In this document: in pieces, positions 1 to 64,000 of the stretch | Position numbering within the stretch: position 1 is the first letter of the stretch | How the letters are laid out: each line of letters starts with the position of its first letter | DNA from: Actinoplanes regularis | GTDB lineage: Bacteria; Actinomycetota; Actinomycetes; Mycobacteriales; Micromonosporaceae | Length of the DNA stretch: 64,000 bases | NCBI RefSeq assembly: GCF_900188005.1 | Contig: NZ_FZNR01000005.1 | Location: forward strand, 62,001 to 126,000 | Direction of reading: 5' to 3' | Program-made: the position numbers and the translations under genes | Notes under the pieces: generated by a model | Seen by the model: the letters and a program-made list of their open reading frames with translations, nothing else | Database searches by the model: none | Told to the model about the DNA's origin: nothing

Positions 1-1232
1 CGGCCGGCGGCGATGAGCCGGTCGGCGAGGGCGTCGGCGGGTTCGTGCTGACCGATCAGCGGGTGGGCGAGCAGCGCCCGGTAGACCCGGTCGCGGCCGC
101 CGCGCAGCGCCGCGTCGAGCGCCAGTTCCTCGTACCCCCAGGTGTGTGCGATGAGGCCGGCCAGGTCCGGCGGCAGTGCGGTGACCGGCAGCGGTGCCGG
201 GCCGTCGAGGCCCGCCCGGGCCGAGACCTCGATGACCGCGTCGGCCGGGAGGAACGGCAGAACGCCGTCGTTGCGGACGTTGACCGAGTGGACGGCGCGG
301 TCATCGAGGCCGAAGAGTGAGGCGAGCAGGCCGACCGCGGCCTCCGAGTAGTAGGCGCCGCCGCGCTCGGCGAGCAGGGCCGGCTTCTCGACGAGGGTGA
401 CGTCGCGATACAGGTCGAGCAGGGTGGCCTCGATCTCGGCGACGCGCCGGCCCCGGGTGGGGGCGCCGAGCGCGTCGCGAACATGACGATCGTGTCCGTA
501 GAAATACGACAAATAGTAGGAAGGGACCGCGCCCAGCATCGAGATGATCGAGGCGGGGATGTCCACTTCACCGGAGATTTCGGACAGGTGCTCCTCGAGG
601 AGCGCGGGCAGTCGATCGACGCCGTCGACATAGGCCGCCCGCTCCCAGGTCAGATGGTTCAGCCCCACATGATCGAGCACGACCGAGGCCGGATCGACGT
701 CGAGGTAGTTCGCGAACCGCCGCTGGAACCCGATCGCCACGTTGCACAGGCCGACCGCCTGGTGACCGGCGTCGAGCAACGCCCGCGTCACGATCCCCAC
801 CGGGTTGGTGAAGTCGACGATCCACGCGCCGGGCTTGGCCCGGGCCCGCACACGTTCGGCCACGTCCAGGACCACCGGGACGGTCCGTAGCGCCTTGGCC
901 AGTCCTCCGGCCCCGGTCGTCTCCTGCCCCACGCAACCGCAGTCCAGCGGGAACGTCTCGTCGGTGATCCGCGCCCGCTGCCCACCCACCCGCAGTTGGA
1001 TCAGCGCGGCGTCCGCGTCGGTGACGCCGGCGTCCAGGTCGGACGTCCAGGTGACCTTGCCGGGGTGGCCGTGGTGCGCGAGGATTCGCGCCGCGAACGC
1101 CCCGACGACGTCGAGCCGCTCGGCTGCCGGATCGATCAGGACAAGCTCGGAGACCATCGTGCCGAGCCGGGCGAACCCGTCCACGAGCTCCGGTGTGTAG
1201 GTGGATCCACCACCGATGACAGCGATTTTCAA
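1..1232 (-). CDS. GH4 family NAD-dependent glycosidase (CsnH-like), C-terminus off window
   Basis: Cytoplasmic glycosidase of family GH4, which uses NAD+ and a divalent metal and an oxidation-elimination mechanism. The N-terminus reads KIAVIGGGSTYTPELVDG, the family dinucleotide-binding loop. FTNPVGIVT follows, then GLCNVAIG and VGLNHLTW, which carry the Cys and His metal ligands of GH4. About 410 residues are visible; the 3' end lies beyond base 1. The likely start is a TTG at 1232-1230 overlapping the TGA of the upstream permease, so translation is probably coupled. It is the last visible gene of a ROK-SBP-permease-permease-GH4 operon. In the Streptomyces csnR-K operon (from memory) a GH4 enzyme in this position handles imported glucosamine oligomers; that substrate is inferred from context, not shown. 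Confidence 0.85.
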   Translation of the reverse strand, partial: MKIAVIGGGSTYTPELVDGFARLGTMVSELVLIDPAAERLDVVGAFAARILAHHGHPGKVTWTSDLDAGVTDADAALIQLRVGGQRARITDETFPLDCGCVGQETTGAGGLAKALRTVPVVLDVAERVRARAKPGAWIVDFTNPVGIVTRALLDAGHQAVGLCNVAIGFQRRFANYLDVDPASVVLDHVGLNHLTWERAAYVDGVDRLPALLEEHLSEISGEVDIPASIISMLGAVPSYYLSYFYGHDRHVRDALGAPTRGRRVAEIEATLLDLYRDVTLVEKPALLAERGGAYYSEAAVGLLASLFGLDDRAVHSVNVRNDGVLPFLPADAVIEVSARAGLDGPAPLPVTALPPDLAGLIAHTWGYEELALDAALRGGRDRVYRALLAHPLIGQHEPADALADRLIAAG

Positions 1233-2095
1233 CCCTTGAACCCCGTGAGCGTGATGCCCTGCACGAACGCGCGCTGGGCGAAGAAGAAGATGATGATCAG
1301 TGGCGCCATGGCCAGCACCGTCGCGGCGGTGACCAGGTTCCAGTCGATGTGGTGGACGGTCCGGAACGACGCCAGGCCGAGCGTCAGGGTCCAGGAGTTC
1401 TCGTTCTCGCTGGTGTAGAGCAGCGGCCCGTAGTAGTCGTTCCAGCAGAAGAAGAACTGGAACAGGCCGGCCGCCGCGATGCCCGGCCGGGCCATCGGCA
1501 GCACCACCCGCAGCAGCGTGCGCCACTCGCCGCAGCCGTCGACCCGGGCCGCGTCCAGATATTCGCCCGGGATTGTCAGCAGGAACTGGCGCAGCAGGAA
1601 GATGCAGAACGCGTCACCGAACAGCGCCGGGATGATCAGCGGCGCGAGCGAGCCGGTCAGGCCGTAGCGCGCCCACATCAGGTAGAGCGGGACGGTCACC
1701 ACCTGCGGTGGCAGCATCATCACGCAGATCACGACGAGGAAGAGGGCGTTGCGGCCGCGGAATCTCAACTTCGCGAGGGCGTACGCGGCGGGCACGCTCG
1801 ACGCCAGCGTCAGCACCGTCGCCGTCACTGCGTAGAGGACCGTGTTGAGCAGGTAGTGCGGCAGCGGGGTCGCTTCGAAGACCTTGACGTAGTTCTCCGG
1901 GTGCCACGTGTTCGGCCAGTAGTCGCTGGTCAGCGCCTGGTTGCTGGTCATCAGCGAGAGCAGGACGAGGTAGGCGACCGGGGTGATGAACATGACGGCC
2001 AGCGCGATCGCGATGCTGTGCCGCGCGACCCAGGCGAGCCGGATCTGCCGTCTCTCCCGGACCGCGACGCGCGGCCGTTCCAGGACCATGGTCAC
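1229..2095 (-). CDS. ABC sugar transporter permease, MalG type (CsnG-like)
   Basis: Inner-membrane permease of a CUT1 carbohydrate importer, 288 residues with about six membrane helices. The EAA loop, which contacts the ATPase, is visible near residue 190 as YLDAARVDGCGEWRTLLRVV. The start chosen is GTG 2095-2093, overlapping the stop of the preceding permease (GTGA) and preceded by GGAGG; an in-frame ATG at 2089 is the alternative. It pairs with the permease at 2092-3018 and the lipoprotein at 3022-4338. No ATPase gene is in the operon, as is usual in actinomycetes, where a shared MsiK-type ATPase serves many importers. Confidence 0.92.
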   Translation of the reverse strand: MTMVLERPRVAVRERRQIRLAWVARHSIAIALAVMFITPVAYLVLLSLMTSNQALTSDYWPNTWHPENYVKVFEATPLPHYLLNTVLYAVTATVLTLASSVPAAYALAKLRFRGRNALFLVVICVMMLPPQVVTVPLYLMWARYGLTGSLAPLIIPALFGDAFCIFLLRQFLLTIPGEYLDAARVDGCGEWRTLLRVVLPMARPGIAAAGLFQFFFCWNDYYGPLLYTSENENSWTLTLGLASFRTVHHIDWNLVTAATVLAMAPLIIIFFFAQRAFVQGITLTGFKG

Positions 2096-3018
2096 GATTC
2101 CTCCCCGGAGAACGCCTTCGCGCGGCGCAGCAGGATGACGGTGACCGCGAGCGCGACCACGAAGAGCGCGATGGCCAGGGCGTTCGCGTAGCCCAGCGCG
2201 TTGTAGCGGAACCCGGAGGTGTAGAGCCAGAGCGGGTAGGTGAACGTGGAGCCCTCCGGATAGCCGAAGGACTGGGAGATGCCGGCGCCGACGGTGGCCT
2301 GCCCGCTGGCGATCGAGCCGGCCACCGCCGCCTGGTCGAAGTACTGCAGCGTGTAGATCACGCCGGTGACCGCCGCGAAGAGGATCACCGGGCGGATCGA
2401 CGGCAGCGTGATCGACCGGAACTTGTGCCAGGCGTTCGCGCCGTCGAGTGACGCGGCCTCGTAGAGGCTCTCCGGGACGCCCAGCACCGCCGCCAGGAAG
2501 ATGATCATCAGGTCGCCGCAGGCCCACAGGCCGAGCAGGACCAGCGACGGCTTCGCCCAGGCCGGAGAGTTGAACCAGAGCGGGCCGTTGATGCCGATCT
2601 TCTCCAGCAGATGGTTCACCGGGCCGGTGCCCGGTTTGAGGAGGTAGACGAAGGCGATGGTGGCGGCCACCGACGGGACCAGCGACGGCAGGTACAGGAT
2701 CGTACGGAAGAAGCCCGCCCCTCGCTTGAGCTGCGCCAGCAGCATCGCCAGCCCGATGGTGAAGATGATCCGCACCGGAACGAAGACCATCACCATCCAC
2801 AGCGTGTTACGCACCGCCTGGAGCAGGAACGGGTCGTCCGCCATCTGCCGGTAGTTGCTCAGCCCCACCCACTGCGGCACGGAGAGCAGGTCGAACTTCG
2901 TGAACGAGAAGTAGACCGCCGAGATCAGGGGATAGCCGAAGAACACCGCGATGCCGATCAGCGCGGGCGCCAGGAACGAGAACGTGGTCAGCCCCCGGCG
3001 CAGCCGTACGCCGTCCAT
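2092..3018 (-). CDS. ABC sugar transporter permease, MalF type (CsnF-like)
   Basis: Integral membrane permease of 308 residues, about six helices, with the EAA-loop segment SLYEAASLDGANAWHKF around residue 200. It forms the heterodimeric channel with the downstream MalG-type permease. It starts only 3 bases after the stop of the binding-protein gene and overlaps the next gene by 4 bases, so the whole transporter is one transcription unit. Substrate inferred from the chitosanase neighbourhood: glucosamine oligomers. Confidence 0.92.
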   Translation of the reverse strand: MDGVRLRRGLTTFSFLAPALIGIAVFFGYPLISAVYFSFTKFDLLSVPQWVGLSNYRQMADDPFLLQAVRNTLWMVMVFVPVRIIFTIGLAMLLAQLKRGAGFFRTILYLPSLVPSVAATIAFVYLLKPGTGPVNHLLEKIGINGPLWFNSPAWAKPSLVLLGLWACGDLMIIFLAAVLGVPESLYEAASLDGANAWHKFRSITLPSIRPVILFAAVTGVIYTLQYFDQAAVAGSIASGQATVGAGISQSFGYPEGSTFTYPLWLYTSGFRYNALGYANALAIALFVVALAVTVILLRRAKAFSGEES

Positions 3019-3021
3019 GGC

Positions 3022-4338
3022 TCAGCCGCCCAGCGTCATGACGCTGTTGATCTGCTTGTCCGCGTCGGCCAGCCCGCCGTCCAGGTCGGCCACCTTGCCG
3101 GACTGGTACTTGATCAGGAACTGCTGGAACGTCTCCTGATAGGCGGGGCCGGACGCGGACGGCGGCGAGGTCATCGAGTTCGGGTTGTTGAAGATGTCGA
3201 TGAACGCCTTGAAGTCCGGGTCCGCGTTCAGGGCCGGGTCGGCGATCGACTTCGTGGTGGTCGGCACGTTCTTGATCAGCCCGGCGAGCTTGGTGACCGC
3301 CGCGTCGTCCGTGGTCAGGTACTTGATCAGCTCCCAGGCCGCCTCGGGGTTCTTGGCGTTCTTGGAGATGCCCATGATGTTGCCGGTGACGTAGCCGCCG
3401 CCGTAGCGGGCCGGGTCGCTGGTCGGCAGCGGGGCCACGCCGTACTTCAGCTTCGGCGCCTGGTCCTTGAGGAACGCCAGGCGGTACTCGGCATCGATGT
3501 TGATCGCCACCTGACCCTTCTGGAACGCGTTGTCGGCGCTGAACTCGTCGCCGAGGCCGGCCTTGAATTTGGTCAGGTTGTCGTAGCCGTACCAGTCGAC
3601 CAGGTCTTTCTGCCAGGTCAGCAGCGTCTTCCAGTTCGGGTCGGTGCCGACCGCGCTCTTGCCGTCGCCGGTCAGCCACTTGGCGCCGGTGGCCGGTGCC
3701 AGGTGCGCGGCCGCGTTCTCGTAGAAGTCGTAGAGCGGCAGGAAGCCGACCTGCTTGAGCGAGCCGTCCGGGTTCCTGACGGTCAGCTTCTTGGCGTCCT
3801 CGGTGAGCTCGGCGAGGGTCTTCGGCGGTCCGGCGATCCCGGCCTTGGCGAACAGGTCCTTGTTGTAGTACATCCCGTACGCGTCGGCCAGGAACGGCAT
3901 CGCGCACCGCTTGCCGTCGAACTCGGTGTACGACCTGGTGGTCACGTTGAGCTGCCCGAGATCCACCCTGTCCCGCTCGAGGTAGGGCTTCAGGTCCACC
4001 CACGCCCCGGACGAGCAGAACTTGCCGACGATGTCGGTGGAGTAGGAGAGCCCGACGTCCGGCCCGTTGCCGGCGCCGATCGCCTGGGTGACCTTCGAGT
4101 CGTCCTGTCCGGACTTGACGGTCACCTTGATGGCCGGGTGGCCGGTCTGGAAGTCCGCCACGACCTGCTCGATGGCCTGGGCCTCACGCTCGGTGAAGAA
4201 GTGCCACAGCTCGACGTTCCCGGCGACCCGGGTCCCGGGATCGGCGACCTTGTTCTCCTTCGGGGCGGGGGTGCAGGCGGTGGTCAACAGAACGGCGGTA
4301 CCCAGGGCGAAAAGGGTACGAGGGATCCTTGTGTTCAC
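3022..4338 (-). CDS. Extracellular solute-binding lipoprotein, family 1 (CsnE-like)
   Basis: Substrate-binding lipoprotein of the importer, 438 residues. The signal peptide ends in the lipobox LTTAC (Cys22), giving a membrane-anchored lipoprotein on the outer face. The body has the family-1 fold: VELWHFFTEREAQAIEQV, then GPDVGLSYSTDIVGKF and ADAYGMYYNKDLF. The start is a GTG with GAGAGG upstream. The gap to the ROK repressor gene is 23 bases and to the first permease 3 bases. The ligand cannot be read from sequence; chitosan-derived oligomers are the best contextual guess. Confidence 0.9.
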   Translation of the reverse strand: MNTRIPRTLFALGTAVLLTTACTPAPKENKVADPGTRVAGNVELWHFFTEREAQAIEQVVADFQTGHPAIKVTVKSGQDDSKVTQAIGAGNGPDVGLSYSTDIVGKFCSSGAWVDLKPYLERDRVDLGQLNVTTRSYTEFDGKRCAMPFLADAYGMYYNKDLFAKAGIAGPPKTLAELTEDAKKLTVRNPDGSLKQVGFLPLYDFYENAAAHLAPATGAKWLTGDGKSAVGTDPNWKTLLTWQKDLVDWYGYDNLTKFKAGLGDEFSADNAFQKGQVAINIDAEYRLAFLKDQAPKLKYGVAPLPTSDPARYGGGYVTGNIMGISKNAKNPEAAWELIKYLTTDDAAVTKLAGLIKNVPTTTKSIADPALNADPDFKAFIDIFNNPNSMTSPPSASGPAYQETFQQFLIKYQSGKVADLDGGLADADKQINSVMTLGG

Positions 4339-4361
4339 TTTGACCTCTCAGAGGTGAGGGT

Positions 4362-5534
4362 TCAGCTGTCGCGGATGGCGGCGATCAGGGCGTCACGTAC
4401 CGTGGCGAGTCCGGCGTCGAGCGCGCCGAGCAGCACGGCGTCGTCGTCGACGGTGGTGACCGCGACCGAGCACTCCAGCGGGGCGGCCCGGCGGAACGCG
4501 TCGGTCACGGCGGTGAGCAGCGGGGCGCCGCCGGCCTGGGCGATCGGGCCGGCCAGCACCACGAGGTAGGGGTCGAGGACCGCGGTGACCGCGGCCAGAC
4601 CGATCACGATCCGGTCGGCCAGGGCGGTCAGGAACTCGCCGGGCTCGGCCGCCGCGACGGCGACCACCTCGGCGGGGGTGTCGCCGCTGATCCCGTTCTC
4701 CCGGGCCAGGTCCAGGATCGCGCCACCGCCGAACAGGTCCTGCAGGTCGAGCTTGCGGTGGCTGGAGTCGGGGGAGTAGAGCGGCATGTAGCCGATCTCG
4801 CCGGCGCCGCCGCGGGTGCCGCGCAGCAGCGTTCCGTTGATGTCGATGGCCAGACCGAGGCCGTCCTGGCCGATCCAGAGCAGCGCGAAGCCCTCGGCGT
4901 CGCGGCCGGTGCCGCGTTCGCGCTCGGCGACCGCGGCCAGGTTGACGTCGTTGTCGACGCCGACATCCGTGCCGAGCGCGGCGGCGATCTCCGGCACCAG
5001 GCCGGGGCGGGCGAAACCGGGCACGTCGACGAGGCGGATGGTCTCGGTCTTCGGGTCGTACGAACCGGGAACGCCCAGTCGCACGTGCCGGATCCGGTCG
5101 CCCGGCACCGCGGCCCGCTCGCGAAGTTGGTCGACCACGTCGGCCAGGGCGGCCACCGGGTCGGCGGCGAGGAAGTCGACGCGGGACTCGAACCGGGCCC
5201 GAACCGCGCCGGTCAGGTCGCAGAGCGCGGCCGCGACCGACGGGGTGCGGCTGGTGCCGATGTCACGCACGGAGACGGCCGCCACGTACGCCGCGTCCGG
5301 GTTGGCCGAGTAGATCTCCGCGTTCGGCCCCGGGCGGCCGCTGTCGTGCCCGACGATGTGGACCAGTCCGGCCTCGGTCAACCGGCGCAGCATCTCGGAG
5401 ATGGTCGGTGTGGACAGCGCGGTCAGCTTGCGCAGATCGGTCCGGGTGAGCATGCCCGGGTCGAGCAGAAGCGCCAGCGCCGCGCTCTCGTTCATGGCGC
5501 GGAGCAGCTTGGACGAGCCGGCCAGACGCGTCAA
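4362..5534 (-). CDS. ROK-family transcriptional repressor (CsnR-like)
   Basis: N-terminal winged helix-turn-helix (GSSKLLRAMNESAALALLL, then LTRTDLRKLTALSTPTISEM) followed by a sugar-kinase-like ROK domain with DNDVNLAA and GAGEIGYMPL. The frame stays open upstream to 5606 and an ATG lies at 5579, but a good promoter (TTGACA 5606-5601, TAACTAT ending at 5578) overlaps that ATG, so the real start is probably downstream. TTG 5534, six bases after a G-run and just before RLAGSSKLL, gives the usual ROK N-terminus and 390 residues. As first gene of the csn-like operon it is probably autoregulated through the palindrome at 5558-5572. The effector is presumably a glucosamine oligosaccharide (inference). 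Confidence 0.88.
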   Translation of the reverse strand: MTRLAGSSKLLRAMNESAALALLLDPGMLTRTDLRKLTALSTPTISEMLRRLTEAGLVHIVGHDSGRPGPNAEIYSANPDAAYVAAVSVRDIGTSRTPSVAAALCDLTGAVRARFESRVDFLAADPVAALADVVDQLRERAAVPGDRIRHVRLGVPGSYDPKTETIRLVDVPGFARPGLVPEIAAALGTDVGVDNDVNLAAVAERERGTGRDAEGFALLWIGQDGLGLAIDINGTLLRGTRGGAGEIGYMPLYSPDSSHRKLDLQDLFGGGAILDLARENGISGDTPAEVVAVAAAEPGEFLTALADRIVIGLAAVTAVLDPYLVVLAGPIAQAGGAPLLTAVTDAFRRAAPLECSVAVTTVDDDAVLLGALDAGLATVRDALIAAIRDS

Positions 5535-5557
5535 CGGGGCCCCCGGAGAGATAGGCA

Positions 5558-5572
5558 AACTGTTTAACAGTT
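5558..5572. promoter_or_regulatory. Palindromic operator candidate AACTGTT-T-AACAGTT
   Basis: A perfect 15-bp inverted repeat, 7-base arms around one T, placed 5 bases after the -10 hexamer of the operon promoter, where a bound ROK repressor would block initiation. A related sequence sharing TTAACAGT (about 11 of 15 positions) lies at 5640-5654 between the -35 and -10 of the chitosanase promoter. Confidence 0.6.
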
Positions 5573-5577
5573 GGCTC

Positions 5578-5606
5578 ATAGTTAGGCACTGCTCGATCCG
5601 TGTCAA
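5578..5606 (-). promoter_or_regulatory. Promoter of the ROK/ABC/GH4 operon
   Basis: On the - strand, TTGACA at 5606-5601 is followed after 17 bases by AACTAT at 5583-5578 (16 bases to TAACTA). Transcription would start near 5571, inside the palindrome at 5558-5572. Sequence inference only. Confidence 0.6.
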
Positions 5607-5632
5607 GAGCCGAACCCATCGACGGTTCAGGA

Positions 5633-5661
5633 TTGATAAAGCTACTTAACAGTCGTAGAGT
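5633..5661 (+). promoter_or_regulatory. Chitosanase promoter with embedded half-operator
   Basis: TTGATA at 5633-5638, 17-base spacer, TAGAGT at 5656-5661. The spacer holds TTAACAGT (5646-5653), the conserved half of the ROK palindrome, suggesting the divergent chitosanase is controlled by the same repressor. Confidence 0.5.
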
Positions 5662-5712
5662 CCGTCCCCAACGCGCGCGCCGTCCCCCTCACCCCCTCCA
5701 TCGAGGAGCGCC

Positions 5713-6900
5713 ATGAATCGCGTCAGGACAGTCGCCTACGCCGCATTGTCCCTGGTCATCCCGGGTGCCGCCGTGGTCTTCGGACTACTCCCGGCCAGCG
5801 CTGCCACGGCCGGGCCGATCAGGGGCCTGGGCGGCAAATGCATCGACGTCGCCGGCTCCGCCACCGCCAATGGAACCGCCGTTCAGCTCTACGACTGCAA
5901 CGGCACCGCCGCGCAGCAGTGGACCGTCGGGAACACCGACGCGACCATCCGCGCGCTGGGCAAGTGCATGGACGTCACCGCCGCCTCGACGGCCAACGGC
6001 GCCAAGATCCAGCTGTACGACTGCAACGCCACCGGCGCGCAGAAATGGACCGTCAGCAACGGCACACTGATCAACACCGCGTCGGGCAAGTGCCTCGACG
6101 TCACCGGAAAGAGCACCGCCAACGGGACCAGGTTACAGATCTGGACGTGCGCCGGTGGCACGAACCAGACTTGGACCATGCCCGGTGGATCCACCCCGAC
6201 CGGTAAGAATCTGGACGATCCCGCGAAGAAGGACGTCGCCATGCAGATCGTCTCCGCGGCCGAGAACTCCTCGCTCGACTGGCGGGCCCAGTTCTCCTAC
6301 ATCGAGGACATCGGCGACGGCCGCGGCTACACGGCCGGCATCATCGGCTTCTGCTCGGGCACCGGCGACATGCTGGAACTGGTCGAGGCGTACACCGCCA
6401 CGAAGCCGTCCAACGTGCTCGCCAGATACCTGCCCGCGCTGCGCGCCGTCAACGGCACCGACTCGCACGCCGGCCTCGACCCGAACTTCCCGAGGGACTG
6501 GCGGACCGCGGCGGCCGACCCGGTGTTCCAGGCCGCGCAGGAGTCCGAGCGGGACCGGGTGTACTTCAACCCGTCGGTCCGCGACGGCAAGTCCGACGGC
6601 GTCCGGGCGCTCGGCCAGTTCGCCTACTACGACGCCGCGGTCGTGCACGGGTACGAGGGCATGCGGGCGATCCGCAGCCGGGCCCTGGCCAAGGCCAGGC
6701 CGCCGGCCCAGGGCGGCGACGAGCGCGCCTGGCTCAACGCGTTCCTGGACGAACGGGTGGTCGAGATGAAGAAGGAGGAGGCGCACTCGGACACCAGCCG
6801 GATCGACACCGCCCAGCGGGTCTTCCTCAACAACGGCAACTTCGACCTGAACACACCGCTGGACTTCAAGGTCTACGGGGATCCGTACCACATCGGCTGA
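5713..6900 (+). CDS. Secreted GH46 chitosanase with N-terminal ricin-type (CBM13) domain
   Basis: Extracellular endo-chitosanase of 395 residues. A signal peptide (about residues 1-31, ending PASA-A) is followed by a ricin B beta-trefoil (residues 35-157) with three repeats of the GKCxDV...LYDC...QxWT pattern, then the GH46 domain (168-395). The catalytic acid and base by alignment with the Streptomyces N174 enzyme are Glu184 (SAAENSSLDW) and Asp202 (DIGDGRGYTAG). GAGGAG lies just ahead of the ATG. It cuts chitosan outside the cell, and the divergent ABC importer presumably takes up the products. Many characterised GH46 enzymes lack the N-terminal binding module. Confidence 0.95.
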   Translation: MNRVRTVAYAALSLVIPGAAVVFGLLPASAATAGPIRGLGGKCIDVAGSATANGTAVQLYDCNGTAAQQWTVGNTDATIRALGKCMDVTAASTANGAKIQLYDCNATGAQKWTVSNGTLINTASGKCLDVTGKSTANGTRLQIWTCAGGTNQTWTMPGGSTPTGKNLDDPAKKDVAMQIVSAAENSSLDWRAQFSYIEDIGDGRGYTAGIIGFCSGTGDMLELVEAYTATKPSNVLARYLPALRAVNGTDSHAGLDPNFPRDWRTAAADPVFQAAQESERDRVYFNPSVRDGKSDGVRALGQFAYYDAAVVHGYEGMRAIRSRALAKARPPAQGGDERAWLNAFLDERVVEMKKEEAHSDTSRIDTAQRVFLNNGNFDLNTPLDFKVYGDPYHIG

Positions 6901-6919
6901 CCGGCCTGAACGTGCCGAT

Positions 6920-6947
6920 CGGGGGCCGGGGAACACCTCGGCCCCCG
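6920..6947. terminator. Bidirectional GC-rich hairpin between convergent genes
   Basis: A 9-bp stem (CGGGGGCCG pairing with CGGCCCCCG) with a 10-base loop sits in the 67-base gap between the chitosanase and the convergent small secreted-protein gene. No U-tract, as is common in actinomycetes. Confidence 0.6.
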
Positions 6948-6967
6948 GTATCCGGTCCACTCTCACG

Positions 6968-7486
6968 TCAGTCACAGGCGGTGCCGTCGCCGTCGGCGTC
7001 GAGCCCCTGAACGTCCCGGCCGGCCACGATCAGGCCGGTGAAGCCGTGCGCCGCGAGCCAGGAGCACTTGCCCGCGGCGCCGGTGACACCGTCGGGGAAG
7101 GCCAGCGGGACGCACTGGGTCCGCGTTCCGTAGTTGTGGTCGCAGCCGTCGACGAAGGCCGGGACCTTCAGCGGGGCCGTCGGGGATCTCCGCATGGGCT
7201 GCGGGCCGGCGGTGGGTCCGTCGGCGAAGTGCTGGACGAACGGGGCCGGCGAGACGGCGGGCACGGCGGAAGCCGTCGCGGTCCGGCCCGGCCGCGCGGC
7301 CGGCGGCGGTGAGCCCGATTCGGCCGGTGCGGGCGAATAGTACGGCCAGGTCGAATCGGTGACAGCCGGAGCGGCCGCCACCGAGGACGGCGTGAGCGCG
7401 GCCCGGCCCAGCGTCACCAGCACCGCCGCGGCGGCTGCCACCAGGGCGACCACCCCGGCCAGCGTCAGCACGCGCCGGATCCTCAT
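6968..7486 (-). CDS. Small exported protein with C-terminal Excalibur-type motif
   Basis: 172 residues. An N-terminal membrane/signal segment (residues 4-30) is followed by a Pro/Ala/Ser-rich stretch (about 45-110), then a short Cys-containing domain ending in GLDADGDGTACD. That ending matches the DxDxDGxxCE-like calcium loop of the Excalibur family. The ATG overlaps the stop of the copper-oxidase gene (ATGA), making it the last gene of the five-gene glycan operon. The function is not known. Context suggests a surface protein that assists or is a target of the glycan machinery. Confidence 0.75.
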   Translation of the reverse strand: MRIRRVLTLAGVVALVAAAAAVLVTLGRAALTPSSVAAAPAVTDSTWPYYSPAPAESGSPPPAARPGRTATASAVPAVSPAPFVQHFADGPTAGPQPMRRSPTAPLKVPAFVDGCDHNYGTRTQCVPLAFPDGVTGAAGKCSWLAAHGFTGLIVAGRDVQGLDADGDGTACD

Positions 7487-9606
7487 CCGACGTGGACCCA
7501 CCGGGCGACCGACGGGACCCCGTTCGTGCCGACCACGAACAGCATGTACCAGCCGGGCGGCGCGATGTTCGGGTTCGAGGTCAGGTTGAGCCCGATCGTG
7601 TCGCCGTTCACCGACATCGGCAGGTCGACGAACCGCTGGTTCGGGTCGCTGGAGTGGGTCACGGCCCCGGGGCGGATCAGTTCGGCCCTGAGGATCGGGT
7701 CGTCGACCGTGATGGTGTGGGTGGACCCGTACGCCCACTCGTTCTCCGAAATGTGAAGGATCTGCGGCCGGGCGCCGTGGAACAGGTACGGCGGCGAGTA
7801 GATCGACAGGCGCATGTCGAACGAGCCGTTGCCCGGGTTGTCGCCGACCGACATGACCCGGCCGTCGGGCAGCAGGAACGCGGACGAGTGGTAGGTGCGC
7901 GGCACCGGATCGGTGGCCAGGCCGGGAGTGAACGTGTTGGTGGCCGGGTCGTACATGGACGCCTCATACACCGGATCGGCTCGGTTGTGCAGTCCACCGC
8001 CGGTCTCGAAGACCTTGCCGTCGGGCAGCAGGACGGCTGAGACGTACATCTTGCCCTGGGTCGAGGTCTGCGGGACGCCGCCGGTCAGCGTTCCGGTCGG
8101 CAGCGGCGGCCCGGCCGTGTAGGCGGGATCGGCCCGCTTCAGGTCGATGAGGTCGGTGAGCCGGTTGGCGTCCGGGTTGCTGTCGATGTTGCCACCGCCG
8201 ATCGTGAGCACCTTCTGGTCCTGGGCGGGCGGGAGCAGCACGCTCATCGACTGGTCGCGCTGGTCCTTGTTCTGCAGGCCACCGACCGGTGTGATGGTGT
8301 TCGCGTCGTAGTCGTAGATCGACGAGCCGGTGCCCGGCAGCCCGTTGCCGAACACGTGGCTGCCCGTGTAGAACAGCCGTCCGTCCTGCATGAGGATCAT
8401 CGACGGGTACAGGCCCCAGAAGTTCCACGTCTGGTTCGCCTCGTTCAGGCTCAGCCACCGCGACTCGCTGGTCTTGAAGTACTGGGTGGCGACCGTGCCG
8501 GACGAGTCCTCGCCGAGACCGCCCAGCGCGATCACGTCGCCGTTGCCCATGATCGTGGCCGACGGGTACCAGGAGCCGGCGGTCATGTCGTTGACCCGCG
8601 AGTACGAGCCGGTGGCCGGATCGAAGACGTACGAGTTCTTCAGGCCCTTGTAGCCATGGCTGCCGTCCGCGGCCGGATAGTCCTTGTTGCCGCCCATGAT
8701 CAGCACCCGGCCGTCGGCCAACTGCACATGGCCGGAGCAGAACAGGTCGGCCGGTGTCGGCACGTTGCTGAACGTCCCGGTCTCGGGACGGTAGACGGCC
8801 GTGGTGAACGTCCCGGCCGCGAACGCGTCGGGGTCGTTGCCGGAGCCGGCCACCAGGAGCACGTTGCCGTTCTTGAGCACGACCGCGTGGATGGCGCGGA
8901 CCGGGGAGTTGAACGGCAGCACCTGCCAGACGCCCCTGGTGCAGGCGTCGCCGGCGCTGCAGGACTGCTCGGGCGCCGGCTGGGTGGCGTCGTTCATCTC
9001 GTAGTCGTCGGTCTGCAGGGTGCCGACACCGTAGATGGTGACGCCCCAGACGATCTGGTCGGTGCCGGCCGGCACCTCCGGCGTGCGGACGGTCTTCCGC
9101 GTCCAGGTCGAGGTGACCGGCAGCGTGGCCAGGTCGGTCCAGTACACCCAGCCCTGCGCGACGTCGTGCCGGAACATGGTCATGACCGTGTTCGCGGTGG
9201 TCGTCGTGTACCAGGCGGAGAGGTCGTACCGGTGTCCCGGCGTGACGTTCGGCGCGCACGACGGATTCTCCAGCATCATCGCCTTGCGGTCGCCGTTCGG
9301 CGAGGTCGTGAGCGTGACCCGGATGGCGTTGGCGCCGGTGTGACCGGGGCTGGCCAGGCCGAAGGTGAAGCTCTGGTCACCCCAGCCGGACCTCTCCCAG
9401 CACACCGGGAACCCGGTCGGATCCAGCCCCTCGAGGCCCGGATTGGCGATCAGGTTGGCGCTCGCCCGCGCCGCCCCGGCCGGGACGACCGCGGCTGTCG
9501 CCGCGATGAGCACGAGGATCAGGGCCTGCGCGATTCGCCCGCGGTCCGCGCGACTCAGCCATGGTCGATTCCGGTACGCGATCAGCACCGTCCCACCGCT
9601 GCTCAC
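7483..9606 (-). CDS. Galactose-oxidase-like copper radical oxidase (GlxA-like), secreted or anchored
   Basis: 707 residues. A hydrophobic N-terminal segment (about 25-48) leads to a jelly-roll, CBM-like region (50-200), a kelch beta-propeller (about 210-590) and a C-terminal DUF1929 domain. All copper-site residues of galactose oxidase are present by motif: Cys290 (DLFCSGH) and Tyr347 (SWYPSAT) for the Tyr-Cys cofactor, Tyr572-His573 (RTYHSS) and His651 (VTHSS). An active alcohol oxidase making an aldehyde and H2O2 is therefore likely. The start GTG 9606 overlaps the TGA of the upstream GT2-GtrA gene. In Streptomyces, GlxA acts with the GT2 synthase CslA on a hyphal-tip glycan; here two more glycosyltransferases lie between the GT2 and the oxidase. 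Confidence 0.9.
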   Translation of the reverse strand: MSSGGTVLIAYRNRPWLSRADRGRIAQALILVLIAATAAVVPAGAARASANLIANPGLEGLDPTGFPVCWERSGWGDQSFTFGLASPGHTGANAIRVTLTTSPNGDRKAMMLENPSCAPNVTPGHRYDLSAWYTTTTANTVMTMFRHDVAQGWVYWTDLATLPVTSTWTRKTVRTPEVPAGTDQIVWGVTIYGVGTLQTDDYEMNDATQPAPEQSCSAGDACTRGVWQVLPFNSPVRAIHAVVLKNGNVLLVAGSGNDPDAFAAGTFTTAVYRPETGTFSNVPTPADLFCSGHVQLADGRVLIMGGNKDYPAADGSHGYKGLKNSYVFDPATGSYSRVNDMTAGSWYPSATIMGNGDVIALGGLGEDSSGTVATQYFKTSESRWLSLNEANQTWNFWGLYPSMILMQDGRLFYTGSHVFGNGLPGTGSSIYDYDANTITPVGGLQNKDQRDQSMSVLLPPAQDQKVLTIGGGNIDSNPDANRLTDLIDLKRADPAYTAGPPLPTGTLTGGVPQTSTQGKMYVSAVLLPDGKVFETGGGLHNRADPVYEASMYDPATNTFTPGLATDPVPRTYHSSAFLLPDGRVMSVGDNPGNGSFDMRLSIYSPPYLFHGARPQILHISENEWAYGSTHTITVDDPILRAELIRPGAVTHSSDPNQRFVDLPMSVNGDTIGLNLTSNPNIAPPGWYMLFVVGTNGVPSVARWVHVG

Positions 9607-10799
9607 GCCGTCACCTGTTGCAGGACCCGGGCCCGGTAGATGACCTTGTCGGAGATGAGGAAACGGGCCACGAAGGAGATCATGAGCGTGACCAGGTTCG
9701 CCCAGAGGACCCCGAGGTGCGCGCCGCCGACCAGCAGCGCCAGCAGCGGGATGCGCAGCAGCAGGTCGGCGTTGCCGAGCAGGAAGAACCGGCTGAACCG
9801 GCCCGAGAAACTGCGGTGCGACCGGCGGGAGCGGTAGAGCAGCGTGTCGGTGAGGGCGAAGTTCCACCCGACCGCCACCATGTTCGCGAGCACGGCCGCC
9901 GGCAGGTAGTGCACCCCGGCCAGGTGGTTGAGCGCCCAGAGCGCGGCCTGGTTGGGCAGCAGCCCGGAGACGCCGATCAGCCCGAACATCAGCATCCGCG
10001 ACCGCTGGGCGCCGAAGCGCAGCATCCCGAGGTGCTTCAGGAAGCGGACGCCCTCGGCCATCGACGACTTGGACTCGCCGGCGTGCCGCGGCTGGAACGA
10101 GTACGGCACCTCGACGATCCGGCCGGGACGGTTGCGTACGACCAGCTCCAGCAGGATCTTGTAGCCGAGCGGGCGTAGCTCCTCGACCCCGAGCGAGCTG
10201 GCGCGGATCGCGAATAAGCCGCTCATCGGGTCACTCACCCGCGACAGCGAGTTCCGGAAGAGCATCTTGGTGACGACGGTCGAGCCGCCGGAGACGATCC
10301 GCCGGTATCCGCCGGACAGGCCACCGCGGCTGCCGCCGCCCGCGTACCGGCTGCCGACAACCAGGTCGGCGCCGTCCCGAGCACCCGCCGCGACCAGGTC
10401 GGGCACGATCTCCGGCGGGTGCTGCAGGTCGGCGTCCATGACCACGATCCACTCGCCGCGGGCCAGGCGCATGCCCTCGACGACCGCGCCGCCGAGCCCG
10501 CCGGCGCCGTTCGCACGGTGGTGCACGGTCACCGGGATCGGGCAGGCCTCCGCCACCTGCCTGATCACCTCGGGGGTGTCGTCGGTGCTGTCGTCCACGA
10601 ACACGATCTCGGTCTCGCCGGCCGGCAGCGCCGCGGTGAGCCGTTCGAGCAGCGTGGCGATGTTCTCCCGCTCGTTGAAGGTCGGCACCACGATGGTCTG
10701 GCGCGGCGTGGTCCGCACTGGCAGCTCGCCGATGGTCCCGCGCAGCCTCGCGCGGACCCGATCGGGTCGGATCTCGGTCGGGTCGCTGGTGATGGTCAA
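9603..10799 (-). CDS. GT2 polyprenyl-phosphate sugar synthase fused to GtrA membrane domain
   Basis: 398 residues. Residues 30-260 are a DPM1-like GT2 domain (IVVPTFNERENI, IVFVDDSTDDT, VMDADLQHPPE) that moves a sugar from an NDP donor to polyprenyl phosphate. The C-terminal ~130 residues form a four-helix GtrA domain (ending FLISDKVIYR), often linked with flipping or handling lipid-linked sugars. The start is TTG 10799, overlapping the stop of the GT-C gene (TTGA) with GGAG upstream; no ATG fits. The product probably feeds the GT-C transferase encoded just upstream. The sugar is not predictable. Confidence 0.88.
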   Translation of the reverse strand: MTITSDPTEIRPDRVRARLRGTIGELPVRTTPRQTIVVPTFNERENIATLLERLTAALPAGETEIVFVDDSTDDTPEVIRQVAEACPIPVTVHHRANGAGGLGGAVVEGMRLARGEWIVVMDADLQHPPEIVPDLVAAGARDGADLVVGSRYAGGGSRGGLSGGYRRIVSGGSTVVTKMLFRNSLSRVSDPMSGLFAIRASSLGVEELRPLGYKILLELVVRNRPGRIVEVPYSFQPRHAGESKSSMAEGVRFLKHLGMLRFGAQRSRMLMFGLIGVSGLLPNQAALWALNHLAGVHYLPAAVLANMVAVGWNFALTDTLLYRSRRSHRSFSGRFSRFFLLGNADLLLRIPLLALLVGGAHLGVLWANLVTLMISFVARFLISDKVIYRARVLQQVTA

Positions 10800-12361
10800 C
10801 AGGGTGTCTCCTTGTCCACACGGCGGATCTCGATCCGGCCGTCCTGCGGGCCGAACGAGGCGATCACGGTCGAGTTCGTCAGCAGGGTCCGCACGGTGGG
10901 CAGGCTGTTCGGGTCCTGGCGCATGGCCGGCGTCGAGACGATGTAGTCGACGTCGCACCAGCCGCCGGGCAGCCGCTTCGCGACCGCCGAATCGAGATCG
11001 ATCTTGTAGAACCAGATGACCCTGTCAGGAGGGTGTCCGGCGTTGACATAGTCGAGCCAGAGCACGTCGTCGACCACGACGGTCGCGTCGTCCCGCCCCG
11101 GCCACTGAGCGCGGATGTAGTCGGCGGCCTGCGCGTACGGCGCGTTGTCGTCCGTGCTCAGCGCCCGGCGGTCCCCCACGTACCAGCGCGGGGCCACCAC
11201 CGCGACCGCCAGCGTGATCGCCGCACCGAGCACGGCCCACCGCCACCAGACGAGCCCCGGGCGCAGGGCGACGACGGCCCAGGCGATCACGCCGGCGATC
11301 GCCATCGCGAAGAGCGGGAGGACCTGGACGACGTACATGGCGGGGAGGTAGCCACCCGGTCGCAGGGCGACCAGGACGAGGATGACACCCGCCAGGGCGA
11401 TCGGCCGCACCCGGCGCAGCGCGAGACCGGCGAAGCTCGCCACCGCCCCCGCGATCAGGATCACCGAGTCGTAGTAGAGCCACGAGTGCAGCAGCGACGA
11501 CGCGCCCGACCCGGACGTGAAGACGCTGCCCGAACTCGAGCGGGAGCCGAGCTGGAACTGCCACGCGCCGATCAGCGAGACGTGCCCCGGGCCGGGGAAC
11601 AGCTCGCCGCGCAGCATCGCGTAGAGCGGATAGAAACAGCCGACCAGCACGAGGCCGCTCACGAAGGCGCCGAGCGCCCAGGGCCGGGTCGAGCTGCGGG
11701 CCGAGTTCTGCCACAGGGCCACGAGCACGGCCGGCAGGATGACGGCGATCGTCTCCTTCGACAGGACGGCCACCGCGGCCGCGCCGCCGGCCGCCGCGAA
11801 GTGCCACAGGTGCTTGCGCGGTGACAGGGCCAGCGCGAGCGCCCCGAGGAGCCAGACGACCGCGAACGAATCGAGGTAGATCTGCCGGCCCATGGTCAGG
11901 TAGAGCGGCGACAGGCCGTACGTGATCAGGGCCAGCGAGGCCGCCCAGCGCGGCATGCCGACGCGCCGGCTCACCAGGTAGACCAGCAGCAGGCCGACCG
12001 CCTGGACCGGCAGCATCGCGATCCGTCCGGCGGCCACCGCGGTCAGCGTGGGGGCGAGCAGCGCCGGGATCCAGGAGAGTCCGGCCAGCTGGATCCAGGC
12101 CAGCGGCGGATGGTCGTACCAGTAGGTGTAGTGGGCCAGCCCTCGGCCGTGCTGCACGGCCCAGGCCTGCGCCAGATAGGTTCCCTCGTCGTCGCTGGCC
12201 GCCGGGAAGCCGGTGATGTTCCAGGCCAGCAGCGTGACGATCATCGCGGTGAGACCCACGGCGATGACCAGGTCGGTGTTTGCCTTGCGCTTCTTCGCGC
12301 GTACGTCGTCGGTCCCCGCCACGACGACGGAGGGTGGCTCGGCGAGCTCGATCGTGGTCAC
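10796..12361 (-). CDS. GT-C (GT39/ArnT-like) membrane glycosyltransferase
   Basis: 521 residues with about 11-12 membrane helices. The first extracytoplasmic loop holds the acidic motif AASDDEGTYLAQAW, typical of polyprenyl-P-sugar-dependent PMT/ArnT enzymes, followed by YDHPPLAWIQ. A soluble C-terminal part lies outside. It would transfer a sugar from the lipid carrier made by the GT2-GtrA protein to an acceptor outside the membrane. It overlaps both neighbours by 4 bases. Acceptor unknown; the glycan of the GT2 synthase or a secreted protein are options. Confidence 0.85.
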   Translation of the reverse strand: MTTIELAEPPSVVVAGTDDVRAKKRKANTDLVIAVGLTAMIVTLLAWNITGFPAASDDEGTYLAQAWAVQHGRGLAHYTYWYDHPPLAWIQLAGLSWIPALLAPTLTAVAAGRIAMLPVQAVGLLLVYLVSRRVGMPRWAASLALITYGLSPLYLTMGRQIYLDSFAVVWLLGALALALSPRKHLWHFAAAGGAAAVAVLSKETIAVILPAVLVALWQNSARSSTRPWALGAFVSGLVLVGCFYPLYAMLRGELFPGPGHVSLIGAWQFQLGSRSSSGSVFTSGSGASSLLHSWLYYDSVILIAGAVASFAGLALRRVRPIALAGVILVLVALRPGGYLPAMYVVQVLPLFAMAIAGVIAWAVVALRPGLVWWRWAVLGAAITLAVAVVAPRWYVGDRRALSTDDNAPYAQAADYIRAQWPGRDDATVVVDDVLWLDYVNAGHPPDRVIWFYKIDLDSAVAKRLPGGWCDVDYIVSTPAMRQDPNSLPTVRTLLTNSTVIASFGPQDGRIEIRRVDKETPC

Positions 12362-13644
12362 GCCGGCGCCGCCTCACGCAGGTGCGCCCCCACGTGGGAG
12401 GTCAGCTCCCAGTTGCGGCGGCCCGTGTACTCGCGCCAGACGGCTCGTAGCGCCGCCAGGGCCAGGACAATGGCGTACGGGAAGGCGCCGAGGATCAGGC
12501 GGGCGTAGTGGTGCCACCTGATCCTCAGGTCGTACTCCTTGCCGAAGTCGCGCAGGCCGATCACCTGGAACAGCAGCGTGGCCGCCATCGGCAGCACCGG
12601 CAGGAAGGTGAACAGGGCGACGAGCACGGGCAGTTCGGCCCAGAGCGCGATCGCCACGCCGACCGGGATGACCACGCCGGAGAACGCCTGCACGAACGGG
12701 CCGGTCAGCGTGTAGCGGGCCAGCAGCCGCTGGCGCAGCGCGGGCAGCCGCCGCCACTCGCCCTTGCGCAGGACCTGGAGGAAGCCCTGGTGCCACCGGG
12801 TGCGCTGTTTGAGCAGGCCGTGCAACGAGTGCGGCGTCTCCTCGCGGGTGACGATCGTCGAGTCGTAGGCCACGACCACCTTGGACCCCCGGCTCGACAG
12901 GCGCACCCCCAGGTCACAGTCCTCGGCCAGGCAGGTGCCGTCCCAGCCGTTCGCCCGGCGCAGCACGTCGGTGCGAACGAAGACCGTGTTGCCGCCGAGC
13001 GGGATGAAGCCTTTCTTGGCGTGCAGGTGCAGCCGGCTGCGGAACCAGAAGAAGTACTCCAGGCAGTTGTGCAGGCTGTACCAGCTCGAATGGAAGTTGA
13101 TCAGCTGGACGCCGCCCTGGACGACGTCGGCGTCCGTCGCGCGGAACGCGTGGTCCACATGCTCCAGCAACTCGGGGTGCACCTGATCCTCGGCGTCGAA
13201 CACGCCGACGACGTCGCCGCGCGCGTACGGAAGCGCGGTGTTGAGCGCCCGGGGCTTGTTCTTCACCTCGTTGTGGTCGGTCACCACCAGGATCCGCCCC
13301 GGTGCCGTGCGTGCGACCCGGTCGGCCACCTCGGCTGTCTCCGGGTCGTCGTGCCCGACGATGATGATGATCTCGAAGGCCTCGTGCGTGGACTGGAGCA
13401 ACCTCTCCACGGTGTGCTCCAGGACGGCCTGCTCGTGCCGGGCCGGAACCAGGAGCGAAAAGGTCAGGTGTTGTTCCCCGTCCGGCGGTGCGAACCGCGT
13501 GGCGGCCAGGGTCTCCGGCGTGCGCCAAGCGTGCATCGTCCACCACAGCGTGACCGCTGCGAAGGCCGAGAGAACCACCGAGACGAAAACCATGACGGCG
13601 GCAGCCAATGTCTTATGCCTCTTCCCGAAATCGGCGGGCCCCAC
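12358..13644 (-). CDS. Processive GT2 synthase (cellulose/hyaluronan synthase-like, CslA-like)
   Basis: 428 residues. An N-terminal helix (15-38) is followed by the GT2 catalytic domain with VGVFDAEDQVHPE (DxD-type), GTCLAEDCDLG (TED-type base) and QRTRWHQGF (QxxRW), the signature of processive beta-glycan synthases. Three to four C-terminal helices would form the translocation channel. The GTG start at 13644 is the first in frame; an ATG at 13593 inside the first helix is less likely. It is first of five overlapping genes and divergent from the flavin reductase region. It probably makes an extracellular polysaccharide modified by the downstream products. Confidence 0.88.
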   Translation of the reverse strand: MGPADFGKRHKTLAAAVMVFVSVVLSAFAAVTLWWTMHAWRTPETLAATRFAPPDGEQHLTFSLLVPARHEQAVLEHTVERLLQSTHEAFEIIIIVGHDDPETAEVADRVARTAPGRILVVTDHNEVKNKPRALNTALPYARGDVVGVFDAEDQVHPELLEHVDHAFRATDADVVQGGVQLINFHSSWYSLHNCLEYFFWFRSRLHLHAKKGFIPLGGNTVFVRTDVLRRANGWDGTCLAEDCDLGVRLSSRGSKVVVAYDSTIVTREETPHSLHGLLKQRTRWHQGFLQVLRKGEWRRLPALRQRLLARYTLTGPFVQAFSGVVIPVGVAIALWAELPVLVALFTFLPVLPMAATLLFQVIGLRDFGKEYDLRIRWHHYARLILGAFPYAIVLALAALRAVWREYTGRRNWELTSHVGAHLREAAPA

Positions 13645-14180
13645 TCCCGCCGTTCAGGAAATACACTAACCGTCGTACGTCGATGCCTTTCAAGTCCGCT
13701 GTCGACAATTTTGCAGTACGCTCTGAAAGGTTTTCGAAGCCGAAACATGGCCGCAACGCTAACTCGGACATCCCGGAAATGGTCGGTCAAATGCGCTGGT
13801 AGATCCCCTCTCGGGAGAGCGGATTCCACTGTTGAACTGCGGTAATTGGGCCGAACGGATGACCGGGCATCGATACTTTAGCGGATCTCGGCAGGGCTCG
13901 GCCGTTAATTTCAGAAATGTTGCGCCAGATGGCGTCGGATCTTCTTTCCGAAACATTCGATGAGTATGGCCGAGCCTTTTTCGTGCTCCCGCACCTGGCT
14001 CGTCGTCATGGGTGCGTCCGCCGCCCGCAGCGCGGTCATCACGGCCGCTTCCAGCGCGCCCGGCCGTCGCCTGTCCCTCGGCACGATCCCGACCTCCGGC
14101 ATCAGGATCTCGGGCAGCCGGGAATGGTCCTGCCGGTCCAGAGGTCCGATTACCGCCAGCGACTTCCTCCGATACTGAGC
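13645..14180. other. Intergenic region upstream of the glycan operon
   Basis: About 535 bases without an intact gene. The left half, lower in GC, should contain the promoter of the glycan operon. The right half holds a BlaI-like remnant on the - strand and the leader of the flavin reductase gene. Confidence 0.5.
13911..14102 (-). pseudogene. Remnant of a BlaI/MecI-type repressor
   Basis: A 63-residue frame begins MPEVGIVPRDRRRPGALEAA and continues VMTALRAADAPMTTSQVRE, matching the start of the winged helix of BlaI/penicillinase repressors. The recognition helix and dimerisation part are missing; after VRE the sequence becomes unrelated. It reads as a truncated gene. The assignment rests on about 35 residues. 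Confidence 0.4.
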
Positions 14181-14831
14181 ATGATCCTCGGCATGCATGT
14201 CGCCATTGACCTGAAAGTGCTGTACTTCGGAACTCCCGTCGTGCTCATCGGCTCCCGCAATCCCGATGGCACCGCCAACATCGCCCCGATGTCGTCGGCC
14301 TGGTGGCTGGGGCGCAGTTGCATGCTGGGTCTGGGTAACAGCGCGCAGACCACCGCCAACCTGCTGCGTGAACGCCAGTGCGTGCTCAACCTGGCGCCGT
14401 CGACGATGGCCGGTGCGGTGGACCGGCTCGCGTTGACCACGTCGGCACCCCTCGTCCCCGTCCACAAGGCGGCGATCGGATACCGGTACGAGAGCGACAA
14501 GTTCGCCACCGCCGGGCTGACCGAACAGGCCGGCGAGGTCGTCGCGGCACCGCGCGTCGCCGAGTGCCCCATCCAGCTGGAGTGCGAGGTGGCCGCGGCG
14601 CATCCGTTCGGCGTACCCGAATCGCACGCCACGGCGTTCCAGGTGAATGTGGTCCGGGCACATGTCGAGGAAGATCTGCTGGTGCCGGGAACGCATTACG
14701 TCGACCCGTTGCGCTGGGACCCGCTCATCATGAAGTTCTGTGAGTTCTTCGGCGGTGGCGCCGATGTGTATCCGTCACGCCTGGCCGCCGGATGGCGCAT
14801 GCCGCACCGACTCCGGCCGGCCCCCGCCTGA
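14181..14831 (+). CDS. Flavin reductase-like FMN-binding protein
   Basis: About 216 residues. The N-terminal half has the split-barrel flavin-reductase pattern: VVLIGSRNPDGTANIAPMSS, then SAQTTANLLRERQCVLNLAP. Members bind FMN and act as flavin reductases or flavoprotein oxidoreductases. The frame is open further upstream, but coding character starts at ATG 14181; ATG 14193 is an alternative. The gene stands alone. The ~95 bases after it show only a short - strand stretch resembling the end of a membrane protein. Confidence 0.8.
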   Translation: MILGMHVAIDLKVLYFGTPVVLIGSRNPDGTANIAPMSSAWWLGRSCMLGLGNSAQTTANLLRERQCVLNLAPSTMAGAVDRLALTTSAPLVPVHKAAIGYRYESDKFATAGLTEQAGEVVAAPRVAECPIQLECEVAAAHPFGVPESHATAFQVNVVRAHVEEDLLVPGTHYVDPLRWDPLIMKFCEFFGGGADVYPSRLAAGWRMPHRLRPAPA

Positions 14832-14929
14832 GGGACTCGACCTCCTCAGCGGCCGCCTTCACGGGTCAGCCAGCGGACGATCGACGGGGTCAGCAGGACC
14901 ACGACGAGCAACCGGATGCAGAGCTCTGG

Positions 14930-16756
14930 TCAGCCGATGCTGATCCAGGCATCGTCGAGCGCCCCCTGGAACGGGTCGCTGTCCGGGCCCAGTCCCTTGC
15001 CGCCGAGAGTCAGCGGGGCGGTGTTGTCGACCGTCAGATCGGCCGGCAGGACGGTGCGGCCATGGACCACACCGTCGACCAGGACACTCAGAGCGGTGCC
15101 CGAACGGACGCACTCCACGGCGTGCCACGCGCCATCCGCGATCGTCACCTCGCTCTTCGCGAAATGGATTCGCCTGCTCTCCTGCGACGACCCGGTGCCG
15201 TCGCTGACCATGGTGCAGCTGGGATGGCCGGGAAGCTTGTCGACCTGCAGTTTGTACTGCCCGCCGCTTTCGGAGTAGCCCTTCTGCAGGATGTTCTGGC
15301 CGTCGCTGGTCTGCCCCGGCGCGAGCCAGACGGTGGCACCGAACCGGATCGGCAGGGTCCCCGGATTCAACTCCGGGCTGCTCGGGGTCTGCAGCACCAG
15401 CCGCGGGCAGCGTGACTGCCCACAGGCCTGCGGGAACAGCATCGCCTGCCCCGTGCCGTGGGCGACCAGGCGCGGCAGGCCCCCGTACCGGGCTCGCGCG
15501 GAAAGCGGATGACCGTGTCCGCTGCTGTCGGCCAGCGTGCCGTCCGGCTCGAAGGCGTAGGACGCGACGAGGGACGGTGTCGTGGGCGGTGTCGTGGGCG
15601 GTACGGCGTCCTCGAGGATCGGGCTGACCTGGCGGGATTCGACGCGGACCAGGCTGGCGTACCGTTTGCGGATCCGGCCGGCGATGGTGGTGAAGTCGCC
15701 ACCCGCACTGACCTGCCCGAGCGACGGAATGGCGGTCATGGTGCGGACGCCGACGATGCCGTTGGCCTGCGGCGCCCACCCGGTCAACCGGCCCTGCCGG
15801 TCCAGCGCCGCGAGCTTGACCCGGGGCACCGAGCCGTCGATGCATACGCCGTGCAGGCCGTTGTTCGGGGTGGTGCAGGCGTGATCGAAGTGCCCGCCCA
15901 CGTAGACGTCGTCGCCCAGGACCGTGACCGCCTGCGCGTCACCGTCGAAGACCCGGACCCAGCGGGTCGCACCGCCGGGGCCGTAGGCGGTGACCCGGCC
16001 GCCCCGCCCACCCTGCGCGGCGTACACCGTGCCGGAGTCGGCGGCGATCCCGTGAACGACCATCGTCGGATTCGGCCGGAACGACGGATCCAGCGCACCG
16101 GTGACCCGGTCGACCGCGGTCAGCCGCATCGTCGTACTGACGCCGTTGGTCTTGTGGAAATTGCCACCCACATAGACGCGGTTGCCGGCAACGGCCAGGG
16201 CGTTCACGGTGTCGTCCGTTCTGGCGCGCCACGGCGCCACCGTGCCGCTGGGCAGTGAAAAGGCGACGAGGTTGTTTCGCGCCTGACCGTCGACCGCGGT
16301 GAACCGGCCGCCCGCATAGAGCCGGTCACCGGCGACCGCCAGAGTGTTGACGTCGCCGGAGAAGCCGTGCCGGAAACCGCGTACCGTCCCGGAGCCGGCG
16401 TCTATTCCGACAAGGCCGACGCCGTCGACGTCACCGGCCGCATAAACCGTCTTCTCGGCGATCGCCAGCGCTCGCACCGAACCGCCCGCATCCGGGTTCC
16501 ACGGCAGCAGTGCTCCGGTGCGAGCGTCGAACGCCGCGAGCCCGCGCCGCGCGATCCGCCGGCCCGCCACGATCGCCACGGTGAACGCTCCACCCACATA
16601 CACCGTGGTCCCCAGCGAGGCCACCGCCTGCACCGACGCGTCGAACCCCGGGGACTGGCCGACGAGCTCACTAAGCGGCGAACTCGCCGCTGCGACCACG
16701 GGGGACCCGCACAGGGCCAGCGTGGCCAGCGCCGCCAGGGTTTTCCGAAGTCCCAT
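14930..16756 (-). CDS. Secreted beta-propeller protein with C-terminal LamG/concanavalin-like domain
   Basis: 608 residues. The signal peptide ([17 protein letters not shown], then AAASS) supports the start at 16756 although the frame runs to 16882. Residues 30-360 contain about six repeats of the type VYVGGxF / LAVAGxRVYxGG, giving a beta-propeller. A TPPTTPP linker precedes a laminin-G-like lectin domain (about 400-608; [29 protein letters not shown]). Such proteins bind surface glycans or matrix, and no catalytic residues can be named. It is separated from the metalloprotease gene by a strong hairpin, so it is probably transcribed on its own. Confidence 0.8.
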
Positions 16757-16881
16757 CAATGACCGCAAACGTTCAACCAGCACGTAACCGTTGGTAACAC
16801 GGCCTTTCCCGCCGCTGGGCACAAACGCCAGACGGTTGCACCTATCGGTAACGCTTTGGGCAGGCGCGATGGGCTGAGACA

Positions 16882-16919
16882 CGATCGGGCCGCCAAGGCG
16901 AACCTTGGCGGCCCGATCG
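16882..16919 (-). terminator. Strong hairpin terminator after the metalloprotease gene
   Basis: A perfect 17-bp stem (16882-16898 with 16903-16919) closed by a CGAA loop, 18 bases past the stop codon of the metalloprotease gene. No U-tract. Confidence 0.8.
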
Positions 16920-16936
16920 CCGGGGGAACAGGTGGC

Positions 16937-19900
16937 TCAGGAGAGCGCGGCCAAGCTGTCCACCAGGACGGTCGGCCGGCCGGCGGTGCCGACCACGACG
17001 ATCTTGATCGTGTGCGTGCCGGGGGTAGCGGCACCGAGCCACAGCACCTGACGGTTCGCGGCCGTCCCACGGGTGTCCACGGTGGCGACCTTCTTGTCGT
17101 CCAGGTAGACGGTGGCCGCGCCGGAGGTCGTACTCCGGGATCCGATCCAGGCGATCTGGCTGCCCGTGAAGGTCATCAACACGGCCGCGCCGGCCGTCGA
17201 CGCGGAGGCCGCCTTACCGCCGTCGTAGTCAGCCCCGCTCAGCGAGGTCCAGGCTCCGCTGAACTGCCCGGCCGTCTCCGCCGCCGAGGTCATCGACACG
17301 GGGTCGGTCCGGGTGCTCACGTTGCCGGCGCAGTCCGTGGCGGTTACCACGACACTCGCGCCGGCGGGCAGCACGGCGGACACACTCAGCGTGGCCGTCT
17401 TGGCCGTTCCGATCGTCGTACCGTTCGCGGTGGCGGTGATCGCGCACACGCCGCCGGCGTCGGTCGCCGAGGCGGTCAGGGTGACCGGCACCCCGCCGGC
17501 GGCCGATCCGGTGCGCAGCTTGACGGTCGACGCGGCGATCGTGGGCGCGACGGTGTCTGCGGTGATCTTCACTGCCGCTGACGTGCTGACCAGCCCGGTG
17601 GGGTCGACCGCCCGGATGGCGATGGTGTGCGCGCCCGGGGCGAGCGGCACGGTGGCGGTGGTCGCGGTGGCCTCGGCGGTGCCGGCCGGCTGACCGTCCA
17701 GCAGGATCTCGTAACGGGCGAGCCCGCCACCGTCGATCGCCGGTGCCCAGGTCACGGCCACACTGGCGGCGTTGGTCAGCTTGCCCGAGGAGGGCGAGGT
17801 GATCCGCGCGGCAGTCGGTGCCGTCGCCGTGGCCTTGACGGTGGTACCGAGCGCGTCGGCGACCGTCGAACGCAGACCGTTGCCGTTGACCGCGATCACC
17901 CCGATGTGGTGGTCGCCGTCCGGCACCACGACCGTCGCGGTGCGCACGGTGCCGGCCACGCGGGCGACCTGCACGTGATCGACCTCGACGACGTACGCCG
18001 CGATCCCCGACTGTGAGTCGGTGGCGGCGACCCAGCCGACAACGGCCTTGTTGCCGGTGACCACCGCGCCCGCCCGGGGCGAGGACACCTTGGGCTGGCT
18101 CGGTCCGGTGGTGTCCAGGACGGCCTTGACGATCGCAGTGCTGGACACGTTGCCGATCTCGTCGCGGGCCCGAACGCCCACGACGTGCGCGCCGTCGGCC
18201 AGGCCGTTGGCCAACCGCCAGCTGATCGCCGTCCCCGGCACCGTCGCCTTGGCGACCCCGTCGACGAAGATGTCGTAGCCGGTCGGCTGGGTACCGATGG
18301 GCGCGGTCCACGAGACGAGCGAGCCGTCCGGGTCGCCCACCGCCTTCAACCCGGTGGGCGCGTTGACGACCCGGGCCAGCGTCAGGGTGGCCGTCGCCGG
18401 CTTGCTGCGGTTGCCCGCCCGGTCGATCGCGGTGACGGTCAGCGTGCGCTGGCCGTTGGTGATCGGCGGGAAGGTCACGTTCGCCTCGGTGGCGGGCGCG
18501 TTCACGGTGCTCACCGTGGTCCCGTCCAGCAGGATCTCGTAGCTGGCGACACCGGAGCCGGCGTCGGTCGACGCCGTCCAGCGGACCGTCGCGGTGCCGG
18601 CGACCCTCTGACCGCTGAGCGGCGCCTTGATGACGGGTGCGGTCGGGGGAGTGATGTCGCCGAGCTCACGGATGCGTACGTCCGCTCCGGAGGCGTCGAT
18701 CCGCTCCACGGTGAGGGTGAGCGTCGTGTCCGGAACGGCCCAGGTGGCGCCGACCGGCAGCGCGCGGCTGTCGCCCGCCGACGGGTTCATGTTGAGGATG
18801 CGGGACTGGTTGTCGGCGTTGAGCAGCTGCCGGACCTGAAGGCCTCCCCAGCCGCTCGGCTGGCTCGCGTCACGGCCGGTGGCCGGCCGGTACTCCAGGT
18901 AGAGGGTCGACCCGGTCAGCGGCACCTTGACCGCCCGGGCGGCGGTGATCGACGTGACCGCGGGCAGTTTGACCAGGCTTCCGGCGCTGGCCGTCACCGG
19001 GTTGTTCAGCGTGCCGAGCACGTCGGAGAGCGCCGTGTTCAAGCTGTAGCCGTCGCCGTAGCGGGCGTAGCCCATCACGTCGTAGTCCGAGTACGCGCTG
19101 ACGGTGCAGGACGTGCTGAACGTGACCGTCGCCGTGCTCTGCGTGCAGTTGAGGGCGTTCGCGTGGCCGAGGCCGAGGTTGTGCCCGAACTCGTGCTCCC
19201 AGGCGTCGCCATAGCTGTAGCCGTTGATCCAGATCTGACCGCCCGGCATGCTGCCGAGGCCGGTCCAACCGCAGGAGCTGTATTTCGGGAAGTAGACGAG
19301 CACGTGGTTGCGGCTGTCCACGGCCGGTGTGCCGTTCGCGGCGCGCGCCGCGTTGAAGATCGTCGAATAGTCGCAGGAACCCGGGTTGGCGATCTGCACC
19401 CAGTTCCGCACGTCGATCGTGGGCACGGTGATCCCGGCGGCGGTCTGCTCGGTCCAGTACGCGGCGGTCTTGTCGGCCGTCGCGCGCAGGGACGCCGGGG
19501 TCTGCGAGTCGGGCGCGGTCCAGTACACCGGCAGCACGGTCAGCGTGTGTGCGCCCGCCTTGCCGGCCGGCAGCGCGGGGGCGACCACGACGGGATCGGC
19601 GTCGAGGATCCGCGCCTTCCCGTCGTCGACCGCGGCGGCGACCTCGGCGGGCGTGTCGACGCCGGCCGGGGCGCTCACCGTCACCTCGACCTCGGAATCA
19701 GGGCGCAACCCCGCCGCGGCGGTGACGGGCAGCGGCAGCACGGTGTCGTCGATCGTGACGATCGGCTGCGTCACCGTGCCGGTGGCCTGCTCCCCACCAG
19801 GGGTGGACAGGTCACCGTCGACCACGACACGGGAGAAGGTGCCGGTCACGGTGGTCGTATAAGTAGCGGTGGCCGCAATGGCGGCGGTCGGGGCGACGAA

Positions 19901-19954
19901 CACACCGAGCGCGGCCGCTGTGACGACGGCGATATTCCGGGAGGTCGGGCGCAT
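16937..19954 (-). CDS. Secreted M11-type (gametolysin-like) zinc metalloprotease with Ig/FN3-like repeats
   Basis: 1005 residues. The signal peptide ends near residue 28 (AIAATA). The N-terminal third holds the peptidase domain with HEFGHNLGLGH at about residues 250-262, the HExxHxxGxxH zinc site of the metzincin clan, and DVMGYARYG downstream as the Met-turn candidate. Then follow about five Ig- or FN3-like domains of ~90 residues (each with a YEI(L)LDG-type strand) and a C-terminal beta-sandwich of CBM type (GQFSGAWTSLSGADYDGGK). It probably degrades or binds extracellular protein. Confidence 0.85.
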   Translation of the reverse strand: MRPTSRNIAVVTAAALGVFVAPTAAIAATATYTTTVTGTFSRVVVDGDLSTPGGEQATGTVTQPIVTIDDTVLPLPVTAAAGLRPDSEVEVTVSAPAGVDTPAEVAAAVDDGKARILDADPVVVAPALPAGKAGAHTLTVLPVYWTAPDSQTPASLRATADKTAAYWTEQTAAGITVPTIDVRNWVQIANPGSCDYSTIFNAARAANGTPAVDSRNHVLVYFPKYSSCGWTGLGSMPGGQIWINGYSYGDAWEHEFGHNLGLGHANALNCTQSTATVTFSTSCTVSAYSDYDVMGYARYGDGYSLNTALSDVLGTLNNPVTASAGSLVKLPAVTSITAARAVKVPLTGSTLYLEYRPATGRDASQPSGWGGLQVRQLLNADNQSRILNMNPSAGDSRALPVGATWAVPDTTLTLTVERIDASGADVRIRELGDITPPTAPVIKAPLSGQRVAGTATVRWTASTDAGSGVASYEILLDGTTVSTVNAPATEANVTFPPITNGQRTLTVTAIDRAGNRSKPATATLTLARVVNAPTGLKAVGDPDGSLVSWTAPIGTQPTGYDIFVDGVAKATVPGTAISWRLANGLADGAHVVGVRARDEIGNVSSTAIVKAVLDTTGPSQPKVSSPRAGAVVTGNKAVVGWVAATDSQSGIAAYVVEVDHVQVARVAGTVRTATVVVPDGDHHIGVIAVNGNGLRSTVADALGTTVKATATAPTAARITSPSSGKLTNAASVAVTWAPAIDGGGLARYEILLDGQPAGTAEATATTATVPLAPGAHTIAIRAVDPTGLVSTSAAVKITADTVAPTIAASTVKLRTGSAAGGVPVTLTASATDAGGVCAITATANGTTIGTAKTATLSVSAVLPAGASVVVTATDCAGNVSTRTDPVSMTSAAETAGQFSGAWTSLSGADYDGGKAASASTAGAAVLMTFTGSQIAWIGSRSTTSGAATVYLDDKKVATVDTRGTAANRQVLWLGAATPGTHTIKIVVVGTAGRPTVLVDSLAALS

Positions 19955-20108
19955 GGCGCGACCATCGGAGAGCCTGTGCCGGACCTGAGAACTTTCTCAG
20001 GCTCGCCGGGCCGGTGGCGGAATTCCCGAAATCCTTGCTTGAACCCTGGATGCAACCGATAGAGAACGCGAAACCCGTACTGGCTCATTCGGAAGGACCG
20101 TCCAGGTC

Positions 20109-21044
20109 ATGAAGCGTCAGATCACCGCAGGCTTTCTCGCGGCCGCGGTAGGGGTGTTCGGGCTCAGCCCGGCCGCCTACGCCGACACCACCACCACGCT
20201 GACCGCCACCGAGATGGCCGCCGCGGTGGACGCGATCGTCACCGCGACGAAAGCGGCGAGTGTTCCGGGCTGGACGGCGGATGTGCGGTTCGCCGGCGAC
20301 GACGTTCAGAGCAAGCTCAGCGTCGATGCGCCCAACGGGCACGCCTCCGTGAGCTACAACGGTCAGGTCCAGGTGTACGCCGTCGACCACCAGGGCATGT
20401 ACGGCGTCATCAGCAACGCGACGCAGCGTGCCGCGCTGAAGTCGATCGGCCGTCCGGGGGTGCGCTATGTCTACGAGGTGGACAAGAGTGTCGACCTCGG
20501 CACCCCGGTCTCCTTCGCCGGCTCGGACACGTTCAGCACGATCAGCGCGTCGAAGGTGTCGCACGACGACGGCACCACCGACTACACCGGCGAACTGGAC
20601 GAGCAGAGCACCATGACCTGGCGGGTCGACGCCGCCGGCGTGCTCACCGGCGTGGACCTGACCGACGAGTTCACCTTCGCGTTCAGCTACGGCCCGCAGG
20701 CCGTGACGATGCCGACCGCGGCCCAGTCCATCAGCACCAGCGGCCTGCAGCGGGTGACGGCCGCCTACCAGATGCCGGCGAACCTCAAGAACGCCGCGAA
20801 CAGCGCCGCGTCCGCCGGACGCGCGAAGTCCGGCAGCCGTACGACCAAGGTCGCCGCGGTTCGCGCGCAGGCCCGCAAGCTGGCCCAGCGCCTCGGCGGC
20901 GCGGACGCGGGCACGGACATCGTCCGGGTCACGAACATCAGCAATGGCGTGCGCATCTACGGCACGAACCCCTACACCAAGCAGAAGATCAGCTACCAGG
21001 TGACCGTCTCCTCGTCGAAGAAGGTCTCGGTAAAGAAGGGCTGA
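20109..21044 (+). CDS. Secreted protein of unknown function
   Basis: 311 residues, MKRQITAGFLAAAVGVFGLS, with cleavage after AYA (about residue 26). The middle part resembles in outline the one-sided beta-sheet of LppX/LprG-type lipid carriers (VRYVYEVDKSVDLGT, MTWRVDAAGVLTGVDL), but there is no lipobox and the match is weak. The C-terminal ~90 residues are Lys/Ala-rich and basic. It is divergent from the metalloprotease gene. Confidence 0.75.
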   Translation: MKRQITAGFLAAAVGVFGLSPAAYADTTTTLTATEMAAAVDAIVTATKAASVPGWTADVRFAGDDVQSKLSVDAPNGHASVSYNGQVQVYAVDHQGMYGVISNATQRAALKSIGRPGVRYVYEVDKSVDLGTPVSFAGSDTFSTISASKVSHDDGTTDYTGELDEQSTMTWRVDAAGVLTGVDLTDEFTFAFSYGPQAVTMPTAAQSISTSGLQRVTAAYQMPANLKNAANSAASAGRAKSGSRTTKVAAVRAQARKLAQRLGGADAGTDIVRVTNISNGVRIYGTNPYTKQKISYQVTVSSSKKVSVKKG

Positions 21045-21480
21045 ACCCGTCCGGTAGGCCCGGCTCCAACCGCACAGCCCCTTCGAACCGGCGAATCATT
21101 CCGAGTTCTCAACCAGGTGGGGCGGCGATCGGCTACCGCGTCGACGAGAGGCTGTGGCCGGTAAATACCCGGGTCGCCTGCTCGCAGTGCTACCAGGGGT
21201 GCTTCGACACCCTCGAACCGGTAACCCTCGGTCGGGCGGGGTGCGGTGCTTCCCTTCGGCGTCGCGTCCCGCCGCGCCGAAGGGAAGCACCGCACTTGCG
21301 GGAACTCGCCGACGCTGCTGACCGCTGGGCTCGCCATCGGGGTACTGGTTCCACGAGGTGAGGCTCGCGTAGCGATTGACTTCGAGGTGGGGTCGACGAG
21401 CGATCTCGTTCGCCGAGGCCGCTGGCCGGTAATCGGTCGAATACCCTCGCGAGCCTGATGGCGGGGCCTACCGTCGATGT
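21045..21480. other. Non-coding interval with a large hairpin
   Basis: 436 bases with no convincing gene. The main feature is the long inverted repeat at 21241-21295. Two loosely similar stretches ending in tggccggtaa lie near 21110-21165 and 21385-21445. Confidence 0.6.
21241..21295. repeat. Perfect 21-bp inverted repeat, 13-base loop
   Basis: Arms 21241-21261 and 21275-21295 are exact reverse complements. It lies 196 bases after one gene and 185 before the next, both on the + strand. No U-tract. It could be a terminator, a palindromic repeat element or a structured RNA. Confidence 0.7.
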
Positions 21481-22386
21481 GTGGCTGTCGTGGTTCAGGG
21501 TCGGATGGTGCACGTCAGAACCGGCCCCAAGACACAGACCGTCAACATCTGCACCGAGGCGAACCGCAAGGGGATCTACGAGAGCGTCTACGAACTCGAC
21601 GTGCGGGAGAAGGTGACCGACGACCAGGTCGCCCGGCGGAGCGATCTGGCGGACCTGCGGGCCTGGCTGGAGAGTCTGGGCGGTTTCGACCGCGGGCCAC
21701 GGGGCGGCGAGCCGCCGGCCGGTCGACCGAAACTCGAGCCCAGGCTGATCGGTGCCGACGTCGACGATGAATGGTTCGACAACGCGCGCCGGGTGGTCGA
21801 GGTCGCCATCGACTCGCTCGTGCTGGAGTTCATCGACTTGCCATACCTGCACCGGGTCGAACATTCGCTGCACGCGCGCCTCTACGGCATCCTCGCGGCG
21901 CACCCGATGTTCGCGCATCTGCTGCCCATCGGCGACACCGGGTACTCGACTCAGCCCGTACACAAGGAATGGCCAGAAACGACGGCCCGCGAGTCGAAGG
22001 ACGGTCGTCGGGGGAATTTCGATCTGGCGATCCTGAGCCGCCGTCAGCTCGAATCCGCGACTCTGGACGATTTCCGCGAGGGCCGGATCGCGGCCGCGAT
22101 CGTCATCGAGATGGGCCTGGACTACCGGTTCGACCACCTCAGGCAGGACCACGACAAGCTGATCAACAGCAAGGTGTCCGCGGGGTACCTGGTCGATCTG
22201 CTGCGCAACCGTCCGGCGGACGAACGCACCGAGCAGCTGATCCTCAACCCGAGCGCGAACGTGCGGACCGCCTACGCCCGGCACGCCCCGACCGGAGAGT
22301 GCGTCTACAAGACAGTCGGTGCCGCAGCCCTCCAGCGTCGAGCCGGCGGTGACGGTGGTGGCATGCGACCCGGCCCGCGCCGGTGA
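21481..22386 (+). CDS. Uncharacterised protein, possible PD-(D/E)XK nuclease fold
   Basis: About 301 residues from GTG 21481 (ATG 21505 also possible). I do not recognise the family. Residues ~180-235 read NFDLAIL, then AAIVIEMGLDY, then DHDKLINSK, an arrangement (D ... ExG ... D..K) like the core of PD-(D/E)XK endonucleases. The N-terminal ~100 residues are charged and include a Gly/Pro-rich stretch (GPRGGEPPAGRP). No methyltransferase or helicase lies nearby. The nuclease idea is a low-confidence inference. Confidence 0.6.
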   Translation: MAVVVQGRMVHVRTGPKTQTVNICTEANRKGIYESVYELDVREKVTDDQVARRSDLADLRAWLESLGGFDRGPRGGEPPAGRPKLEPRLIGADVDDEWFDNARRVVEVAIDSLVLEFIDLPYLHRVEHSLHARLYGILAAHPMFAHLLPIGDTGYSTQPVHKEWPETTARESKDGRRGNFDLAILSRRQLESATLDDFREGRIAAAIVIEMGLDYRFDHLRQDHDKLINSKVSAGYLVDLLRNRPADERTEQLILNPSANVRTAYARHAPTGECVYKTVGAAALQRRAGGDGGGMRPGPRR

Positions 22387-22517
22387 CCTTCACTTGGACC
22401 CGGACCAAATTGGACCCTCGGTACCGCTGCCGCGGCTGCACACACGTAATCTGTGCCACGATGCCGGACATCAATCGATCTTGACGGCGTACGCTGACGG
22501 CCCGTCGAGGAGTCTGG

Positions 22518-23153
22518 ATGAATTGGTACCTGGCAGCGTTACGTAACTTCGCGAACTTCAATGGTCGTACCCGTCGGAGCGAGTACTGGATCTTCCGCCT
22601 CGTCGACTTTCTGATCGGCGCCGGTCTGCTGGCGATGGCCATCGTGGTGAGCAGGATCCTCCACGATCGTGCACCCGCGGTCGGAGTCAGCGTCACCGTG
22701 CTCTTCCTCGCGTACGAACTGATCATGGTGCTGCCCAACTGGGCGGCGAGCGTTCGTCGTCTGCACGATACGAACCGGTCCGGTGCGGCCCTCCTGCTCG
22801 GCCTGATTCCGTTCGTCGGCGGCATCATCCTGCTGGTCCTGCTCAGCACGGCCGGAACCCGGGGACCCAACAGCTATGGCCCGGATCCCACGATGCCCTT
22901 CGACCCCAACCAGGCGGGGTGGCCGGGTCTGGGTCCGGCGCAGGCGAGCGCCGCGTCGCCCTATTCGGGATATGACGCTTCCGTGCCCGGACCGCCGGCC
23001 TACGCCGCCCAGCCTTACCCCTACACGCCGCCCCAGCCCTTCATCCAGTCGGTGCCGAAGTTTCTGCTGCGTCTGGTCCTCGTCCCGGTACTCCTCTTGC
23101 TCCTGTGCATGTTCGGCGGTGCGGCCCTGTCCGATCTGGCGCGAGGGCACTGA
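22518..23153 (+). CDS. DUF805 family membrane protein
   Basis: 211 residues. Starts MNWYLAALRNFANFNGRTRR, the DUF805 signature, followed by SEYW, three helices and VRRLHDTNRSG, the second signature. Unlike the usual ~120-residue family members it carries a Pro/Tyr-rich linker (about 118-180) and a further C-terminal helix (187-205). GAGGAG precedes the ATG. The cellular role of the family is unknown. Confidence 0.85.
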   Translation: MNWYLAALRNFANFNGRTRRSEYWIFRLVDFLIGAGLLAMAIVVSRILHDRAPAVGVSVTVLFLAYELIMVLPNWAASVRRLHDTNRSGAALLLGLIPFVGGIILLVLLSTAGTRGPNSYGPDPTMPFDPNQAGWPGLGPAQASAASPYSGYDASVPGPPAYAAQPYPYTPPQPFIQSVPKFLLRLVLVPVLLLLLCMFGGAALSDLARGH

Positions 23154-23179
23154 GGAGCACGCACCCGGCGCGCTGAGTC

Positions 23180-24847
23180 CTATTCCGCGCGGTAGACGGC
23201 TCGGTCGAAGTCGGCGTAGCCGCCCTCGGCGCCCAGGTCCTGTACCCAGAGTCCGACGAAGGCACCGGTGAAGCCCCAGGCCTCGGGCTCACCGGGGACC
23301 GCGGTGGCGACGTACTCGTCGGAGAGGGTGGTGGCGTCGAAGGCCCGGCCAAGCTCGTGCCAGCCGGATCCGGCGTCAGGGCTGGTCGTATAAGCGAAGG
23401 TCAGGGCCGGCCCGTCCATGCGAAGACGAAGACCGATCCGCCGTACGTCGCCGAGCGGGATCCGCATGCCCGGTGCCGCCGTGACGCGGCCGGTGTCGCA
23501 GCACAGCACGTCGAGTACCGGTGTGCCGTCGTCGTCGGCGGTCACGTGCAGGTAGTACCAGTTGCGGGTGTTGTAGTACGCGGTGATACCCGCCAACTGC
23601 CGATAGTTGTGCGGCTCGAACTCGCAGACGGCTTCGAAGGTGCACCGTTGTGCTGTCACCCGCCGAGCCACCAGACTCGGCCGGTGCCGGCTCATCGGCG
23701 ACTGACCGCCCCGGATCCGCAGGTACGAGGGGCGGGCGGACAGCTCGACCCAGTCCGGTGTGGCCGGCCGGCGCAGCGTCGACCAGTTGGCGCCCAGCGT
23801 GGGGGCGTCGAAATGGTCGTCCTCGGCCTGCTCGGTGGAGACCGGCCGGGGCGCCGTGGTGACGCCGGCAGGGGCCGGAATCTGCTCGGCCGGTGTGCCG
23901 CCCTGGACGCGGGGCCATCCGCCAGCCGGCCATTCCACCTTCTGCAGGGCGGTCTCGCGTCCGAGGACACACCGGCGCGACGGCTGGTACGGCCGGGCGG
24001 CCAGGTGCGCCAGATACCACTCACCGGCCGGGGTCTGCACCAGACTGCCGTGTCCGGCTTTCTGCAGCGTGAGGTCCGGATCTCCGGCTGAGGTCAGCAT
24101 CGGCCCGGCCGGATCCACCTCGTACTCGCCGAGTAGCCGCCGGGATCGAGCGACGGTGACCTGATGCGTCCAGGTCGTGCCGCCTTCCGCGGTGACCAGG
24201 TAGTACCAGCCGTCCTTGCGGTAGATGTTGGGCGCTTCGGTGAGCCCGACCTCGGTGCCTTCGAAGATGATTTGTTCGGGACCGACCAGCCGGCGTTCCC
24301 GATGGTCGTACCGCTGAATGGAGATGCCCGCGAAGCGGTTACGGCCGGGCCGCCAGTCGGCCCGCATCGACAGCATCCAGGTCGTGCCGTCCTCATCATG
24401 GAACAGCGACGCGTCGAAGCCCCGACCGTGCAAGACCACCGGGTCGGACCACGGGCCGGTGATGTGCCGTGCGGTGACCAGATAGTTCTGTGGGTCCCAG
24501 TATCCGCCCGCGAACGTCGCCACGTCGGTGTACAGCAGGTGGAACAGCCCGTAGGCGTAGGTGAGGTTGGGCGCCCAGACACCGCCCGAGTCCGCGGCGC
24601 CGGTGAGATCCAGAAGACGCTTCTCGCTCAGCACACCGCCCAGCGGCCGCCAGTCGACCAGGTCGGTCGAGTGATGCACCCGCACGCCCGGATACCACTC
24701 GAACGTCGACGTCGCGATGTAGTAATCGGACCCGACCCGCAGGATCGACGGATCCGGATGGAAGCCCGGCAGTACCGGATTCTGGATCATGTGGTGGCCG
24801 GTCCCGCCATCACCGTCGATGGAGGTAGCTGTTTTGGCGATCGTCAT
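23180..24847 (-). CDS. GH43 beta-xylosidase / alpha-arabinofuranosidase
   Basis: 555 residues, no signal peptide, so probably cytoplasmic. The five-blade propeller begins NPVLPGFHPDPS, which carries the catalytic base Asp32; GFDASLFHDEDG has the pKa-modulating Asp and GLTEAPNIYRKDG the general-acid Glu. The C-terminal ~200 residues are the beta-sandwich typical of xylan-acting GH43 enzymes. The start at 24847 has GGAGG eight bases upstream. It would hydrolyse imported xylo-oligosaccharides. It lies 78 bases downstream of the xylanase gene with a hairpin between them. Confidence 0.93.
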   Translation of the reverse strand: MTIAKTATSIDGDGGTGHHMIQNPVLPGFHPDPSILRVGSDYYIATSTFEWYPGVRVHHSTDLVDWRPLGGVLSEKRLLDLTGAADSGGVWAPNLTYAYGLFHLLYTDVATFAGGYWDPQNYLVTARHITGPWSDPVVLHGRGFDASLFHDEDGTTWMLSMRADWRPGRNRFAGISIQRYDHRERRLVGPEQIIFEGTEVGLTEAPNIYRKDGWYYLVTAEGGTTWTHQVTVARSRRLLGEYEVDPAGPMLTSAGDPDLTLQKAGHGSLVQTPAGEWYLAHLAARPYQPSRRCVLGRETALQKVEWPAGGWPRVQGGTPAEQIPAPAGVTTAPRPVSTEQAEDDHFDAPTLGANWSTLRRPATPDWVELSARPSYLRIRGGQSPMSRHRPSLVARRVTAQRCTFEAVCEFEPHNYRQLAGITAYYNTRNWYYLHVTADDDGTPVLDVLCCDTGRVTAAPGMRIPLGDVRRIGLRLRMDGPALTFAYTTSPDAGSGWHELGRAFDATTLSDEYVATAVPGEPEAWGFTGAFVGLWVQDLGAEGGYADFDRAVYRAE

Positions 24848-24866
24848 CGAGGAACCTCCACGGAGG

Positions 24867-24896
24867 GTGGCGCGGCGGTCGAGGCCGCCGCGCCAC
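24867..24896 (-). terminator. Perfect 12-bp hairpin between xylanase and xylosidase genes
   Basis: Stem 24867-24878 with 24885-24896, loop TCGAGG, ending a few bases before the GGAGG of the xylosidase gene. It may terminate part of the xylanase transcripts or stabilise the processed 5' end of the xylosidase mRNA. Confidence 0.6.
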
Positions 24897-24925
24897 AGGT
24901 TGTGATGTCAGGGAGCGGGTCGTTG

Positions 24926-26227
<1,302 letters not shown>

Positions 26228-26311
26228 TTACCCCCTTTGGTCGTACGCGAAATGGAGTAATTGGGGCGACGGCTGGTTACGTACCGTCTTCATTGCGTTC
26301 GGATGAACATC

Positions 26312-26341
26312 TTGACATGCACATCTCCCTATCCCTAACTT
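26312..26341 (+). promoter_or_regulatory. Promoter of the xylo-oligosaccharide importer
   Basis: TTGACA at 26312-26317, 18-base spacer, TAACTT at 26336-26341. Predicted start near 26348, just ahead of the operator at 26366-26376. Confidence 0.5.
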
Positions 26342-26365
26342 GAGCGCCATCTCCCGAAAATCTAC

Positions 26366-26376
26366 CGAAACTTTCG
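26366..26376. promoter_or_regulatory. Operator candidate CGAAA-C-TTTCG
   Basis: Perfect 11-bp inverted repeat downstream of the predicted transcription start and 19 bases before the ATG. LacI-family xylan regulators of streptomycetes (BxlR) are reported to bind CGAA/TTCG repeats; from memory, spacing may differ. No such regulator gene is in the window. Confidence 0.55.
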
Positions 26377-26395
26377 ATAACGGAAGGTGAGCTTC

Positions 26396-27688
26396 ATGGC
26401 ACCTCATAAGACCTTCGCAGTGGCTGCCGTGCTGGCGTTGAGCGTCATGGGCCTGGCCGCCTGCGGGGGAGACGACGACGAAGGTGGCTCCGGTTCCGGC
26501 GGCAACGTCACGATGGAGCTGTGGCAGAACGCCACGACCGGTCCCGGCAAGGCGTTCTGGGAGAAGACGGTCGCTGACTATCACACCGCCCACCCGAACG
26601 TGACGATCAAGCTGCAGTCGATTCAGAACGAGGACCTCGACGGCAAGCTGCAGACCGCGCTGAACTCGGGTTCGGCGCCGGACATCTTCATGCAGCGTGG
26701 CGGTGGGAAGATGGCCGCGATGGTCGAGGCGGGCCAGCTCAAGGACATCACCGGCGAGATCACCGACGCGACCAAGCAGGCGGTCGGTGAGGCCGCGCTC
26801 AAGACGGGGCAGGTCGACGGCAAGGCGTACGAGATCCCGGTCTCGATCCTGCCCGGCGGTCTCTGGTACAGCAAAGACCTGTTCCAGAAGGCCGGCATCA
26901 CGGCACCACCGGCCACCCTCGACGACCTGAACACGGCGGTGAGCAAGCTCAAGGCCGCCGGCACACCGATCGCGCTCGGCGCCAAGGACGCGTGGCCGGC
27001 CGCCCACTGGTACTACTTCTTCGCCCTGCGCGCCTGCAGCCCGGCCACGCTCGACGCGACCGCCAAGAGCAAGACCTTCGACGATCCGTGCTGGACCAAG
27101 GCTGGTGAGGACCTCAAGGCCTTCGCCGACACCAAGCCGTTCGCCGAGGGGTTCCTGACCACCTCGGCCCAGCAGGGCGCGGGCAGCTCGGCCGGTCTGG
27201 TGGCCAACCACAAGGCGAGCATGGAGCTGATGGGCGCCTGGAACCCGGGCGTCATCGCCTCCCTGACCAAGGACGCCAAACCGCTGCCCGACCTGGGCTT
27301 CTTCCCGTTCCCGGCAGTTGCCGGCGGGCAGGGCGACCCGGCCGCGGTGATGGGCGGCGCCGACGGTTACTCCTGCTCGGCCCAGGCGCCGAAGGAGTGC
27401 GCCGACTTCCTCAACTACATCGTCACCAAGGACGTTCAGGAGGCGTTCTACAAGGGCTTCAACGCGCTGCCGGTCAACAAGCAGGCCCAGGGCGCGATCA
27501 CCGAGGACTACCTCAAGGCGGTCCTCGACGCCTACAACAAGGCGCCGTACGTCTCGCAGTGGCTCGACACGCTCTACGGCCAGAACGTCGGCAACGCCCT
27601 GAACGTCAGCGTCGTGAACCTGCTCGCCGGCAAGGGTGACGTCGCCGGAATCGTCAAGGCCGTGAACGACGCGGCCAAGAAGGGCTGA
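26396..27688 (+). CDS. Xylo-oligosaccharide ABC transporter binding lipoprotein (BxlE-like)
   Basis: 430 residues from ATG 26396, placed eight bases after GGAAGG; a GTG at 26387 would overlap the Shine-Dalgarno. The signal peptide ends with lipobox LAAC (Cys22), then an acidic linker CGGDDDEGG. Body: family-1 solute-binding fold (VTMELWQNATTGPG, APDIFMQRGGGKM, GGLWYSKDLFQKAG). It is the first gene of a three-gene importer divergent from the GH11 and GH43 genes, so xylo-oligosaccharides are the likely ligand. Confidence 0.9.
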   Translation: MAPHKTFAVAAVLALSVMGLAACGGDDDEGGSGSGGNVTMELWQNATTGPGKAFWEKTVADYHTAHPNVTIKLQSIQNEDLDGKLQTALNSGSAPDIFMQRGGGKMAAMVEAGQLKDITGEITDATKQAVGEAALKTGQVDGKAYEIPVSILPGGLWYSKDLFQKAGITAPPATLDDLNTAVSKLKAAGTPIALGAKDAWPAAHWYYFFALRACSPATLDATAKSKTFDDPCWTKAGEDLKAFADTKPFAEGFLTTSAQQGAGSSAGLVANHKASMELMGAWNPGVIASLTKDAKPLPDLGFFPFPAVAGGQGDPAAVMGGADGYSCSAQAPKECADFLNYIVTKDVQEAFYKGFNALPVNKQAQGAITEDYLKAVLDAYNKAPYVSQWLDTLYGQNVGNALNVSVVNLLAGKGDVAGIVKAVNDAAKKG

Positions 27689-27690
27689 GG

Positions 27691-28677
27691 GTGACCGGCA
27701 GCTCCGTGGCCGCCGACCAGGTACGCGCCGGGGGTGGCGTGCAGCCGCCGGCCCCGGCGCGTCGGCGCCGGCGCGGCATCGGCTGGGCGCAACGTCTGGA
27801 GATCGCGGCGCTGTCCGGTCCGGCGATCCTGATGTTCCTCGGCTTCGTGATCTTCCCGGTGCTGATGGCCGGCTACTACGGCTTCTACAAGTGGAAGGGC
27901 TTCGGGCGGCCCACCAACTTCGTCGGGCTCGACAACTACCGCACCATCCTGCAGGACACGTCGTTCCACGAGGCCCTGTTGCACAACGGCCTGATCGTCG
28001 TGCTGTCGCTCGTCCTGCAGGGACCGATCGCGCTCGCCCTCGCCCTGCTGCTCAACCGGCGGATGCGGGGCCGATCGATCATCCGGGTGCTGATCTTCGT
28101 CCCGTACGTGATCGCCGAGGTCATCGTCGGGACGTCCTGGAGTCTGCTGCTGCAGACGAACGGGGCGGTCAACGGCGTCCTGAGGTCGATCGGCCTGGAC
28201 GGCCTGACCCAGGACTGGCTGGCGAACCCGAAACTCGCCATCTGGTCCCTGATGCTCATCCTGACCTGGAAATACATCGGGTTCGCCGTGATCCTGTTCC
28301 TCGCCGGAATGCAGAACATCCCGGAGGAGCTGTCCGAGGCGGCCGCGGTCGACGGCGCGTCCTACTGGCAGACCCAGCGACGGATCACCCTGCCGCTGCT
28401 CGGGCCGACCATCCGGATCTGGGCCTTCCTGTCGATCATCGGGGCCCTGCAGCTGTTCGACCTCGTCTACATCATCTGGGGCCAGTACGTCGCGTCGACC
28501 GCCGGCACCTCGACCATGGCGACGTACATGGTCACCGAAGGCCGGAACGCCGGCAATTACGGGTACGGCAACGCGGTGGCGGTCGTGCTCTTCGCAATCT
28601 CCATGATCATCGCGTTGCTGTACCAGCGTTTCGTGCTGCGCCGGGACACTCAGGGCGCACTCACCGAAGGACGGTAG
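27691..28677 (+). CDS. ABC sugar transporter permease, MalF type (BxlF-like)
   Basis: 328 residues, six helices after a basic cytoplasmic N-terminus (ARRRRRGIGW). EAA loop ELSEAAAVDGASYWQTQRRI around residue 215. GTG start 2 bases after the stop of the binding-protein gene. Works with the following permease; no ATPase gene is linked. Confidence 0.92.
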   Translation: MTGSSVAADQVRAGGGVQPPAPARRRRRGIGWAQRLEIAALSGPAILMFLGFVIFPVLMAGYYGFYKWKGFGRPTNFVGLDNYRTILQDTSFHEALLHNGLIVVLSLVLQGPIALALALLLNRRMRGRSIIRVLIFVPYVIAEVIVGTSWSLLLQTNGAVNGVLRSIGLDGLTQDWLANPKLAIWSLMLILTWKYIGFAVILFLAGMQNIPEELSEAAAVDGASYWQTQRRITLPLLGPTIRIWAFLSIIGALQLFDLVYIIWGQYVASTAGTSTMATYMVTEGRNAGNYGYGNAVAVVLFAISMIIALLYQRFVLRRDTQGALTEGR

Positions 28678-28680
28678 GAC

Positions 28681-29505
28681 ATGCCCGGATCGAAGAGGGA
28701 CAGCGTGATCGTCTATGCCGCCGCCCTGACCCTGATCGGCTTCATGCTCGGACCCGTCCTCTACATCATCACCGGCGGCTTCCGGACCAACTCACAGATC
28801 ACCATCGACCCGGCGGGCCTGCCCGACCCGTGGGAGTTCGGCAACTACACCGACGTCCTGACCGGCGACGTCTTCTGGCGCCAGGTCGGCAACTCGGCGA
28901 TCGTCGCGATCGCCACGACCGTCGGCGTCGTCGTGCTGGGTGTGATGGCCAGCTACGTCCTGGCCCGCTACCGATTCCGGGGCCGGGCGGCGATGTACGC
29001 GCTGTTCGCCGCGGGCCTGATGTTTCCGGCGACAGTGGCCATCACCCCGCTGTACATCCTGGTGAAGAACCTGGGACTGGTGAACACCCTGCCCGGCGTC
29101 ATCCTGCCGCAGATCGCCTTCGGACTGCCCACGACGATCATCATCCTGGTCCCGTTCCTGCAGGCGATCCCCAAGGAGATCGAGGAGGCCGCCGCCATCG
29201 ACCGGTGCAGCCGGCTCGGCTTCTTCTGGCGGATGGTGCTCCCGCTCTCGGTGCCCGGACTGATCACGACCGGGATCCTGGCGTTCATCGGCAGCTGGAA
29301 CAGCTACCTGCTGCCGCTGTTCATCCTCAACGATCAGGACACGTTCACGCTGCCGCTGGGTGTGCAGGCGTTCGCGTCACAGTACTCGGTCGACACCGCG
29401 AAGGTGCTGGCCTTCACCTCACTGTCGATGATCCCGGCGCTGATCTTCTTCAGCCTGTTCGAACGCCGCATCGTCGGCGGCCTCACCGGCGCGGTCAAAG
29501 GCTGA
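28681..29505 (+). CDS. ABC sugar transporter permease, MalG type (BxlG-like)
   Basis: 274 residues, six helices, EAA loop EIEEAAAIDRCSRLGFFWRM near residue 165. Starts 3 bases after the first permease. Last gene of the importer operon; the next gene is unrelated and 103 bases away. Confidence 0.92.
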   Translation: MPGSKRDSVIVYAAALTLIGFMLGPVLYIITGGFRTNSQITIDPAGLPDPWEFGNYTDVLTGDVFWRQVGNSAIVAIATTVGVVVLGVMASYVLARYRFRGRAAMYALFAAGLMFPATVAITPLYILVKNLGLVNTLPGVILPQIAFGLPTTIIILVPFLQAIPKEIEEAAAIDRCSRLGFFWRMVLPLSVPGLITTGILAFIGSWNSYLLPLFILNDQDTFTLPLGVQAFASQYSVDTAKVLAFTSLSMIPALIFFSLFERRIVGGLTGAVKG

Positions 29506-29608
29506 GCCCGTAGCCGGACAGCCGCCGGCGGACCATGAGAACCAGGTGAGGACGGCCGCGGGCTGCTCCGGACCGGGTGGCCGGTCAGCCCTGACTAAGG
29601 TGGGCTCC

Positions 29609-30580
29609 ATGCCCGAGCGCCGAAGCGATGCGGAAGCCGTCGATTGGGCCTCGCTCGAGGTGTACGGTCCGCCCGAAGAGGTACCCGTGGCCCTGACCGC
29701 GATCTGGTCGAGTGACCAGTCGCGGCGGATGCTCGGCTACCGGTACCTCGGCGATCGGCTCGTGCACCAGGGATCCCGCTATCCCGCCTCGGCCGCGGCG
29801 GCACCGTTCCTCATCGACGTGGTCGCCGATCCGGCCGCGCCGGACCGGTTCGCCGCTTGTCAGGTGCTGCTGCTGATCGCCCTGGGCGAGGAGGAGTTCA
29901 CGCTCAACGTGCGGCCGGACTTCGCGCACCTGCGGCAGGAGACAGCCCGCCGGGCCACCATGACCGTCGACGAGTTGGAAGCGGAGCGGGCCGCCTGGGT
30001 TGCCGCCGCCACGGATCCGAAGGTACGCGCCGCTCGCGCACTGACTGCCCTCTCCGCGGACGTCGAACTCGACCGGTTGGGTGAGCGCTGGAACGTCGAG
30101 GCCTATGACGCCGTGCGAGCCGGCGTGCCCGTCTATCTCGCCGCGCTGTCCGCCGACCACCCCGGCACGCAGATCTACGCTGCTCAGCTACTGGCGTACT
30201 TCCCGGAGGACGCGGCGTCGGTGATCCCGGGCCTGCTCCCGCTGATCGGCGGGGAGGACCCGATCGTGGCGTCGGCCGCCATGGTGGCGGCCGGAATCTG
30301 CGCCCGTGGCACCGAGGACCCGCACGCCGCAGCGGCGCTCACCGCCCGCCGGGAGCGTACCGAGAACCTGGCCGAACGCTGGGCCGCCGCGATCGGCCTG
30401 GGCCAACTGCTGAACAACCTCAGCCCCGAGATCCTGACGGACATCAAGGCCGCCATGGAGGCACCGGCGCCGGTCCCGCACTTCCCGTTCCTCGACGGCG
30501 ACATCGCGGCGGTCGCCGCGTACACACTGGACCGCCTCGAGGATCGGCACACCCTCCCGTCCGGCCCCTGGTCCGCCTGA
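29609..30580 (+). CDS. HEAT-repeat-like protein
   Basis: 323 residues, cytoplasmic, almost entirely alpha-helical, with several helix pairs of HEAT type (SRYPASAAAAPFLIDVV, RFAACQVLLLIALGEEE, TQIYAAQLLAYFPEDAASVI). The ATG at 29609 is used although the frame is open from 29546. Similar stand-alone HEAT proteins are common in streptomycetes, often near toxin/immunity genes; no biochemical role can be assigned. Confidence 0.7.
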   Translation: MPERRSDAEAVDWASLEVYGPPEEVPVALTAIWSSDQSRRMLGYRYLGDRLVHQGSRYPASAAAAPFLIDVVADPAAPDRFAACQVLLLIALGEEEFTLNVRPDFAHLRQETARRATMTVDELEAERAAWVAAATDPKVRAARALTALSADVELDRLGERWNVEAYDAVRAGVPVYLAALSADHPGTQIYAAQLLAYFPEDAASVIPGLLPLIGGEDPIVASAAMVAAGICARGTEDPHAAAALTARRERTENLAERWAAAIGLGQLLNNLSPEILTDIKAAMEAPAPVPHFPFLDGDIAAVAAYTLDRLEDRHTLPSGPWSA

Positions 30581-30698
30581 TCGCTGGAGAACGCCAAGCG
30601 CCGAGACCGTACGGCCTCGTTCACAAGAATGGGGTTTTGGTACATGAAATGTGGAGGTGCCACCCGGTTTGTTCTAGGCCGCAGGCATACTGCCGATT

Positions 30699-31022
30699 GT
30701 GGGGGTCATCGTGCGAGTCTTTGAGTACTCCGGGCAGCTCGTCTCGGAGGTCGCCGGCGAGTGCGATGTGAAGGCCATCTGCCAGGCCGCGTCCTCGAAT
30801 CCAGCTCGATACCCGCTCTTGGCCGGGGTGGACGAGTACGACGATACGACGTTCAATCCGCGTCAGGCGGTCATGTTGATCGCTGAGTTGGGGAGATTGA
30901 CGGCTGCGGCGGACGATCCGTATTTGAGTGACGCCGTCGCGGCACTGATCACCTTGGCGGAGCTGCTCCTGCCGGCTCGGCGACGACCACCCCACAGGCG
31001 ATTGGTTTTCAACGGCGACTAA
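30699..31022 (+). CDS. Small conserved hypothetical protein
   Basis: 107 residues from GTG 30699 (GTG 30711 also possible). Sequence pattern: VRVFEYSGQLVSEV, then LLAGVDEYDDTTFNPRQA and a C-terminus HRRLVFNGD. I recall this pattern from a small actinomycete family of unknown function. Just after it, 31037-31132 in another frame is open and Leu-rich (LRLLLASVRELLGLIVA) and may be a fragment. Confidence 0.55.
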   Translation: MGVIVRVFEYSGQLVSEVAGECDVKAICQAASSNPARYPLLAGVDEYDDTTFNPRQAVMLIAELGRLTAAADDPYLSDAVAALITLAELLLPARRRPPHRRLVFNGD

Positions 31023-31140
31023 CGAGAGCAGGCAGCGATCACCTGCGACTCCTGCTGGCCTCAGTGCGGGAACTGCTCGGCCTCATCGTGGCGAGCGACC
31101 ACGCCGCGGCCAAGCGTCCCACCAAGGATTGACCGCACCT

Positions 31141-31160
31141 CTCCCGCCGGCGGGCGGGAG
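31141..31160. terminator. Hairpin between convergent genes
   Basis: 8-bp stem CTCCCGCC / GGCGGGAG with a 4-base loop in the gap between the small + strand gene and the - strand lipoprotein gene. Confidence 0.55.
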
Positions 31161-31202
31161 ACCTCGAACACCGGCCCCGGACCGGTAGGTTGATCCCGCT
31201 GG

Positions 31203-31703
31203 TCAGGGCCCGAGTTCGACCGGGGCGCCGTGGTCGTCCTTCGCCGTGTACCGCCAGGTTTCGGTGTCGTCAGGAAACGCGATGACGAAGAACTTGGCCG
31301 CTCCGGAACCCGCGGGCATCGACTTGGCCGACACGGTCACCGCGTTCTGCCCGGGTGCCGTCGCGGTCACCGTCGCCACCGGTGCCTTCAGCAGCCCGTA
31401 GGCGAATTCGCTCCGGCCCGGGCCTTTGCCGTCCATGTAGCGCCCGCCTGTGGGGTCGTCGTTCCACGGGCCGCACCCGCCGCTGAGGTCCGGATTCTCA
31501 CGCATGCCGGCGTCACGCAGCTCCAGGCACGTCTCGCCGTCGGCATTGTGGAAGGTGACCAGCGTCCAGCCGGCGCCGTCCACGGCACCCTCGTCGATCT
31601 TCACCACATCGGTCGGCTGAAATGGCTCGGGATCTCCGGCAGTAGAGCAACCGGCCAGTGCCGTGACCGTCATGAGGACGGCGACGGCCGGGGAACGTTT
31701 CAT
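31203..31703 (-). CDS. Lipoprotein of unknown function
   Basis: 166 residues. Lipobox LAGC (Cys19) after MKRSPAVAVLMTVTA. The mature part is a compact beta-rich domain with two further Cys (ETCLELR, SGGCGPW), probably a disulfide. No family recognised. Monocistronic, divergent from amrS. Confidence 0.75.
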   Translation of the reverse strand: MKRSPAVAVLMTVTALAGCSTAGDPEPFQPTDVVKIDEGAVDGAGWTLVTFHNADGETCLELRDAGMRENPDLSGGCGPWNDDPTGGRYMDGKGPGRSEFAYGLLKAPVATVTATAPGQNAVTVSAKSMPAGSGAAKFFVIAFPDDTETWRYTAKDDHGAPVELGP

Positions 31704-31841
31704 AACTACTCCACTCGTGATCCGGGCTCGGGCTGACCGCCGACGATTATTGCGGAGGATGTCCAGGTCCTTTCAAGATCGAAAGACCGGCAATTCCCTC
31801 AGCCGTACGATCACGCCCAGAGCGGGACTAGCCTGGAAGGC

Positions 31842-32951
31842 ATGGCGGCCGCCGAGCTCAGCCTCCGCGACCCGTACACGGTGCCCACGAACCACTGGCA
31901 CCACCTGGACGACGGGCGGGTCCAATGCGACGTCTGCCCACGCGCCTGCAAGCTGCGCGAGGGGCAGCGCGGGCTGTGCTTCGTCCGGGGCCGGGTGGAC
32001 GACCAGGTGGTCCTGGCCAGCTACGGCCGGTCGTCCGGCTTCTGCGTGGATCCGATCGAGAAGAAGCCGCTCAACCACTTCCTGCCCGGCTCCGCGGTGC
32101 TGTCGTTCGGCACCGCCGGCTGCAACCTCGCCTGCCGCTTCTGCCAGAACTGGGACATCTCCAAGTCCCGTGAGACAGACACGCTGTCCCAGACCGCATC
32201 ACCGCAGGCCATAGCGGCACAGGCGGAGCAACTGGGCTGCCGCAGCGTCGCCTTCACGTACAACGATCCGGTGATCTTCATGGAGTACGCGATGGACGTC
32301 GCGGACGCCTGTCGCGAGCGTGGCATCAGGGCGGTCGCGGTGAGCGCCGGCTACATGAACCCGGCACCCCGGGCGGAGTTCTACCGCCACATGGACGCGG
32401 CCAACATCGACCTCAAGTCCTTCACCGACGCGTTCTACCAGAAGGTCACCTTCGCCAAGTTGTCCGCGGTCCTGGACACCCTGGAGTTCCTCGCGCGCAG
32501 CCCCGTCTGGTTCGAGATCACCACGTTGCTCATCCCCGGGCACAACGACTCGGACACCGAGATCGCCGCGGAGTGCGAGTGGCTGATCACCCACCTCGGA
32601 CCTGACGTACCGCTGCATTTCACCGCGTTCCACCCCGACTTCAAGATGCGCGACGTGCCGCCCACCCCGCCGGCGACCCTGACCCGCGCGCGACGGATCG
32701 CCCTCGATGCCGGACTGCGATACGTCTACACCGGCAACGTCCACGACCGGGACGGGCAGACCACCACCTGCACCGGCTGCGGCGCGGCGGTCATCGTGCG
32801 CGACTGGTTCCTGCTCGAGACGTACGCGCTCGACGACGACGGCCGCTGCCAGCGCTGCCACACCCGGACACCGGGACGGTTCGACGGGCCGGCGGGTAGC
32901 TGGGGGCCACGACGCCTACCGATACAGCTGGCGGGGAGAGGCGTCCACTGA
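31842..32951 (+). CDS. amrS: AmmeMemoRadiSam-system radical SAM enzyme
   Basis: 369 residues. The radical SAM motif Cys94-x3-Cys98-x2-Cys101 (TAGCNLACRFCQNW) lies after a Cys-rich N-terminus (CDVCPRACKLREGQRG) typical of AmrS, distantly related to pyruvate-formate-lyase activases. The C-terminus holds a zinc-ribbon-like pair, CTGCGAAVI and CQRC. In other genomes amrS sits with Memo and AMMECR1-like genes; neither is in this window. Its reaction has not been established, to my knowledge. A 35-bp piece of the ribbon-coding DNA recurs at 36954. Confidence 0.9.
   Translation: MAAAELSLRDPYTVPTNHWHHLDDGRVQCDVCPRACKLREGQRGLCFVRGRVDDQVVLASYGRSSGFCVDPIEKKPLNHFLPGSAVLSFGTAGCNLACRFCQNWDISKSRETDTLSQTASPQAIAAQAEQLGCRSVAFTYNDPVIFMEYAMDVADACRERGIRAVAVSAGYMNPAPRAEFYRHMDAANIDLKSFTDAFYQKVTFAKLSAVLDTLEFLARSPVWFEITTLLIPGHNDSDTEIAAECEWLITHLGPDVPLHFTAFHPDFKMRDVPPTPPATLTRARRIALDAGLRYVYTGNVHDRDGQTTTCTGCGAAVIVRDWFLLETYALDDDGRCQRCHTRTPGRFDGPAGSWGPRRLPIQLAGRGVH
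32761..32795 (+). repeat. Segment of amrS recurring at 36954
   Basis: The stretch coding for the CTGCGAAVI zinc-ribbon half matches 36954-36988 in the same orientation, with two mismatches over its first 34 bases. Confidence 0.6.
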
Positions 32952-33137
32952 GCCTGTTCTTACAGCTCAGCGGTGCTGCAGATATCGACCGTCCGGGACC
33001 ACCGGGGAGCGGACCCGCTCGGCGGCGCCGCCACTGACCAACCCGAGAAAGATCAATCGGATTAGGCCTATCAGGGGACTACGCCCTGACGCTTCCGTCG
33101 GTTATTCGGGCCAGTGAGCTATGGCACCATTCGGTGG

Positions 33138-33563
33138 ATGAACGGCGCATCCTCCACTCCGGATTCCGAGACGCTCGTCGCGCTGGTGAGGGTCACCGAC
33201 CGGGGCGACGATCCGGAGCATCTCGTCGCTGTGACCGACAGCCTGCGGCTCGACATCCTTGCGATCGACACTGTCAAGGTTTCGCCCCTCGCAGCCGATC
33301 CCGATGGCATACCGGACGGTGCCCGCGCCGTCGACCCGGCAGCGGTTGGCCAGTTGATCGTCCAAGTGGGATCCTCGGCCGAGGTAATTCGGCAGCTCGT
33401 CACGACAGTCGCCAACTGGTGGGGTTCGAGGCAGGGCGCACGCAGCGGCTCCGTCGAGGTGCAGATCGGGGATGCCCGCATCGCCATCGCCCATCCCACG
33501 CCCGAGCAGCAGGAGCGTCTGGTCAACGCGTTTGTCAGCGAAGTGAGCGACGCCGATCGATGA
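33138..33563 (+). CDS. EACC1-like effector-associated adaptor protein
   Basis: 141 residues from ATG 33138 (GTG 33114 possible; neither has a clear ribosome site). Its layout matches my recollection of effector-associated constant component 1: an N-terminal beta strand (VALVRVTDRGDD), a membrane-free helix with GSSAEVIRQLVTTVANWW, then strands (SVEVQIGDARIAIA) and a C-terminal helix (TPEQQERLVNAFVSEV). EACC1 proteins accompany caspase-like and other effectors in bacterial conflict systems. Its stop overlaps the ATG of the caspase gene (ATGA), so the two are coupled. It probably recruits or restrains the protease. Confidence 0.7.
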   Translation: MNGASSTPDSETLVALVRVTDRGDDPEHLVAVTDSLRLDILAIDTVKVSPLAADPDGIPDGARAVDPAAVGQLIVQVGSSAEVIRQLVTTVANWWGSRQGARSGSVEVQIGDARIAIAHPTPEQQERLVNAFVSEVSDADR

Positions 33564-36500
33564 CCGGACGCCGTCTTGCCCTGCTGATCGCGGTCGACAC
33601 CTACCTCAACCCAGGGCTGAGCCAGCTGTATGCACCGTTGGTGGACGCCGCGGCGCTCGCCGATGTCCTCGGAGACGAGTCGCTCGGCGGGTTCACGGTC
33701 GAGATCTCTCACAACGAGAGCACCGAGGACATCACCGGGCGGATCGAGAACCTTCTCGCCGACCTGATCGCGGACGACACCGTCCTGTTGCACTTCGCCG
33801 GGCATGGCCTGCGCAGTGACGAGAACGAGCTTTACCTGGCGGCCACCAATACGCGGCCGGACCGTCTGTTGACCACCGGCATCGACTCACGTCTCGTGTC
33901 GCGCCTGATTCGTCGCAGCCGGGCCGGGAGTGTCGTGCTTCTGCTCGACTGCTGTTACGGGGCGGCGTTCGCCAAGGATTTCGTCGGACGCGCCGGCGAC
34001 GAGGTCGACGTGGGATCGCGGTTCCGGGTCGACGATCTGTCCGGTGGCCGGGGATACGTGGTCATCACCGCCGCCCGGGAGACCGAGTTCGCGGTCGAAA
34101 GCGGCGGAGCGGTCGAAACGACAGGGGGAAGGTCGTCCATCTTCACAGAGGCGCTGATTCATGGCATCGCCACGGGCGAGGCCGACTTCGATCAGGATGG
34201 CCGTGTCGCGGTCAACGAGCTCTACGAATACGTCTATCACCGGGTCCGCGCCGCCCGCCCACAGCAGACGCCCAATAAGTGGGAGTTCGGCGTCCGAGGT
34301 GGCCTGTTCGTCTCGCACAGCCCGCGCCGCCGGATCCTGCCGGCCGTGTTGCCGCCCCACCTGCGAGAACTCCTCGATGACGATCGGTCCACGGCTCGAC
34401 AGGTGGCCGTGCACGAGCTGGTGGAGCTCCTGGACGCTGGCGACCTTCCGCTCGCGGCCACCGCACGTGCGACATTGGAGAAGCTGGTCGGCGACGACAG
34501 CCGAAAAGTGTCGGCGGCCGCGGCCGCCGCCCTCGGCGAATCGGCGATCAGCCTGGCGGTGGCCGAGGTCGACCTGGGCGTCCTGGCCGGTCGCACCGTC
34601 CGTCGCACCGTCGACGTCCCGATCGGCGGTGGACCGTTGGCCCTCGCTTCGTCGGTCCGCCCGGCCGCCGGGATACGGGCTCGCATCGTCGACGGCGTTC
34701 TGCGCGTCGCCATCAGCGAGTCCCGGCCCGGACCGGTGGACACCGTGCTGACGATCAGTGGCCTGGCAGGAGAGGCTGAGCTACGGGTTCGCGGCTACGT
34801 CGCCTTGTCGCCTCGGCACGCGGCCGACTCGGCGGCTGTCATCGCGCGAGAGCCCACCGACGACCCGATCGAACAGGTGGTGCGGCTGATCGCGGCGGGC
34901 TGGGCCGCGTTCGTCACCGGCAGCCACGGCGATGCGATGGCACTCCTGGCCGCGGCTGAGGAGGCCGCGCAGCGAATTCCGGAATACGAATTGCACTTCG
35001 GCGCGCTCACGGCGATCCACTGGATAGGCGCTCGCTGCGGGGATGAGCGGCGCTCGGTCCAAGTCCTGGACAACGTTGCCGCCCTCATTCGCACGCTCCT
35101 GCTGGAACCGGCCGACCGGGCAGCCGCCCTCGCGGCGCTGGCCTGGCTCGGGCATCTGGCCAAGCCGCCGGCGGCCGGCGAGCACCCGTGGACCGTTGCA
35201 CTCGCCGGCGTCGTCCGGGCTGTGGCGGGTCCCATCGGCATGTCACCTCGCCTCGACAGTTTGCTGCCGGAGGCGGACCGGACGGCCGATGCCATCGAGT
35301 CGGACGAGACCAAGACCTTCATCAAGATCTTGGTCGACTGGTGCGGTGCGCTCAGCGGTCGGCAGGATCGCGCGGATCGGCTTCTGCCTCGCCTCGCCGA
35401 TTCGGTGCTGGGCCTTGATGAAACCCCGGCGTTCACAGCCGCGATCCTGCTGCCCATCGTGCTGGCTGAGGTGGCCGCCGCCGCGCCCGCCACGGCGCTC
35501 GCGGCACGGCCGGAAGATCAGCTACTGCTACAAGCCGCGAACGAGGACCTCATCGCGTTCGTCGCCGGCAGTCGGCAGATCGCCGCCGATCGAGATCAGG
35601 TCATCGCGCAGGTGGCGTCGCTGACCGCCAAGCTCGCGGAAGGTTCGCCACTACTGAGCCAGTTGGCCGACGCCCTCGTCCTTCACCTGCGTGGCGATGC
35701 GGCCGGCAGCGCACGTGCGGTCGAACGTGTATCAACTGATGACGACACGGAGGTGGGCAGACTGCCGATGCTGACGGCTCTGGCCGCCATCCAGCACGCG
35801 GGCGGTGACAGCGCCGCAGCCCGTGCGAGCCTCGGGTCGGCCTACGCCGCGGCGGCACGAGTCGAGGACAAGACAACCCTGTGCCTTCAGCTTCTCCTGG
35901 GCTCCGTCGTCGCCCGTCTGATCGGGGACGACGGCATTGCGCGGCATTTCGCGCTCACCGCCAAGGACGCGGCGGCCCAGGAAGATCCGGCTTCCCGGTC
36001 GATAGCACACGTCTTCGCCGCCTTGGCGTCCGCCGCCGCTGGTGTCGGCAACAACAAGCTCCTCAAGGCTGCAATGGCTGACCTGAAGGAGATCAGCCAT
36101 CCAAGAGCGCGCGCGATGACCCTCGTGCTGATCACCTGGGCGGGCCGCCGCGATGCCGGCGCGGAGTGGAGCCAACGTCTGTTCGACGGTCTCGCCGACG
36201 CCTTCGAAACGAGCGCCGAAGGGGAGAAGGACGACCAGCACCTCAGCGCGGTTCTTCTCGCCGTCGTCGCTCTACTGGCCGCGTTGTCCGCCGCCGGCCA
36301 GGTCGCCGACTTCCCGGGCTCTCGGTTGCTCGCCTGGCTCGTCGGTTCCCACGAGGACCGCGAGCACGCGACGGTGCTGTTCTCTCGGGCAATGGACGCG
36401 GTCAAGAAGCTGGAGACGAACGAGCGGCTGCCGGCGGTGCTCGTCCTCGCCTTGGCCGCGCACTGCCTCAAGGCCGAAGACCTGCGCTCGACGCTGCTGG

Positions 36501-36844
36501 AGGAGGCCAGCGCCCTGCTCGGCTCCACGTTGAACATCTACCCAGCCGGCTGTTGGGCCATCAGGGTGGGATTCGCCTGGATCATGACACTGGTCGGTGA
36601 AATCACGGTGTTGCCAAGAACGGCCGAGGCCCTTTTGGCACACATCAGCGACATCGACGACGATGAAGAAGCTGCCCTGCTTCTGACGCTCGCCGCCCTC
36701 GCCTTGGCCGCGGCCGGGCAGGGAGACCGGGCACAGCAGGCGCTCGTCACCGCTCAGACGGCGATCACCGAGCTAGACGATCCGACCGGGAAGGCGGTGC
36801 TGCTGGCCCTGGCCGCATGGGCCGGAACCCTCGTCGCCGACTGA
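33560..36844 (+). CDS. Large caspase-like (C14) protease with Ig-like and helical-repeat regions
   Basis: 1094 residues. Residues 1-255 are a caspase-like domain with the dyad His82 (LLHFAGHGLRS) and Cys132 (VLLLDCCYGA); an EF-hand-like DFDQDGRVAVNELY follows near 215. Then come a helical stretch with HEAT character (270-325), a beta-sandwich (about 330-420, with ELRVRGYVAL) and a ~670-residue alpha-solenoid of Ala/Leu-rich TPR/HEAT-like helices to the C-terminus. The solenoid is the probable sensor and the caspase the effector. No signal peptide or membrane helix. It is the second gene of the EACC1-caspase operon. Cleavage target and trigger are unknown; abortive infection or regulated cell death is inferred from the family. 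Confidence 0.85.
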   Translation: MTGRRLALLIAVDTYLNPGLSQLYAPLVDAAALADVLGDESLGGFTVEISHNESTEDITGRIENLLADLIADDTVLLHFAGHGLRSDENELYLAATNTRPDRLLTTGIDSRLVSRLIRRSRAGSVVLLLDCCYGAAFAKDFVGRAGDEVDVGSRFRVDDLSGGRGYVVITAARETEFAVESGGAVETTGGRSSIFTEALIHGIATGEADFDQDGRVAVNELYEYVYHRVRAARPQQTPNKWEFGVRGGLFVSHSPRRRILPAVLPPHLRELLDDDRSTARQVAVHELVELLDAGDLPLAATARATLEKLVGDDSRKVSAAAAAALGESAISLAVAEVDLGVLAGRTVRRTVDVPIGGGPLALASSVRPAAGIRARIVDGVLRVAISESRPGPVDTVLTISGLAGEAELRVRGYVALSPRHAADSAAVIAREPTDDPIEQVVRLIAAGWAAFVTGSHGDAMALLAAAEEAAQRIPEYELHFGALTAIHWIGARCGDERRSVQVLDNVAALIRTLLLEPADRAAALAALAWLGHLAKPPAAGEHPWTVALAGVVRAVAGPIGMSPRLDSLLPEADRTADAIESDETKTFIKILVDWCGALSGRQDRADRLLPRLADSVLGLDETPAFTAAILLPIVLAEVAAAAPATALAARPEDQLLLQAANEDLIAFVAGSRQIAADRDQVIAQVASLTAKLAEGSPLLSQLADALVLHLRGDAAGSARAVERVSTDDDTEVGRLPMLTALAAIQHAGGDSAAARASLGSAYAAAARVEDKTTLCLQLLLGSVVARLIGDDGIARHFALTAKDAAAQEDPASRSIAHVFAALASAAAGVGNNKLLKAAMADLKEISHPRARAMTLVLITWAGRRDAGAEWSQRLFDGLADAFETSAEGEKDDQHLSAVLLAVVALLAALSAAGQVADFPGSRLLAWLVGSHEDREHATVLFSRAMDAVKKLETNERLPAVLVLALAAHCLKAEDLRSTLLEEASALLGSTLNIYPAGCWAIRVGFAWIMTLVGEITVLPRTAEALLAHISDIDDDEEAALLLTLAALALAAAGQGDRAQQALVTAQTAITELDDPTGKAVLLALAAWAGTLVAD

Positions 36845-36953
36845 GCGCTGTGCGCAACCTTTGGCGGGCATGGGGCCGGGGGCTCTCACCGCGTGAGCTC
36901 ACGCATCCAGGCGACCGGCAGGGCCCGGGTTGCCGCCGGCTGTCTGTACCAGG

Positions 36954-36988
36954 CCACCACCTGCACCGGCCGCGGCGCGGCGATCATT
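36954..36988 (+). repeat. Partial copy of the amrS zinc-ribbon segment after the caspase gene
   Basis: Matches 32761-32795 with two mismatches in the first 34 positions and in the same frame sense (TTCTGRGAAII against TTCTGCGAAVI). It lies in the 139-base gap between the caspase gene and the convergent DUF4259-like gene; the first ribbon Cys is kept, the second is Arg. Confidence 0.6.
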
Positions 36989-37793
36989 GACGGCCGAAGT
37001 CGGCCGGAACCTCGATCGCCTTCGCTTGGAAAGCACTGTCCAACACGTCGCCGTCGATCAGATCATCGAAGTCGTCGTCGGTCGGCCACGAGTCGGAGCT
37101 CTCGCCCTTGAGACTGCGCCCCAGGATGTCTTCCAGAAGCTCGGCAGTCGCCGTCAGCCCGAAATAATGCAGGGCCTCGACGGCGCGCCTGACCCGGAAA
37201 GGTTCGTTGACCTCCAAGGCGAAGGCCAGGCCCCCACCCATCACGGAACCGTGGATGCGCAGCAAGGAAGCAAGGTGCTCGATACCTGGGGGAGTGTCTT
37301 CAGGAACTTCCCCGTCCGCCCCGTAGTCGCAGGCGTCATTCCAGATCACGTCGAGGTCATCCAACATGCTGACATGGGCAAGTACCTGCGAGAGCACGGC
37401 GATCGTCTGACTTGCCCCGGCGGCGTCAGGGTCCTTCGACCGTTCCTGGCGCCACCGGTCGGCGACAGAGTCGAGTGCTTCGAGCGCTGCACTGAATGCC
37501 AGGCCCTGCGCCGGCGTGGGCAGTCGAGCATCGAGGGCGGGATCATTCGCGGCCAACGCTTGGAGACGCTCGTCGAACTGCTCTCCTCCGAGAGAAGTCG
37601 CCGCGACGATCGCGGCAGCGGCGACTACCTGATCCGGAAGGAAGTTACGTCCGACCAACTCGGGCTGGTTCTTCACGGAGTGGAACAGACGTTCCAGCAC
37701 TCCGACACGCCGCTCAGGGGTCTCTTCGGCGAGTTCCTTCAGGAACTCCATGGCCCTATCGCTGGAGAAGGCGCCGGCTCCGAACACTGTCAT
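36984..37793 (-). CDS. DUF4259-like protein with DMP19-like C-terminal part
   Basis: 269 residues. The N-terminus (MTVFGAGAFSSDRAMEFLKE) follows the DUF4259 pattern of short immunity-like proteins, including VVAAAAIVAA near residue 65. The C-terminal ~110 residues (GGLAFALEVNEPFRVRRAVE, ALHYFGLTATAELLEDIL) resemble DMP19/DUF4375. ATG 37793 is preceded by GGAGGAGG at good spacing, better than the in-frame TTG nine bases earlier. It converges on the caspase gene. Both domains recur in polymorphic-toxin immunity settings, but no toxin is adjacent. Confidence 0.65.
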   Translation of the reverse strand: MTVFGAGAFSSDRAMEFLKELAEETPERRVGVLERLFHSVKNQPELVGRNFLPDQVVAAAAIVAATSLGGEQFDERLQALAANDPALDARLPTPAQGLAFSAALEALDSVADRWRQERSKDPDAAGASQTIAVLSQVLAHVSMLDDLDVIWNDACDYGADGEVPEDTPPGIEHLASLLRIHGSVMGGGLAFALEVNEPFRVRRAVEALHYFGLTATAELLEDILGRSLKGESSDSWPTDDDFDDLIDGDVLDSAFQAKAIEVPADFGRQ

Positions 37794-37911
37794 GCCTCGC
37801 AACCTCCTCCCGCAAGACGGTCACCGACGTGAACCTACAAGATCAGACCGATCGGCAACGGCCTTCCCCATCATGCTTGGTACGCTTCGCGCTCCAATAA
37901 GGAGGGACGCC

Positions 37912-38394
37912 GTGGGCATCCTGGACCGGTTCCGCAAGCGCGCTGACCCGACCGACGCGCAGACGGCCGACGCCATGCGCGGTCTCGCGGAAGCTTTCAG
38001 GGGCGGGATGACGGCAGAAGGCGTGCCGTTCGGGTGGGAGTCGACCGAGGCATCACGACTGGACGACATCTGCGACGCCTTCCTCGCGGACAAGCCTCCC
38101 GCCGCCTACCGCCACAGCATGATCATGAGCATGGGGGCGTACCTGGGCGAGTTGCTGGTACGTCACGGCGGCGGTCGCTGGACGTATGACCCCAAGGAGA
38201 ACGCGGCGGTAGTCGAGATGCCGGACGGGATGCGCGCCTACCCCCACAACAAGGTGGCCAAGCGACTCAGCCACGGCCCCGAGCACAATCTCTTCCAGTT
38301 CTACTGGTACGGCCTGACCAAGGAGACGCCTCCGGGCACGAACGTCAGGACAGAGCCTGGGGAGTCACCCGCAGGGCCGTCCACGAGCCATTAG
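37912..38394 (+). CDS. Conserved hypothetical protein (DUF3806-like?)
   Basis: 160 residues from GTG 37912, five bases after GGAGGG. Begins MGILDRFRKRADP; the centre YLGELLVRHGGGRWTYDPKE and YPHNKVAKRLSHGPEHNLFQ is the most family-like part and may be DUF3806-like. Cytoplasmic, acidic. Function unknown. Confidence 0.65.
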   Translation: MGILDRFRKRADPTDAQTADAMRGLAEAFRGGMTAEGVPFGWESTEASRLDDICDAFLADKPPAAYRHSMIMSMGAYLGELLVRHGGGRWTYDPKENAAVVEMPDGMRAYPHNKVAKRLSHGPEHNLFQFYWYGLTKETPPGTNVRTEPGESPAGPSTSH

Positions 38395-38446
38395 CCGACC
38401 AGTCGGTGCGTTCTTTCAAACCGGATGCTTGGTCGTACGTCCGGGG

Positions 38447-39412
38447 CTATCCGTCGACTGACCTGCGGGTCGCCACGACATATCCGGCGGTGGTCACGCC
38501 GACGGCCACGCCCCAGCTTAGGAAGACCAGCAGCGTGGCGACCGTCGCCCAGCCCTCACGGACCTGCGCCCAGCTCTGCTCCCCGTCCAGCACCTGCCCG
38601 GCGAACACCCCGAAACTCAGCACTCCGTAGGTCACCAGCGTGATCGCCACGGTCCCGGCGGGCAGCACCGCCAGCAGCCGCGGAACCCGCCGGCCGCCCA
38701 GCCCCGGCACCCACCGCGGGAACCGCTGCCCCCACCGCTGCACCAGCCCGAGTACGAGCAGCCCGGCCAGGGGCGGCACCACGGTGATCGCCACCCCGGT
38801 CGCCGTCGACAGGTCCCCGTCGGCGCCGCGCAGCTTCTGCTCGGAGATCCCGAACGGCACCCCGAGCACCCACAGCCCGTGCGGCACGGCCCAGCCCACG
38901 ATCGGCAGCGCCACCGCCACGTGGGCCCAGCGTCGCGCCCACCCCGGCGCCGGCCGGAACTCGGTCGGCGCCGGTCCGCGCGGTGGCCCCACCGCGTTCG
39001 CCAGCCCGGCGAAGGCGATGCCGCCGGCCAGCAACGCGACCCGGCCACCGATATCCCGCCAGTCGGTGGGATGCCCCGCGACTCCGGCCGGAATCTCGAA
39101 GAGCAGATGCAGCGGAAAAGCCAGGACCAGCAGAATCGCGGCCGCGACCCAGGTGACGGCGGCTTTCCACCGATCCGCGTACGCGATGAGCACCGCAAGG
39201 GCGACACAGAAGCCGAGCGCGCCCCACCCGGCCCCGAACGGCACCGTGGCAACCTGGTCGGCGCCACACCCGCCGGCCGGATGATCTCCGAGGTCGGTCC
39301 GGTCGCAGGCGGTGTACCCCCAGCGACCACCGGCGATCCAGGACAGCCGGAGCACCACCTCACCGACGACGAACACCCCGCAGGCGACCGCAGAAACACG
39401 ACGTAACGACAT
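38447..39412 (-). CDS. Polytopic membrane protein
   Basis: 321 residues with about eight to nine membrane helices and a short basic C-terminus (ATRRSVDG). The first extracytoplasmic loop holds two Cys (TACDRTDL, GGCGADQ). No family recognised. ATG start at 39412. It stands 141 bases after the diguanylate cyclase gene, beyond a strong hairpin. Confidence 0.7.
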   Translation of the reverse strand: MSLRRVSAVACGVFVVGEVVLRLSWIAGGRWGYTACDRTDLGDHPAGGCGADQVATVPFGAGWGALGFCVALAVLIAYADRWKAAVTWVAAAILLVLAFPLHLLFEIPAGVAGHPTDWRDIGGRVALLAGGIAFAGLANAVGPPRGPAPTEFRPAPGWARRWAHVAVALPIVGWAVPHGLWVLGVPFGISEQKLRGADGDLSTATGVAITVVPPLAGLLVLGLVQRWGQRFPRWVPGLGGRRVPRLLAVLPAGTVAITLVTYGVLSFGVFAGQVLDGEQSWAQVREGWATVATLLVFLSWGVAVGVTTAGYVVATRRSVDG

Positions 39413-39434
39413 GCGCCGATCCTGTGACGTGCCC

Positions 39435-39473
39435 GCTGGGAACCGGCTGAGCCGTCCTCAGCCGATTCCCAGC
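39435..39473 (-). terminator. Hairpin after the diguanylate cyclase gene
   Basis: 17-bp stem with one mismatch (39435-39451 with 39457-39473) and a CCGTC loop, about 80 bases past the cyclase stop. Confidence 0.65.
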
Positions 39474-39553
39474 GTCGACTGGTTGTGCGCGTCGCAGCAG
39501 TTCTGCCCCGGCCGCCGGCGTGCGCAGGCAGGCGGTCACGGTCAGCCGGTGAT

Positions 39554-41041
39554 CTATGGACGTACGGCCAGGTCGTGTCGCCCGCCGACTGGCTCGAGGT
39601 CGGGCGCGGCCGGCGCCGAAGGGCCGGTTCCGGCCAGTACCCAGCGCCCACGCCCGAGCCGCTTGGCCTGATACATCGCCTCGTCGGCGGCGCGCAGTGC
39701 CCCCGTCGAGCCCCCGGCCCCTCCGTCGTGCATCGCGATGCCCACGCTCGCGCCGACCACCAGGCGTTCCCCGGCGAACGGCACCGGCGGCGCCACGGCG
39801 CGCAGGATCCGCTCGGCGAGATCGGTTCCTTCGGCCATGGACGCGCCAGGGCAGGCGACCACGAACTCGTCGCCGCCGATCCGCGCGACGAGATCGTCCG
39901 CCCGGACCGCGGTCGAGATTCGTGCCGCGATCGCGGTCAGCACGGCGTCTCCGGCTTCGTGCCCGTGCAGGTCGTTGACCGCCTTGAAGCCGTCCAGATC
40001 GAGATAGAGCAGTACGGCGGGTCCACCGCTGCCGAGGATCTCACCGAGGACCGTACGATTCGCCAGCCCGGTCAACGGGTCGAGCCGAGCCTGGACGGCC
40101 AGTTGTGCCCGGCCGCGTTCCTGCTCCCGTACGGCGATCATGAACCGGATCAGTACCAGGGCCGAGCACACGGCGGTGGCGACCAGTACGGCGATTCGTT
40201 CGCCGGTGTGCAGATCGGTCCGTACGGTGCCCAGAACCGGAGCGGTGAGCAGGGCGACGCCGAGAAAGACCAGCCGCGCGGGGTGCATCCGGCTCAACTG
40301 GGCGCCGGCCACCGTCAGCTCCCCCCGGTCGGGATGCAGGACGACGGCGGCCATCAGCACGAGTCCCACCACCGCCAGGTTGGAGACCAGGCCCACCCAC
40401 TCGTCCGCACCCACACTCGGCAGGAGGTTGAAGGCGACGTTCGCTGTCAAGCCCAGGCCGGCCGAGGCCAGTTGCAGAAGAACCGGCGCCCCACGGCGCC
40501 CCGGTGTGAACAGCAGAACCAGGACGGCGGCCAGCAAGAGCACGTCGCATATCGGATAGGCGGCCGGAACGATCGTCTCGAGCAGGGTCGTTCCCCCATC
40601 GGCGAACAGCGGTTCGATGAAGAAGAGGTACGAGCCCAGGGCCGCCGCGGTCGTCATGGTCAGCGCGTCCAGGGTCACCGCGCTCAGCTGGCCGGCTCCT
40701 CGCCGGCGGGCCATCATCGCCATGGCGGTGATCTGCGGCGCGTACGAAATCAGCCACAGCACGTCGGCGAGCCCGACCACCGGGACCTCACCGAAGTAGT
40801 GCTGCCACGCCTGGACGCAGTCACCGGCGACGGTCAGGTTCAGCGTCAGTGCGAGCAGACCCCACACCTGCCGGGCGTTGTCCCGGCGCGGGCGCAGCGC
40901 AGCCCACCACGCCACCCCACAGAGCGGTACGACGAACGCGAAGTACAGCAAGTGACCGGAGACCGGACCGAGGACGAACGCCCGCACCAGGAACACGACG
41001 ACGCTCAGCAGGATGAGGGCCCATACGCCGCGCCTGGTCAT
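39554..41041 (-). CDS. Membrane-bound diguanylate cyclase (GGDEF)
   Basis: 495 residues. About ten hydrophobic helices (residues 1-300) form a membrane sensor with no recognised domain. The GGDEF domain follows: DPLTGLANRTVLGEIL, YLDLDGFKAVND and the intact active-site motif RIGGDEFVVA near residue 387, so c-di-GMP synthesis from GTP is expected. No EAL domain. ATG 41041 is chosen because the open frame further upstream has no coding character. Monocistronic, between the TetR gene and a hairpin. Confidence 0.88.
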   Translation of the reverse strand: MTRRGVWALILLSVVVFLVRAFVLGPVSGHLLYFAFVVPLCGVAWWAALRPRRDNARQVWGLLALTLNLTVAGDCVQAWQHYFGEVPVVGLADVLWLISYAPQITAMAMMARRRGAGQLSAVTLDALTMTTAAALGSYLFFIEPLFADGGTTLLETIVPAAYPICDVLLLAAVLVLLFTPGRRGAPVLLQLASAGLGLTANVAFNLLPSVGADEWVGLVSNLAVVGLVLMAAVVLHPDRGELTVAGAQLSRMHPARLVFLGVALLTAPVLGTVRTDLHTGERIAVLVATAVCSALVLIRFMIAVREQERGRAQLAVQARLDPLTGLANRTVLGEILGSGGPAVLLYLDLDGFKAVNDLHGHEAGDAVLTAIAARISTAVRADDLVARIGGDEFVVACPGASMAEGTDLAERILRAVAPPVPFAGERLVVGASVGIAMHDGGAGGSTGALRAADEAMYQAKRLGRGRWVLAGTGPSAPAAPDLEPVGGRHDLAVRP

Positions 41042-41196
41042 GCCGGTTCCTGTCGGCACCCGGGGTCCGCGGTTGAGCCGAATGGTCGCCCTCGAGGCGG
41101 AGAGCTCGCCAAGAGCCTGGAACACGTGCCTGCAGCCTGTAGTCCGACCTGTCCTGCGGTGACGCCGGGGGACCGCCTGACACGGCGCCCCGGGCG

Positions 41197-41820
41197 TCAC
41201 GGCCTGGTGCTACTGAGCCCCGCCACGTAGAGCCGGGCGAGCTCGGTCAGCATCCGGCGTGGCTCGACTCCCTGCTCATCGGCGAGACGGTCACCCATGC
41301 CGTAGACCCGTTGGGCGAGGCCCAGGTAGGCGTTGGTCAGGGTGGAGGCGGTCAGTTCGGGTGACGAGGTCAGGGTCAGGGTGCCGTCGCGCTCGCCGTC
41401 GCGGAGGATCTCCACGATCGGCCTGAGCAGGTCACGGACGGTGGCCCGGAACTGCACGCCGAGGTCGGTGTCGTCGTCGCCCGCCGGTTGGGCGTCGAAC
41501 ACGCGGGTGAACCGGACTTCGTCGGCGATGTCGTCCATGAGCTGCTCGATGTCGGCGAGCGCGGCGCGGAGACGGTCGGCGCCGGTGCCTTGCCAATCGG
41601 CGCTGCGCTGGTCCAGCATGCGCGCCCATCCTTGCAGGACGTTGACCTCGACGGCGAGGGCGACCTGCTCGCGAGTGGCGAAGTAGCGGTAGACGGTGCG
41701 CCGGGTGACGTTGCACCGGTCGGCGATGTCGTCGATCGTGACGTGTTCGACGCCGCGATCGAGGAAGAGCTCATGCGCGGCCGCGATCAGCGCTTCGCGC
41801 CTTCTCTCTCGTACGCCCAC
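41197..41820 (-). CDS. TetR-family transcriptional regulator
   Basis: 207 residues. N-terminal TetR helix-turn-helix (ALIAAAHELFLDRGVEHVTI, DDIADRCNVTRRTVYRYFAT) with a helical ligand-binding domain. It lies downstream of, and in the same direction as, the GPH transporter gene (gap 166 bases). The palindrome at 43368-43377 is a candidate target. Confidence 0.88.
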   Translation of the reverse strand: MGVRERRREALIAAAHELFLDRGVEHVTIDDIADRCNVTRRTVYRYFATREQVALAVEVNVLQGWARMLDQRSADWQGTGADRLRAALADIEQLMDDIADEVRFTRVFDAQPAGDDDTDLGVQFRATVRDLLRPIVEILRDGERDGTLTLTSSPELTASTLTNAYLGLAQRVYGMGDRLADEQGVEPRRMLTELARLYVAGLSSTRP

Positions 41821-41986
41821 GGCTCAGCCGACCACCCGTCCGCTGCCGCGCCTCGACGACATGGTGCGCTTCAGGGCGCGTTGCACTGGGTCCTCCCACC
41901 TGATGGCGACGTCGGCGCCGACTCGGCAGTACTCTACGAGCCCGGCGGCGCCGACCCGGGGTAGCCCGCACGCCGCATCGGGCCGG

Positions 41987-43324
41987 TCACCCGACGGACT
42001 GTTCCTCCAGCTCACGAACCAGCTCTGCGTGGCGCTGTTCGTCCAGTCGATACCAGATCAGCGGGATCGCGGCGAGGGCGCCGATCACCCCGGGAACGAT
42101 CGTCATCGTCGCGTGCAGGCCGTCGAGCGTCGTGGTGCTCTGTCGCGCTCCGGCCACGTACCCGAAGGCGGCCAGTAGCGCGAGGCCCAGCGACGCGCCC
42201 AGCGCCGAGGCGACCTTGGTCTTGAAGATGTTGCTGGAGAAGACCAGCCCTTCCGTACGGCGGCCGGTCCGCCAGTGGCCGAACTCCACGGTGTCGGCGA
42301 GCATCGACAGCAGCGTGATGTTGGTGACGCCGTAGCCGATTCCGGTCACCGCGATCCAGGCCATCATCGGCGGGAGCGACTGGTACCCGGTGAGCCAGGA
42401 GCCGACCGCCGTGATCGTGGTGACGGCGAGCCCGGCCAGGGCGGCCTGACGTTTGCCCCAGAGCCGTGCGGCGACCGGGCTCAGCAGCGAACCGGCGATC
42501 GTGGTGACGGCGAAGACGCCGACGAACACCGGCACCAGAGCCTCGGCGTCGAAGTTGTACCGCAGGTAGTAGGCCGGGATGATGCTGCGTACGGTGAAGG
42601 CGATCTCGGTCATCAGCATGGCGGCCAGCAGCAGTTGCAGCGGCCTGTTGCGCAGGAACAGGCGCAGCATCTCCACCGCCTCGTACCGCGGCGACGGTAC
42701 GTAGTCCTCGCGTTCACGCACCCGGGCGAAGGTGATCCAGGTCAGCGCGACGGCCGTCAGCGCGTAGAGGACCGCGACGTTGCGCCACCCCTGTTGCGCG
42801 CCGGCGCCGAAGGAGAGCGCGGTGACCAGCGGCAGCGTCACGATGTTCACGCCGATGAAGCCGATGCTGGCCAGCGTGCGGGGGACCATCACGAGCGACG
42901 TTCGCTCCCGGGTGTCGAGCGTGAGCGCCGCCGACATCGACCAGTACGGCACGTCCATCGCCGAGAACGAGATACCCCACAGCAGGTACGTCACATACGC
43001 CAGCACGAGGGTCGTCGAGTGGTCCAGCCGCGGGACCGAGAACGCGATCACCGTGAGAAGCGCCAGTACCGGCGGCGTGAACAGCAGGTACGGCCGGAAC
43101 CGGCCCCACCGCGACGTCGTGCGGTCCACGAGCATGCCCATGATCGGGTCGAACAGGGCGTCGACCACCCGTACGACGAGGAACAGCATTGCCGCCGCCG
43201 CGGCGGCGATGCCGAGCACGTCGGTGTAGAAGAGCGCGAGATACGTCGCGACGAAGCCGTACAGGATGTTGTTGCCCAGGCTTCCCCACCCGTAGGCGAG
43301 CTTGGTCCGCCAGCTCACTGTCAC
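41987..43324 (-). CDS. GPH-family (MelB-type) sugar:cation symporter
   Basis: 445 residues, about twelve helices. Begins WRTKLAYGWGSLGNN, typical of glycoside-pentoside-hexuronide symporters, with DPIMGMLVDRTTSRWGRFRP between helices 2 and 3 and FGHWRTGRRTEG in the late cytoplasmic loop. Start GTG 43324 follows GGAGG by five bases. The substrate could be a glycoside or oligosaccharide; no glycosidase is adjacent. Confidence 0.88.
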   Translation of the reverse strand: MTVSWRTKLAYGWGSLGNNILYGFVATYLALFYTDVLGIAAAAAAMLFLVVRVVDALFDPIMGMLVDRTTSRWGRFRPYLLFTPPVLALLTVIAFSVPRLDHSTTLVLAYVTYLLWGISFSAMDVPYWSMSAALTLDTRERTSLVMVPRTLASIGFIGVNIVTLPLVTALSFGAGAQQGWRNVAVLYALTAVALTWITFARVREREDYVPSPRYEAVEMLRLFLRNRPLQLLLAAMLMTEIAFTVRSIIPAYYLRYNFDAEALVPVFVGVFAVTTIAGSLLSPVAARLWGKRQAALAGLAVTTITAVGSWLTGYQSLPPMMAWIAVTGIGYGVTNITLLSMLADTVEFGHWRTGRRTEGLVFSSNIFKTKVASALGASLGLALLAAFGYVAGARQSTTTLDGLHATMTIVPGVIGALAAIPLIWYRLDEQRHAELVRELEEQSVG

Positions 43325-43367
43325 GATCGCCTCCGCTATGACTGTCACGCAGCGGCCAGAAAAATAA

Positions 43368-43377
43368 CACACGTGTG
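43368..43377. promoter_or_regulatory. Operator candidate CACACGTGTG
   Basis: Perfect 10-bp palindrome inside TAACACACGTGTGACA, 44 bases upstream of the transporter start. Size and position suit a TetR dimer. Confidence 0.4.
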
Positions 43378-43387
43378 ACATTTTCCG

Positions 43388-43741
43388 GAGCCCGAGTTTC
43401 GGCGCCTCGCACGCCTCACCGGTGAGTGCCCGTCCACCTATGCCGAGCGGGCACAACAGGTGCTCGCGGCGCTCGTGGTCGTGGCCGCCACCGGCGACAC
43501 CGCCGAGGTCCTGCCCAGCTTGCGCGCGCTGCTCGTCCGCGACTTCTACGGCGTCGCCGACACCGCGGAACTGCTCGCCGATCTCGCCGGCCCCGACCAC
43601 GAACTACTGCACCGCATCGACTTGCTGCTCGACGGCGACCGCATCATCCGGGGTGGGCTGGCCGTCGACTTCATCTGGATCGACGAGGCGATCAGCGTCC
43701 GCCTGGCAGCGGTACGCGACCGCCTCCGGGCGCACACCTGA
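43388..43741 (+). pseudogene. Headless hypothetical gene
   Basis: The frame opens right after a TGA at 43376 and reads EPEFRRLARLTGECPSTYAE, then LAALVVVAATGDTAEVL, and finishes with DRLRAHT. It has coding character from its first codon but no start codon until GTG 43460, which would cut the apparent domain. This suggests a gene that lost its 5' end. A short real gene from 43460 (93 residues) cannot be excluded. Family unknown. Confidence 0.45.
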
Positions 43742-43836
43742 TTCTGACGGTCTCCGCTGGGTTCTGGCCCACATTTAGGGAGCCGAGGCGGCCCCGTCGA
43801 GGCCTGCTCTTGTCCACTGTGTAGCTTCTCGGGGTC

Positions 43837-43983
43837 GTGGATCTTGACCTGACGGTGCTTCTGCCTCATCTCAGCGAGGTCGAGCTCGAGCAGGTCGAGG
43901 TCACCGAGGACAGGGTGGTGATCCACTTCACCTGCTGCCGGCGAAGCGGGCCGCGCCCGGTGGCGAGCGACGTTGTGACTTGA
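43837..43983 (+). pseudogene. ISL3-type transposase N-terminal remnant
   Basis: 48 codons from GTG 43837: VDLDLTVLLPHLSEVELEQV, then VTEDRVVIHF and TCCRRSG, the beginning of ISL3 transposases ahead of their zinc-binding Cys cluster. A TGA ends the frame at 43981-43983; the rest of the transposase is absent. Confidence 0.5.
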
Positions 43984-44593
43984 TGGATCAACGCCAAGGG
44001 CAACAAAACCTGCGATGACTACGCTGAGCTACGGGTTGGAGAAGTTCCTGGCGCGCGACTCGCGGCAGATGCGGTTACTCCTTCGAAGAGCCGGCATAGC
44101 GCTGCACACGGACAGTTGATCACGCGCCCATGCTGCCAACGCCGGCGGCTTCAACCGACCCCACTGGCGACCGCGATTCGACATCCGGACATGCCGTGAT
44201 TCGCTCATTACGGAGCAATCGTGACCATTCGTGTCGACGCCACCGGCACAGCTCGTCCCACCGCGCGCGAGGAACCGCAAGGCAGCAAAGCCATACGCCG
44301 CCACTTGGCGCCCCGCGGGTTGGTGAGGATCCGCATCCATCGAAATCGTCCAGTCTTCAGCACAGATCTGACCCCAAGGGTTTCGAAGTCTTCGTCGGTA
44401 CGGGACAGGGCGCGGGTTCGAGGAACGGGACACCACAGTCCCGGCCGAGCTGCAAAATGAAATAACCGGCAAGGAGTCCACCAAAACGGACCGTTCGCTC
44501 GACGACAGCACGGTATCGGCTTGACGAACGGGCGCGCTGCCTGCCCTGTTGCCGACTCGGGCCAATCGCGCACAAACCACTTCAGGAGTCGCA
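43984..44593. other. Accessory interval without an intact gene
   Basis: 610 bases. One short open stretch (44015-44119, MTTLSYGLEKFLARDSRQ, then RLLLRRAGIALHTDS) could be a transposon remnant or a 34-residue peptide. Codon composition elsewhere is not gene-like. The last bases carry the AGGAG of the MIP gene. Confidence 0.4.
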
Positions 44594-45382
44594 ATGCGTC
44601 GCTATGCTGCCGAGGCCATCGGCACGTTCTTCCTGATGTTCGTCATCACCACCACTGGCCTGCTCGCCACCGGTGCCGCACCGTTCGCCATCGCGGCCGT
44701 GTTGGCGGTCATGGTCTACGCGGGTGGGCACCTCTCAGGCGCGCACTACAACCCGGCAGTCACGATCGCCGTGGCCGTACGCAATCGGCTCCCCTGGCGC
44801 AACGTCCCGGCCTACTGGACCGCCCAGATCCTCGGAGCCCTTGGTGGTGCCGTCGTCGCCCGGTATATCGTCGTCGACCACGCCGCCGCGCCGGCGTTCA
44901 CCGCGAGCGGCAGGGCACTCTCCGCGGCCGCCACGGCGGAACTCCTGCTGACCTTCGCCCTCGCCTACGTGGTGCTGAACGTGGCTACCAGCAAAGAAAC
45001 GTCGGGCAACTCGTTCTACGGCCTCGCCATCGGGGGCACGGTCCTAGCCGGCGCGTTGGCGGTCGGCGGCGTCTCCGGTGGCGCATTCAACCCGGCCGTC
45101 ACCGTCGGTGCCGCCACCGCCGGCCTGCTGAATTGGGGCCTGGTGGCGCTCTACCTCGCCGTCCAACTCGCCGCAGGCGCCCTCGCCGGACTGGTGTTCC
45201 GGGCACTGAACCCGGACGACATCGCCGAGGTCGTGGCCCCGGAAACGGACCTGGAAACACAGCTGGCCGACATAACCACCGGCCTCGAGTCGCTCACCAT
45301 GGCCTTTCAGGGGCTGCCAGAACGGCGAGCCGACAGCCCCCGCGGCCCTGTATTCCCAGAACTGTCGCACGGCGATCGCTGA
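44594..45382 (+). CDS. MIP-family channel (aquaporin-like) with atypical second NPA motif
   Basis: 262 residues, six helices. Both half-helix motifs are present: GAHYNPAVT (NPA 53-55) and GAFNPAVT (NPA 166-168). The second is followed by Val, where nearly all aquaporins and glycerol facilitators carry the selectivity-filter Arg (NPAR). A hydrophilic C-terminal tail of ~50 residues follows. ATG 44594 has AGGAG five bases upstream. The substrate may differ from water or glycerol. It lies alone among transposon remains. Confidence 0.85.
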   Translation: MRRYAAEAIGTFFLMFVITTTGLLATGAAPFAIAAVLAVMVYAGGHLSGAHYNPAVTIAVAVRNRLPWRNVPAYWTAQILGALGGAVVARYIVVDHAAAPAFTASGRALSAAATAELLLTFALAYVVLNVATSKETSGNSFYGLAIGGTVLAGALAVGGVSGGAFNPAVTVGAATAGLLNWGLVALYLAVQLAAGALAGLVFRALNPDDIAEVVAPETDLETQLADITTGLESLTMAFQGLPERRADSPRGPVFPELSHGDR

Positions 45383-46010
45383 CACCACGTGACACCAGCG
45401 CAGGCCGCGGTCGACGCGCCGGACGATGCTTCACCACCCGGCTCTGCCGGGCGCGGTGCGCACCGCGCCCGGCCCATATCCACACCAAATTTGAGCCGGT
45501 GCCGGGGTTAAAGGACGTAAAACGCCGGTTCCTCGCGTAGTCCTCTCCAGTTCGCCCACCGAACCCGCATCATCTGGCAGTACTGACACGTCCCGGTTTT
45601 GTCAGGGCTGCTGCGCCCTCCCAGGCAAAGCCCTGGACCAGGCTGCCCTCAGCTCCTGCCCACCTGCTGCGACAGGCGAACGGCGAAGGTCTCTCACCCT
45701 CCACTCGAATCACGGCGTAAGCATTACTTTCGGCATGTCCAGACGCCAGCAGCACGGCCGGAGTGTTACCCAGGGTAAATCCGAGACGCCCTTGACCTGC
45801 GCGGCAGGGCATCTCGACGGACAGAGTTCACTGGCAAGAACCCCACGTCGCCCGCTCTTCATTGGCGCGGACACACTTCGTTGGCAAAGAACAAAAGTGT
45901 TGATCAGGGTGCGGGTTCGGCGGTTTGGTTCTGACGCTCTCCCGTGGCCCCACCCGGACGGTTTAGGTTCGAGCGGTCGTCGCAACACCTGACCCCGTTC
46001 AGGAGTTGCC
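45383..46010. other. Non-coding interval before the IS30 remnant
   Basis: 628 bases with no supported gene. Its right end holds the IS30-type end repeat at 45927-45988; the rest shows no feature I can name. Confidence 0.5.
45927..45988 (+). repeat. IS30-associated end repeat, left copy
   Basis: 62 bases from GGTTCTGACGCT to TCGCAACAC, directly upstream of the IS30-type transposase remnant. The reverse complement recurs at 50049-50108 (52 of 60 aligned bases, one 2-base gap) and in part at 48170-48199. Confidence 0.6.
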
Positions 46011-46547
46011 GTGCCAAAGCCCCGGCGTCCGCGTAAGCCACCAGGTGCCGGTCCGGAGCAAGCGAAACGTGATCACTACCTTCGCCTCATGGCGCAGGGC
46101 ATGAACAACTCGGCGGCCTGCCGGGAGGTCGGGATCAACCGTCGCACCGGCACCCGCTGGCGATACGGCCGGACCATCAACAGCGCGGACGGCGAGCCCA
46201 GGATCTACCCGCCGATCGCTGCACCGAAGCGGGCCGTCTCGACCCGCTACCTGTTCGAGGACGAGCGCATCACCATCGCCGATGAGCGCCGGGCCGGCAG
46301 CTCAATCCGGGCCATCGCCGCGCTGCTGGACCGAGCGCCATCCACAATCAGCCGGGAGATCAATTGCAACAACGAAAACACCAGCGGCCTGCTCCGCCAA
46401 GACTTCCCGAAGAGCAGCGACCTCAGCGTGCACACCGCCGAGGACCTGGCCGCGGTGGCCGCCGAACTCAACAACCGTCCGCACAAGATCCTCGGTTGGG
46501 ACACCCCTGCCTAACGGTTCACCCGATTGCTCGCCGGAGCCTCATGA
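46011..46547 (+). pseudogene. IS30-family transposase, internally deleted and nonsense-mutated
   Basis: The frame starts GTG 46011 (MPKPRRPRKPPGAGPEQAKR) and has the IS30 N-terminal helix-turn-helix (GMNNSAACREVGINRRTGTR, SSIRAIAALLDRAPSTISRE). After NENTSGLL it jumps straight to the C-terminal part of the DDE domain (QDFPKSSDLSVHTAEDLAAV, LNNRPHKILGWDTPA), so most of the catalytic core is missing. WDTPA is followed by TAA where a Glu codon is expected; the natural ending (RFTRLLAGAS, stop at 46545-46547) continues in frame. Inactive. Confidence 0.8.
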
Positions 46548-46746
46548 TCACATTTACTGATCCGATGAGCGGACACTCGATTATGCTGCTGGTTCCTGTG
46601 ATGTCCTGGGCCATGGAAGCTGAGGACGCCCGACGGATCGTCGCGATCCCGTTGGGGCAGGCTATTGGAATCGCACGTGTCCTGGAGAGCGCCGTGATCT
46701 CGCTGGATCGGATCGGCTGCCGTCCACAGGGCACGGATGACCTAGG

Positions 46747-47547
46747 TCAATCCCACCAGAACGTCCAGCGCGAGGCCGGCGCCTGCCGACTGGCCACGTC
46801 GCGCACGTCGCCGAGAGTTTGCGCCAGGTCGTAGCAGTAGGCGGACTGTTCGATCGCGCAGACCGCGGCGGAAAGCGGGTCGCTTGGCGGGCGCTCGACG
46901 GCGAGCTCCAGCGTGCCCTCGACCCGGCCGTAGAGCTGGGCGCCCCATCGCCGCTCCCAGTACTGCAGGACGAGGATGTGGTCCATGTACTCGAGATCAG
47001 GGTGGGACGGGCCGCCGCTCCAGTTGTTGATGATCGCGATGATCTCGGCGGGGACCAGGGCCAGGACCTCGTGCCCGGCCGCAGCCGGCACGAGCAGCAC
47101 GTCGGTGGGCGGGTACACCCAGTCGGTGCCGCCGGAGTTCCGGGCCGGTGTCTCGCCGAGGTCGCCGACCGCTGCGGCGACGCGGACCGGGTCGAAGTCG
47201 GCCTCGAACTCGAGGTAGAACGGGTCCGTCGGCTCCATGCCCTTGACGCAGTCTTCCCAGACGGATCGAACGATCAGCGCCATCCGCTCGGCGGGGTCGA
47301 TTCGCCGGGTCAGGGCGAGCAGTTCGGCGCCCTGGGGCCCCACGGAGGTCCAGGCATACGAGCACTCGGCGGCGCCGTGAGCTGTCGAGCCGAGCACCGG
47401 CCAGAGACCGGTGCGGCTGTGCTCCGCGCGCAGGGCCCGCCAGACCCGGTCGTGCTCACCGGGTGGGAACGAGCCGCTCACCAGTGGCACACCAGTCACC
47501 GTCTCGGCCCGCTGGATCTTGGACAACCGGCTCAGCACACTCTCCAC
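46747..47547 (-). CDS. DUF4253 domain protein
   Basis: 266 residues. The C-terminal ~110 residues carry the DUF4253 pattern: VLLVPAAAGHEVLALVPAEI, then DHILVLQYWERRWGAQLYGR, LELAVERPP, and the terminal WTFWWD. Cytoplasmic, function unknown; often met near toxin/immunity genes. It is intact within transposon debris. Start ATG or GTG at 47547. Confidence 0.8.
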   Translation of the reverse strand: MESVLSRLSKIQRAETVTGVPLVSGSFPPGEHDRVWRALRAEHSRTGLWPVLGSTAHGAAECSYAWTSVGPQGAELLALTRRIDPAERMALIVRSVWEDCVKGMEPTDPFYLEFEADFDPVRVAAAVGDLGETPARNSGGTDWVYPPTDVLLVPAAAGHEVLALVPAEIIAIINNWSGGPSHPDLEYMDHILVLQYWERRWGAQLYGRVEGTLELAVERPPSDPLSAAVCAIEQSAYCYDLAQTLGDVRDVASRQAPASRWTFWWD

Positions 47548-47799
47548 GGTGCCGCAGCCTACGCGGGTGGTCCGGCGATCAAGAGCGCGGAGACCGGAAG
47601 CCAGCCGATACGCCAGGCCTGGTCGAGCAGGTCACGTAACCGCAGCCGGAAGTCGCCGCACCAGCATCCGACTCTGCCGCGATCCGCGCACTACAAGGTG
47701 TGACGGCGCGGTGAGGCATCCGTTTTTCCCCCGTTCGCGGGGACGGCTGGGGACCAAGCTCTGCGTTTTGGGCTATTCGTGCGCCGGTAGCCTCAGCGC
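47548..47799. other. Interval with a short fragment of the 48057/49935 repeat
   Basis: No gene seen. Around 47664-47690 the sequence TCTGCCGCGATCCGCGC matches the core of the repeat units at 48057 and 49935. Confidence 0.4.
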
Positions 47800-48042
47800 G
47801 TGCAGATGCAGCTTGGCCGCGGCGATGACTCCAGCGGAGTTGTCCGAACCGATCCGTTACTGGTGACACGGCTGACCATTGTGACCATGGTGGAGGCCGG
47901 TGACTGGGCAGTCGAGCTGCCGCACCCGTTACTCTTTCATCCCGGTGAGCATGTCTGGGTTGCCGGCGCAGCAGTCTACGTTCGGCGGCCGGGTGGGGAG
48001 GTTACCCGACACGACGGAGACGGCGTCTGGCTATGCCGGTAG
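47800..48042 (+). CDS. Small hypothetical protein
   Basis: 80 residues from GTG 47800, with acceptable codon use: LLVTRLTIVTMVEAGDWAVE, then LFHPGEHVWVAGAAVYVRRP. No family recognised. The 3' end abuts the repeat unit at 48057, so the original gene may have been longer. Confidence 0.4.
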   Translation: MQMQLGRGDDSSGVVRTDPLLVTRLTIVTMVEAGDWAVELPHPLLFHPGEHVWVAGAAVYVRRPGGEVTRHDGDGVWLCR

Positions 48043-48056
48043 CAACTCCACTCGCT

Positions 48057-48199
48057 CTATCGACATACGGATCTGCTGCGATCCGCGCGTCTGGCGAGCC
48101 GGCGATGGCCCGTCGACGAGGGTGCTGTGGCCGCATCGCTAAACTCAGCCTCGAAGCTGCTCAGCTGGAGTGTTGCGACGACCGCCAGAATCCGCCCGG
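48057..48199 (-). repeat. Diverged repeat unit, copy 1
   Basis: On the - strand an IS30-type end (48199-48170) is followed by ~113 bases that resemble the same arrangement at 50108-49935, roughly two thirds identical by eye, including GCGCGGATCGC and GCAGATCC blocks. It is truncated on the IS-end side by IS21-like sequence. In copy 2 the unit supplies the 5' end of an open reading frame. Confidence 0.5.
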
Positions 48200-48308
48200 C
48201 TTGAAGTGGCCCCACTGGTCGAGTGAATCGGAATTTGTGCCAGCTTGATTTGGCCCCACCGCGCGGGGAACTGGGAGGATCGACTCTCTGTAGTGGAGAG
48301 GCTGTCGG

Positions 48309-48667
48309 ATGGCCCGTTCGCGTGTGGAGCTGTCCGAGGCGATTCGCCGGGACTACCGGCGGGGCGTCTCGCTTCGTGGCCTCGCGGAGCGGTATGGGGT
48401 GCATCGGCGGGTGGTGCGGCAGGCGGTCGATTCGGCGGAGCCGCCGTAGGCGCGGAAGGCAAGAGTGCCGGTGGCGCCGAGGCTGGAGCCGTTCAAGGCA
48501 TCGATCGACGCGATGTTGACGGCGGATCTGACCGCGCCGCGCAAGCCGCGCCATACGGTGCGCCGGGTGCTGGCGCGGTTGGTCGCGGAGAACGCGGCCG
48601 GTGATCTGTCGTACTCGACGGTGCGCGACTACGTCGCGGTGCGGCGGCGGGAAGCGTCCAGATACCC
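48309..48667 (+). pseudogene. IS21-type (IstA-like) transposase remnant
   Basis: From ATG 48309: SRVELSEAIRRDYRRGVSLR, then GLAERYGVHRRVVRQAV, a helix-turn-helix of IstA proteins; an in-frame TAG after SAEPP interrupts it; the same frame then continues LEPFKASIDAMLTADL, RHTVRRVLARLVAEN and STVRDYVAVRRREA. The catalytic domain and istB are absent. Two direct copies of cttga-(ag/tt)-tggcccca at about 48200 and 48244 may be terminal repeats of the element. Confidence 0.7.
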
Positions 48668-48856
48668 GATCACTGCGGAAGGGGACACCACGCGGATGCC
48701 GTCGCCGGGAAGTCCGGCTGTCCGACGGCGCCTCGGCAACCAGTCCGGGCAGTGGGGAATTCAGGCTGTCCCGGCTGTGGCGCGTGGTCGAGCATGCGGC
48801 CTGCTGAGTCGCCCGTGAGGTCTCAGAATGTCGGAGCGGGGACGTATGGTGCCGGG

Positions 48857-49393
48857 GTGACGCAACCCATGAATGCTCCCCACCGTAGCCGACCGGCCAT
48901 GCCGGCCGGCTACGGTCTGCCGACCACCGACGATGGCATGCTGGCCTGGGCGGATGTGGAAGCCAGACTGGTGACGGCCACCGCCTACTGGCTGGCCACC
49001 GTCCGGCCCGACGGGACCCCGCACGTGGTACCCCGCTGGGGCGTGTGGCTCGATCACCGTTTCTGGTATGACGGCGCCCCCACCACCCGACACGTCAGGA
49101 ACCTGGTGGGCAACTCGGCGTGCGTACTGCACCTGGAGAGCGGCACTGAGGCCGTGATCGTCGAGGGGACCTCTACGGCGACCCAGGCACCAGTCGCGAC
49201 ACTCGGCACTCGGCTGGCTGAGGCGTTCGTGAAATACCACGACCTCGGGTATCAGCCGGCCGCTGACGCCTGGGCCGGGGTCGACGGCGGTGGTCTGCGG
49301 GTGCTCACCCCACGGCGGGCCCTTGCCTGGTTCAGCTTCCCGAGCGACGCCACTCGGTTCACCTTCCCCTCTCCCGCGGCAGCGTCCTCCTGA
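48857..49393 (+). CDS. Pyridoxamine-5'-phosphate-oxidase-like split-barrel flavoprotein
   Basis: 178 residues from GTG 48857 (ATG 48869 alternative). YWLATVRPDGTPHVVPRWGV, then FWYDGAPTTRHVRNLVGNSA and CVLHLESGTEAVIVEG fit the PNPOx-like family, members of which bind FMN, F420 or heme. A single-domain enzyme of unknown substrate. Intact and monocistronic just downstream of the IS21 remnant. Confidence 0.82.
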   Translation: MTQPMNAPHRSRPAMPAGYGLPTTDDGMLAWADVEARLVTATAYWLATVRPDGTPHVVPRWGVWLDHRFWYDGAPTTRHVRNLVGNSACVLHLESGTEAVIVEGTSTATQAPVATLGTRLAEAFVKYHDLGYQPAADAWAGVDGGGLRVLTPRRALAWFSFPSDATRFTFPSPAAASS

Positions 49394-49500
49394 CCGCTGC
49401 CTCGACGGACGGACTCGCCTGCCCAATCCACTCCGTCAAACCGGGAAATGCATCCTCATGCCCATGCGCGGATTTGCCGCGAGCCGCTTGCACGGCAAGT

Positions 49501-50043
49501 TCAGGTTTCCGGCTCGTCCAGGCCGAATGTGGCAACCCGCGCATGACGCGATCCCTCGTCGTCGAGCCATCGGACTTGCAGGACTTCATCGCGATAGGGA
49601 AACCGGCCGTCTTGCCAGCTGTCGAGTTCGTCGGCGATGGTGTCCGCATCCTCGACAAAGTCATCGAATCCGCCGGAGGTAAGCACGATATATCCGTGTA
49701 CCTGCTCACGCGGTTCGGACCATCTGCGCCACCAGAGTCGTCCGCCGGTCTGCCACCAGCAAGTTTCTATGCGAAGGTAGATGATCCCAAAGTCATCGCC
49801 CTCGGCGGAGAGTAAACCGGCTCGCTCTCGGTAAGGGTCCAGGCGAGGATCCGGTTCGGCACGGCCAGGCGGCGGGCGAAACGGCACGCCATTCATGGTG
49901 TCGTACATACCGTTCGGTGGCCGCCGAACGCTTGACATCGGCAACTGGATCTGCCGCGATCCGCGCGCCCAGCGGGCCACTATCGACCCGTCGCTGATGG
50001 CGCTGCGACCGTACTCGCTAGGCTCAGGGTTGTAGTCGTTCAC
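49501..50043 (-). CDS. Hypothetical protein whose 5' end lies in a repeat unit
   Basis: 180 residues as an open frame from GTG 50043. The C-terminal ~100 residues look genuinely coding (GIIYLRIETCWWQTGGRLWW, DDFVEDADTIADELDSWQDG, EVLQVRWLDDEGSRHARVAT). The first ~35 codons lie in the repeat shared with 48057-48169, so the true start may be the later ATG in PMSSVRRPP. No family recognised. Confidence 0.55.
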   Translation of the reverse strand: MNDYNPEPSEYGRSAISDGSIVARWARGSRQIQLPMSSVRRPPNGMYDTMNGVPFRPPPGRAEPDPRLDPYRERAGLLSAEGDDFGIIYLRIETCWWQTGGRLWWRRWSEPREQVHGYIVLTSGGFDDFVEDADTIADELDSWQDGRFPYRDEVLQVRWLDDEGSRHARVATFGLDEPET

Positions 50044-50108
50044 CAGCAGTGTTGCGAGGACCGCCTGAATCCGCCCCGTCCGGGTGGGGCCACGGGAGCG
50101 TCAGAACC
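49935..50108 (-). repeat. Diverged repeat unit, copy 2, with IS30-type end
   Basis: Outer end GGTTCTGACGCT (reverse complement at 50108-50097), inner TCGCAACAC at 50057-50049, then ~114 bases matching copy 1. The 60-base end is inverted relative to 45927-45988. Confidence 0.55.
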
Positions 50109-50147
50109 ACACACCCGCTGACCGGTGTCGAATACGCCGGCGTGCAG

Positions 50148-50420
50148 TCAGGGTCGCTGGTGGCCACAGTCGAGCTCATTGCCGTCAGGGCCGGTGACCC
50201 ACCCGACGGCGCCGTTGAAGTGCACCTGGATGAAGTCAGGGTGAAAGTCGACGCCGAACGGTTCGCTTTCCCGCGTGGTGCCCGCAGTGTGAACGATCAG
50301 TGTCTCATCGGACCGAAGGTGGTAGTCACGACCGTACGGCTCGAGCACCACTTCGAGCAGTTCACTGCCGTGATTGTGAATCGGCAACCGAGCCACTGTC
50401 TCATCCACCACGCGCGCCAT
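50148..50420 (-). CDS. Small hypothetical protein
   Basis: 90 residues from ATG 50420 (GTG 50435 possible). RVVDETVARLPIHNHGSELL, then EPYGRDYHLRSDETLIVHTA and DFHPDFIQVHFNGAVGWVTG: cytoplasmic, beta-rich, some cupin-like look (HNHG, VVLEPYG), but no firm family. Same direction as the gene at 49501. Confidence 0.45.
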   Translation of the reverse strand: MARVVDETVARLPIHNHGSELLEVVLEPYGRDYHLRSDETLIVHTAGTTRESEPFGVDFHPDFIQVHFNGAVGWVTGPDGNELDCGHQRP

Positions 50421-50439
50421 TGTCGCAGAGGCCACTTCA

Positions 50440-50720
50440 AGGGTGCTGGCGCTTCTTCCGCGGCAGTCCAGGGCGCCCGGGCTGCCTCGACCAGGATTCT
50501 CCGGGTGCCACGCAGGCGGCTTCGCGGCAGTTCAAGCGCCATGGTCATCCCGGCCACGCAGAGCAACCCGATACCCCATAGGTCAGTGACGAAGAACCAC
50601 GTCGGGCGCTCAGCCGCGAGCTGCGGCCCTGTGGAGACCGCCTGCCCGGCATCGCCTCCGAGTGCCCAGTATGAAGTGCAGGATCGCGAAATCGCCGGCC
50701 CAATTCCCGCCACCAAGCTA
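50440..50720 (-). pseudogene. Fragment of a DUF3995-like membrane protein
   Basis: An open stretch on the - strand reads SYWALGGDAGQAVSTGPQLA, then FFVTDLWGIGLLCVAGMTMA and RGTRRILVEAARAP. YWALGG is typical of DUF3995 proteins. There is no matching start or complete helix set, and the frame runs on without coding character. Probably a remnant. Confidence 0.35.
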
Positions 50721-50782
50721 CATCGCCGGCGCGGCCCGGTGCTATCGTGAGCGGCTCGTTTCTGCAGGTGGGAGGCTATTTC

Positions 50783-51649
50783 GTGACGGGTTTCCCAGAG
50801 GATTCCGGCCGGTGGCGCGCGGCTGCGGCCGCTCTGGCGATGGCCGGCGTCGTCGTCCAGGCCGTTGCCTCGCTGCGCCCGATCCTCTTCGAGGCGGTGT
50901 TCGCGGTGCGCGCCCCGGGTTCGCCTTTCGCCGTGCCGGTCCCGATGTGGTTGCGGGCGGCCGTCTGGGTGGCGATTGCCGCCGCCGTGGTGCCGCGGCG
51001 GCGGGTCCTGGCAGTGCCGGCCGTCTGGGCCGGCGTGGTGTTCGAGTTCGCCGTTGTCGATCGCGTCGCCAACGACGGTCTGAGTGACGGCGTGCTTCAC
51101 GATCCGAGATGGTGGCCGGTGCTGGTCTCCGTGGTCGTCGCGTTGTTGTTGAGCGTCGCCGGCCCGCTCGGTGCCGTGGCCCATCACCTCGGGCCTCGCG
51201 GTCGTCGACTGCTGGCGGCAACCGCGGGGGTGATCGGGTTGACCGCGGCGGTGGAGCCTCTGCTGTGGGATTACTACGGCTCGCCAGACCCGCCGTCGGT
51301 CGAAGAGCCGATCGATGCCGGGTTCGTTGCGATCGCTTCGATCGACTCGAGTTCGTACCTGACGATCTTCTGGGTCACGGTCGTGGCGGTGGGGATCCTG
51401 ATGGGCATGACAGTTCTGGCCGTGGACCCGAGAGTTCGGTCCCGCGTGGTTGTGCTGCTGGCGGCCGGCATGACCGTCCTCGCCGTGGTGCGGCTGGGAT
51501 TCACGTGGCCCGTCGAGGAGGTGCTGGCCGGGCCGGTGTTGTCCTACCGAACCCAGCCGGTCGTGCTAGGGGTCGCGCTGGGCCTGATCGGCGGCCTGGG
51601 ATGGTGGTGGATCCGCCGTACGGAGCGCGTCGTACCTGGAGCCTCGTGA
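50783..51649 (+). CDS. Polytopic membrane protein
   Basis: 288 residues from GTG 50783, seven bases after GGGAGG (an earlier GTG at 50747 lacks a site). About eight helices; extracytoplasmic acidic loop DYYGSPDPPSVEEPIDAG; C-terminal WWWIRRTERVV. No family recognised. Convergent with the MmyB-like regulator gene. Confidence 0.7.
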   Translation: MTGFPEDSGRWRAAAAALAMAGVVVQAVASLRPILFEAVFAVRAPGSPFAVPVPMWLRAAVWVAIAAAVVPRRRVLAVPAVWAGVVFEFAVVDRVANDGLSDGVLHDPRWWPVLVSVVVALLLSVAGPLGAVAHHLGPRGRRLLAATAGVIGLTAAVEPLLWDYYGSPDPPSVEEPIDAGFVAIASIDSSSYLTIFWVTVVAVGILMGMTVLAVDPRVRSRVVVLLAAGMTVLAVVRLGFTWPVEEVLAGPVLSYRTQPVVLGVALGLIGGLGWWWIRRTERVVPGAS

Positions 51650-51664
51650 GCGGCGGGCCGTTGT

Positions 51665-52534
51665 CTAGCCCTCCGGGTGCCGGGCTGTCGGCTGCGATCG
51701 GATGGCCTCCGGCGCGTTCCACATCGCCAGCAGTTGCATGGCACGCTGCGCTTCGCTGCCGGGCTCGGGGAAGAACACGACCAGGCGCTGCCCGCCGTCG
51801 GGCAGGTTGAAGTTCTCGAAGCGCAGCGGGACCTCGCCCACCAGCGGATGATGGAACCGCTTCACTCCGTGGGTGCGTTCACGCACGTCGCGCTGGGACC
51901 ACAGGCGGCGGAAGGTTTCGCTGCGCATGGTGAGCTCGCCCAGCAGGGTGGCAAGGCCCTCGTCGTGCGGGTGCCGCCCGGCGGCGAGGCGTAACTGGCC
52001 CACTGTGGCGCGGGCGACGTCGTACCAGTCGACGAAGCGCTGCTGCGCGAGCGGATCGAGGAATCCGAAGCGGGCGAGGTTGCGGCCCTTGGGGGAGGCT
52101 GTCTCGAAGTCGAAGAAGAGCGTGGCGGCCAGCCGGTTCCAGGCAAGCACGTCGAACCGGTAATTGATCAGGAGGGCGGGCACCGCCTCGAACGTCGCCA
52201 GGAGCTGGACGAGTTCGGCGCGGGCGGTGTCGGTAGCGGTCCGCCCGCGTGGCACGGCGCGCCGCGCGCGGGACAGGTCCTGCAGGTGGAGGCGCTCGGT
52301 GTCGTCAAGCTCGAGCGCGTGGGTCAGGGCGGCCAGCACCTCGTCGGACGGCCGGTTGGCCCGGCCCTGTTCGAGCCGGACGTAGTACTCCACGCTGATG
52401 CCGGCCAGCTGGGCGACTTCCTCACGGCGCAGACCCGGCACGCGCCGCCGGCCGCCGGTCAGGCCGTGGTCCGCCGGTTTGACACGAGCACGACGGGACT
52501 TCAGGAAGCTTCCCAGTTCGCGGTGTCCATCCAT
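51665..52534 (-). CDS. XRE-type regulator with MmyB-like ligand-binding domain
   Basis: 289 residues. N-terminal HTH: GSFLKSRRARVKPADHG, then VPGLRREEVAQLAGISVEYY and RLEQGRANRPSDEVLAALTH. The C-terminal ~180 residues are the MmyB/PAS-like domain (LINYRFDVLAWNRLAATLFF, WSQRDVRERTHGVKRFHHP). Such regulators usually control a divergent enzyme gene, here the dienelactone hydrolase 118 bases away. ATG 52534 gives the standard N-terminus. Confidence 0.88.
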   Translation of the reverse strand: MDGHRELGSFLKSRRARVKPADHGLTGGRRRVPGLRREEVAQLAGISVEYYVRLEQGRANRPSDEVLAALTHALELDDTERLHLQDLSRARRAVPRGRTATDTARAELVQLLATFEAVPALLINYRFDVLAWNRLAATLFFDFETASPKGRNLARFGFLDPLAQQRFVDWYDVARATVGQLRLAAGRHPHDEGLATLLGELTMRSETFRRLWSQRDVRERTHGVKRFHHPLVGEVPLRFENFNLPDGGQRLVVFFPEPGSEAQRAMQLLAMWNAPEAIRSQPTARHPEG

Positions 52535-52652
52535 GGCGAGAAGTATGCCGATCCCGGCACCGGGGAGGATGACCCTGCCAGTACCAGGATCGGCCGGTAC
52601 CGGTTCTGGCAGTGGTCTGGTTACCTCGCGCCGGCGGCCGCAGGGTGTGGTC

Positions 52653-53393
52653 ATGTGCCATTCCACTGACAGCAAGCCGCCCGCCGCGCCGGTCCTCGGG
52701 ACCGTGACGCACTCGGAGCATCTCGCGCTGACCTCACCCGACGGAACCAAGGTCGGCGCGTACCTGGCCCTCCCGGCCGAGCCCAACGGCCGCAACGTGG
52801 TGATCCTGCCGGATGTCCGCGGCCTGCACGCCTACTACCAGGAGCTCGCCGAGCGGTTTGCCGAGGCCGGCTTCGGGGCGATCGTCGTCGACTACTACGG
52901 CCGTACGGCCGGCGTCGGCGTGCGCGACGACGAGTTCGACTGGCAGTCGTACCTGACGCAGGTGAAGCCTGAAGAGGTCGCGCTCGATGTGCGGGCCGCT
53001 ATCGACCAGCTAGGGCGAGCGAACCCCAGCTCCTTCTTCACCGTGGGTTTCTGCTTCGGCGGCGGCCTGTCGTGGCGCCTGGCCGCCGGCGACCTGCCGC
53101 TCGCCGGGACCATCGGCTTCTACGGCCGTCCCGCCCTTGTCACCGACGTGCTCGACCGAATCCAGCGGCCGATGCTGCTGCTCGTCGCGGGCGACGACGT
53201 CGCGACGCCGCAGGAGGATTTCCGGGCCCTCGACGCGGGCCTCACCGCCGCCGGCGCCGACTACGAGCTGGTCACCTACGACGGCGCGCCGCACTCCTTC
53301 TTCGATCGCGCGTACGGCGAATGGCGCGAGACCTGCGACGATGCGTGGCGGCAGATCATCGCCTTCACCGAACGACACGGCGCCTCGCGGTGA
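52653..53393 (+). CDS. Dienelactone hydrolase family protein
   Basis: 246 residues, alpha/beta hydrolase. Nucleophile Cys134 in GFCFGGG, Asp in LLVAGDDVATP, His in DGAPHSFFD: the full Cys-Asp-His triad of dienelactone hydrolases. ATG 52653. The next gene overlaps by 4 bases (GTGA). Divergent from the MmyB-like regulator, which probably controls it. Natural substrate uncertain; a lactone from aromatic breakdown is possible. Confidence 0.9.
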   Translation: MCHSTDSKPPAAPVLGTVTHSEHLALTSPDGTKVGAYLALPAEPNGRNVVILPDVRGLHAYYQELAERFAEAGFGAIVVDYYGRTAGVGVRDDEFDWQSYLTQVKPEEVALDVRAAIDQLGRANPSSFFTVGFCFGGGLSWRLAAGDLPLAGTIGFYGRPALVTDVLDRIQRPMLLLVAGDDVATPQEDFRALDAGLTAAGADYELVTYDGAPHSFFDRAYGEWRETCDDAWRQIIAFTERHGASR

Positions 53394-53836
53394 CCGGCAC
53401 GGATGGTGCCGAGCGTGGCCGTTTCGCCCGGGGAGCGGCGCGGATCGCGGAACTCGAGGGAGACCGCCCGCAGCCGCGGCGGGAGGCGTATCGCCTGCTC
53501 GCCGAGGTCGCCCCCGATCTGCCGAGACTCGCCGTCGAGTTCGCGTACGGTGACGTGCACAGCAGACCGGGCCTCGACGCCGCCCGCCGCGAACTGGTCA
53601 CGATCGGCGTGCTGATCGCGCTGGGCGACACCGAGCGACAGCTGGTCTCGCACCTCACCGGTGGCCTGAACGCGGGGCTGACCTCCGGTGAGCTGGTCGA
53701 GGCGGTCCTGCAGGCCCTGCCGTACGCGGGCTTCCCGCGCACGATCAACGCCATGCTGGTCGTCCGTCAGGTCCTGCAGGACCGCGCTGACCCGCCGGTG
53801 CCGGCACCCCCGACCACGGAAGCGCCGCCGACATAG
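53390..53836 (+). CDS. Carboxymuconolactone decarboxylase family protein
   Basis: 148 residues, GTG start overlapping the stop of the hydrolase gene. EFAYGDVHSRPGLDAARREL, then VTIGVLIALGDTERQLVSHL and EAVLQALPYAGFPRTINAML fit the CMD/AhpD-like fold, but the CxxC of peroxidatic AhpD-type members is absent. Together with the hydrolase it suggests a lactone or aromatic-acid step. Confidence 0.88.
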   Translation: MTGTDGAERGRFARGAARIAELEGDRPQPRREAYRLLAEVAPDLPRLAVEFAYGDVHSRPGLDAARRELVTIGVLIALGDTERQLVSHLTGGLNAGLTSGELVEAVLQALPYAGFPRTINAMLVVRQVLQDRADPPVPAPPTTEAPPT

Positions 53837-53870
53837 ATCAAATGCGCTCGTAAACCTGAGCCTTCGGTGG

Positions 53871-54437
53871 TCAGCCCGCCAGGCCGTCTGGGCCGAACGC
53901 CTCCTCGATCATCTCCGCGTACTCGGCGTCGGTCGCGCCGCGCCACTCGCCGGTCGTCGGGTCCTGGACCAGCCACGGCTGGTACAGCGTGCCCTCGACC
54001 CACTTGGAGAACCAGTCGACGATCGTCATGTGCTGCGGGAACGTGCAGGACACGCCGTCTGGAGCTGGGTTCGGGTCGTAGCCCCAGATCTGGCCGTCGG
54101 CGAGATTGAGCTCACTGCTGATGCCACAACCCCAGTCGCACAGAGTGAGGTAACCGCCCTTGAGCCCGGCCAGTGCGTCCGTACCGCCGGTTCGGTGCCC
54201 GTCCCTGAGGCCGAGGAGACCGTAACCGGGGCCGAAGCCCCCGTTGCCGACCTCCAGGTAGAGCCGGCGCAGCAGCGATGGCAGTGGCCGGCCGGCCAAC
54301 TCCTCGGCCTCCACGACCGCGGCAGGCGGCGCGGGTCGCAGCGGCGCCAAGCTGTCGGCCGCTACCTCGTCGATGTATCCGCCAGCGGCGATCCGTCGGA
54401 CCACCGCATCGAACACCTGACCCTCGCCTGTCGACAT
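53871..54437 (-). CDS. SMI1/KNR4 family protein
   Basis: 188 residues. APPAAVVEAEELAGRPLPSL, then LYLEVGNGGFGPGYGLLGL and PQHMTIVDWFSKWVEG are the SUKH/SMI1 pattern. Many bacterial members are immunity proteins for polymorphic toxins; no toxin gene adjoins. ATG 54437. Convergent with the decarboxylase gene. Confidence 0.82.
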   Translation of the reverse strand: MSTGEGQVFDAVVRRIAAGGYIDEVAADSLAPLRPAPPAAVVEAEELAGRPLPSLLRRLYLEVGNGGFGPGYGLLGLRDGHRTGGTDALAGLKGGYLTLCDWGCGISSELNLADGQIWGYDPNPAPDGVSCTFPQHMTIVDWFSKWVEGTLYQPWLVQDPTTGEWRGATDAEYAEMIEEAFGPDGLAG

Positions 54438-54460
54438 GGCCCGCAGCGTAGCGGCACCGG

Positions 54461-54943
54461 TCAGGTGGTGGTGAAGTGGCGAAGCGCCTCGACGACGAGC
54501 GCGTGGTCGTCGGCCTGCGGCAGGCCGGACACCGTCACCGTTCCCACGGCGCCGACCCCGGCGATGACGATCGGGACCGAGCCGCCGTGATCGGCGTACT
54601 GCAGCGGGTCCATTCCGCGTTCCAGCGGCGACCGGCCGGCCAGTCGGCCCCGGGCACCGACGAGGTACGAACTGTCGCCGAACCGGGCGACGACCCTGCA
54701 CTTGCGCTCGATCCAGGAGTCGTTGTCGGCCGAGGTGCCGGGCAGCGCGTAGTGGAACAGTTGGTGGCTGCCACGACGGATGTCGATGGTCACCGCGGCG
54801 CCGCGCTCGCGGGCCAGATCGACCAGCAGGACGCCGAGACGCCAGGCGTCGTCGTTGTCGAAGCGGGTGAGCACGAGCTCCCGCTGTTCGGCTTCCAGCT
54901 GGACGATCAGCTCGGCCACTGCCGTGCTTCCGGTCGCTGTCAT
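54461..54943 (-). CDS. UPF0303 / heme-degrading-domain-like protein
   Basis: 160 residues. ERGAAVTIDIRRGSHQLFHY, then DNDSWIERKCRVVARFGDSS and PLERGMDPLQYADHGGSVPI fit UPF0303, related to the GlcG/HbpS fold. Start ATG 54943 overlaps the stop of the oxidoreductase gene. The same pair occurs in sugar loci elsewhere; biochemical role unclear. Confidence 0.85.
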   Translation of the reverse strand: MTATGSTAVAELIVQLEAEQRELVLTRFDNDDAWRLGVLLVDLARERGAAVTIDIRRGSHQLFHYALPGTSADNDSWIERKCRVVARFGDSSYLVGARGRLAGRSPLERGMDPLQYADHGGSVPIVIAGVGAVGTVTVSGLPQADDHALVVEALRHFTTT

Positions 54944-56004
54944 CGGCCGGCTCCGGGAAGTGTGACGACGCGCTGTTCGTCGGCCGAGCGGCGTGCGGCT
55001 TCCAGAACGGTGAGTGTGGCGATCGCGTCGGCGGGATCGACCGGGGGCGGTGCGCCGTCGCGAAGCATGGGTACGACCTTCGCGTAGAAGTCCGGGTAGG
55101 CCCCGGGCAGGCTGGGCACCGGCTCGCTGTGGCCGTCGACGATCAGTCGTCCCCATCGATCGACCGGTTCCTGTCCCCAGTCCGGCCCGGGCAGCCGCCC
55201 GGCGCGCAGCGCCTCCTCCTGGCCGTCCATGCCGAAGGTGACGTAGGCACCCCGGTCGCCGAGCAGCCGTAGGCGCGGCCCGGGCTCCGCGGCGACGGAA
55301 CTCATCCACAGATGCGACTGCGCGCCGCCCGCGTGGTGCAGTGCCACGAAGACGTCGTCGTCCACGCGTGCCCCCGGGCGTCGCCGGTCGAGCTCGGCGT
55401 AGACCTGAGTCGCGGGCCCGAGCAGTTGCAGCGCCTGATCGACGAGGTGACTGCCGAGGTCGTAGAGCAGACCACCGGCCTCGGCCGGGTCGCCGTGCTC
55501 CCGCCAGCCGCTGCCCGGCACCGGCCGCCATCGCTCGTAGCGCGACTCCAGGCGGTGCACCCGGCCGAGGCTGCCGTCGGCCACCAGCTGCCGGACGGTA
55601 CGAAAATCGCTGTCCCACCGCCTGTTCTGGTACACCGTCAGCGGCACGCCGCGGGCAGTGGCGAGCTCGACCAGGGCAAGCCCGTCGGCCGCGGTGGCCG
55701 CCAGCGGCTTGTCCACCACGACCGGCAGCCCCGCCTCGACGGCGGCCCTGGCCAGCGGCACGTGGCTGCGGTTCGGCGTGGCGATCACGACCAGGTCGAG
55801 ATGTTCGGATCCGGCCCACAGGTCTTCGACGCGGTCGAGCACCTGGGCGCCGGGATGGTCGCGGCGGACCTCGTCCTGCCGGTCGCGCTGGGAGGTGACC
55901 ACGGCGCTCAGGCGCAGGCCGGCGGTCGTACTGATCAATGGGGCGTGGAAGGTCGAGCCGGCCAGGCCGTAGCCGACCAGACCGACCCGTAACGGCTCGC
56001 TCAT
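54940..56004 (-). CDS. Gfo/Idh/MocA family NAD(P)-dependent oxidoreductase
   Basis: 354 residues. Rossmann start VGLVGYGLAGSTFHAPLIST, then the cofactor motif VVDKPLAATAADGLAL (EKP-like, with Asp replacing the usual Glu) and GGLLYDLGSHLVDQALQLLG with the catalytic His. It oxidises or isomerises sugar or inositol derivatives. Divergent from a ROK regulator with a 56-base gap and coupled to the UPF0303 gene. Confidence 0.9.
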   Translation of the reverse strand: MSEPLRVGLVGYGLAGSTFHAPLISTTAGLRLSAVVTSQRDRQDEVRRDHPGAQVLDRVEDLWAGSEHLDLVVIATPNRSHVPLARAAVEAGLPVVVDKPLAATAADGLALVELATARGVPLTVYQNRRWDSDFRTVRQLVADGSLGRVHRLESRYERWRPVPGSGWREHGDPAEAGGLLYDLGSHLVDQALQLLGPATQVYAELDRRRPGARVDDDVFVALHHAGGAQSHLWMSSVAAEPGPRLRLLGDRGAYVTFGMDGQEEALRAGRLPGPDWGQEPVDRWGRLIVDGHSEPVPSLPGAYPDFYAKVVPMLRDGAPPPVDPADAIATLTVLEAARRSADEQRVVTLPGAGR

Positions 56005-56028
56005 GCCAACCAGTTAATCAACAGCGTG

Positions 56029-56043
56029 TACTTACGGCAAGTA
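56029..56043. promoter_or_regulatory. Inverted repeat TACTT-N5-AAGTA between divergent genes
   Basis: The 56-base gap between the oxidoreductase and ROK genes holds TACTT (56029-56033) and AAGTA (56039-56043), plus AGTTAATCAAC nearby. Candidate ROK binding site controlling both directions. Confidence 0.4.
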
Positions 56044-56060
56044 GGGGTGAGAATAGGCTC

Positions 56061-57176
56061 ATGCCTGTTCCCGTGCGCCGCCTCGCCGGGGCGAACCTGC
56101 CCCTTGTGCGTGATCACAACTCCGCTCTCGTCCTCGACCTGGTCCGGCGCAACGGCGCGATCAGCCGGGTCGAACTGGCGGCCGGCACCGGCCTCAGCGC
56201 TCAGGCCATCACCAAGATCGTGAACCGGTTACTGGCCGACGGGCTCGTCACGGAGGCCGGTCGCACCGGCGCGACCGGCGGCAAGCCACGCACCCTGCTG
56301 CGGCTGGAGCCCACCGCCCGCTACGCCGTCGGGGTCCACCTCGACCGCGCCGACACCACCGTCGTACTGACCGATCTGACCGCGCACCCGGTGGCCCGGC
56401 GGCGGCTCCCGCAGGGCATGGCCGCCACCCCCGAGGACGCCCTCACCGCGATCGCCGACGCCGTGCACTCCGTCCTCGCCGAAATCCCCGACACCCGGCG
56501 CCTCGTCGGCGTGGGCATCGCCTGCCCCGGCCCGCTCGACCACACCACCGGGATCCTGCACCGGGTGACCGGGCTGCCCGCGTGGGACGGCTTCCCGCTG
56601 CGGGCCAGGGCCGCCGGCCGGTTCGGCGTGCCCACCGTCGTGGACAAGGACTCCAACGCCGCCGCGCTCGGGGAATCCCTGTCGGCCGCGGGCACGCCGG
56701 ACGACTTCGGGTACCTGTATCACGGACAGGGGCTCGGCGCCGGCTTCGTGCTCGGCGGCCGTGTCTACCGCGGCCGGCGGACCAACGCGGGCGAGTTCGG
56801 CCACCAGATCATGGACCTGGACGGACCCCGGTGCCCATGCGGCAACCGCGGCTGCCTCGAAGCGCTGTGCCGGGCGGCCCTCGAGGCCGGCGATCCCGCC
56901 CGCGCGGCCCGCCTGGTAGGAACCGCCGCGGTGAATCTGGTGCGCCTGCTCGACTTCGAGCATCTCGTGCTCGGCGGCCCGGTCGTCCTCGCCGACCCTG
57001 AGCGATACCTCCGCGAGGTGACCACCACCATCGGTGCTCTGCTGCCCGAGCCGACCTGGCAGCGGGTGACCGTCACCCTCACCGGCGCCCGCGCGGATGC
57101 CACCGCGGTGGGCGCGGCCGCGTTGATCCTCGCGCCGCTGTTCGACACCGGCGTCGCCCCGGCCGCCAGCTGCTGA
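56061..57176 (+). CDS. ROK-family transcriptional regulator
   Basis: 371 residues. HTH: RDHNSALVLDLVRRNGAISR, then LAAGTGLSAQAITKIVNRLL. ROK domain with DKDSNAAALGE, GLGAGFVLGG and the zinc signature NAGEFGHQ...CPCGNRGCLEAL. ATG 56061. It probably represses the divergent Gfo/Idh/MocA-UPF0303 pair in response to a sugar. It is clearly distinct from the ROK protein at 4362-5534. Confidence 0.9.
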   Translation: MPVPVRRLAGANLPLVRDHNSALVLDLVRRNGAISRVELAAGTGLSAQAITKIVNRLLADGLVTEAGRTGATGGKPRTLLRLEPTARYAVGVHLDRADTTVVLTDLTAHPVARRRLPQGMAATPEDALTAIADAVHSVLAEIPDTRRLVGVGIACPGPLDHTTGILHRVTGLPAWDGFPLRARAAGRFGVPTVVDKDSNAAALGESLSAAGTPDDFGYLYHGQGLGAGFVLGGRVYRGRRTNAGEFGHQIMDLDGPRCPCGNRGCLEALCRAALEAGDPARAARLVGTAAVNLVRLLDFEHLVLGGPVVLADPERYLREVTTTIGALLPEPTWQRVTVTLTGARADATAVGAAALILAPLFDTGVAPAASC

Positions 57177-57371
57177 ATCCGCCCGAAGCCCGCCAGTTCA
57201 CCCCCGTGGTGGGCCAGTGACGAAAACTGCGCGACCCGGGCCTGGTGGCTCGGTCGAGAAGGTAGGCGGCCGGATCGGGATCCAACCACCGACATGAGTG
57301 CGCAGGTACGAGACCCTGCCCGCGTACGGCATGGATGCCCCCGGCAACGCCTGCTTTCGTATCATCGACCG

Positions 57372-57857
57372 ATGATCAACATCCGCAGGGCAACCGCCGC
57401 CGACGCCGCAGAACTGGTCCGGCTCCGCGGCATCCTGATCGCCGCCATGCAGGGCCATCAGTCGGAGAACGATGAGTGGCGGCAGCGGGCGCGGATGACG
57501 CTCGAGAAGCGCCTGATCGCACCCGAGCCGACCCTGGTCGCCTTCGTCGTGGAACAGCCCGACGCCCCGAGCCGGCTCGCCGCCTGCGCCGTGGGCACGG
57601 TCGAAGAGCGGCTCGGCGGGCCGGGCAACCCCAGTGGACTGACCGGGTACGTCTTCAACGTCGCGACCGACCCTGCCCACCGCCGTCGCGGCTACTCCCG
57701 CCTCTGCACCACGGCCCTTCTCGACTGGTACCGGGATCACGGCATCGCCACCGTCGATCTGCGCGCCACCGCACCGGCCGAACCGCTCTATCGATCTCTC
57801 GGCTTCGTCCGAACGACCGACCCTGCGATGCGTCTTCACATCACGGCCACGATCTGA
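57372..57857 (+). CDS. GNAT family N-acetyltransferase
   Basis: 161 residues. INIRRATAADAAELVRLRGI at the start and the acetyl-CoA loop VATDPAHRRRGYSRLC near residue 100, then LYRSLGFVRTTDPAMRL. Substrate unknown. ATG 57372. Confidence 0.9.
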   Translation: MINIRRATAADAAELVRLRGILIAAMQGHQSENDEWRQRARMTLEKRLIAPEPTLVAFVVEQPDAPSRLAACAVGTVEERLGGPGNPSGLTGYVFNVATDPAHRRRGYSRLCTTALLDWYRDHGIATVDLRATAPAEPLYRSLGFVRTTDPAMRLHITATI

Positions 57858-57894
57858 AGCCGGCACGCGTTTCAATCACGGTGCCTTCCGGCAA

Positions 57895-58206
57895 TTACGC
57901 GGGTCGCCGCGCCACCTCATGGTGGGTCACCGTGGTTTCCCGGTCGACCAGATACTCGTCGTCCTGAGGATAGAACACCGCCTGGGAGATGTCGTCACCG
58001 GCAAAGGCACGAATGTGGTCGAGCGACTCCCACCAGCTCAGCGTCGTCACCTCGGTCCGGCCGTCACCCAGATCCCTGGTCCACATCTCGGCGCCGAGAT
58101 TCCCTGACGTCTCCCGGTATCCGACGAGCCCGGTACGAGCGATGTAGTCGACATACTCGTGAACTCGCTCGGTCCTGACCCAGCCTCGCCACATCCGCGC
58201 TATCAC
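57895..58206 (-). CDS. Antibiotic-biosynthesis-monooxygenase-like (ABM fold) small protein
   Basis: 103 residues: MIARMWRGWVRTERVHEYVD, then GAEMWTRDLGDGRTEVTTLS and WWESLDHIRAFAGDDI. Dimeric alpha+beta barrel of ABM type; function uncertain. Convergent with the GNAT gene. Confidence 0.78.
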   Translation of the reverse strand: MIARMWRGWVRTERVHEYVDYIARTGLVGYRETSGNLGAEMWTRDLGDGRTEVTTLSWWESLDHIRAFAGDDISQAVFYPQDDEYLVDRETTVTHHEVARRPA

Positions 58207-58548
58207 GCGAGGAGTCTACGAAAGGGACGATGCCGGCCAGGAGACGGCGCGCACGCGAGAATCTTGCCTATCGGCGGCGAAATCGTCCATCGCCGCCACT
58301 CGCAGTCCACACCCTGGCACCCGATCATGGCAGCGGCCGGCCAGGACCGCTGATCGCGCGGTGAGATCGCCTTGATCACGCGGTGGGATCCAGCGGCCAG
58401 GGTCCCATTTGCGGCAGTGGTCCTGCCGGGGGAGTGGCGCTCGGCAGGTTGTGAAGTGCCTGGCATAGGTGCGCTAGAAAGGGCTCGTGAGTACCGATAT
58501 CGATCGAGGTGGCCCGAGTTTGTCGTACACCAAGTTGGGTGGCCTTCG
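58207..58548. other. Non-coding interval with a short direct repeat
   Basis: 342 bases, no supported gene. Two 18-base direct repeats with two differences, TGATC(G/A)CGCGGTG(A/G)GATC, lie at 58351-58368 and 58373-58390, 22 bases apart in phase: a possible regulator site. Confidence 0.5.
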
Positions 58549-58932
58549 GTGACCTGGTCCGACAGCGGTCTGAATCGTGAGGCCACGCGGGTGGACCGGT
58601 TGCCGCGATACGGGATCGCTGTGCTGGTGTCCTTCATCTGGCATTTCGCGGCGTTTGCGGCAGTCTGGCTGAACACCCTGGTCGACCGCGAGGATACGTC
58701 CTGTGACGACGCCCCCAGCTTCTGCTTCACCGCGAAGGACGGTGCGGAGCTGCTCCTGATGGCGGGCGGCGTGTTCCTGGTCTCGTCGATGGTCGTGTCG
58801 CTGATGACCGCGGCGTGGCTCTCACGCCGGATCCGTTCGGCGGTACTGGCCGGAACCGTGGCGGCCCTCGTCGCGGGCGTCGTCGTCATCGCGATCCTGA
58901 TCGCACTGTTCCTCGCCAACATCCTGCTGTGA
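58549..58932 (+). CDS. Small membrane protein
   Basis: 127 residues from GTG 58549. Three hydrophobic helices (about 25-45, 68-88, 98-120), with an external loop bearing two Cys (DTSCDDAPSFCF). The frame is open further upstream but without coding character. Function unknown. Confidence 0.6.
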   Translation: MTWSDSGLNREATRVDRLPRYGIAVLVSFIWHFAAFAAVWLNTLVDREDTSCDDAPSFCFTAKDGAELLLMAGGVFLVSSMVVSLMTAAWLSRRIRSAVLAGTVAALVAGVVVIAILIALFLANILL

Positions 58933-58936
58933 GCCG

Positions 58937-58959
58937 GCCGGCGCGGGGGGAGCGCCGGC
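58937..58959 (+). terminator. GC-rich hairpin after the small membrane-protein gene
   Basis: 8-bp stem GCCGGCGC / GCGCCGGC with a 7-base loop, directly after the stop codon. Confidence 0.5.
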
Positions 58960-59011
58960 TGGTCTGGACGGAGGCCGGGCTCATGCAGCGCGGCTGGACC
59001 ATCCCCGGCGC

Positions 59012-59884
59012 GTGATCTCGGCGGGCGTCGGCGATGCTGTGAGCGTGGAGTACGTGTCCAGAGTGCCGCGACCGCCGCTGGACGGGCTGATCGACGACCT
59101 TTACTACCTGGCGGGTACGCCGCCGTACGCCCTGCTGACGCTGCCGCCCGCGCCGTCGGCGCTGCTCATCGTCAACCTCGGGGCGCCGTTCCGCATCCGG
59201 GCCGGCACCGACATCGAGACGGCCGAGTACGCCGACGGCTGCGTGGTCACCATGCCCACCCGCGCGTGGGAGTTCGGCTACCCACTCCGGACCCGGTCGG
59301 TCGGCGTGCACTTCAAGCCGTGGGGGCTGGCGCCGTTCCTGCCGATGCCCGCGGCCGAGCTGCGTGACCGGCCGGTGACGGTGGAGCAGGTCTGGGGCCG
59401 GCCCGCCAGTGCCGAGCTGCGAGACCGGCTGGCCACAGCGGACGGACCGCACGAGATGCTGACGTTGCTCGAGGAGGAGCTGACGCGACGGCTGTGCGAC
59501 ACCGCCGGCCTGGGACTGGTCCGCCATATGAGCAGCGTCATCGCGGCGACCAATGGGGCGGCGGCGATCGGCGACCTGAGCGCGGCAGCCGGTGTCAGCA
59601 GCACTCATCTGACACAACGGTTCAAGGAGCTGATCGGCGTCACGCCGAAGCGGCTGGCCCGCACCCACCGTTTCACCGCCACCGTGTTCGCGATCAACCC
59701 CGCCGGACCGATCGACTGGGGCGAGCTCGCCTATGACGCGGGCTACTTCGACCAGGCCCACTTCGGCCACGAGTTCCGGGCGTTCACCGGGCTCACGCCG
59801 ACCCGGTACCTCGAAGTCCGGCGACGCTTCCTGCGCGAACATCCCGGCCACGCGATGGAGGGCTGGCCGCTGCCGGCCGATTGA
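59012..59884 (+). CDS. AraC-family transcriptional regulator
   Basis: 290 residues from GTG 59012 (GTG 59045 possible). The C-terminal double HTH reads AAIGDLSAAAGVSSTHLTQR, then FKELIGVTPKRLARTHRFTA and DAGYFDQAHFGHEFRAFTGL. The N-terminal ~150 residues are a DUF6597-like sensor (PRAWEFGYPLRTRSVGVHF). Likely partner: the RibD-like gene 65 bases downstream. Confidence 0.88.
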   Translation: MISAGVGDAVSVEYVSRVPRPPLDGLIDDLYYLAGTPPYALLTLPPAPSALLIVNLGAPFRIRAGTDIETAEYADGCVVTMPTRAWEFGYPLRTRSVGVHFKPWGLAPFLPMPAAELRDRPVTVEQVWGRPASAELRDRLATADGPHEMLTLLEEELTRRLCDTAGLGLVRHMSSVIAATNGAAAIGDLSAAAGVSSTHLTQRFKELIGVTPKRLARTHRFTATVFAINPAGPIDWGELAYDAGYFDQAHFGHEFRAFTGLTPTRYLEVRRRFLREHPGHAMEGWPLPAD

Positions 59885-59949
59885 TTTCTTACAAGAGCGA
59901 CAGCTCACGAAACGCTAGTTTGGGGCACCCCAGAGCAGAGGAGGCCCCC

Positions 59950-60576
59950 GTGGGCAAAGTGGTCATGTACAGCTCGGTGTCGGTGGACGGCTTCATCGCG
60001 GACGAGAACGATCAGCCCGGGCCGCTGTTCGACTGGTTGTCCAGCGGTGACGTCCCGTTGGACGAGAGCGGCGTGCTGAAGGTGTCGCAGGTGTCCTACG
60101 ACTACACCCGGCCGTACTGGGACCAGATCGGGGTGACAATCGCCGGCCGTCACGTCTTCGACATGACGGACGGCTGGGACGGGACGCCTCCGAGCGGGAT
60201 CGACCACGTCGTCGTCGTGACCCACCGGGGCAGGCCCGAGGGCTGGCACCCCGAGGCGCCGTTCCACTTCGTCGACGGCGTCGAGGCGGCCGTGGCCAAG
60301 GCACAGGAGCTTGCGGGTGACCGCACGGTCGAGGTCGCCGCCGGCGACGTCGGTGGCCAGGCGCTTGCCGCGGGCCTGATCGACGAGGTGCGCATGGACG
60401 TCGTGCCCGTCGTGTTCGGATCCGGCAAGCGCTACTTCGGGTCGGTCCACGCGCAGCACCTGCTGGCCGATCCCGAGGTGGTGATTCAGGGAAATCGGGT
60501 GCTTCACCTGCGCTATCGTGTGCGCCGTTCCTTGAACGCGAGCCTGCCGTCGGAGTTGATCCAGGCCGAGGTGTGA
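59950..60576 (+). CDS. RibD C-terminal/dihydrofolate-reductase-like protein
   Basis: 208 residues. VVMYSSVSVDGFIADENDQP, then GVTIAGRHVFDMTDGWDG and TVEVAAGDVGGQALAAGLID, DVVPVVFGSGKRYFG: the stand-alone RibD_C family (YyaP/YwjB type), NADPH-binding reductases of unknown substrate. GTG start with AGAGGAGG upstream. A 31-residue frame overlaps its stop. Confidence 0.88.
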   Translation: MGKVVMYSSVSVDGFIADENDQPGPLFDWLSSGDVPLDESGVLKVSQVSYDYTRPYWDQIGVTIAGRHVFDMTDGWDGTPPSGIDHVVVVTHRGRPEGWHPEAPFHFVDGVEAAVAKAQELAGDRTVEVAAGDVGGQALAAGLIDEVRMDVVPVVFGSGKRYFGSVHAQHLLADPEVVIQGNRVLHLRYRVRRSLNASLPSELIQAEV

Positions 60577-60668
60577 ACCTCGCCGACCGTCTGAGCCCGA
60601 CCGTGAAGGCCGTCGTCGCGATCGTCGCGGCGAACGGACAAGCGTCACCTTTGCGGGCGATTGGTTGA
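60573..60668 (+). CDS. Possible 31-residue peptide overlapping the RibD-like gene
   Basis: GTG 60573 overlaps the preceding stop (GTGTGA) and codes LADRLSPTVKAVVAIVAANG, then QASPLRAIG. One short hydrophobic stretch. It may be a coupled small gene or chance. Confidence 0.25.
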   Translation: MNLADRLSPTVKAVVAIVAANGQASPLRAIG

Positions 60669-60924
60669 GACTCCCAGCTGACCCATCATTGGCGTACGGC
60701 CGAGGCCCGCGTCTCTGCGGGAAGCGTGGGCAGCGCCGCACGCAACGACTCAGCCGCCGCTGAACCCACAGGGTCGTGGGCGTTTTCCTACTTCGCTGGA
60801 ATTGGTCGCGTCGATCGGCGCGGTCGCCGCCGGCTCCTCATTCTCAGATCTGGCCGCAAGGCGCGAACAAGCCCACGTCACACCGGCAACGGTGACCGTC
60901 CGCCGAAATTCAGCAGGAGGAACG
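60577..60924. other. Interval upstream of the secreted-protein gene
   Basis: 348 bases. Apart from the possible small frame at its left edge I see no gene; the right part should hold the promoter of the gene at 60925. Confidence 0.4.
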
Positions 60925-61404
60925 ATGCCACCTACACCGACATCCACGAGGATCGCCATGCTGGGCGCCGGCGTGCTCACCGTGGCCGCCCTCGTCGCCG
61001 GCGCGGCGTCACCGGCATCCGCGGCTTCGGCGGCGACCATCGACCCGGCGGCGGACTCGGCCGGTCTGGCCCTGGCGCCCGGCACCGTTACGGTCCTGCG
61101 AGCGGGTGACTCGCCCTTCCTTTTCAGCTACAGCTACAACAGTCACCTGAAGATCGCCGGTGGCTACTTCACCGACGGCGGCAAGGTCTATGTGGTCGTG
61201 AAACTGAACGGCGGGACCAAGAAGTTCAGCAAGAACGTGACCGCGCACACCCACCCCATCACGCCGGGCGGTGCCATCTACGTGGAAACGACAGTCGCGT
61301 CCCCGTGCGGGGCCGGCAACAACGGCTATGCCCGAGCGTACGACTACACCACCGGCCGGTGGTCACCGAGACTGCCCGTCCCGATCTGCCAGCGCATCGA
61401 CTGA
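60925..61404 (+). CDS. Small secreted protein
   Basis: 159 residues, ATG 60925 with AGGAGG four bases upstream. Signal peptide to about residue 33 (SPASAASA). The mature domain is beta-rich: SYSYNSHLKIAGGYFTDGGK, then VVVKLNGGTKKFSKNVTAHT and a late Cys pair (ASPCGAGNNG, VPICQRID). No family recognised. Confidence 0.75.
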   Translation: MPPTPTSTRIAMLGAGVLTVAALVAGAASPASAASAATIDPAADSAGLALAPGTVTVLRAGDSPFLFSYSYNSHLKIAGGYFTDGGKVYVVVKLNGGTKKFSKNVTAHTHPITPGGAIYVETTVASPCGAGNNGYARAYDYTTGRWSPRLPVPICQRID

Positions 61405-61566
61405 CGTACGTCCACTAAGGGCCTTGACGCCGGCCGGAGCCGTGAACCACCGGCGGCAGATCCGGATGGGCGGTCTCAGCACAGCCACAGCCCGCGGAGG
61501 CGATGATCCGTCGCGGGGTCGATCGCTCTAGGTATAGGTCTTTCGTCGCGGTGACCGGCCCCCGGA

Positions 61567-62607
61567 ATGGGGGCTCCGGTGAGTGTCGAGCAAGGCGAAA
61601 GTCGTGGGGTTTCGGTGCGTGCGGTATTCGCCTATGGTGCCGCCCTGGCGATGACGCAGTACCTGCTGATCAAAATCTCCTGGGTGATCGGCGCCCTGTT
61701 CGGACTGATTCCCCGGGACGAGCATTTCAGTGTGGCGGGCTTCGTGCTGCTCAACACGGTGACGATCGGTATGGCCGCGGCGGCGATAGCGCTCGCGCTG
61801 GCTCTGGTCCGGCCATGGGGCGAACGGATTCCCGCGTTCGTGGTGTTGTCGTGCGCGTGGATCGGCTGCGGATTCCTGGTTCCGATGCTTCCCTACGCTC
61901 TACTGGACACATTGATCTCCGCGACCAGCGATTCGTCCGGCAGCGCGGCTCCCGTCATGCCGGCCTGGGAATACTCGTTGCTGCAGGTCAGCTTTCTCGG
62001 GATGGGTGCGGGGCTGGCCGTCGCCCTGCCGTTCTATTTGAAGGCCCGCTGGCCCGCCGCCTTCGACGGCAGAATCGGCGCCGGCGGGACAGCGGTACGT
62101 CCGACCCGGGTGTTTCGCCTGGGAGCCGGATTGATCGCGCTGGTCGGCGCCTCTTCGGTCGGCGTGCTGAATCTGTATTGGGCGATGGGCGGCACCATCG
62201 GGTTGGATCAACCTGCCGCACGCGAGTCGAGCTGGTATCTCCAAGTGGGCAACACCGGGATCTGGTCGCTTGCCGGCGCGTGGAGCATCTGGGTGGTGAC
62301 CCGTGGCCGCCCGGCGATGCCGCTCTGGATACCGGTCAGTGTGAGCTGGCTGGCGTCGGGGTTTCTCGTCGCCTGGGGTGGCTGGAAACTCCCGCTCGCG
62401 GTGATTCAGATCCTCGAGGACGATACGGGTACGGTGTGGCCGGAACAGCTCGGTGTCGCGGTAGCGCAGTTCCTGCTCAGCGTTGTCGCGGGCGCCGGGA
62501 TGCTCAGCGCACTTCTGACGTTCTGTCGTTCGCGGCTGAGCCCCGCCGACGCGTCCAGGCGTGTTGGCGCGAAAGCTGGGCCGAAGAAGCGCACGGAGAG
62601 GCGGTAG
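61567..62607 (+). CDS. Polytopic membrane protein with YWAMGG motif
   Basis: 346 residues, about eight helices. NLYWAMGGTIGLDQPAARES in the second half resembles the DUF3995 signature loop (YWALGG). An in-frame GTG at 61579 with a G-run upstream may be the true start. Function unknown. Confidence 0.7.
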   Translation: MGAPVSVEQGESRGVSVRAVFAYGAALAMTQYLLIKISWVIGALFGLIPRDEHFSVAGFVLLNTVTIGMAAAAIALALALVRPWGERIPAFVVLSCAWIGCGFLVPMLPYALLDTLISATSDSSGSAAPVMPAWEYSLLQVSFLGMGAGLAVALPFYLKARWPAAFDGRIGAGGTAVRPTRVFRLGAGLIALVGASSVGVLNLYWAMGGTIGLDQPAARESSWYLQVGNTGIWSLAGAWSIWVVTRGRPAMPLWIPVSVSWLASGFLVAWGGWKLPLAVIQILEDDTGTVWPEQLGVAVAQFLLSVVAGAGMLSALLTFCRSRLSPADASRRVGAKAGPKKRTERR

Positions 62608-62691
62608 TGCGGATCTGTCCGCGGCAGGAGCGGACGCCGTAAAGATCGCCGAGCAGCGTCAGCCCGTGCAACCGGGCGGTGAGCCGGGTGT

Positions 62692-62927
62692 TTACGAAAC
62701 CCGTGCTCGGTAACCCAGGCCGGTGAGCGCAACGTCGTTGGTCTCGGTGAAATCCCGGTATCGCTCTCGTCCAGCGCGCTGAGCGCGAATCGTCCGTCAT
62801 CGTCGGGCCGGCCGAGGACGACTTCGATCGTGCTGTCGTCTCCGAACCGGAGCGTGAGCGCTGGATCGAGATCATGCGCCTGCCGCAGACCGCGGCTCGG
62901 ACATCGATGTTTCGCGGCACCGGCCAT
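62692..62927 (-). pseudogene. Possible frameshifted small gene
   Basis: On the - strand, one frame reads DLDPALTLRFGDDSTIEVVL, then GRPDDDGRFALSALDESD; after a +1 or -1 shift near 62760-62790 another frame continues RDFTETNDVALTGLGYRARV and stops at 62692. The two halves together look like the end of one protein. No start or family can be assigned. The remaining bases of 62608-63019 show nothing. Confidence 0.3.
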
Positions 62928-63019
62928 CCGCTCGATCAGGAGGCCGACGCCGACCGGTGGCCGGCCCGAATCGGGCCGGCCACCGGTGGGGTGGATCGTG
63001 AATTTCGGTGGGTGTGACC

Positions 63020-64000
63020 TCAGGTCTGGTAGGTGGAGACCAACTGCTGCAGCTCCGTCGCCATCGCCGCCAGGCTGTTCGCCGTCGCCTGGGTCTCCGA
63101 GGCACCCGACGCCGCCGAGTCCGCCGCTGTCGCCACTCCCGAGATGTTCCCGGCGATCTCGCCAGTACCCGACGCCGCCTCCGCCACGTTGCGCACCATC
63201 TCACTGGTCGTCGCGGTCTGCTCCTCCACCGCCGCCGCGATGGTCGACGCGTAGTCGTTGATCCGGCCGGTCACCTCGGCGATCTCCCCGATCGCCGAAA
63301 CCGCCTGCGTGGTCTCATCCTGAATCGCCGAGATCCGTGCCGCGATGTCCCCGGTGGCCCGCGCCGTCTCCTGCGCCAAGTCCTTCACCTCGCTCGCCAC
63401 CACCGCGAATCCCTTACCGTGCTCACCGGCGCGCGCCGCCTCGATGGTCGCGTTCAACGCCAGCAGATTCGTCTGCTCGGCGATCGACGTGATCAGCTGC
63501 ACCACACCGGAGATCTGCGCCGAGGACTGCCCCAGCTGCATCACGATCTTGTTCGTCCGGGTGGCCGCCTCCGCCGCCTCGGTGGCCACCTTCGCCGCCT
63601 CACCCGCGTTACCCGCGATCTCGCCGATGGAGGCCGACATCTGCTCAGCGCCGGCCGCCACGGTCTGCACGTTGCCCGACACCCGATCCGCGGCCGCCGA
63701 GACCGTCCCGGCCTGCGCCGAGGTCTCCTCTGACGCCGCCGACAACTGCGTCGACACCGCCGACAGCTCCTCTGCGGCCGCCGCCACCTGCGTGGCGTTG
63801 TCGGTCACCTCACGTACCATCGCCGCCGTCGACTCGGTCGAGGCGTCCAGTGCCACGGCCAGCTGAGCCACCTCGTCGCGGCCGGTGAGCCCGGTCCGCT
63901 GGGTGAGGTCCCCGCCCTGTACCCGGATGAGCACGGAGACGCAGCGCGACAGCGGGCCGGTGATCCCACGGGCGATGAGCCAGCTCGCGAGGCCGGCCAG
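63020..64000 (-). CDS. Methyl-accepting chemotaxis protein, C-terminal part
   Basis: 327 residues visible; the N-terminus lies beyond base 64000. The visible part starts in the second membrane helix ([20 protein letters not shown]), then a HAMP domain and the coiled-coil signalling domain with the hairpin tip [35 protein letters not shown]. It signals through CheW/CheA to flagellar motors, which suits a genus with motile spores. No CheB/CheR-binding C-terminal pentapeptide (ends TYQT). Confidence 0.92.

Follow-up and report, generated by a model that had tools for sequence, protein, structure and literature searches.

We found that five adjacent genes, A-B-C-D-E, form a minus-strand run spanning 6968-13644 of the window (the whole 64,000-nucleotide stretch of Actinoplanes regularis DNA that was analysed, to which all coordinates refer) and are one conserved unit. 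We consider it fairly probable that this cassette is a cell-surface glycan assembly and oxidation system, in which A, B and C would build a branched glycan with a polyprenyl-phosphate-sugar side branch and D and E would act as an oxidase module. The features of the locus are as follows.

12358..13644, minus strand: gene A, membrane GT2 glycosyltransferase, 428 aa, or more likely 416 aa with the TTG at 13608 as start; PF13641, 2.4e-42
10796..12361, minus strand: gene B, putative multi-pass GT-C-type (PMT-like) transferase, 521 aa; PF02366, 1.5e-5, 25.1 bits against a cut-off of 22.7
9603..10799, minus strand: gene C, GT2 fused to a GtrA membrane domain, 398 aa, TTG start; PF00535, 1.2e-29, and PF04138, 1.9e-16
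7483..9606, minus strand: gene D, predicted secreted copper radical oxidase, 707 aa; PF09118, 2.6e-26
6968..7486, minus strand: gene E, predicted small secreted protein, 172 aa; signal/TM helix 6-24, Pro/Ser/Thr-rich linker, C-terminal four-cysteine domain
12361-12358, minus strand: A/B junction, GTGA, overlap of exactly 4 bases
10799-10796, minus strand: B/C junction, TTGA, overlap of exactly 4 bases
9606-9603, minus strand: C/D junction, GTGA, overlap of exactly 4 bases
7486-7483, minus strand: D/E junction, ATGA, overlap of exactly 4 bases
13663..13693, minus strand: putative operon promoter, TTGAAA (13693-13688), 19 nt, TAGTGT (13668-13663)

Layout of the cassette

All five reading frames are open, and the observation in the sequence-only reading that each gene overlaps the next by exactly four bases held at all four junctions. 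Four-base overlaps are common in actinobacteria and alone prove nothing; an A-B overlap of four bases is repeated in 36 of 52 other A-holding loci, with starts picked mechanically. Predicted start codons from A to E are GTG, GTG, TTG, GTG and ATG. For gene A a later TTG at 13608 is more likely, judging from relatives and the upstream GGAAGAGG, so that the gene may be 36 bases shorter. Upstream of A, an invariant CTTGA followed by TANNNT was present in 15 of 15 aligned regions, all from Actinoplanes-type loci with A at 78% or more. High-GC shadow ORFs overlap all five genes in other frames; frames were chosen among the overlapping ORFs by family matches and conservation.

E is followed by a convergent GH46 chitosanase gene (5713-6900), which stands where an adjacent GH6 glucanase (cslZ) was looked for and is absent. 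We rejected the chitosanase as a part of the cassette, as it had no match at E 1e-4 in 61 other loci (flanks under 1 to ~10 kb), and it fits a chitosan-use locus with the adjoining ROK gene and sugar transporter genes.

Conservation and distribution

The gene-neighbourhood survey that had been proposed from the sequence found the neighbourhood kept in relatives. Of 60 Actinoplanes genomes, 26 have A, B and D together (75% or more) and the other 34 lack all three; the E domain was present in 25 of those 26, and in the remaining one (G025) a contig end cuts D. In all of 52 loci A adjoined B, and in 50 of them both genes lie on one strand. Within the class sample (394 genomes, with scoring limited in each to the top two D and top four A candidates), D (50% or more) was found in 33 genomes, 32 of them with A, and the 33rd (G414) has A in two frames (L096); conversely, D at 50% identity or more was missing from 9 of the 41 A-bearing genomes. 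The window genome carries a second complete cassette, and the cassette occurs in several gene orders in Streptomyces, Streptacidiphilus and Frankia-group genomes.

Both Streptacidiphilus loci have a Sco copper chaperone gene between D/E and A, as do 11 of the 12 fetched Frankia-group genomes (18 have D), and one further locus (L086 in G076) reads Sco-A-B-C with no D within the 14 kb fetched. In S. lividans, GlxA maturation requires Sco when copper is low (part of PMC4736821). When flanking ORFs of at least 100 aa were clustered across 23 cassette loci, Sco was recovered in four, from Streptacidiphilus and Frankia, and no further family appeared in more than five loci.

Copper radical oxidase and its partner domain

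Gene D encodes a signal-like helix (28-46), an N-terminal domain (~50-215), a kelch propeller and a galactose-oxidase-like early-set domain; the N-terminal domain is weakly CBM-like (CBM_4_9, 0.0028, below cut-off and in one homolog only, L065). The copper site comprises the C290/Y347 pair, with W346 preceding the tyrosine, and Y572, H573 and H651, so that D has the Cys-Tyr pair, axial Tyr and two His of copper radical oxidases (AA5-like). The full copper site that had been read from the sequence is also conserved: C290, Y347, Y572 and H573 are kept in 52 of 52 D-family rows and H651 in 51, the remaining row being truncated (four fragment rows were dropped beforehand, and three rows are genes fetched twice, L057/L085 and L058/L094). 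The GlxA-like W-Y pair, in which Trp precedes the cofactor Tyr, is likewise kept in all 52 rows. A Trp at the place of W290, the stacking Trp of galactose oxidase (galactose 6-oxidase), was not found in D, where the aligned stretch is GGLGEDSS.

Profile searches matched D to PDB 4unm (2.1e-84) and to galactose oxidase (about 1e-28). The NCBIfam GlxA model NF052501 scored D at 396 bits, below its cut-off of 800, and scored three D relatives similarly (L059, 392; L065, 409; L091, 394 bits). Domain 2 of GlxA is missing from D, with ~112 residues of 4unm (117-228) lacking a counterpart. The window genome has a separate GlxA at 893.7 bits, above the same cut-off, which adjoins a CslA-like GT2 (L060) and shares ~38% with D over 409 aa. 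GlxA is reported to have no significant activity on galactose or on sugars that Gox turns over (PMC4736821). Primary-alcohol oxidation by the SCO2837 protein is credited to an earlier study (PMC3543389), and glxA is required for Streptomyces development (PMC4736821, PMC11022532).

We regard it as doubtful that D serves synthase A chiefly as a structural and activating partner, with oxidation chemistry secondary. The precedent for such a role is that CslA and GlxA together make cellulose in vitro, less actively once much of the GlxA ectodomain has been removed (part of PMC11022532); A and D distances also correlate (r 0.95), as expected anyway for linked genes. However, a purely structural D would need neither the conserved copper ligands and W-Y pair, which deviate only in the last His of one truncated row, nor the copper chaperone genes linked to D in two lineages, and D occurs without A.

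The small protein E carries its four-cysteine domain at 6971-7159, ending in LDxDxDGxAC, with 11 invariant positions among 30 domain rows (G5, C6, Y10, C16, P18, C32, W34, L35, D49, D54 and C62). It had been called an Excalibur-type secreted protein; Excalibur itself scored below threshold (15.6 bits against 22, E 0.021, only the 12 residues 160-171 matched), which leaves a resemblance. The E domain is fused to the C terminus of D in 17 loci. It was matched 27 times in the genus sample and 27 times in the class sample, two of each being those of the window genome, and all matches listed, among the part of the first-look candidates scored (at most 106 and 16 per genome, respectively), adjoined D or were fused with it. 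Within this sampling the E domain is dedicated to D, which goes further than the sequence-only reading did. Two genomes, those of Micromonospora sp. HM5-17 and Asanoa ishikariensis, have D-E but no A, and D-E is also met with an unrelated GT-C/GT2/GH113 set.

The membrane GT2 glycosyltransferase

Hydropathy places one hydrophobic segment at the N terminus of A and three at the C terminus. The motifs D99/D100, D150-A-E152, E241-D242-C243 and Q280-RTR-W284 (QRTRW), the last three being of the DxD, TED and QxxRW types found in CslA-GlxA synthases, are invariant in 32 aligned sequences and suggest a processive enzyme. Among profile matches the best was the membrane GT2 6yv7 (8.2e-16), and BcsA 5ej1 (5.8e-10) and ceramide glucosyltransferase were also recovered. 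A is not an ortholog of CslA when compared with the CslA-like protein of the same genome (L060 5890-7629; so named because it adjoins GlxA and matches CelA at 73 bits, a score below cut-off): identity was 23.9% over 326 aa (E 7e-6), and the profile alignment, running through TED and QxxRW, covered the catalytic core only (probability 71%).

The A-B pair is also kept in seven loci without D and E. A GH8 gene lies near six of these pairs, all six above the Pfam cut-off, and a GtrA gene and a sortase gene near four of the seven. BcsZ is a GH8 enzyme.

These observations bear on the possibility, which we think unlikely, that A is not processive and that A, B and C instead decorate a polymer already in place (a teichoic-acid-like wall glycan, for instance), on which D would act. 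GT2, GtrA and GT-C systems do decorate Gram-positive wall polymers (part of PMC13390465), and neither 6yv7 nor ceramide glucosyltransferase is known here as processive; against this, the QRTRW and acidic motifs of A are invariant, and GH8 beside D-less A-B pairs recalls the bcsZ and cslZ genes that accompany glucan synthases (part of PMC11022532).

The putative GT-C gene and the GT2-GtrA gene

The assignment of B as a GT-C transferase is a weak one, drawn from the low Pfam score and from the motifs D57-DEGTY and YTYWYDHP, which are invariant in 24 aligned sequences; a PDB profile search with B returned only PMT1 6p25 (E 0.13). C is convincing as a predicted polyprenyl-phosphate-sugar synthase of the GtrA/DPMS type, its profile matching over nearly the whole length the 'Dolichol monophosphate mannose synthase' 5mlz (4.5e-80), the GtrA-type synthase of Pyrococcus furiosus. 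C is also the least constant cassette member. Three loci (L048, L064 and L067) lack it next to B-D, and a fourth (L050) retains only its GtrA half; one genome (G328, holding L067) has a 52-58% C match elsewhere, in pieces, and two others (G451 and G453) have only generic C relatives at 35-39%.

It is improbable, in our judgement, that B and C form a protein O-glycosylation branch acting on D or on the Pro/Ser/Thr-rich linker of E while A makes an unrelated polymer. B is PMT-like and E has such a linker, but the persistence of A-B adjacency in the seven loci without D and E, with GH8 nearby in six, ties B to A rather than to E, and the GH8, GtrA and sortase genes near those pairs argue that B acts on the glycan of A and not on D or E.

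Proposed mechanism and meaning

In the glycan assembly and oxidation system that we favour, A would polymerise, or at least elongate, a beta-glycan from nucleotide sugar at the membrane. C would load one sugar onto polyprenyl phosphate, with its GtrA domain helping to present that sugar outside, and B would transfer the polyprenyl-linked sugar to the emerging glycan. D may then act on the decorated glycan by oxidising one of its primary alcohols or aldehydes, or it may partner the synthase as GlxA does CslA, and the E domain may serve D through anchoring, substrate presentation or maturation. Aldehyde cross-linking or adhesion as the purpose is speculation.

More tentatively, actinobacteria may possess a second, modular class of surface glycan machines that are coupled to oxidases and non-orthologous to the cellulose-making CslA-GlxA. 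In this class a GT2/GT-C pair would make a branched beta-glycan, and the interchangeable module that then processes it would be either D-E, yielding side sugars that bear aldehydes and can be cross-linked, or a glycoside hydrolase (GH8, for example). Recruitment of D-E would then have taken place on two or more occasions, once by A/B and once by the GT-C/GT2/GH113 set.

A second oxidase-synthase coupling gives defined candidates: the lipid-sugar branch offers a side-chain sugar as a candidate substrate of GlxA-type oxidases, and the E partner domain is a candidate subunit bringing oxidase and glycan together. Patchy presence among Actinoplanes genomes provides natural with/without comparisons, and the D-E association is a sequence diagnostic for finding such systems.

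Comparison with known systems

The idea that the cassette is the known CslA-GlxA pair with an inserted lipid-sugar branch, put forward from the sequence, is ruled out by the genome's own GlxA (893.7 bits) beside a CslA-like gene and by protein distance (A at ~24% to that CslA-like protein; D at 396 bits and without domain 2). The cassette shares with the CslA-GlxA(-CslZ) system of Streptomyces the genetic coupling of a secreted copper radical oxidase to a membrane GT2 that carries acidic motifs and QxxRW. Further common points are a copper supply tied to Sco in some relatives and hydrolase genes next to variants. It differs in that A and D are not orthologous to CslA and GlxA and D has another N-terminal domain; moreover, the GT-C, GT2-GtrA and E domain are no part of cslA-glxA-cslZ as described in the sections drawn on here (PMC11022532, PMC4736821, PMC9040799).

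Three-component transmembrane glycosylation, as in the gsf cluster of Actinoplanes missouriensis (part of PMC13390465), likewise combines a GT2, a GtrA domain and a transmembrane transferase, and in such systems the lipid-linked sugar is thought to be moved onto an extracellular polymer (PMC13390465). The cassette differs in having GT2 and GtrA fused and in an acceptor that is probably made by the adjacent A, and the gsf transmembrane transferase is not GT-C according to its authors (PMC13390465). The main text of that paper contains none of the terms 'galactose oxidase', 'copper' and 'Excalibur' (PMC13390465). By sequence, C has the GT2-GtrA component of a three-component system, and its likeness to 5mlz is a profile match.

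In Frankia, a glxA-like cluster lies next to sco (PMC4736821), and it is probably the Frankia-group form of the cassette, with oxidase, Sco and GT2 together; extra cslA-glxA loci are reported in S. griseus, S. albus and S. roseosporus (PMC3543389). Both are described as cslA-glxA, with GT-C, GT2-GtrA and the E domain unmentioned in the parts cited (PMC4736821, PMC3543389). These remarks are the nearest to the five-gene set in the open-access literature searched, where we recognised no description of it as a unit; the cassette is a real variant of the known oxidase-synthase system.

Conservation of the five-gene cassette

We assessed the structure and conservation of five genes in the window, which lies on contig G000:C38 of a 10.0 Mb genome; among named organisms, its closest relatives belong to Actinoplanes. 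The genes encode a GT2 protein (A), a GT-C protein (B), a GT2-GtrA protein (C), a copper radical oxidase (D) and a small secreted protein (E).

13644 to 6968, minus strand, cassette A-E, five genes

Direct sequence reading at the four junctions (GTGA, TTGA, GTGA and ATGA) confirmed the earlier claim that each gene overlaps the next by exactly 4 bases. Start codons were predictions, and that of A is more likely the TTG at 13608 than the GTG at 13644, judging from the better ribosome site at TTG. Upstream of A, all 15 of the Actinoplanes-type regions aligned kept a promoter-like CTTGA followed by TANNNT. Elsewhere, the window carried a probable chitosan-use locus (2092-6900; sugar-transport permease, solute-binding protein, ROK regulator and GH46 chitosanase with a ricin-B lectin domain), a probable xylan-use locus (23180-29505; GH11, GH43 and sugar ABC transporter) and, at 33134-36844, a gene whose 1236-aa product has a caspase-like domain (Peptidase_C14) spanning residues 146-380.

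A, B and D were common to the same 26 of 60 Actinoplanes genomes (D at ≥75% identity); none of the three was found in the remaining 34, where more distant oxidases were present. The E domain was present in 25 of the 26, while D of the 26th was cut by a contig end. Among 394 genomes of the class, D was present at ≥50% identity in 33 (the window genome, 14 of family f21 and 18 of family f20), of which 32 contained A and one, G414, had A split over two frames; because genomes are not independent, these counts are not a significance test. Family f21 was taken as Streptomyces because the tree of A placed its loci with the named Streptomyces loci L050 and L055, and f20 contains two Frankia loci (L057 and L058). 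Absences are less certain than presences, since part of the first-look candidates were scored per genome (class sample: the best two for D, four for A and 16 for E; genus sample: up to 19 for D, 29 for A and 106 for E, and all for B). A and B were adjacent in all 52 A-bearing loci, on the same strand in 50 and with a 4-base overlap in 36, and the pairwise distances computed for the A, B, C and D proteins were correlated across 32 loci (0.89-0.97), as expected for physically linked genes. These results, from a neighborhood survey of the kind proposed in the sequence-only reading, indicate that the cassette is real and conserved, and the simplest reading is that it was gained or lost as a set. 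No description of the five-gene set as a unit was found in the open-access literature searched.

The window genome and genome G023 each carried two cassette copies. The second copy in the window genome (G000:C33, L059 10490-17360) was a complete A-B-C-D-E cassette with 65-81% identity to the first for A-D and 42% for E, and its A fell in a different Actinoplanes sub-clade.

Gene order and variable members

Contig ends apart, the order A-B-C-D, with E behind or fused to D, was found in Actinoplanes-type loci and 12 of 14 f21 loci. The order was D-E-Sco-A-B-C in two Streptacidiphilus loci and C-D-Sco-A-B in the Frankia group, where the Sco copper chaperone gene was present in 11 of 12 fetched genomes (of 18 with D), the twelfth ending at a contig edge; one Sco was tested against PF02630 (8.4e-33) and the others were assigned by BLAST. 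An earlier study notes sco next to a Frankia glxA-like cluster, termed the cslA-glxA cluster there (PMC4736821). In 17 loci, D and E were fused, with E at the C-terminal end (14 of f21, L050, L055 and Actinoplanes couchii L056), and all E-domain matches lay beside or inside D (27 of 27 in both the genus and class samples, two of each from the window genome). In the weaker f20 matches, the alignment ended at model position 50-51 and the DxDGxAC tail was missing. C was the least constant member, missing next to B-D in L048, L064 and L067 and reduced to GtrA in L050; in the genome of L067 (G328), a C match in pieces occurred elsewhere.

Predicted gene products

A belongs to the GT2 family; its acidic motifs and QRTRW did not vary among the 32 sequences aligned. 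Profile searches matched it to bacterial cellulose synthase and the membrane GT2 6yv7, and hydropathy showed one hydrophobic segment towards the N terminus and three towards the C terminus. B is a multi-pass protein that matches PMT/GT-C weakly and whose motifs DDEGTY and YTYWYDHP are invariant in 24 sequences, and C combines GT2 and GtrA, matching the dolichol-phosphate mannose synthase profile at 4.5e-80. E consists of a signal/anchor helix, a Pro/Ser/Thr-rich linker and a four-cysteine domain; its tail resembles Excalibur but scored under the Excalibur threshold, such that its earlier designation as Excalibur-type describes a resemblance.

D is predicted from sequence to be a secreted copper radical oxidase. 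The full copper site proposed for it was borne out by the family alignment, in which all five residues were conserved, and in profile comparison D was closer to GlxA, the oxidase paired with the synthase CslA in Streptomyces, than to galactose oxidase. D has a W-Y pair, without Trp at the W290 place, and lacks GlxA domain 2. Its N-terminal domain is a different one, and the sole hint of its identity came from a single homolog, in which CBM_4_9 matched below threshold. Three more galactose-oxidase-like genes were of other types (L061, L062 and L063), all with copper ligands kept and two with a tail that reads as ricin-B-like repeats.

Partial cassettes and proposed mechanism

A-B without D was found in seven class genomes outside the Actinoplanes-type, f21 and Frankia groups. 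A GH8 gene lay nearby in six of the seven (L078-L083; all over the Pfam cut-off, E 5.1e-37 to 5.3e-28), and D was not found in those actinobacterial families. Four of the D-less loci (L079, L080, L082 and L083) had sortase and stand-alone GtrA genes, together with a GT2 gene that matched part of C at 34-35% identity. Conversely, Micromonospora sp. HM5-17 and Asanoa ishikariensis carried D-E, with no A at E 1e-30; after D-E came genes for another type of GT-C (PMT_2), a QRERW-bearing GT2 and a GH113-type protein.

L049 12707-16997 and L051 12598-16843, D-E with the other GT-C/GT2/GH113-type set (Micromonospora and Asanoa genomes)

By profile comparison, this PMT_2-type GT-C had no similarity to B, and the QRERW GT2 was only distantly similar to A.

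The D-less A-B pairs support the view that B serves A, while the recurrence of D with two different GT2/GT-C pairs suggests that D acts on the product of such a pair. Most likely, A would make a beta-glycan, C would supply a polyprenyl-phosphate sugar that B attaches outside the cell, and D with E would oxidize or mature the product. Cross-linking through aldehydes is a reasonable hypothesis.

Comparison with CslA-GlxA

The sequence-only reading had likened the cassette to the CslA-GlxA pair with an inserted lipid-linked sugar branch. The window genome also holds a separate GlxA, which reached 893.7 bits with the GlxA model against a cut-off of 800 and is encoded downstream of a CslA-like gene.

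L060 5890-9575 (G000:C49), CslA-like GT2 gene overlapping the true GlxA gene

D and three relatives scored 392-409 bits on the same model, under the cut-off. A shared 23.9% identity over 326 aa with the genome's CslA, and D 38% over 409 aa with its GlxA. We therefore rejected membership of the cassette in CslA-GlxA, given the separate true GlxA pair, the low identities of A and D and the low GlxA scores. Streptomyces CslA-GlxA is reported to produce cellulose in vitro (PMC11022532), and GlxA to turn over glycolaldehyde with no significant activity on galactose or other galactose oxidase sugars (PMC4736821); the finding of primary-alcohol oxidation is credited to an earlier study (as cited in PMC3543389). 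The cassette is thus not a member of the CslA-GlxA system, but resembles it in the outline of its working.
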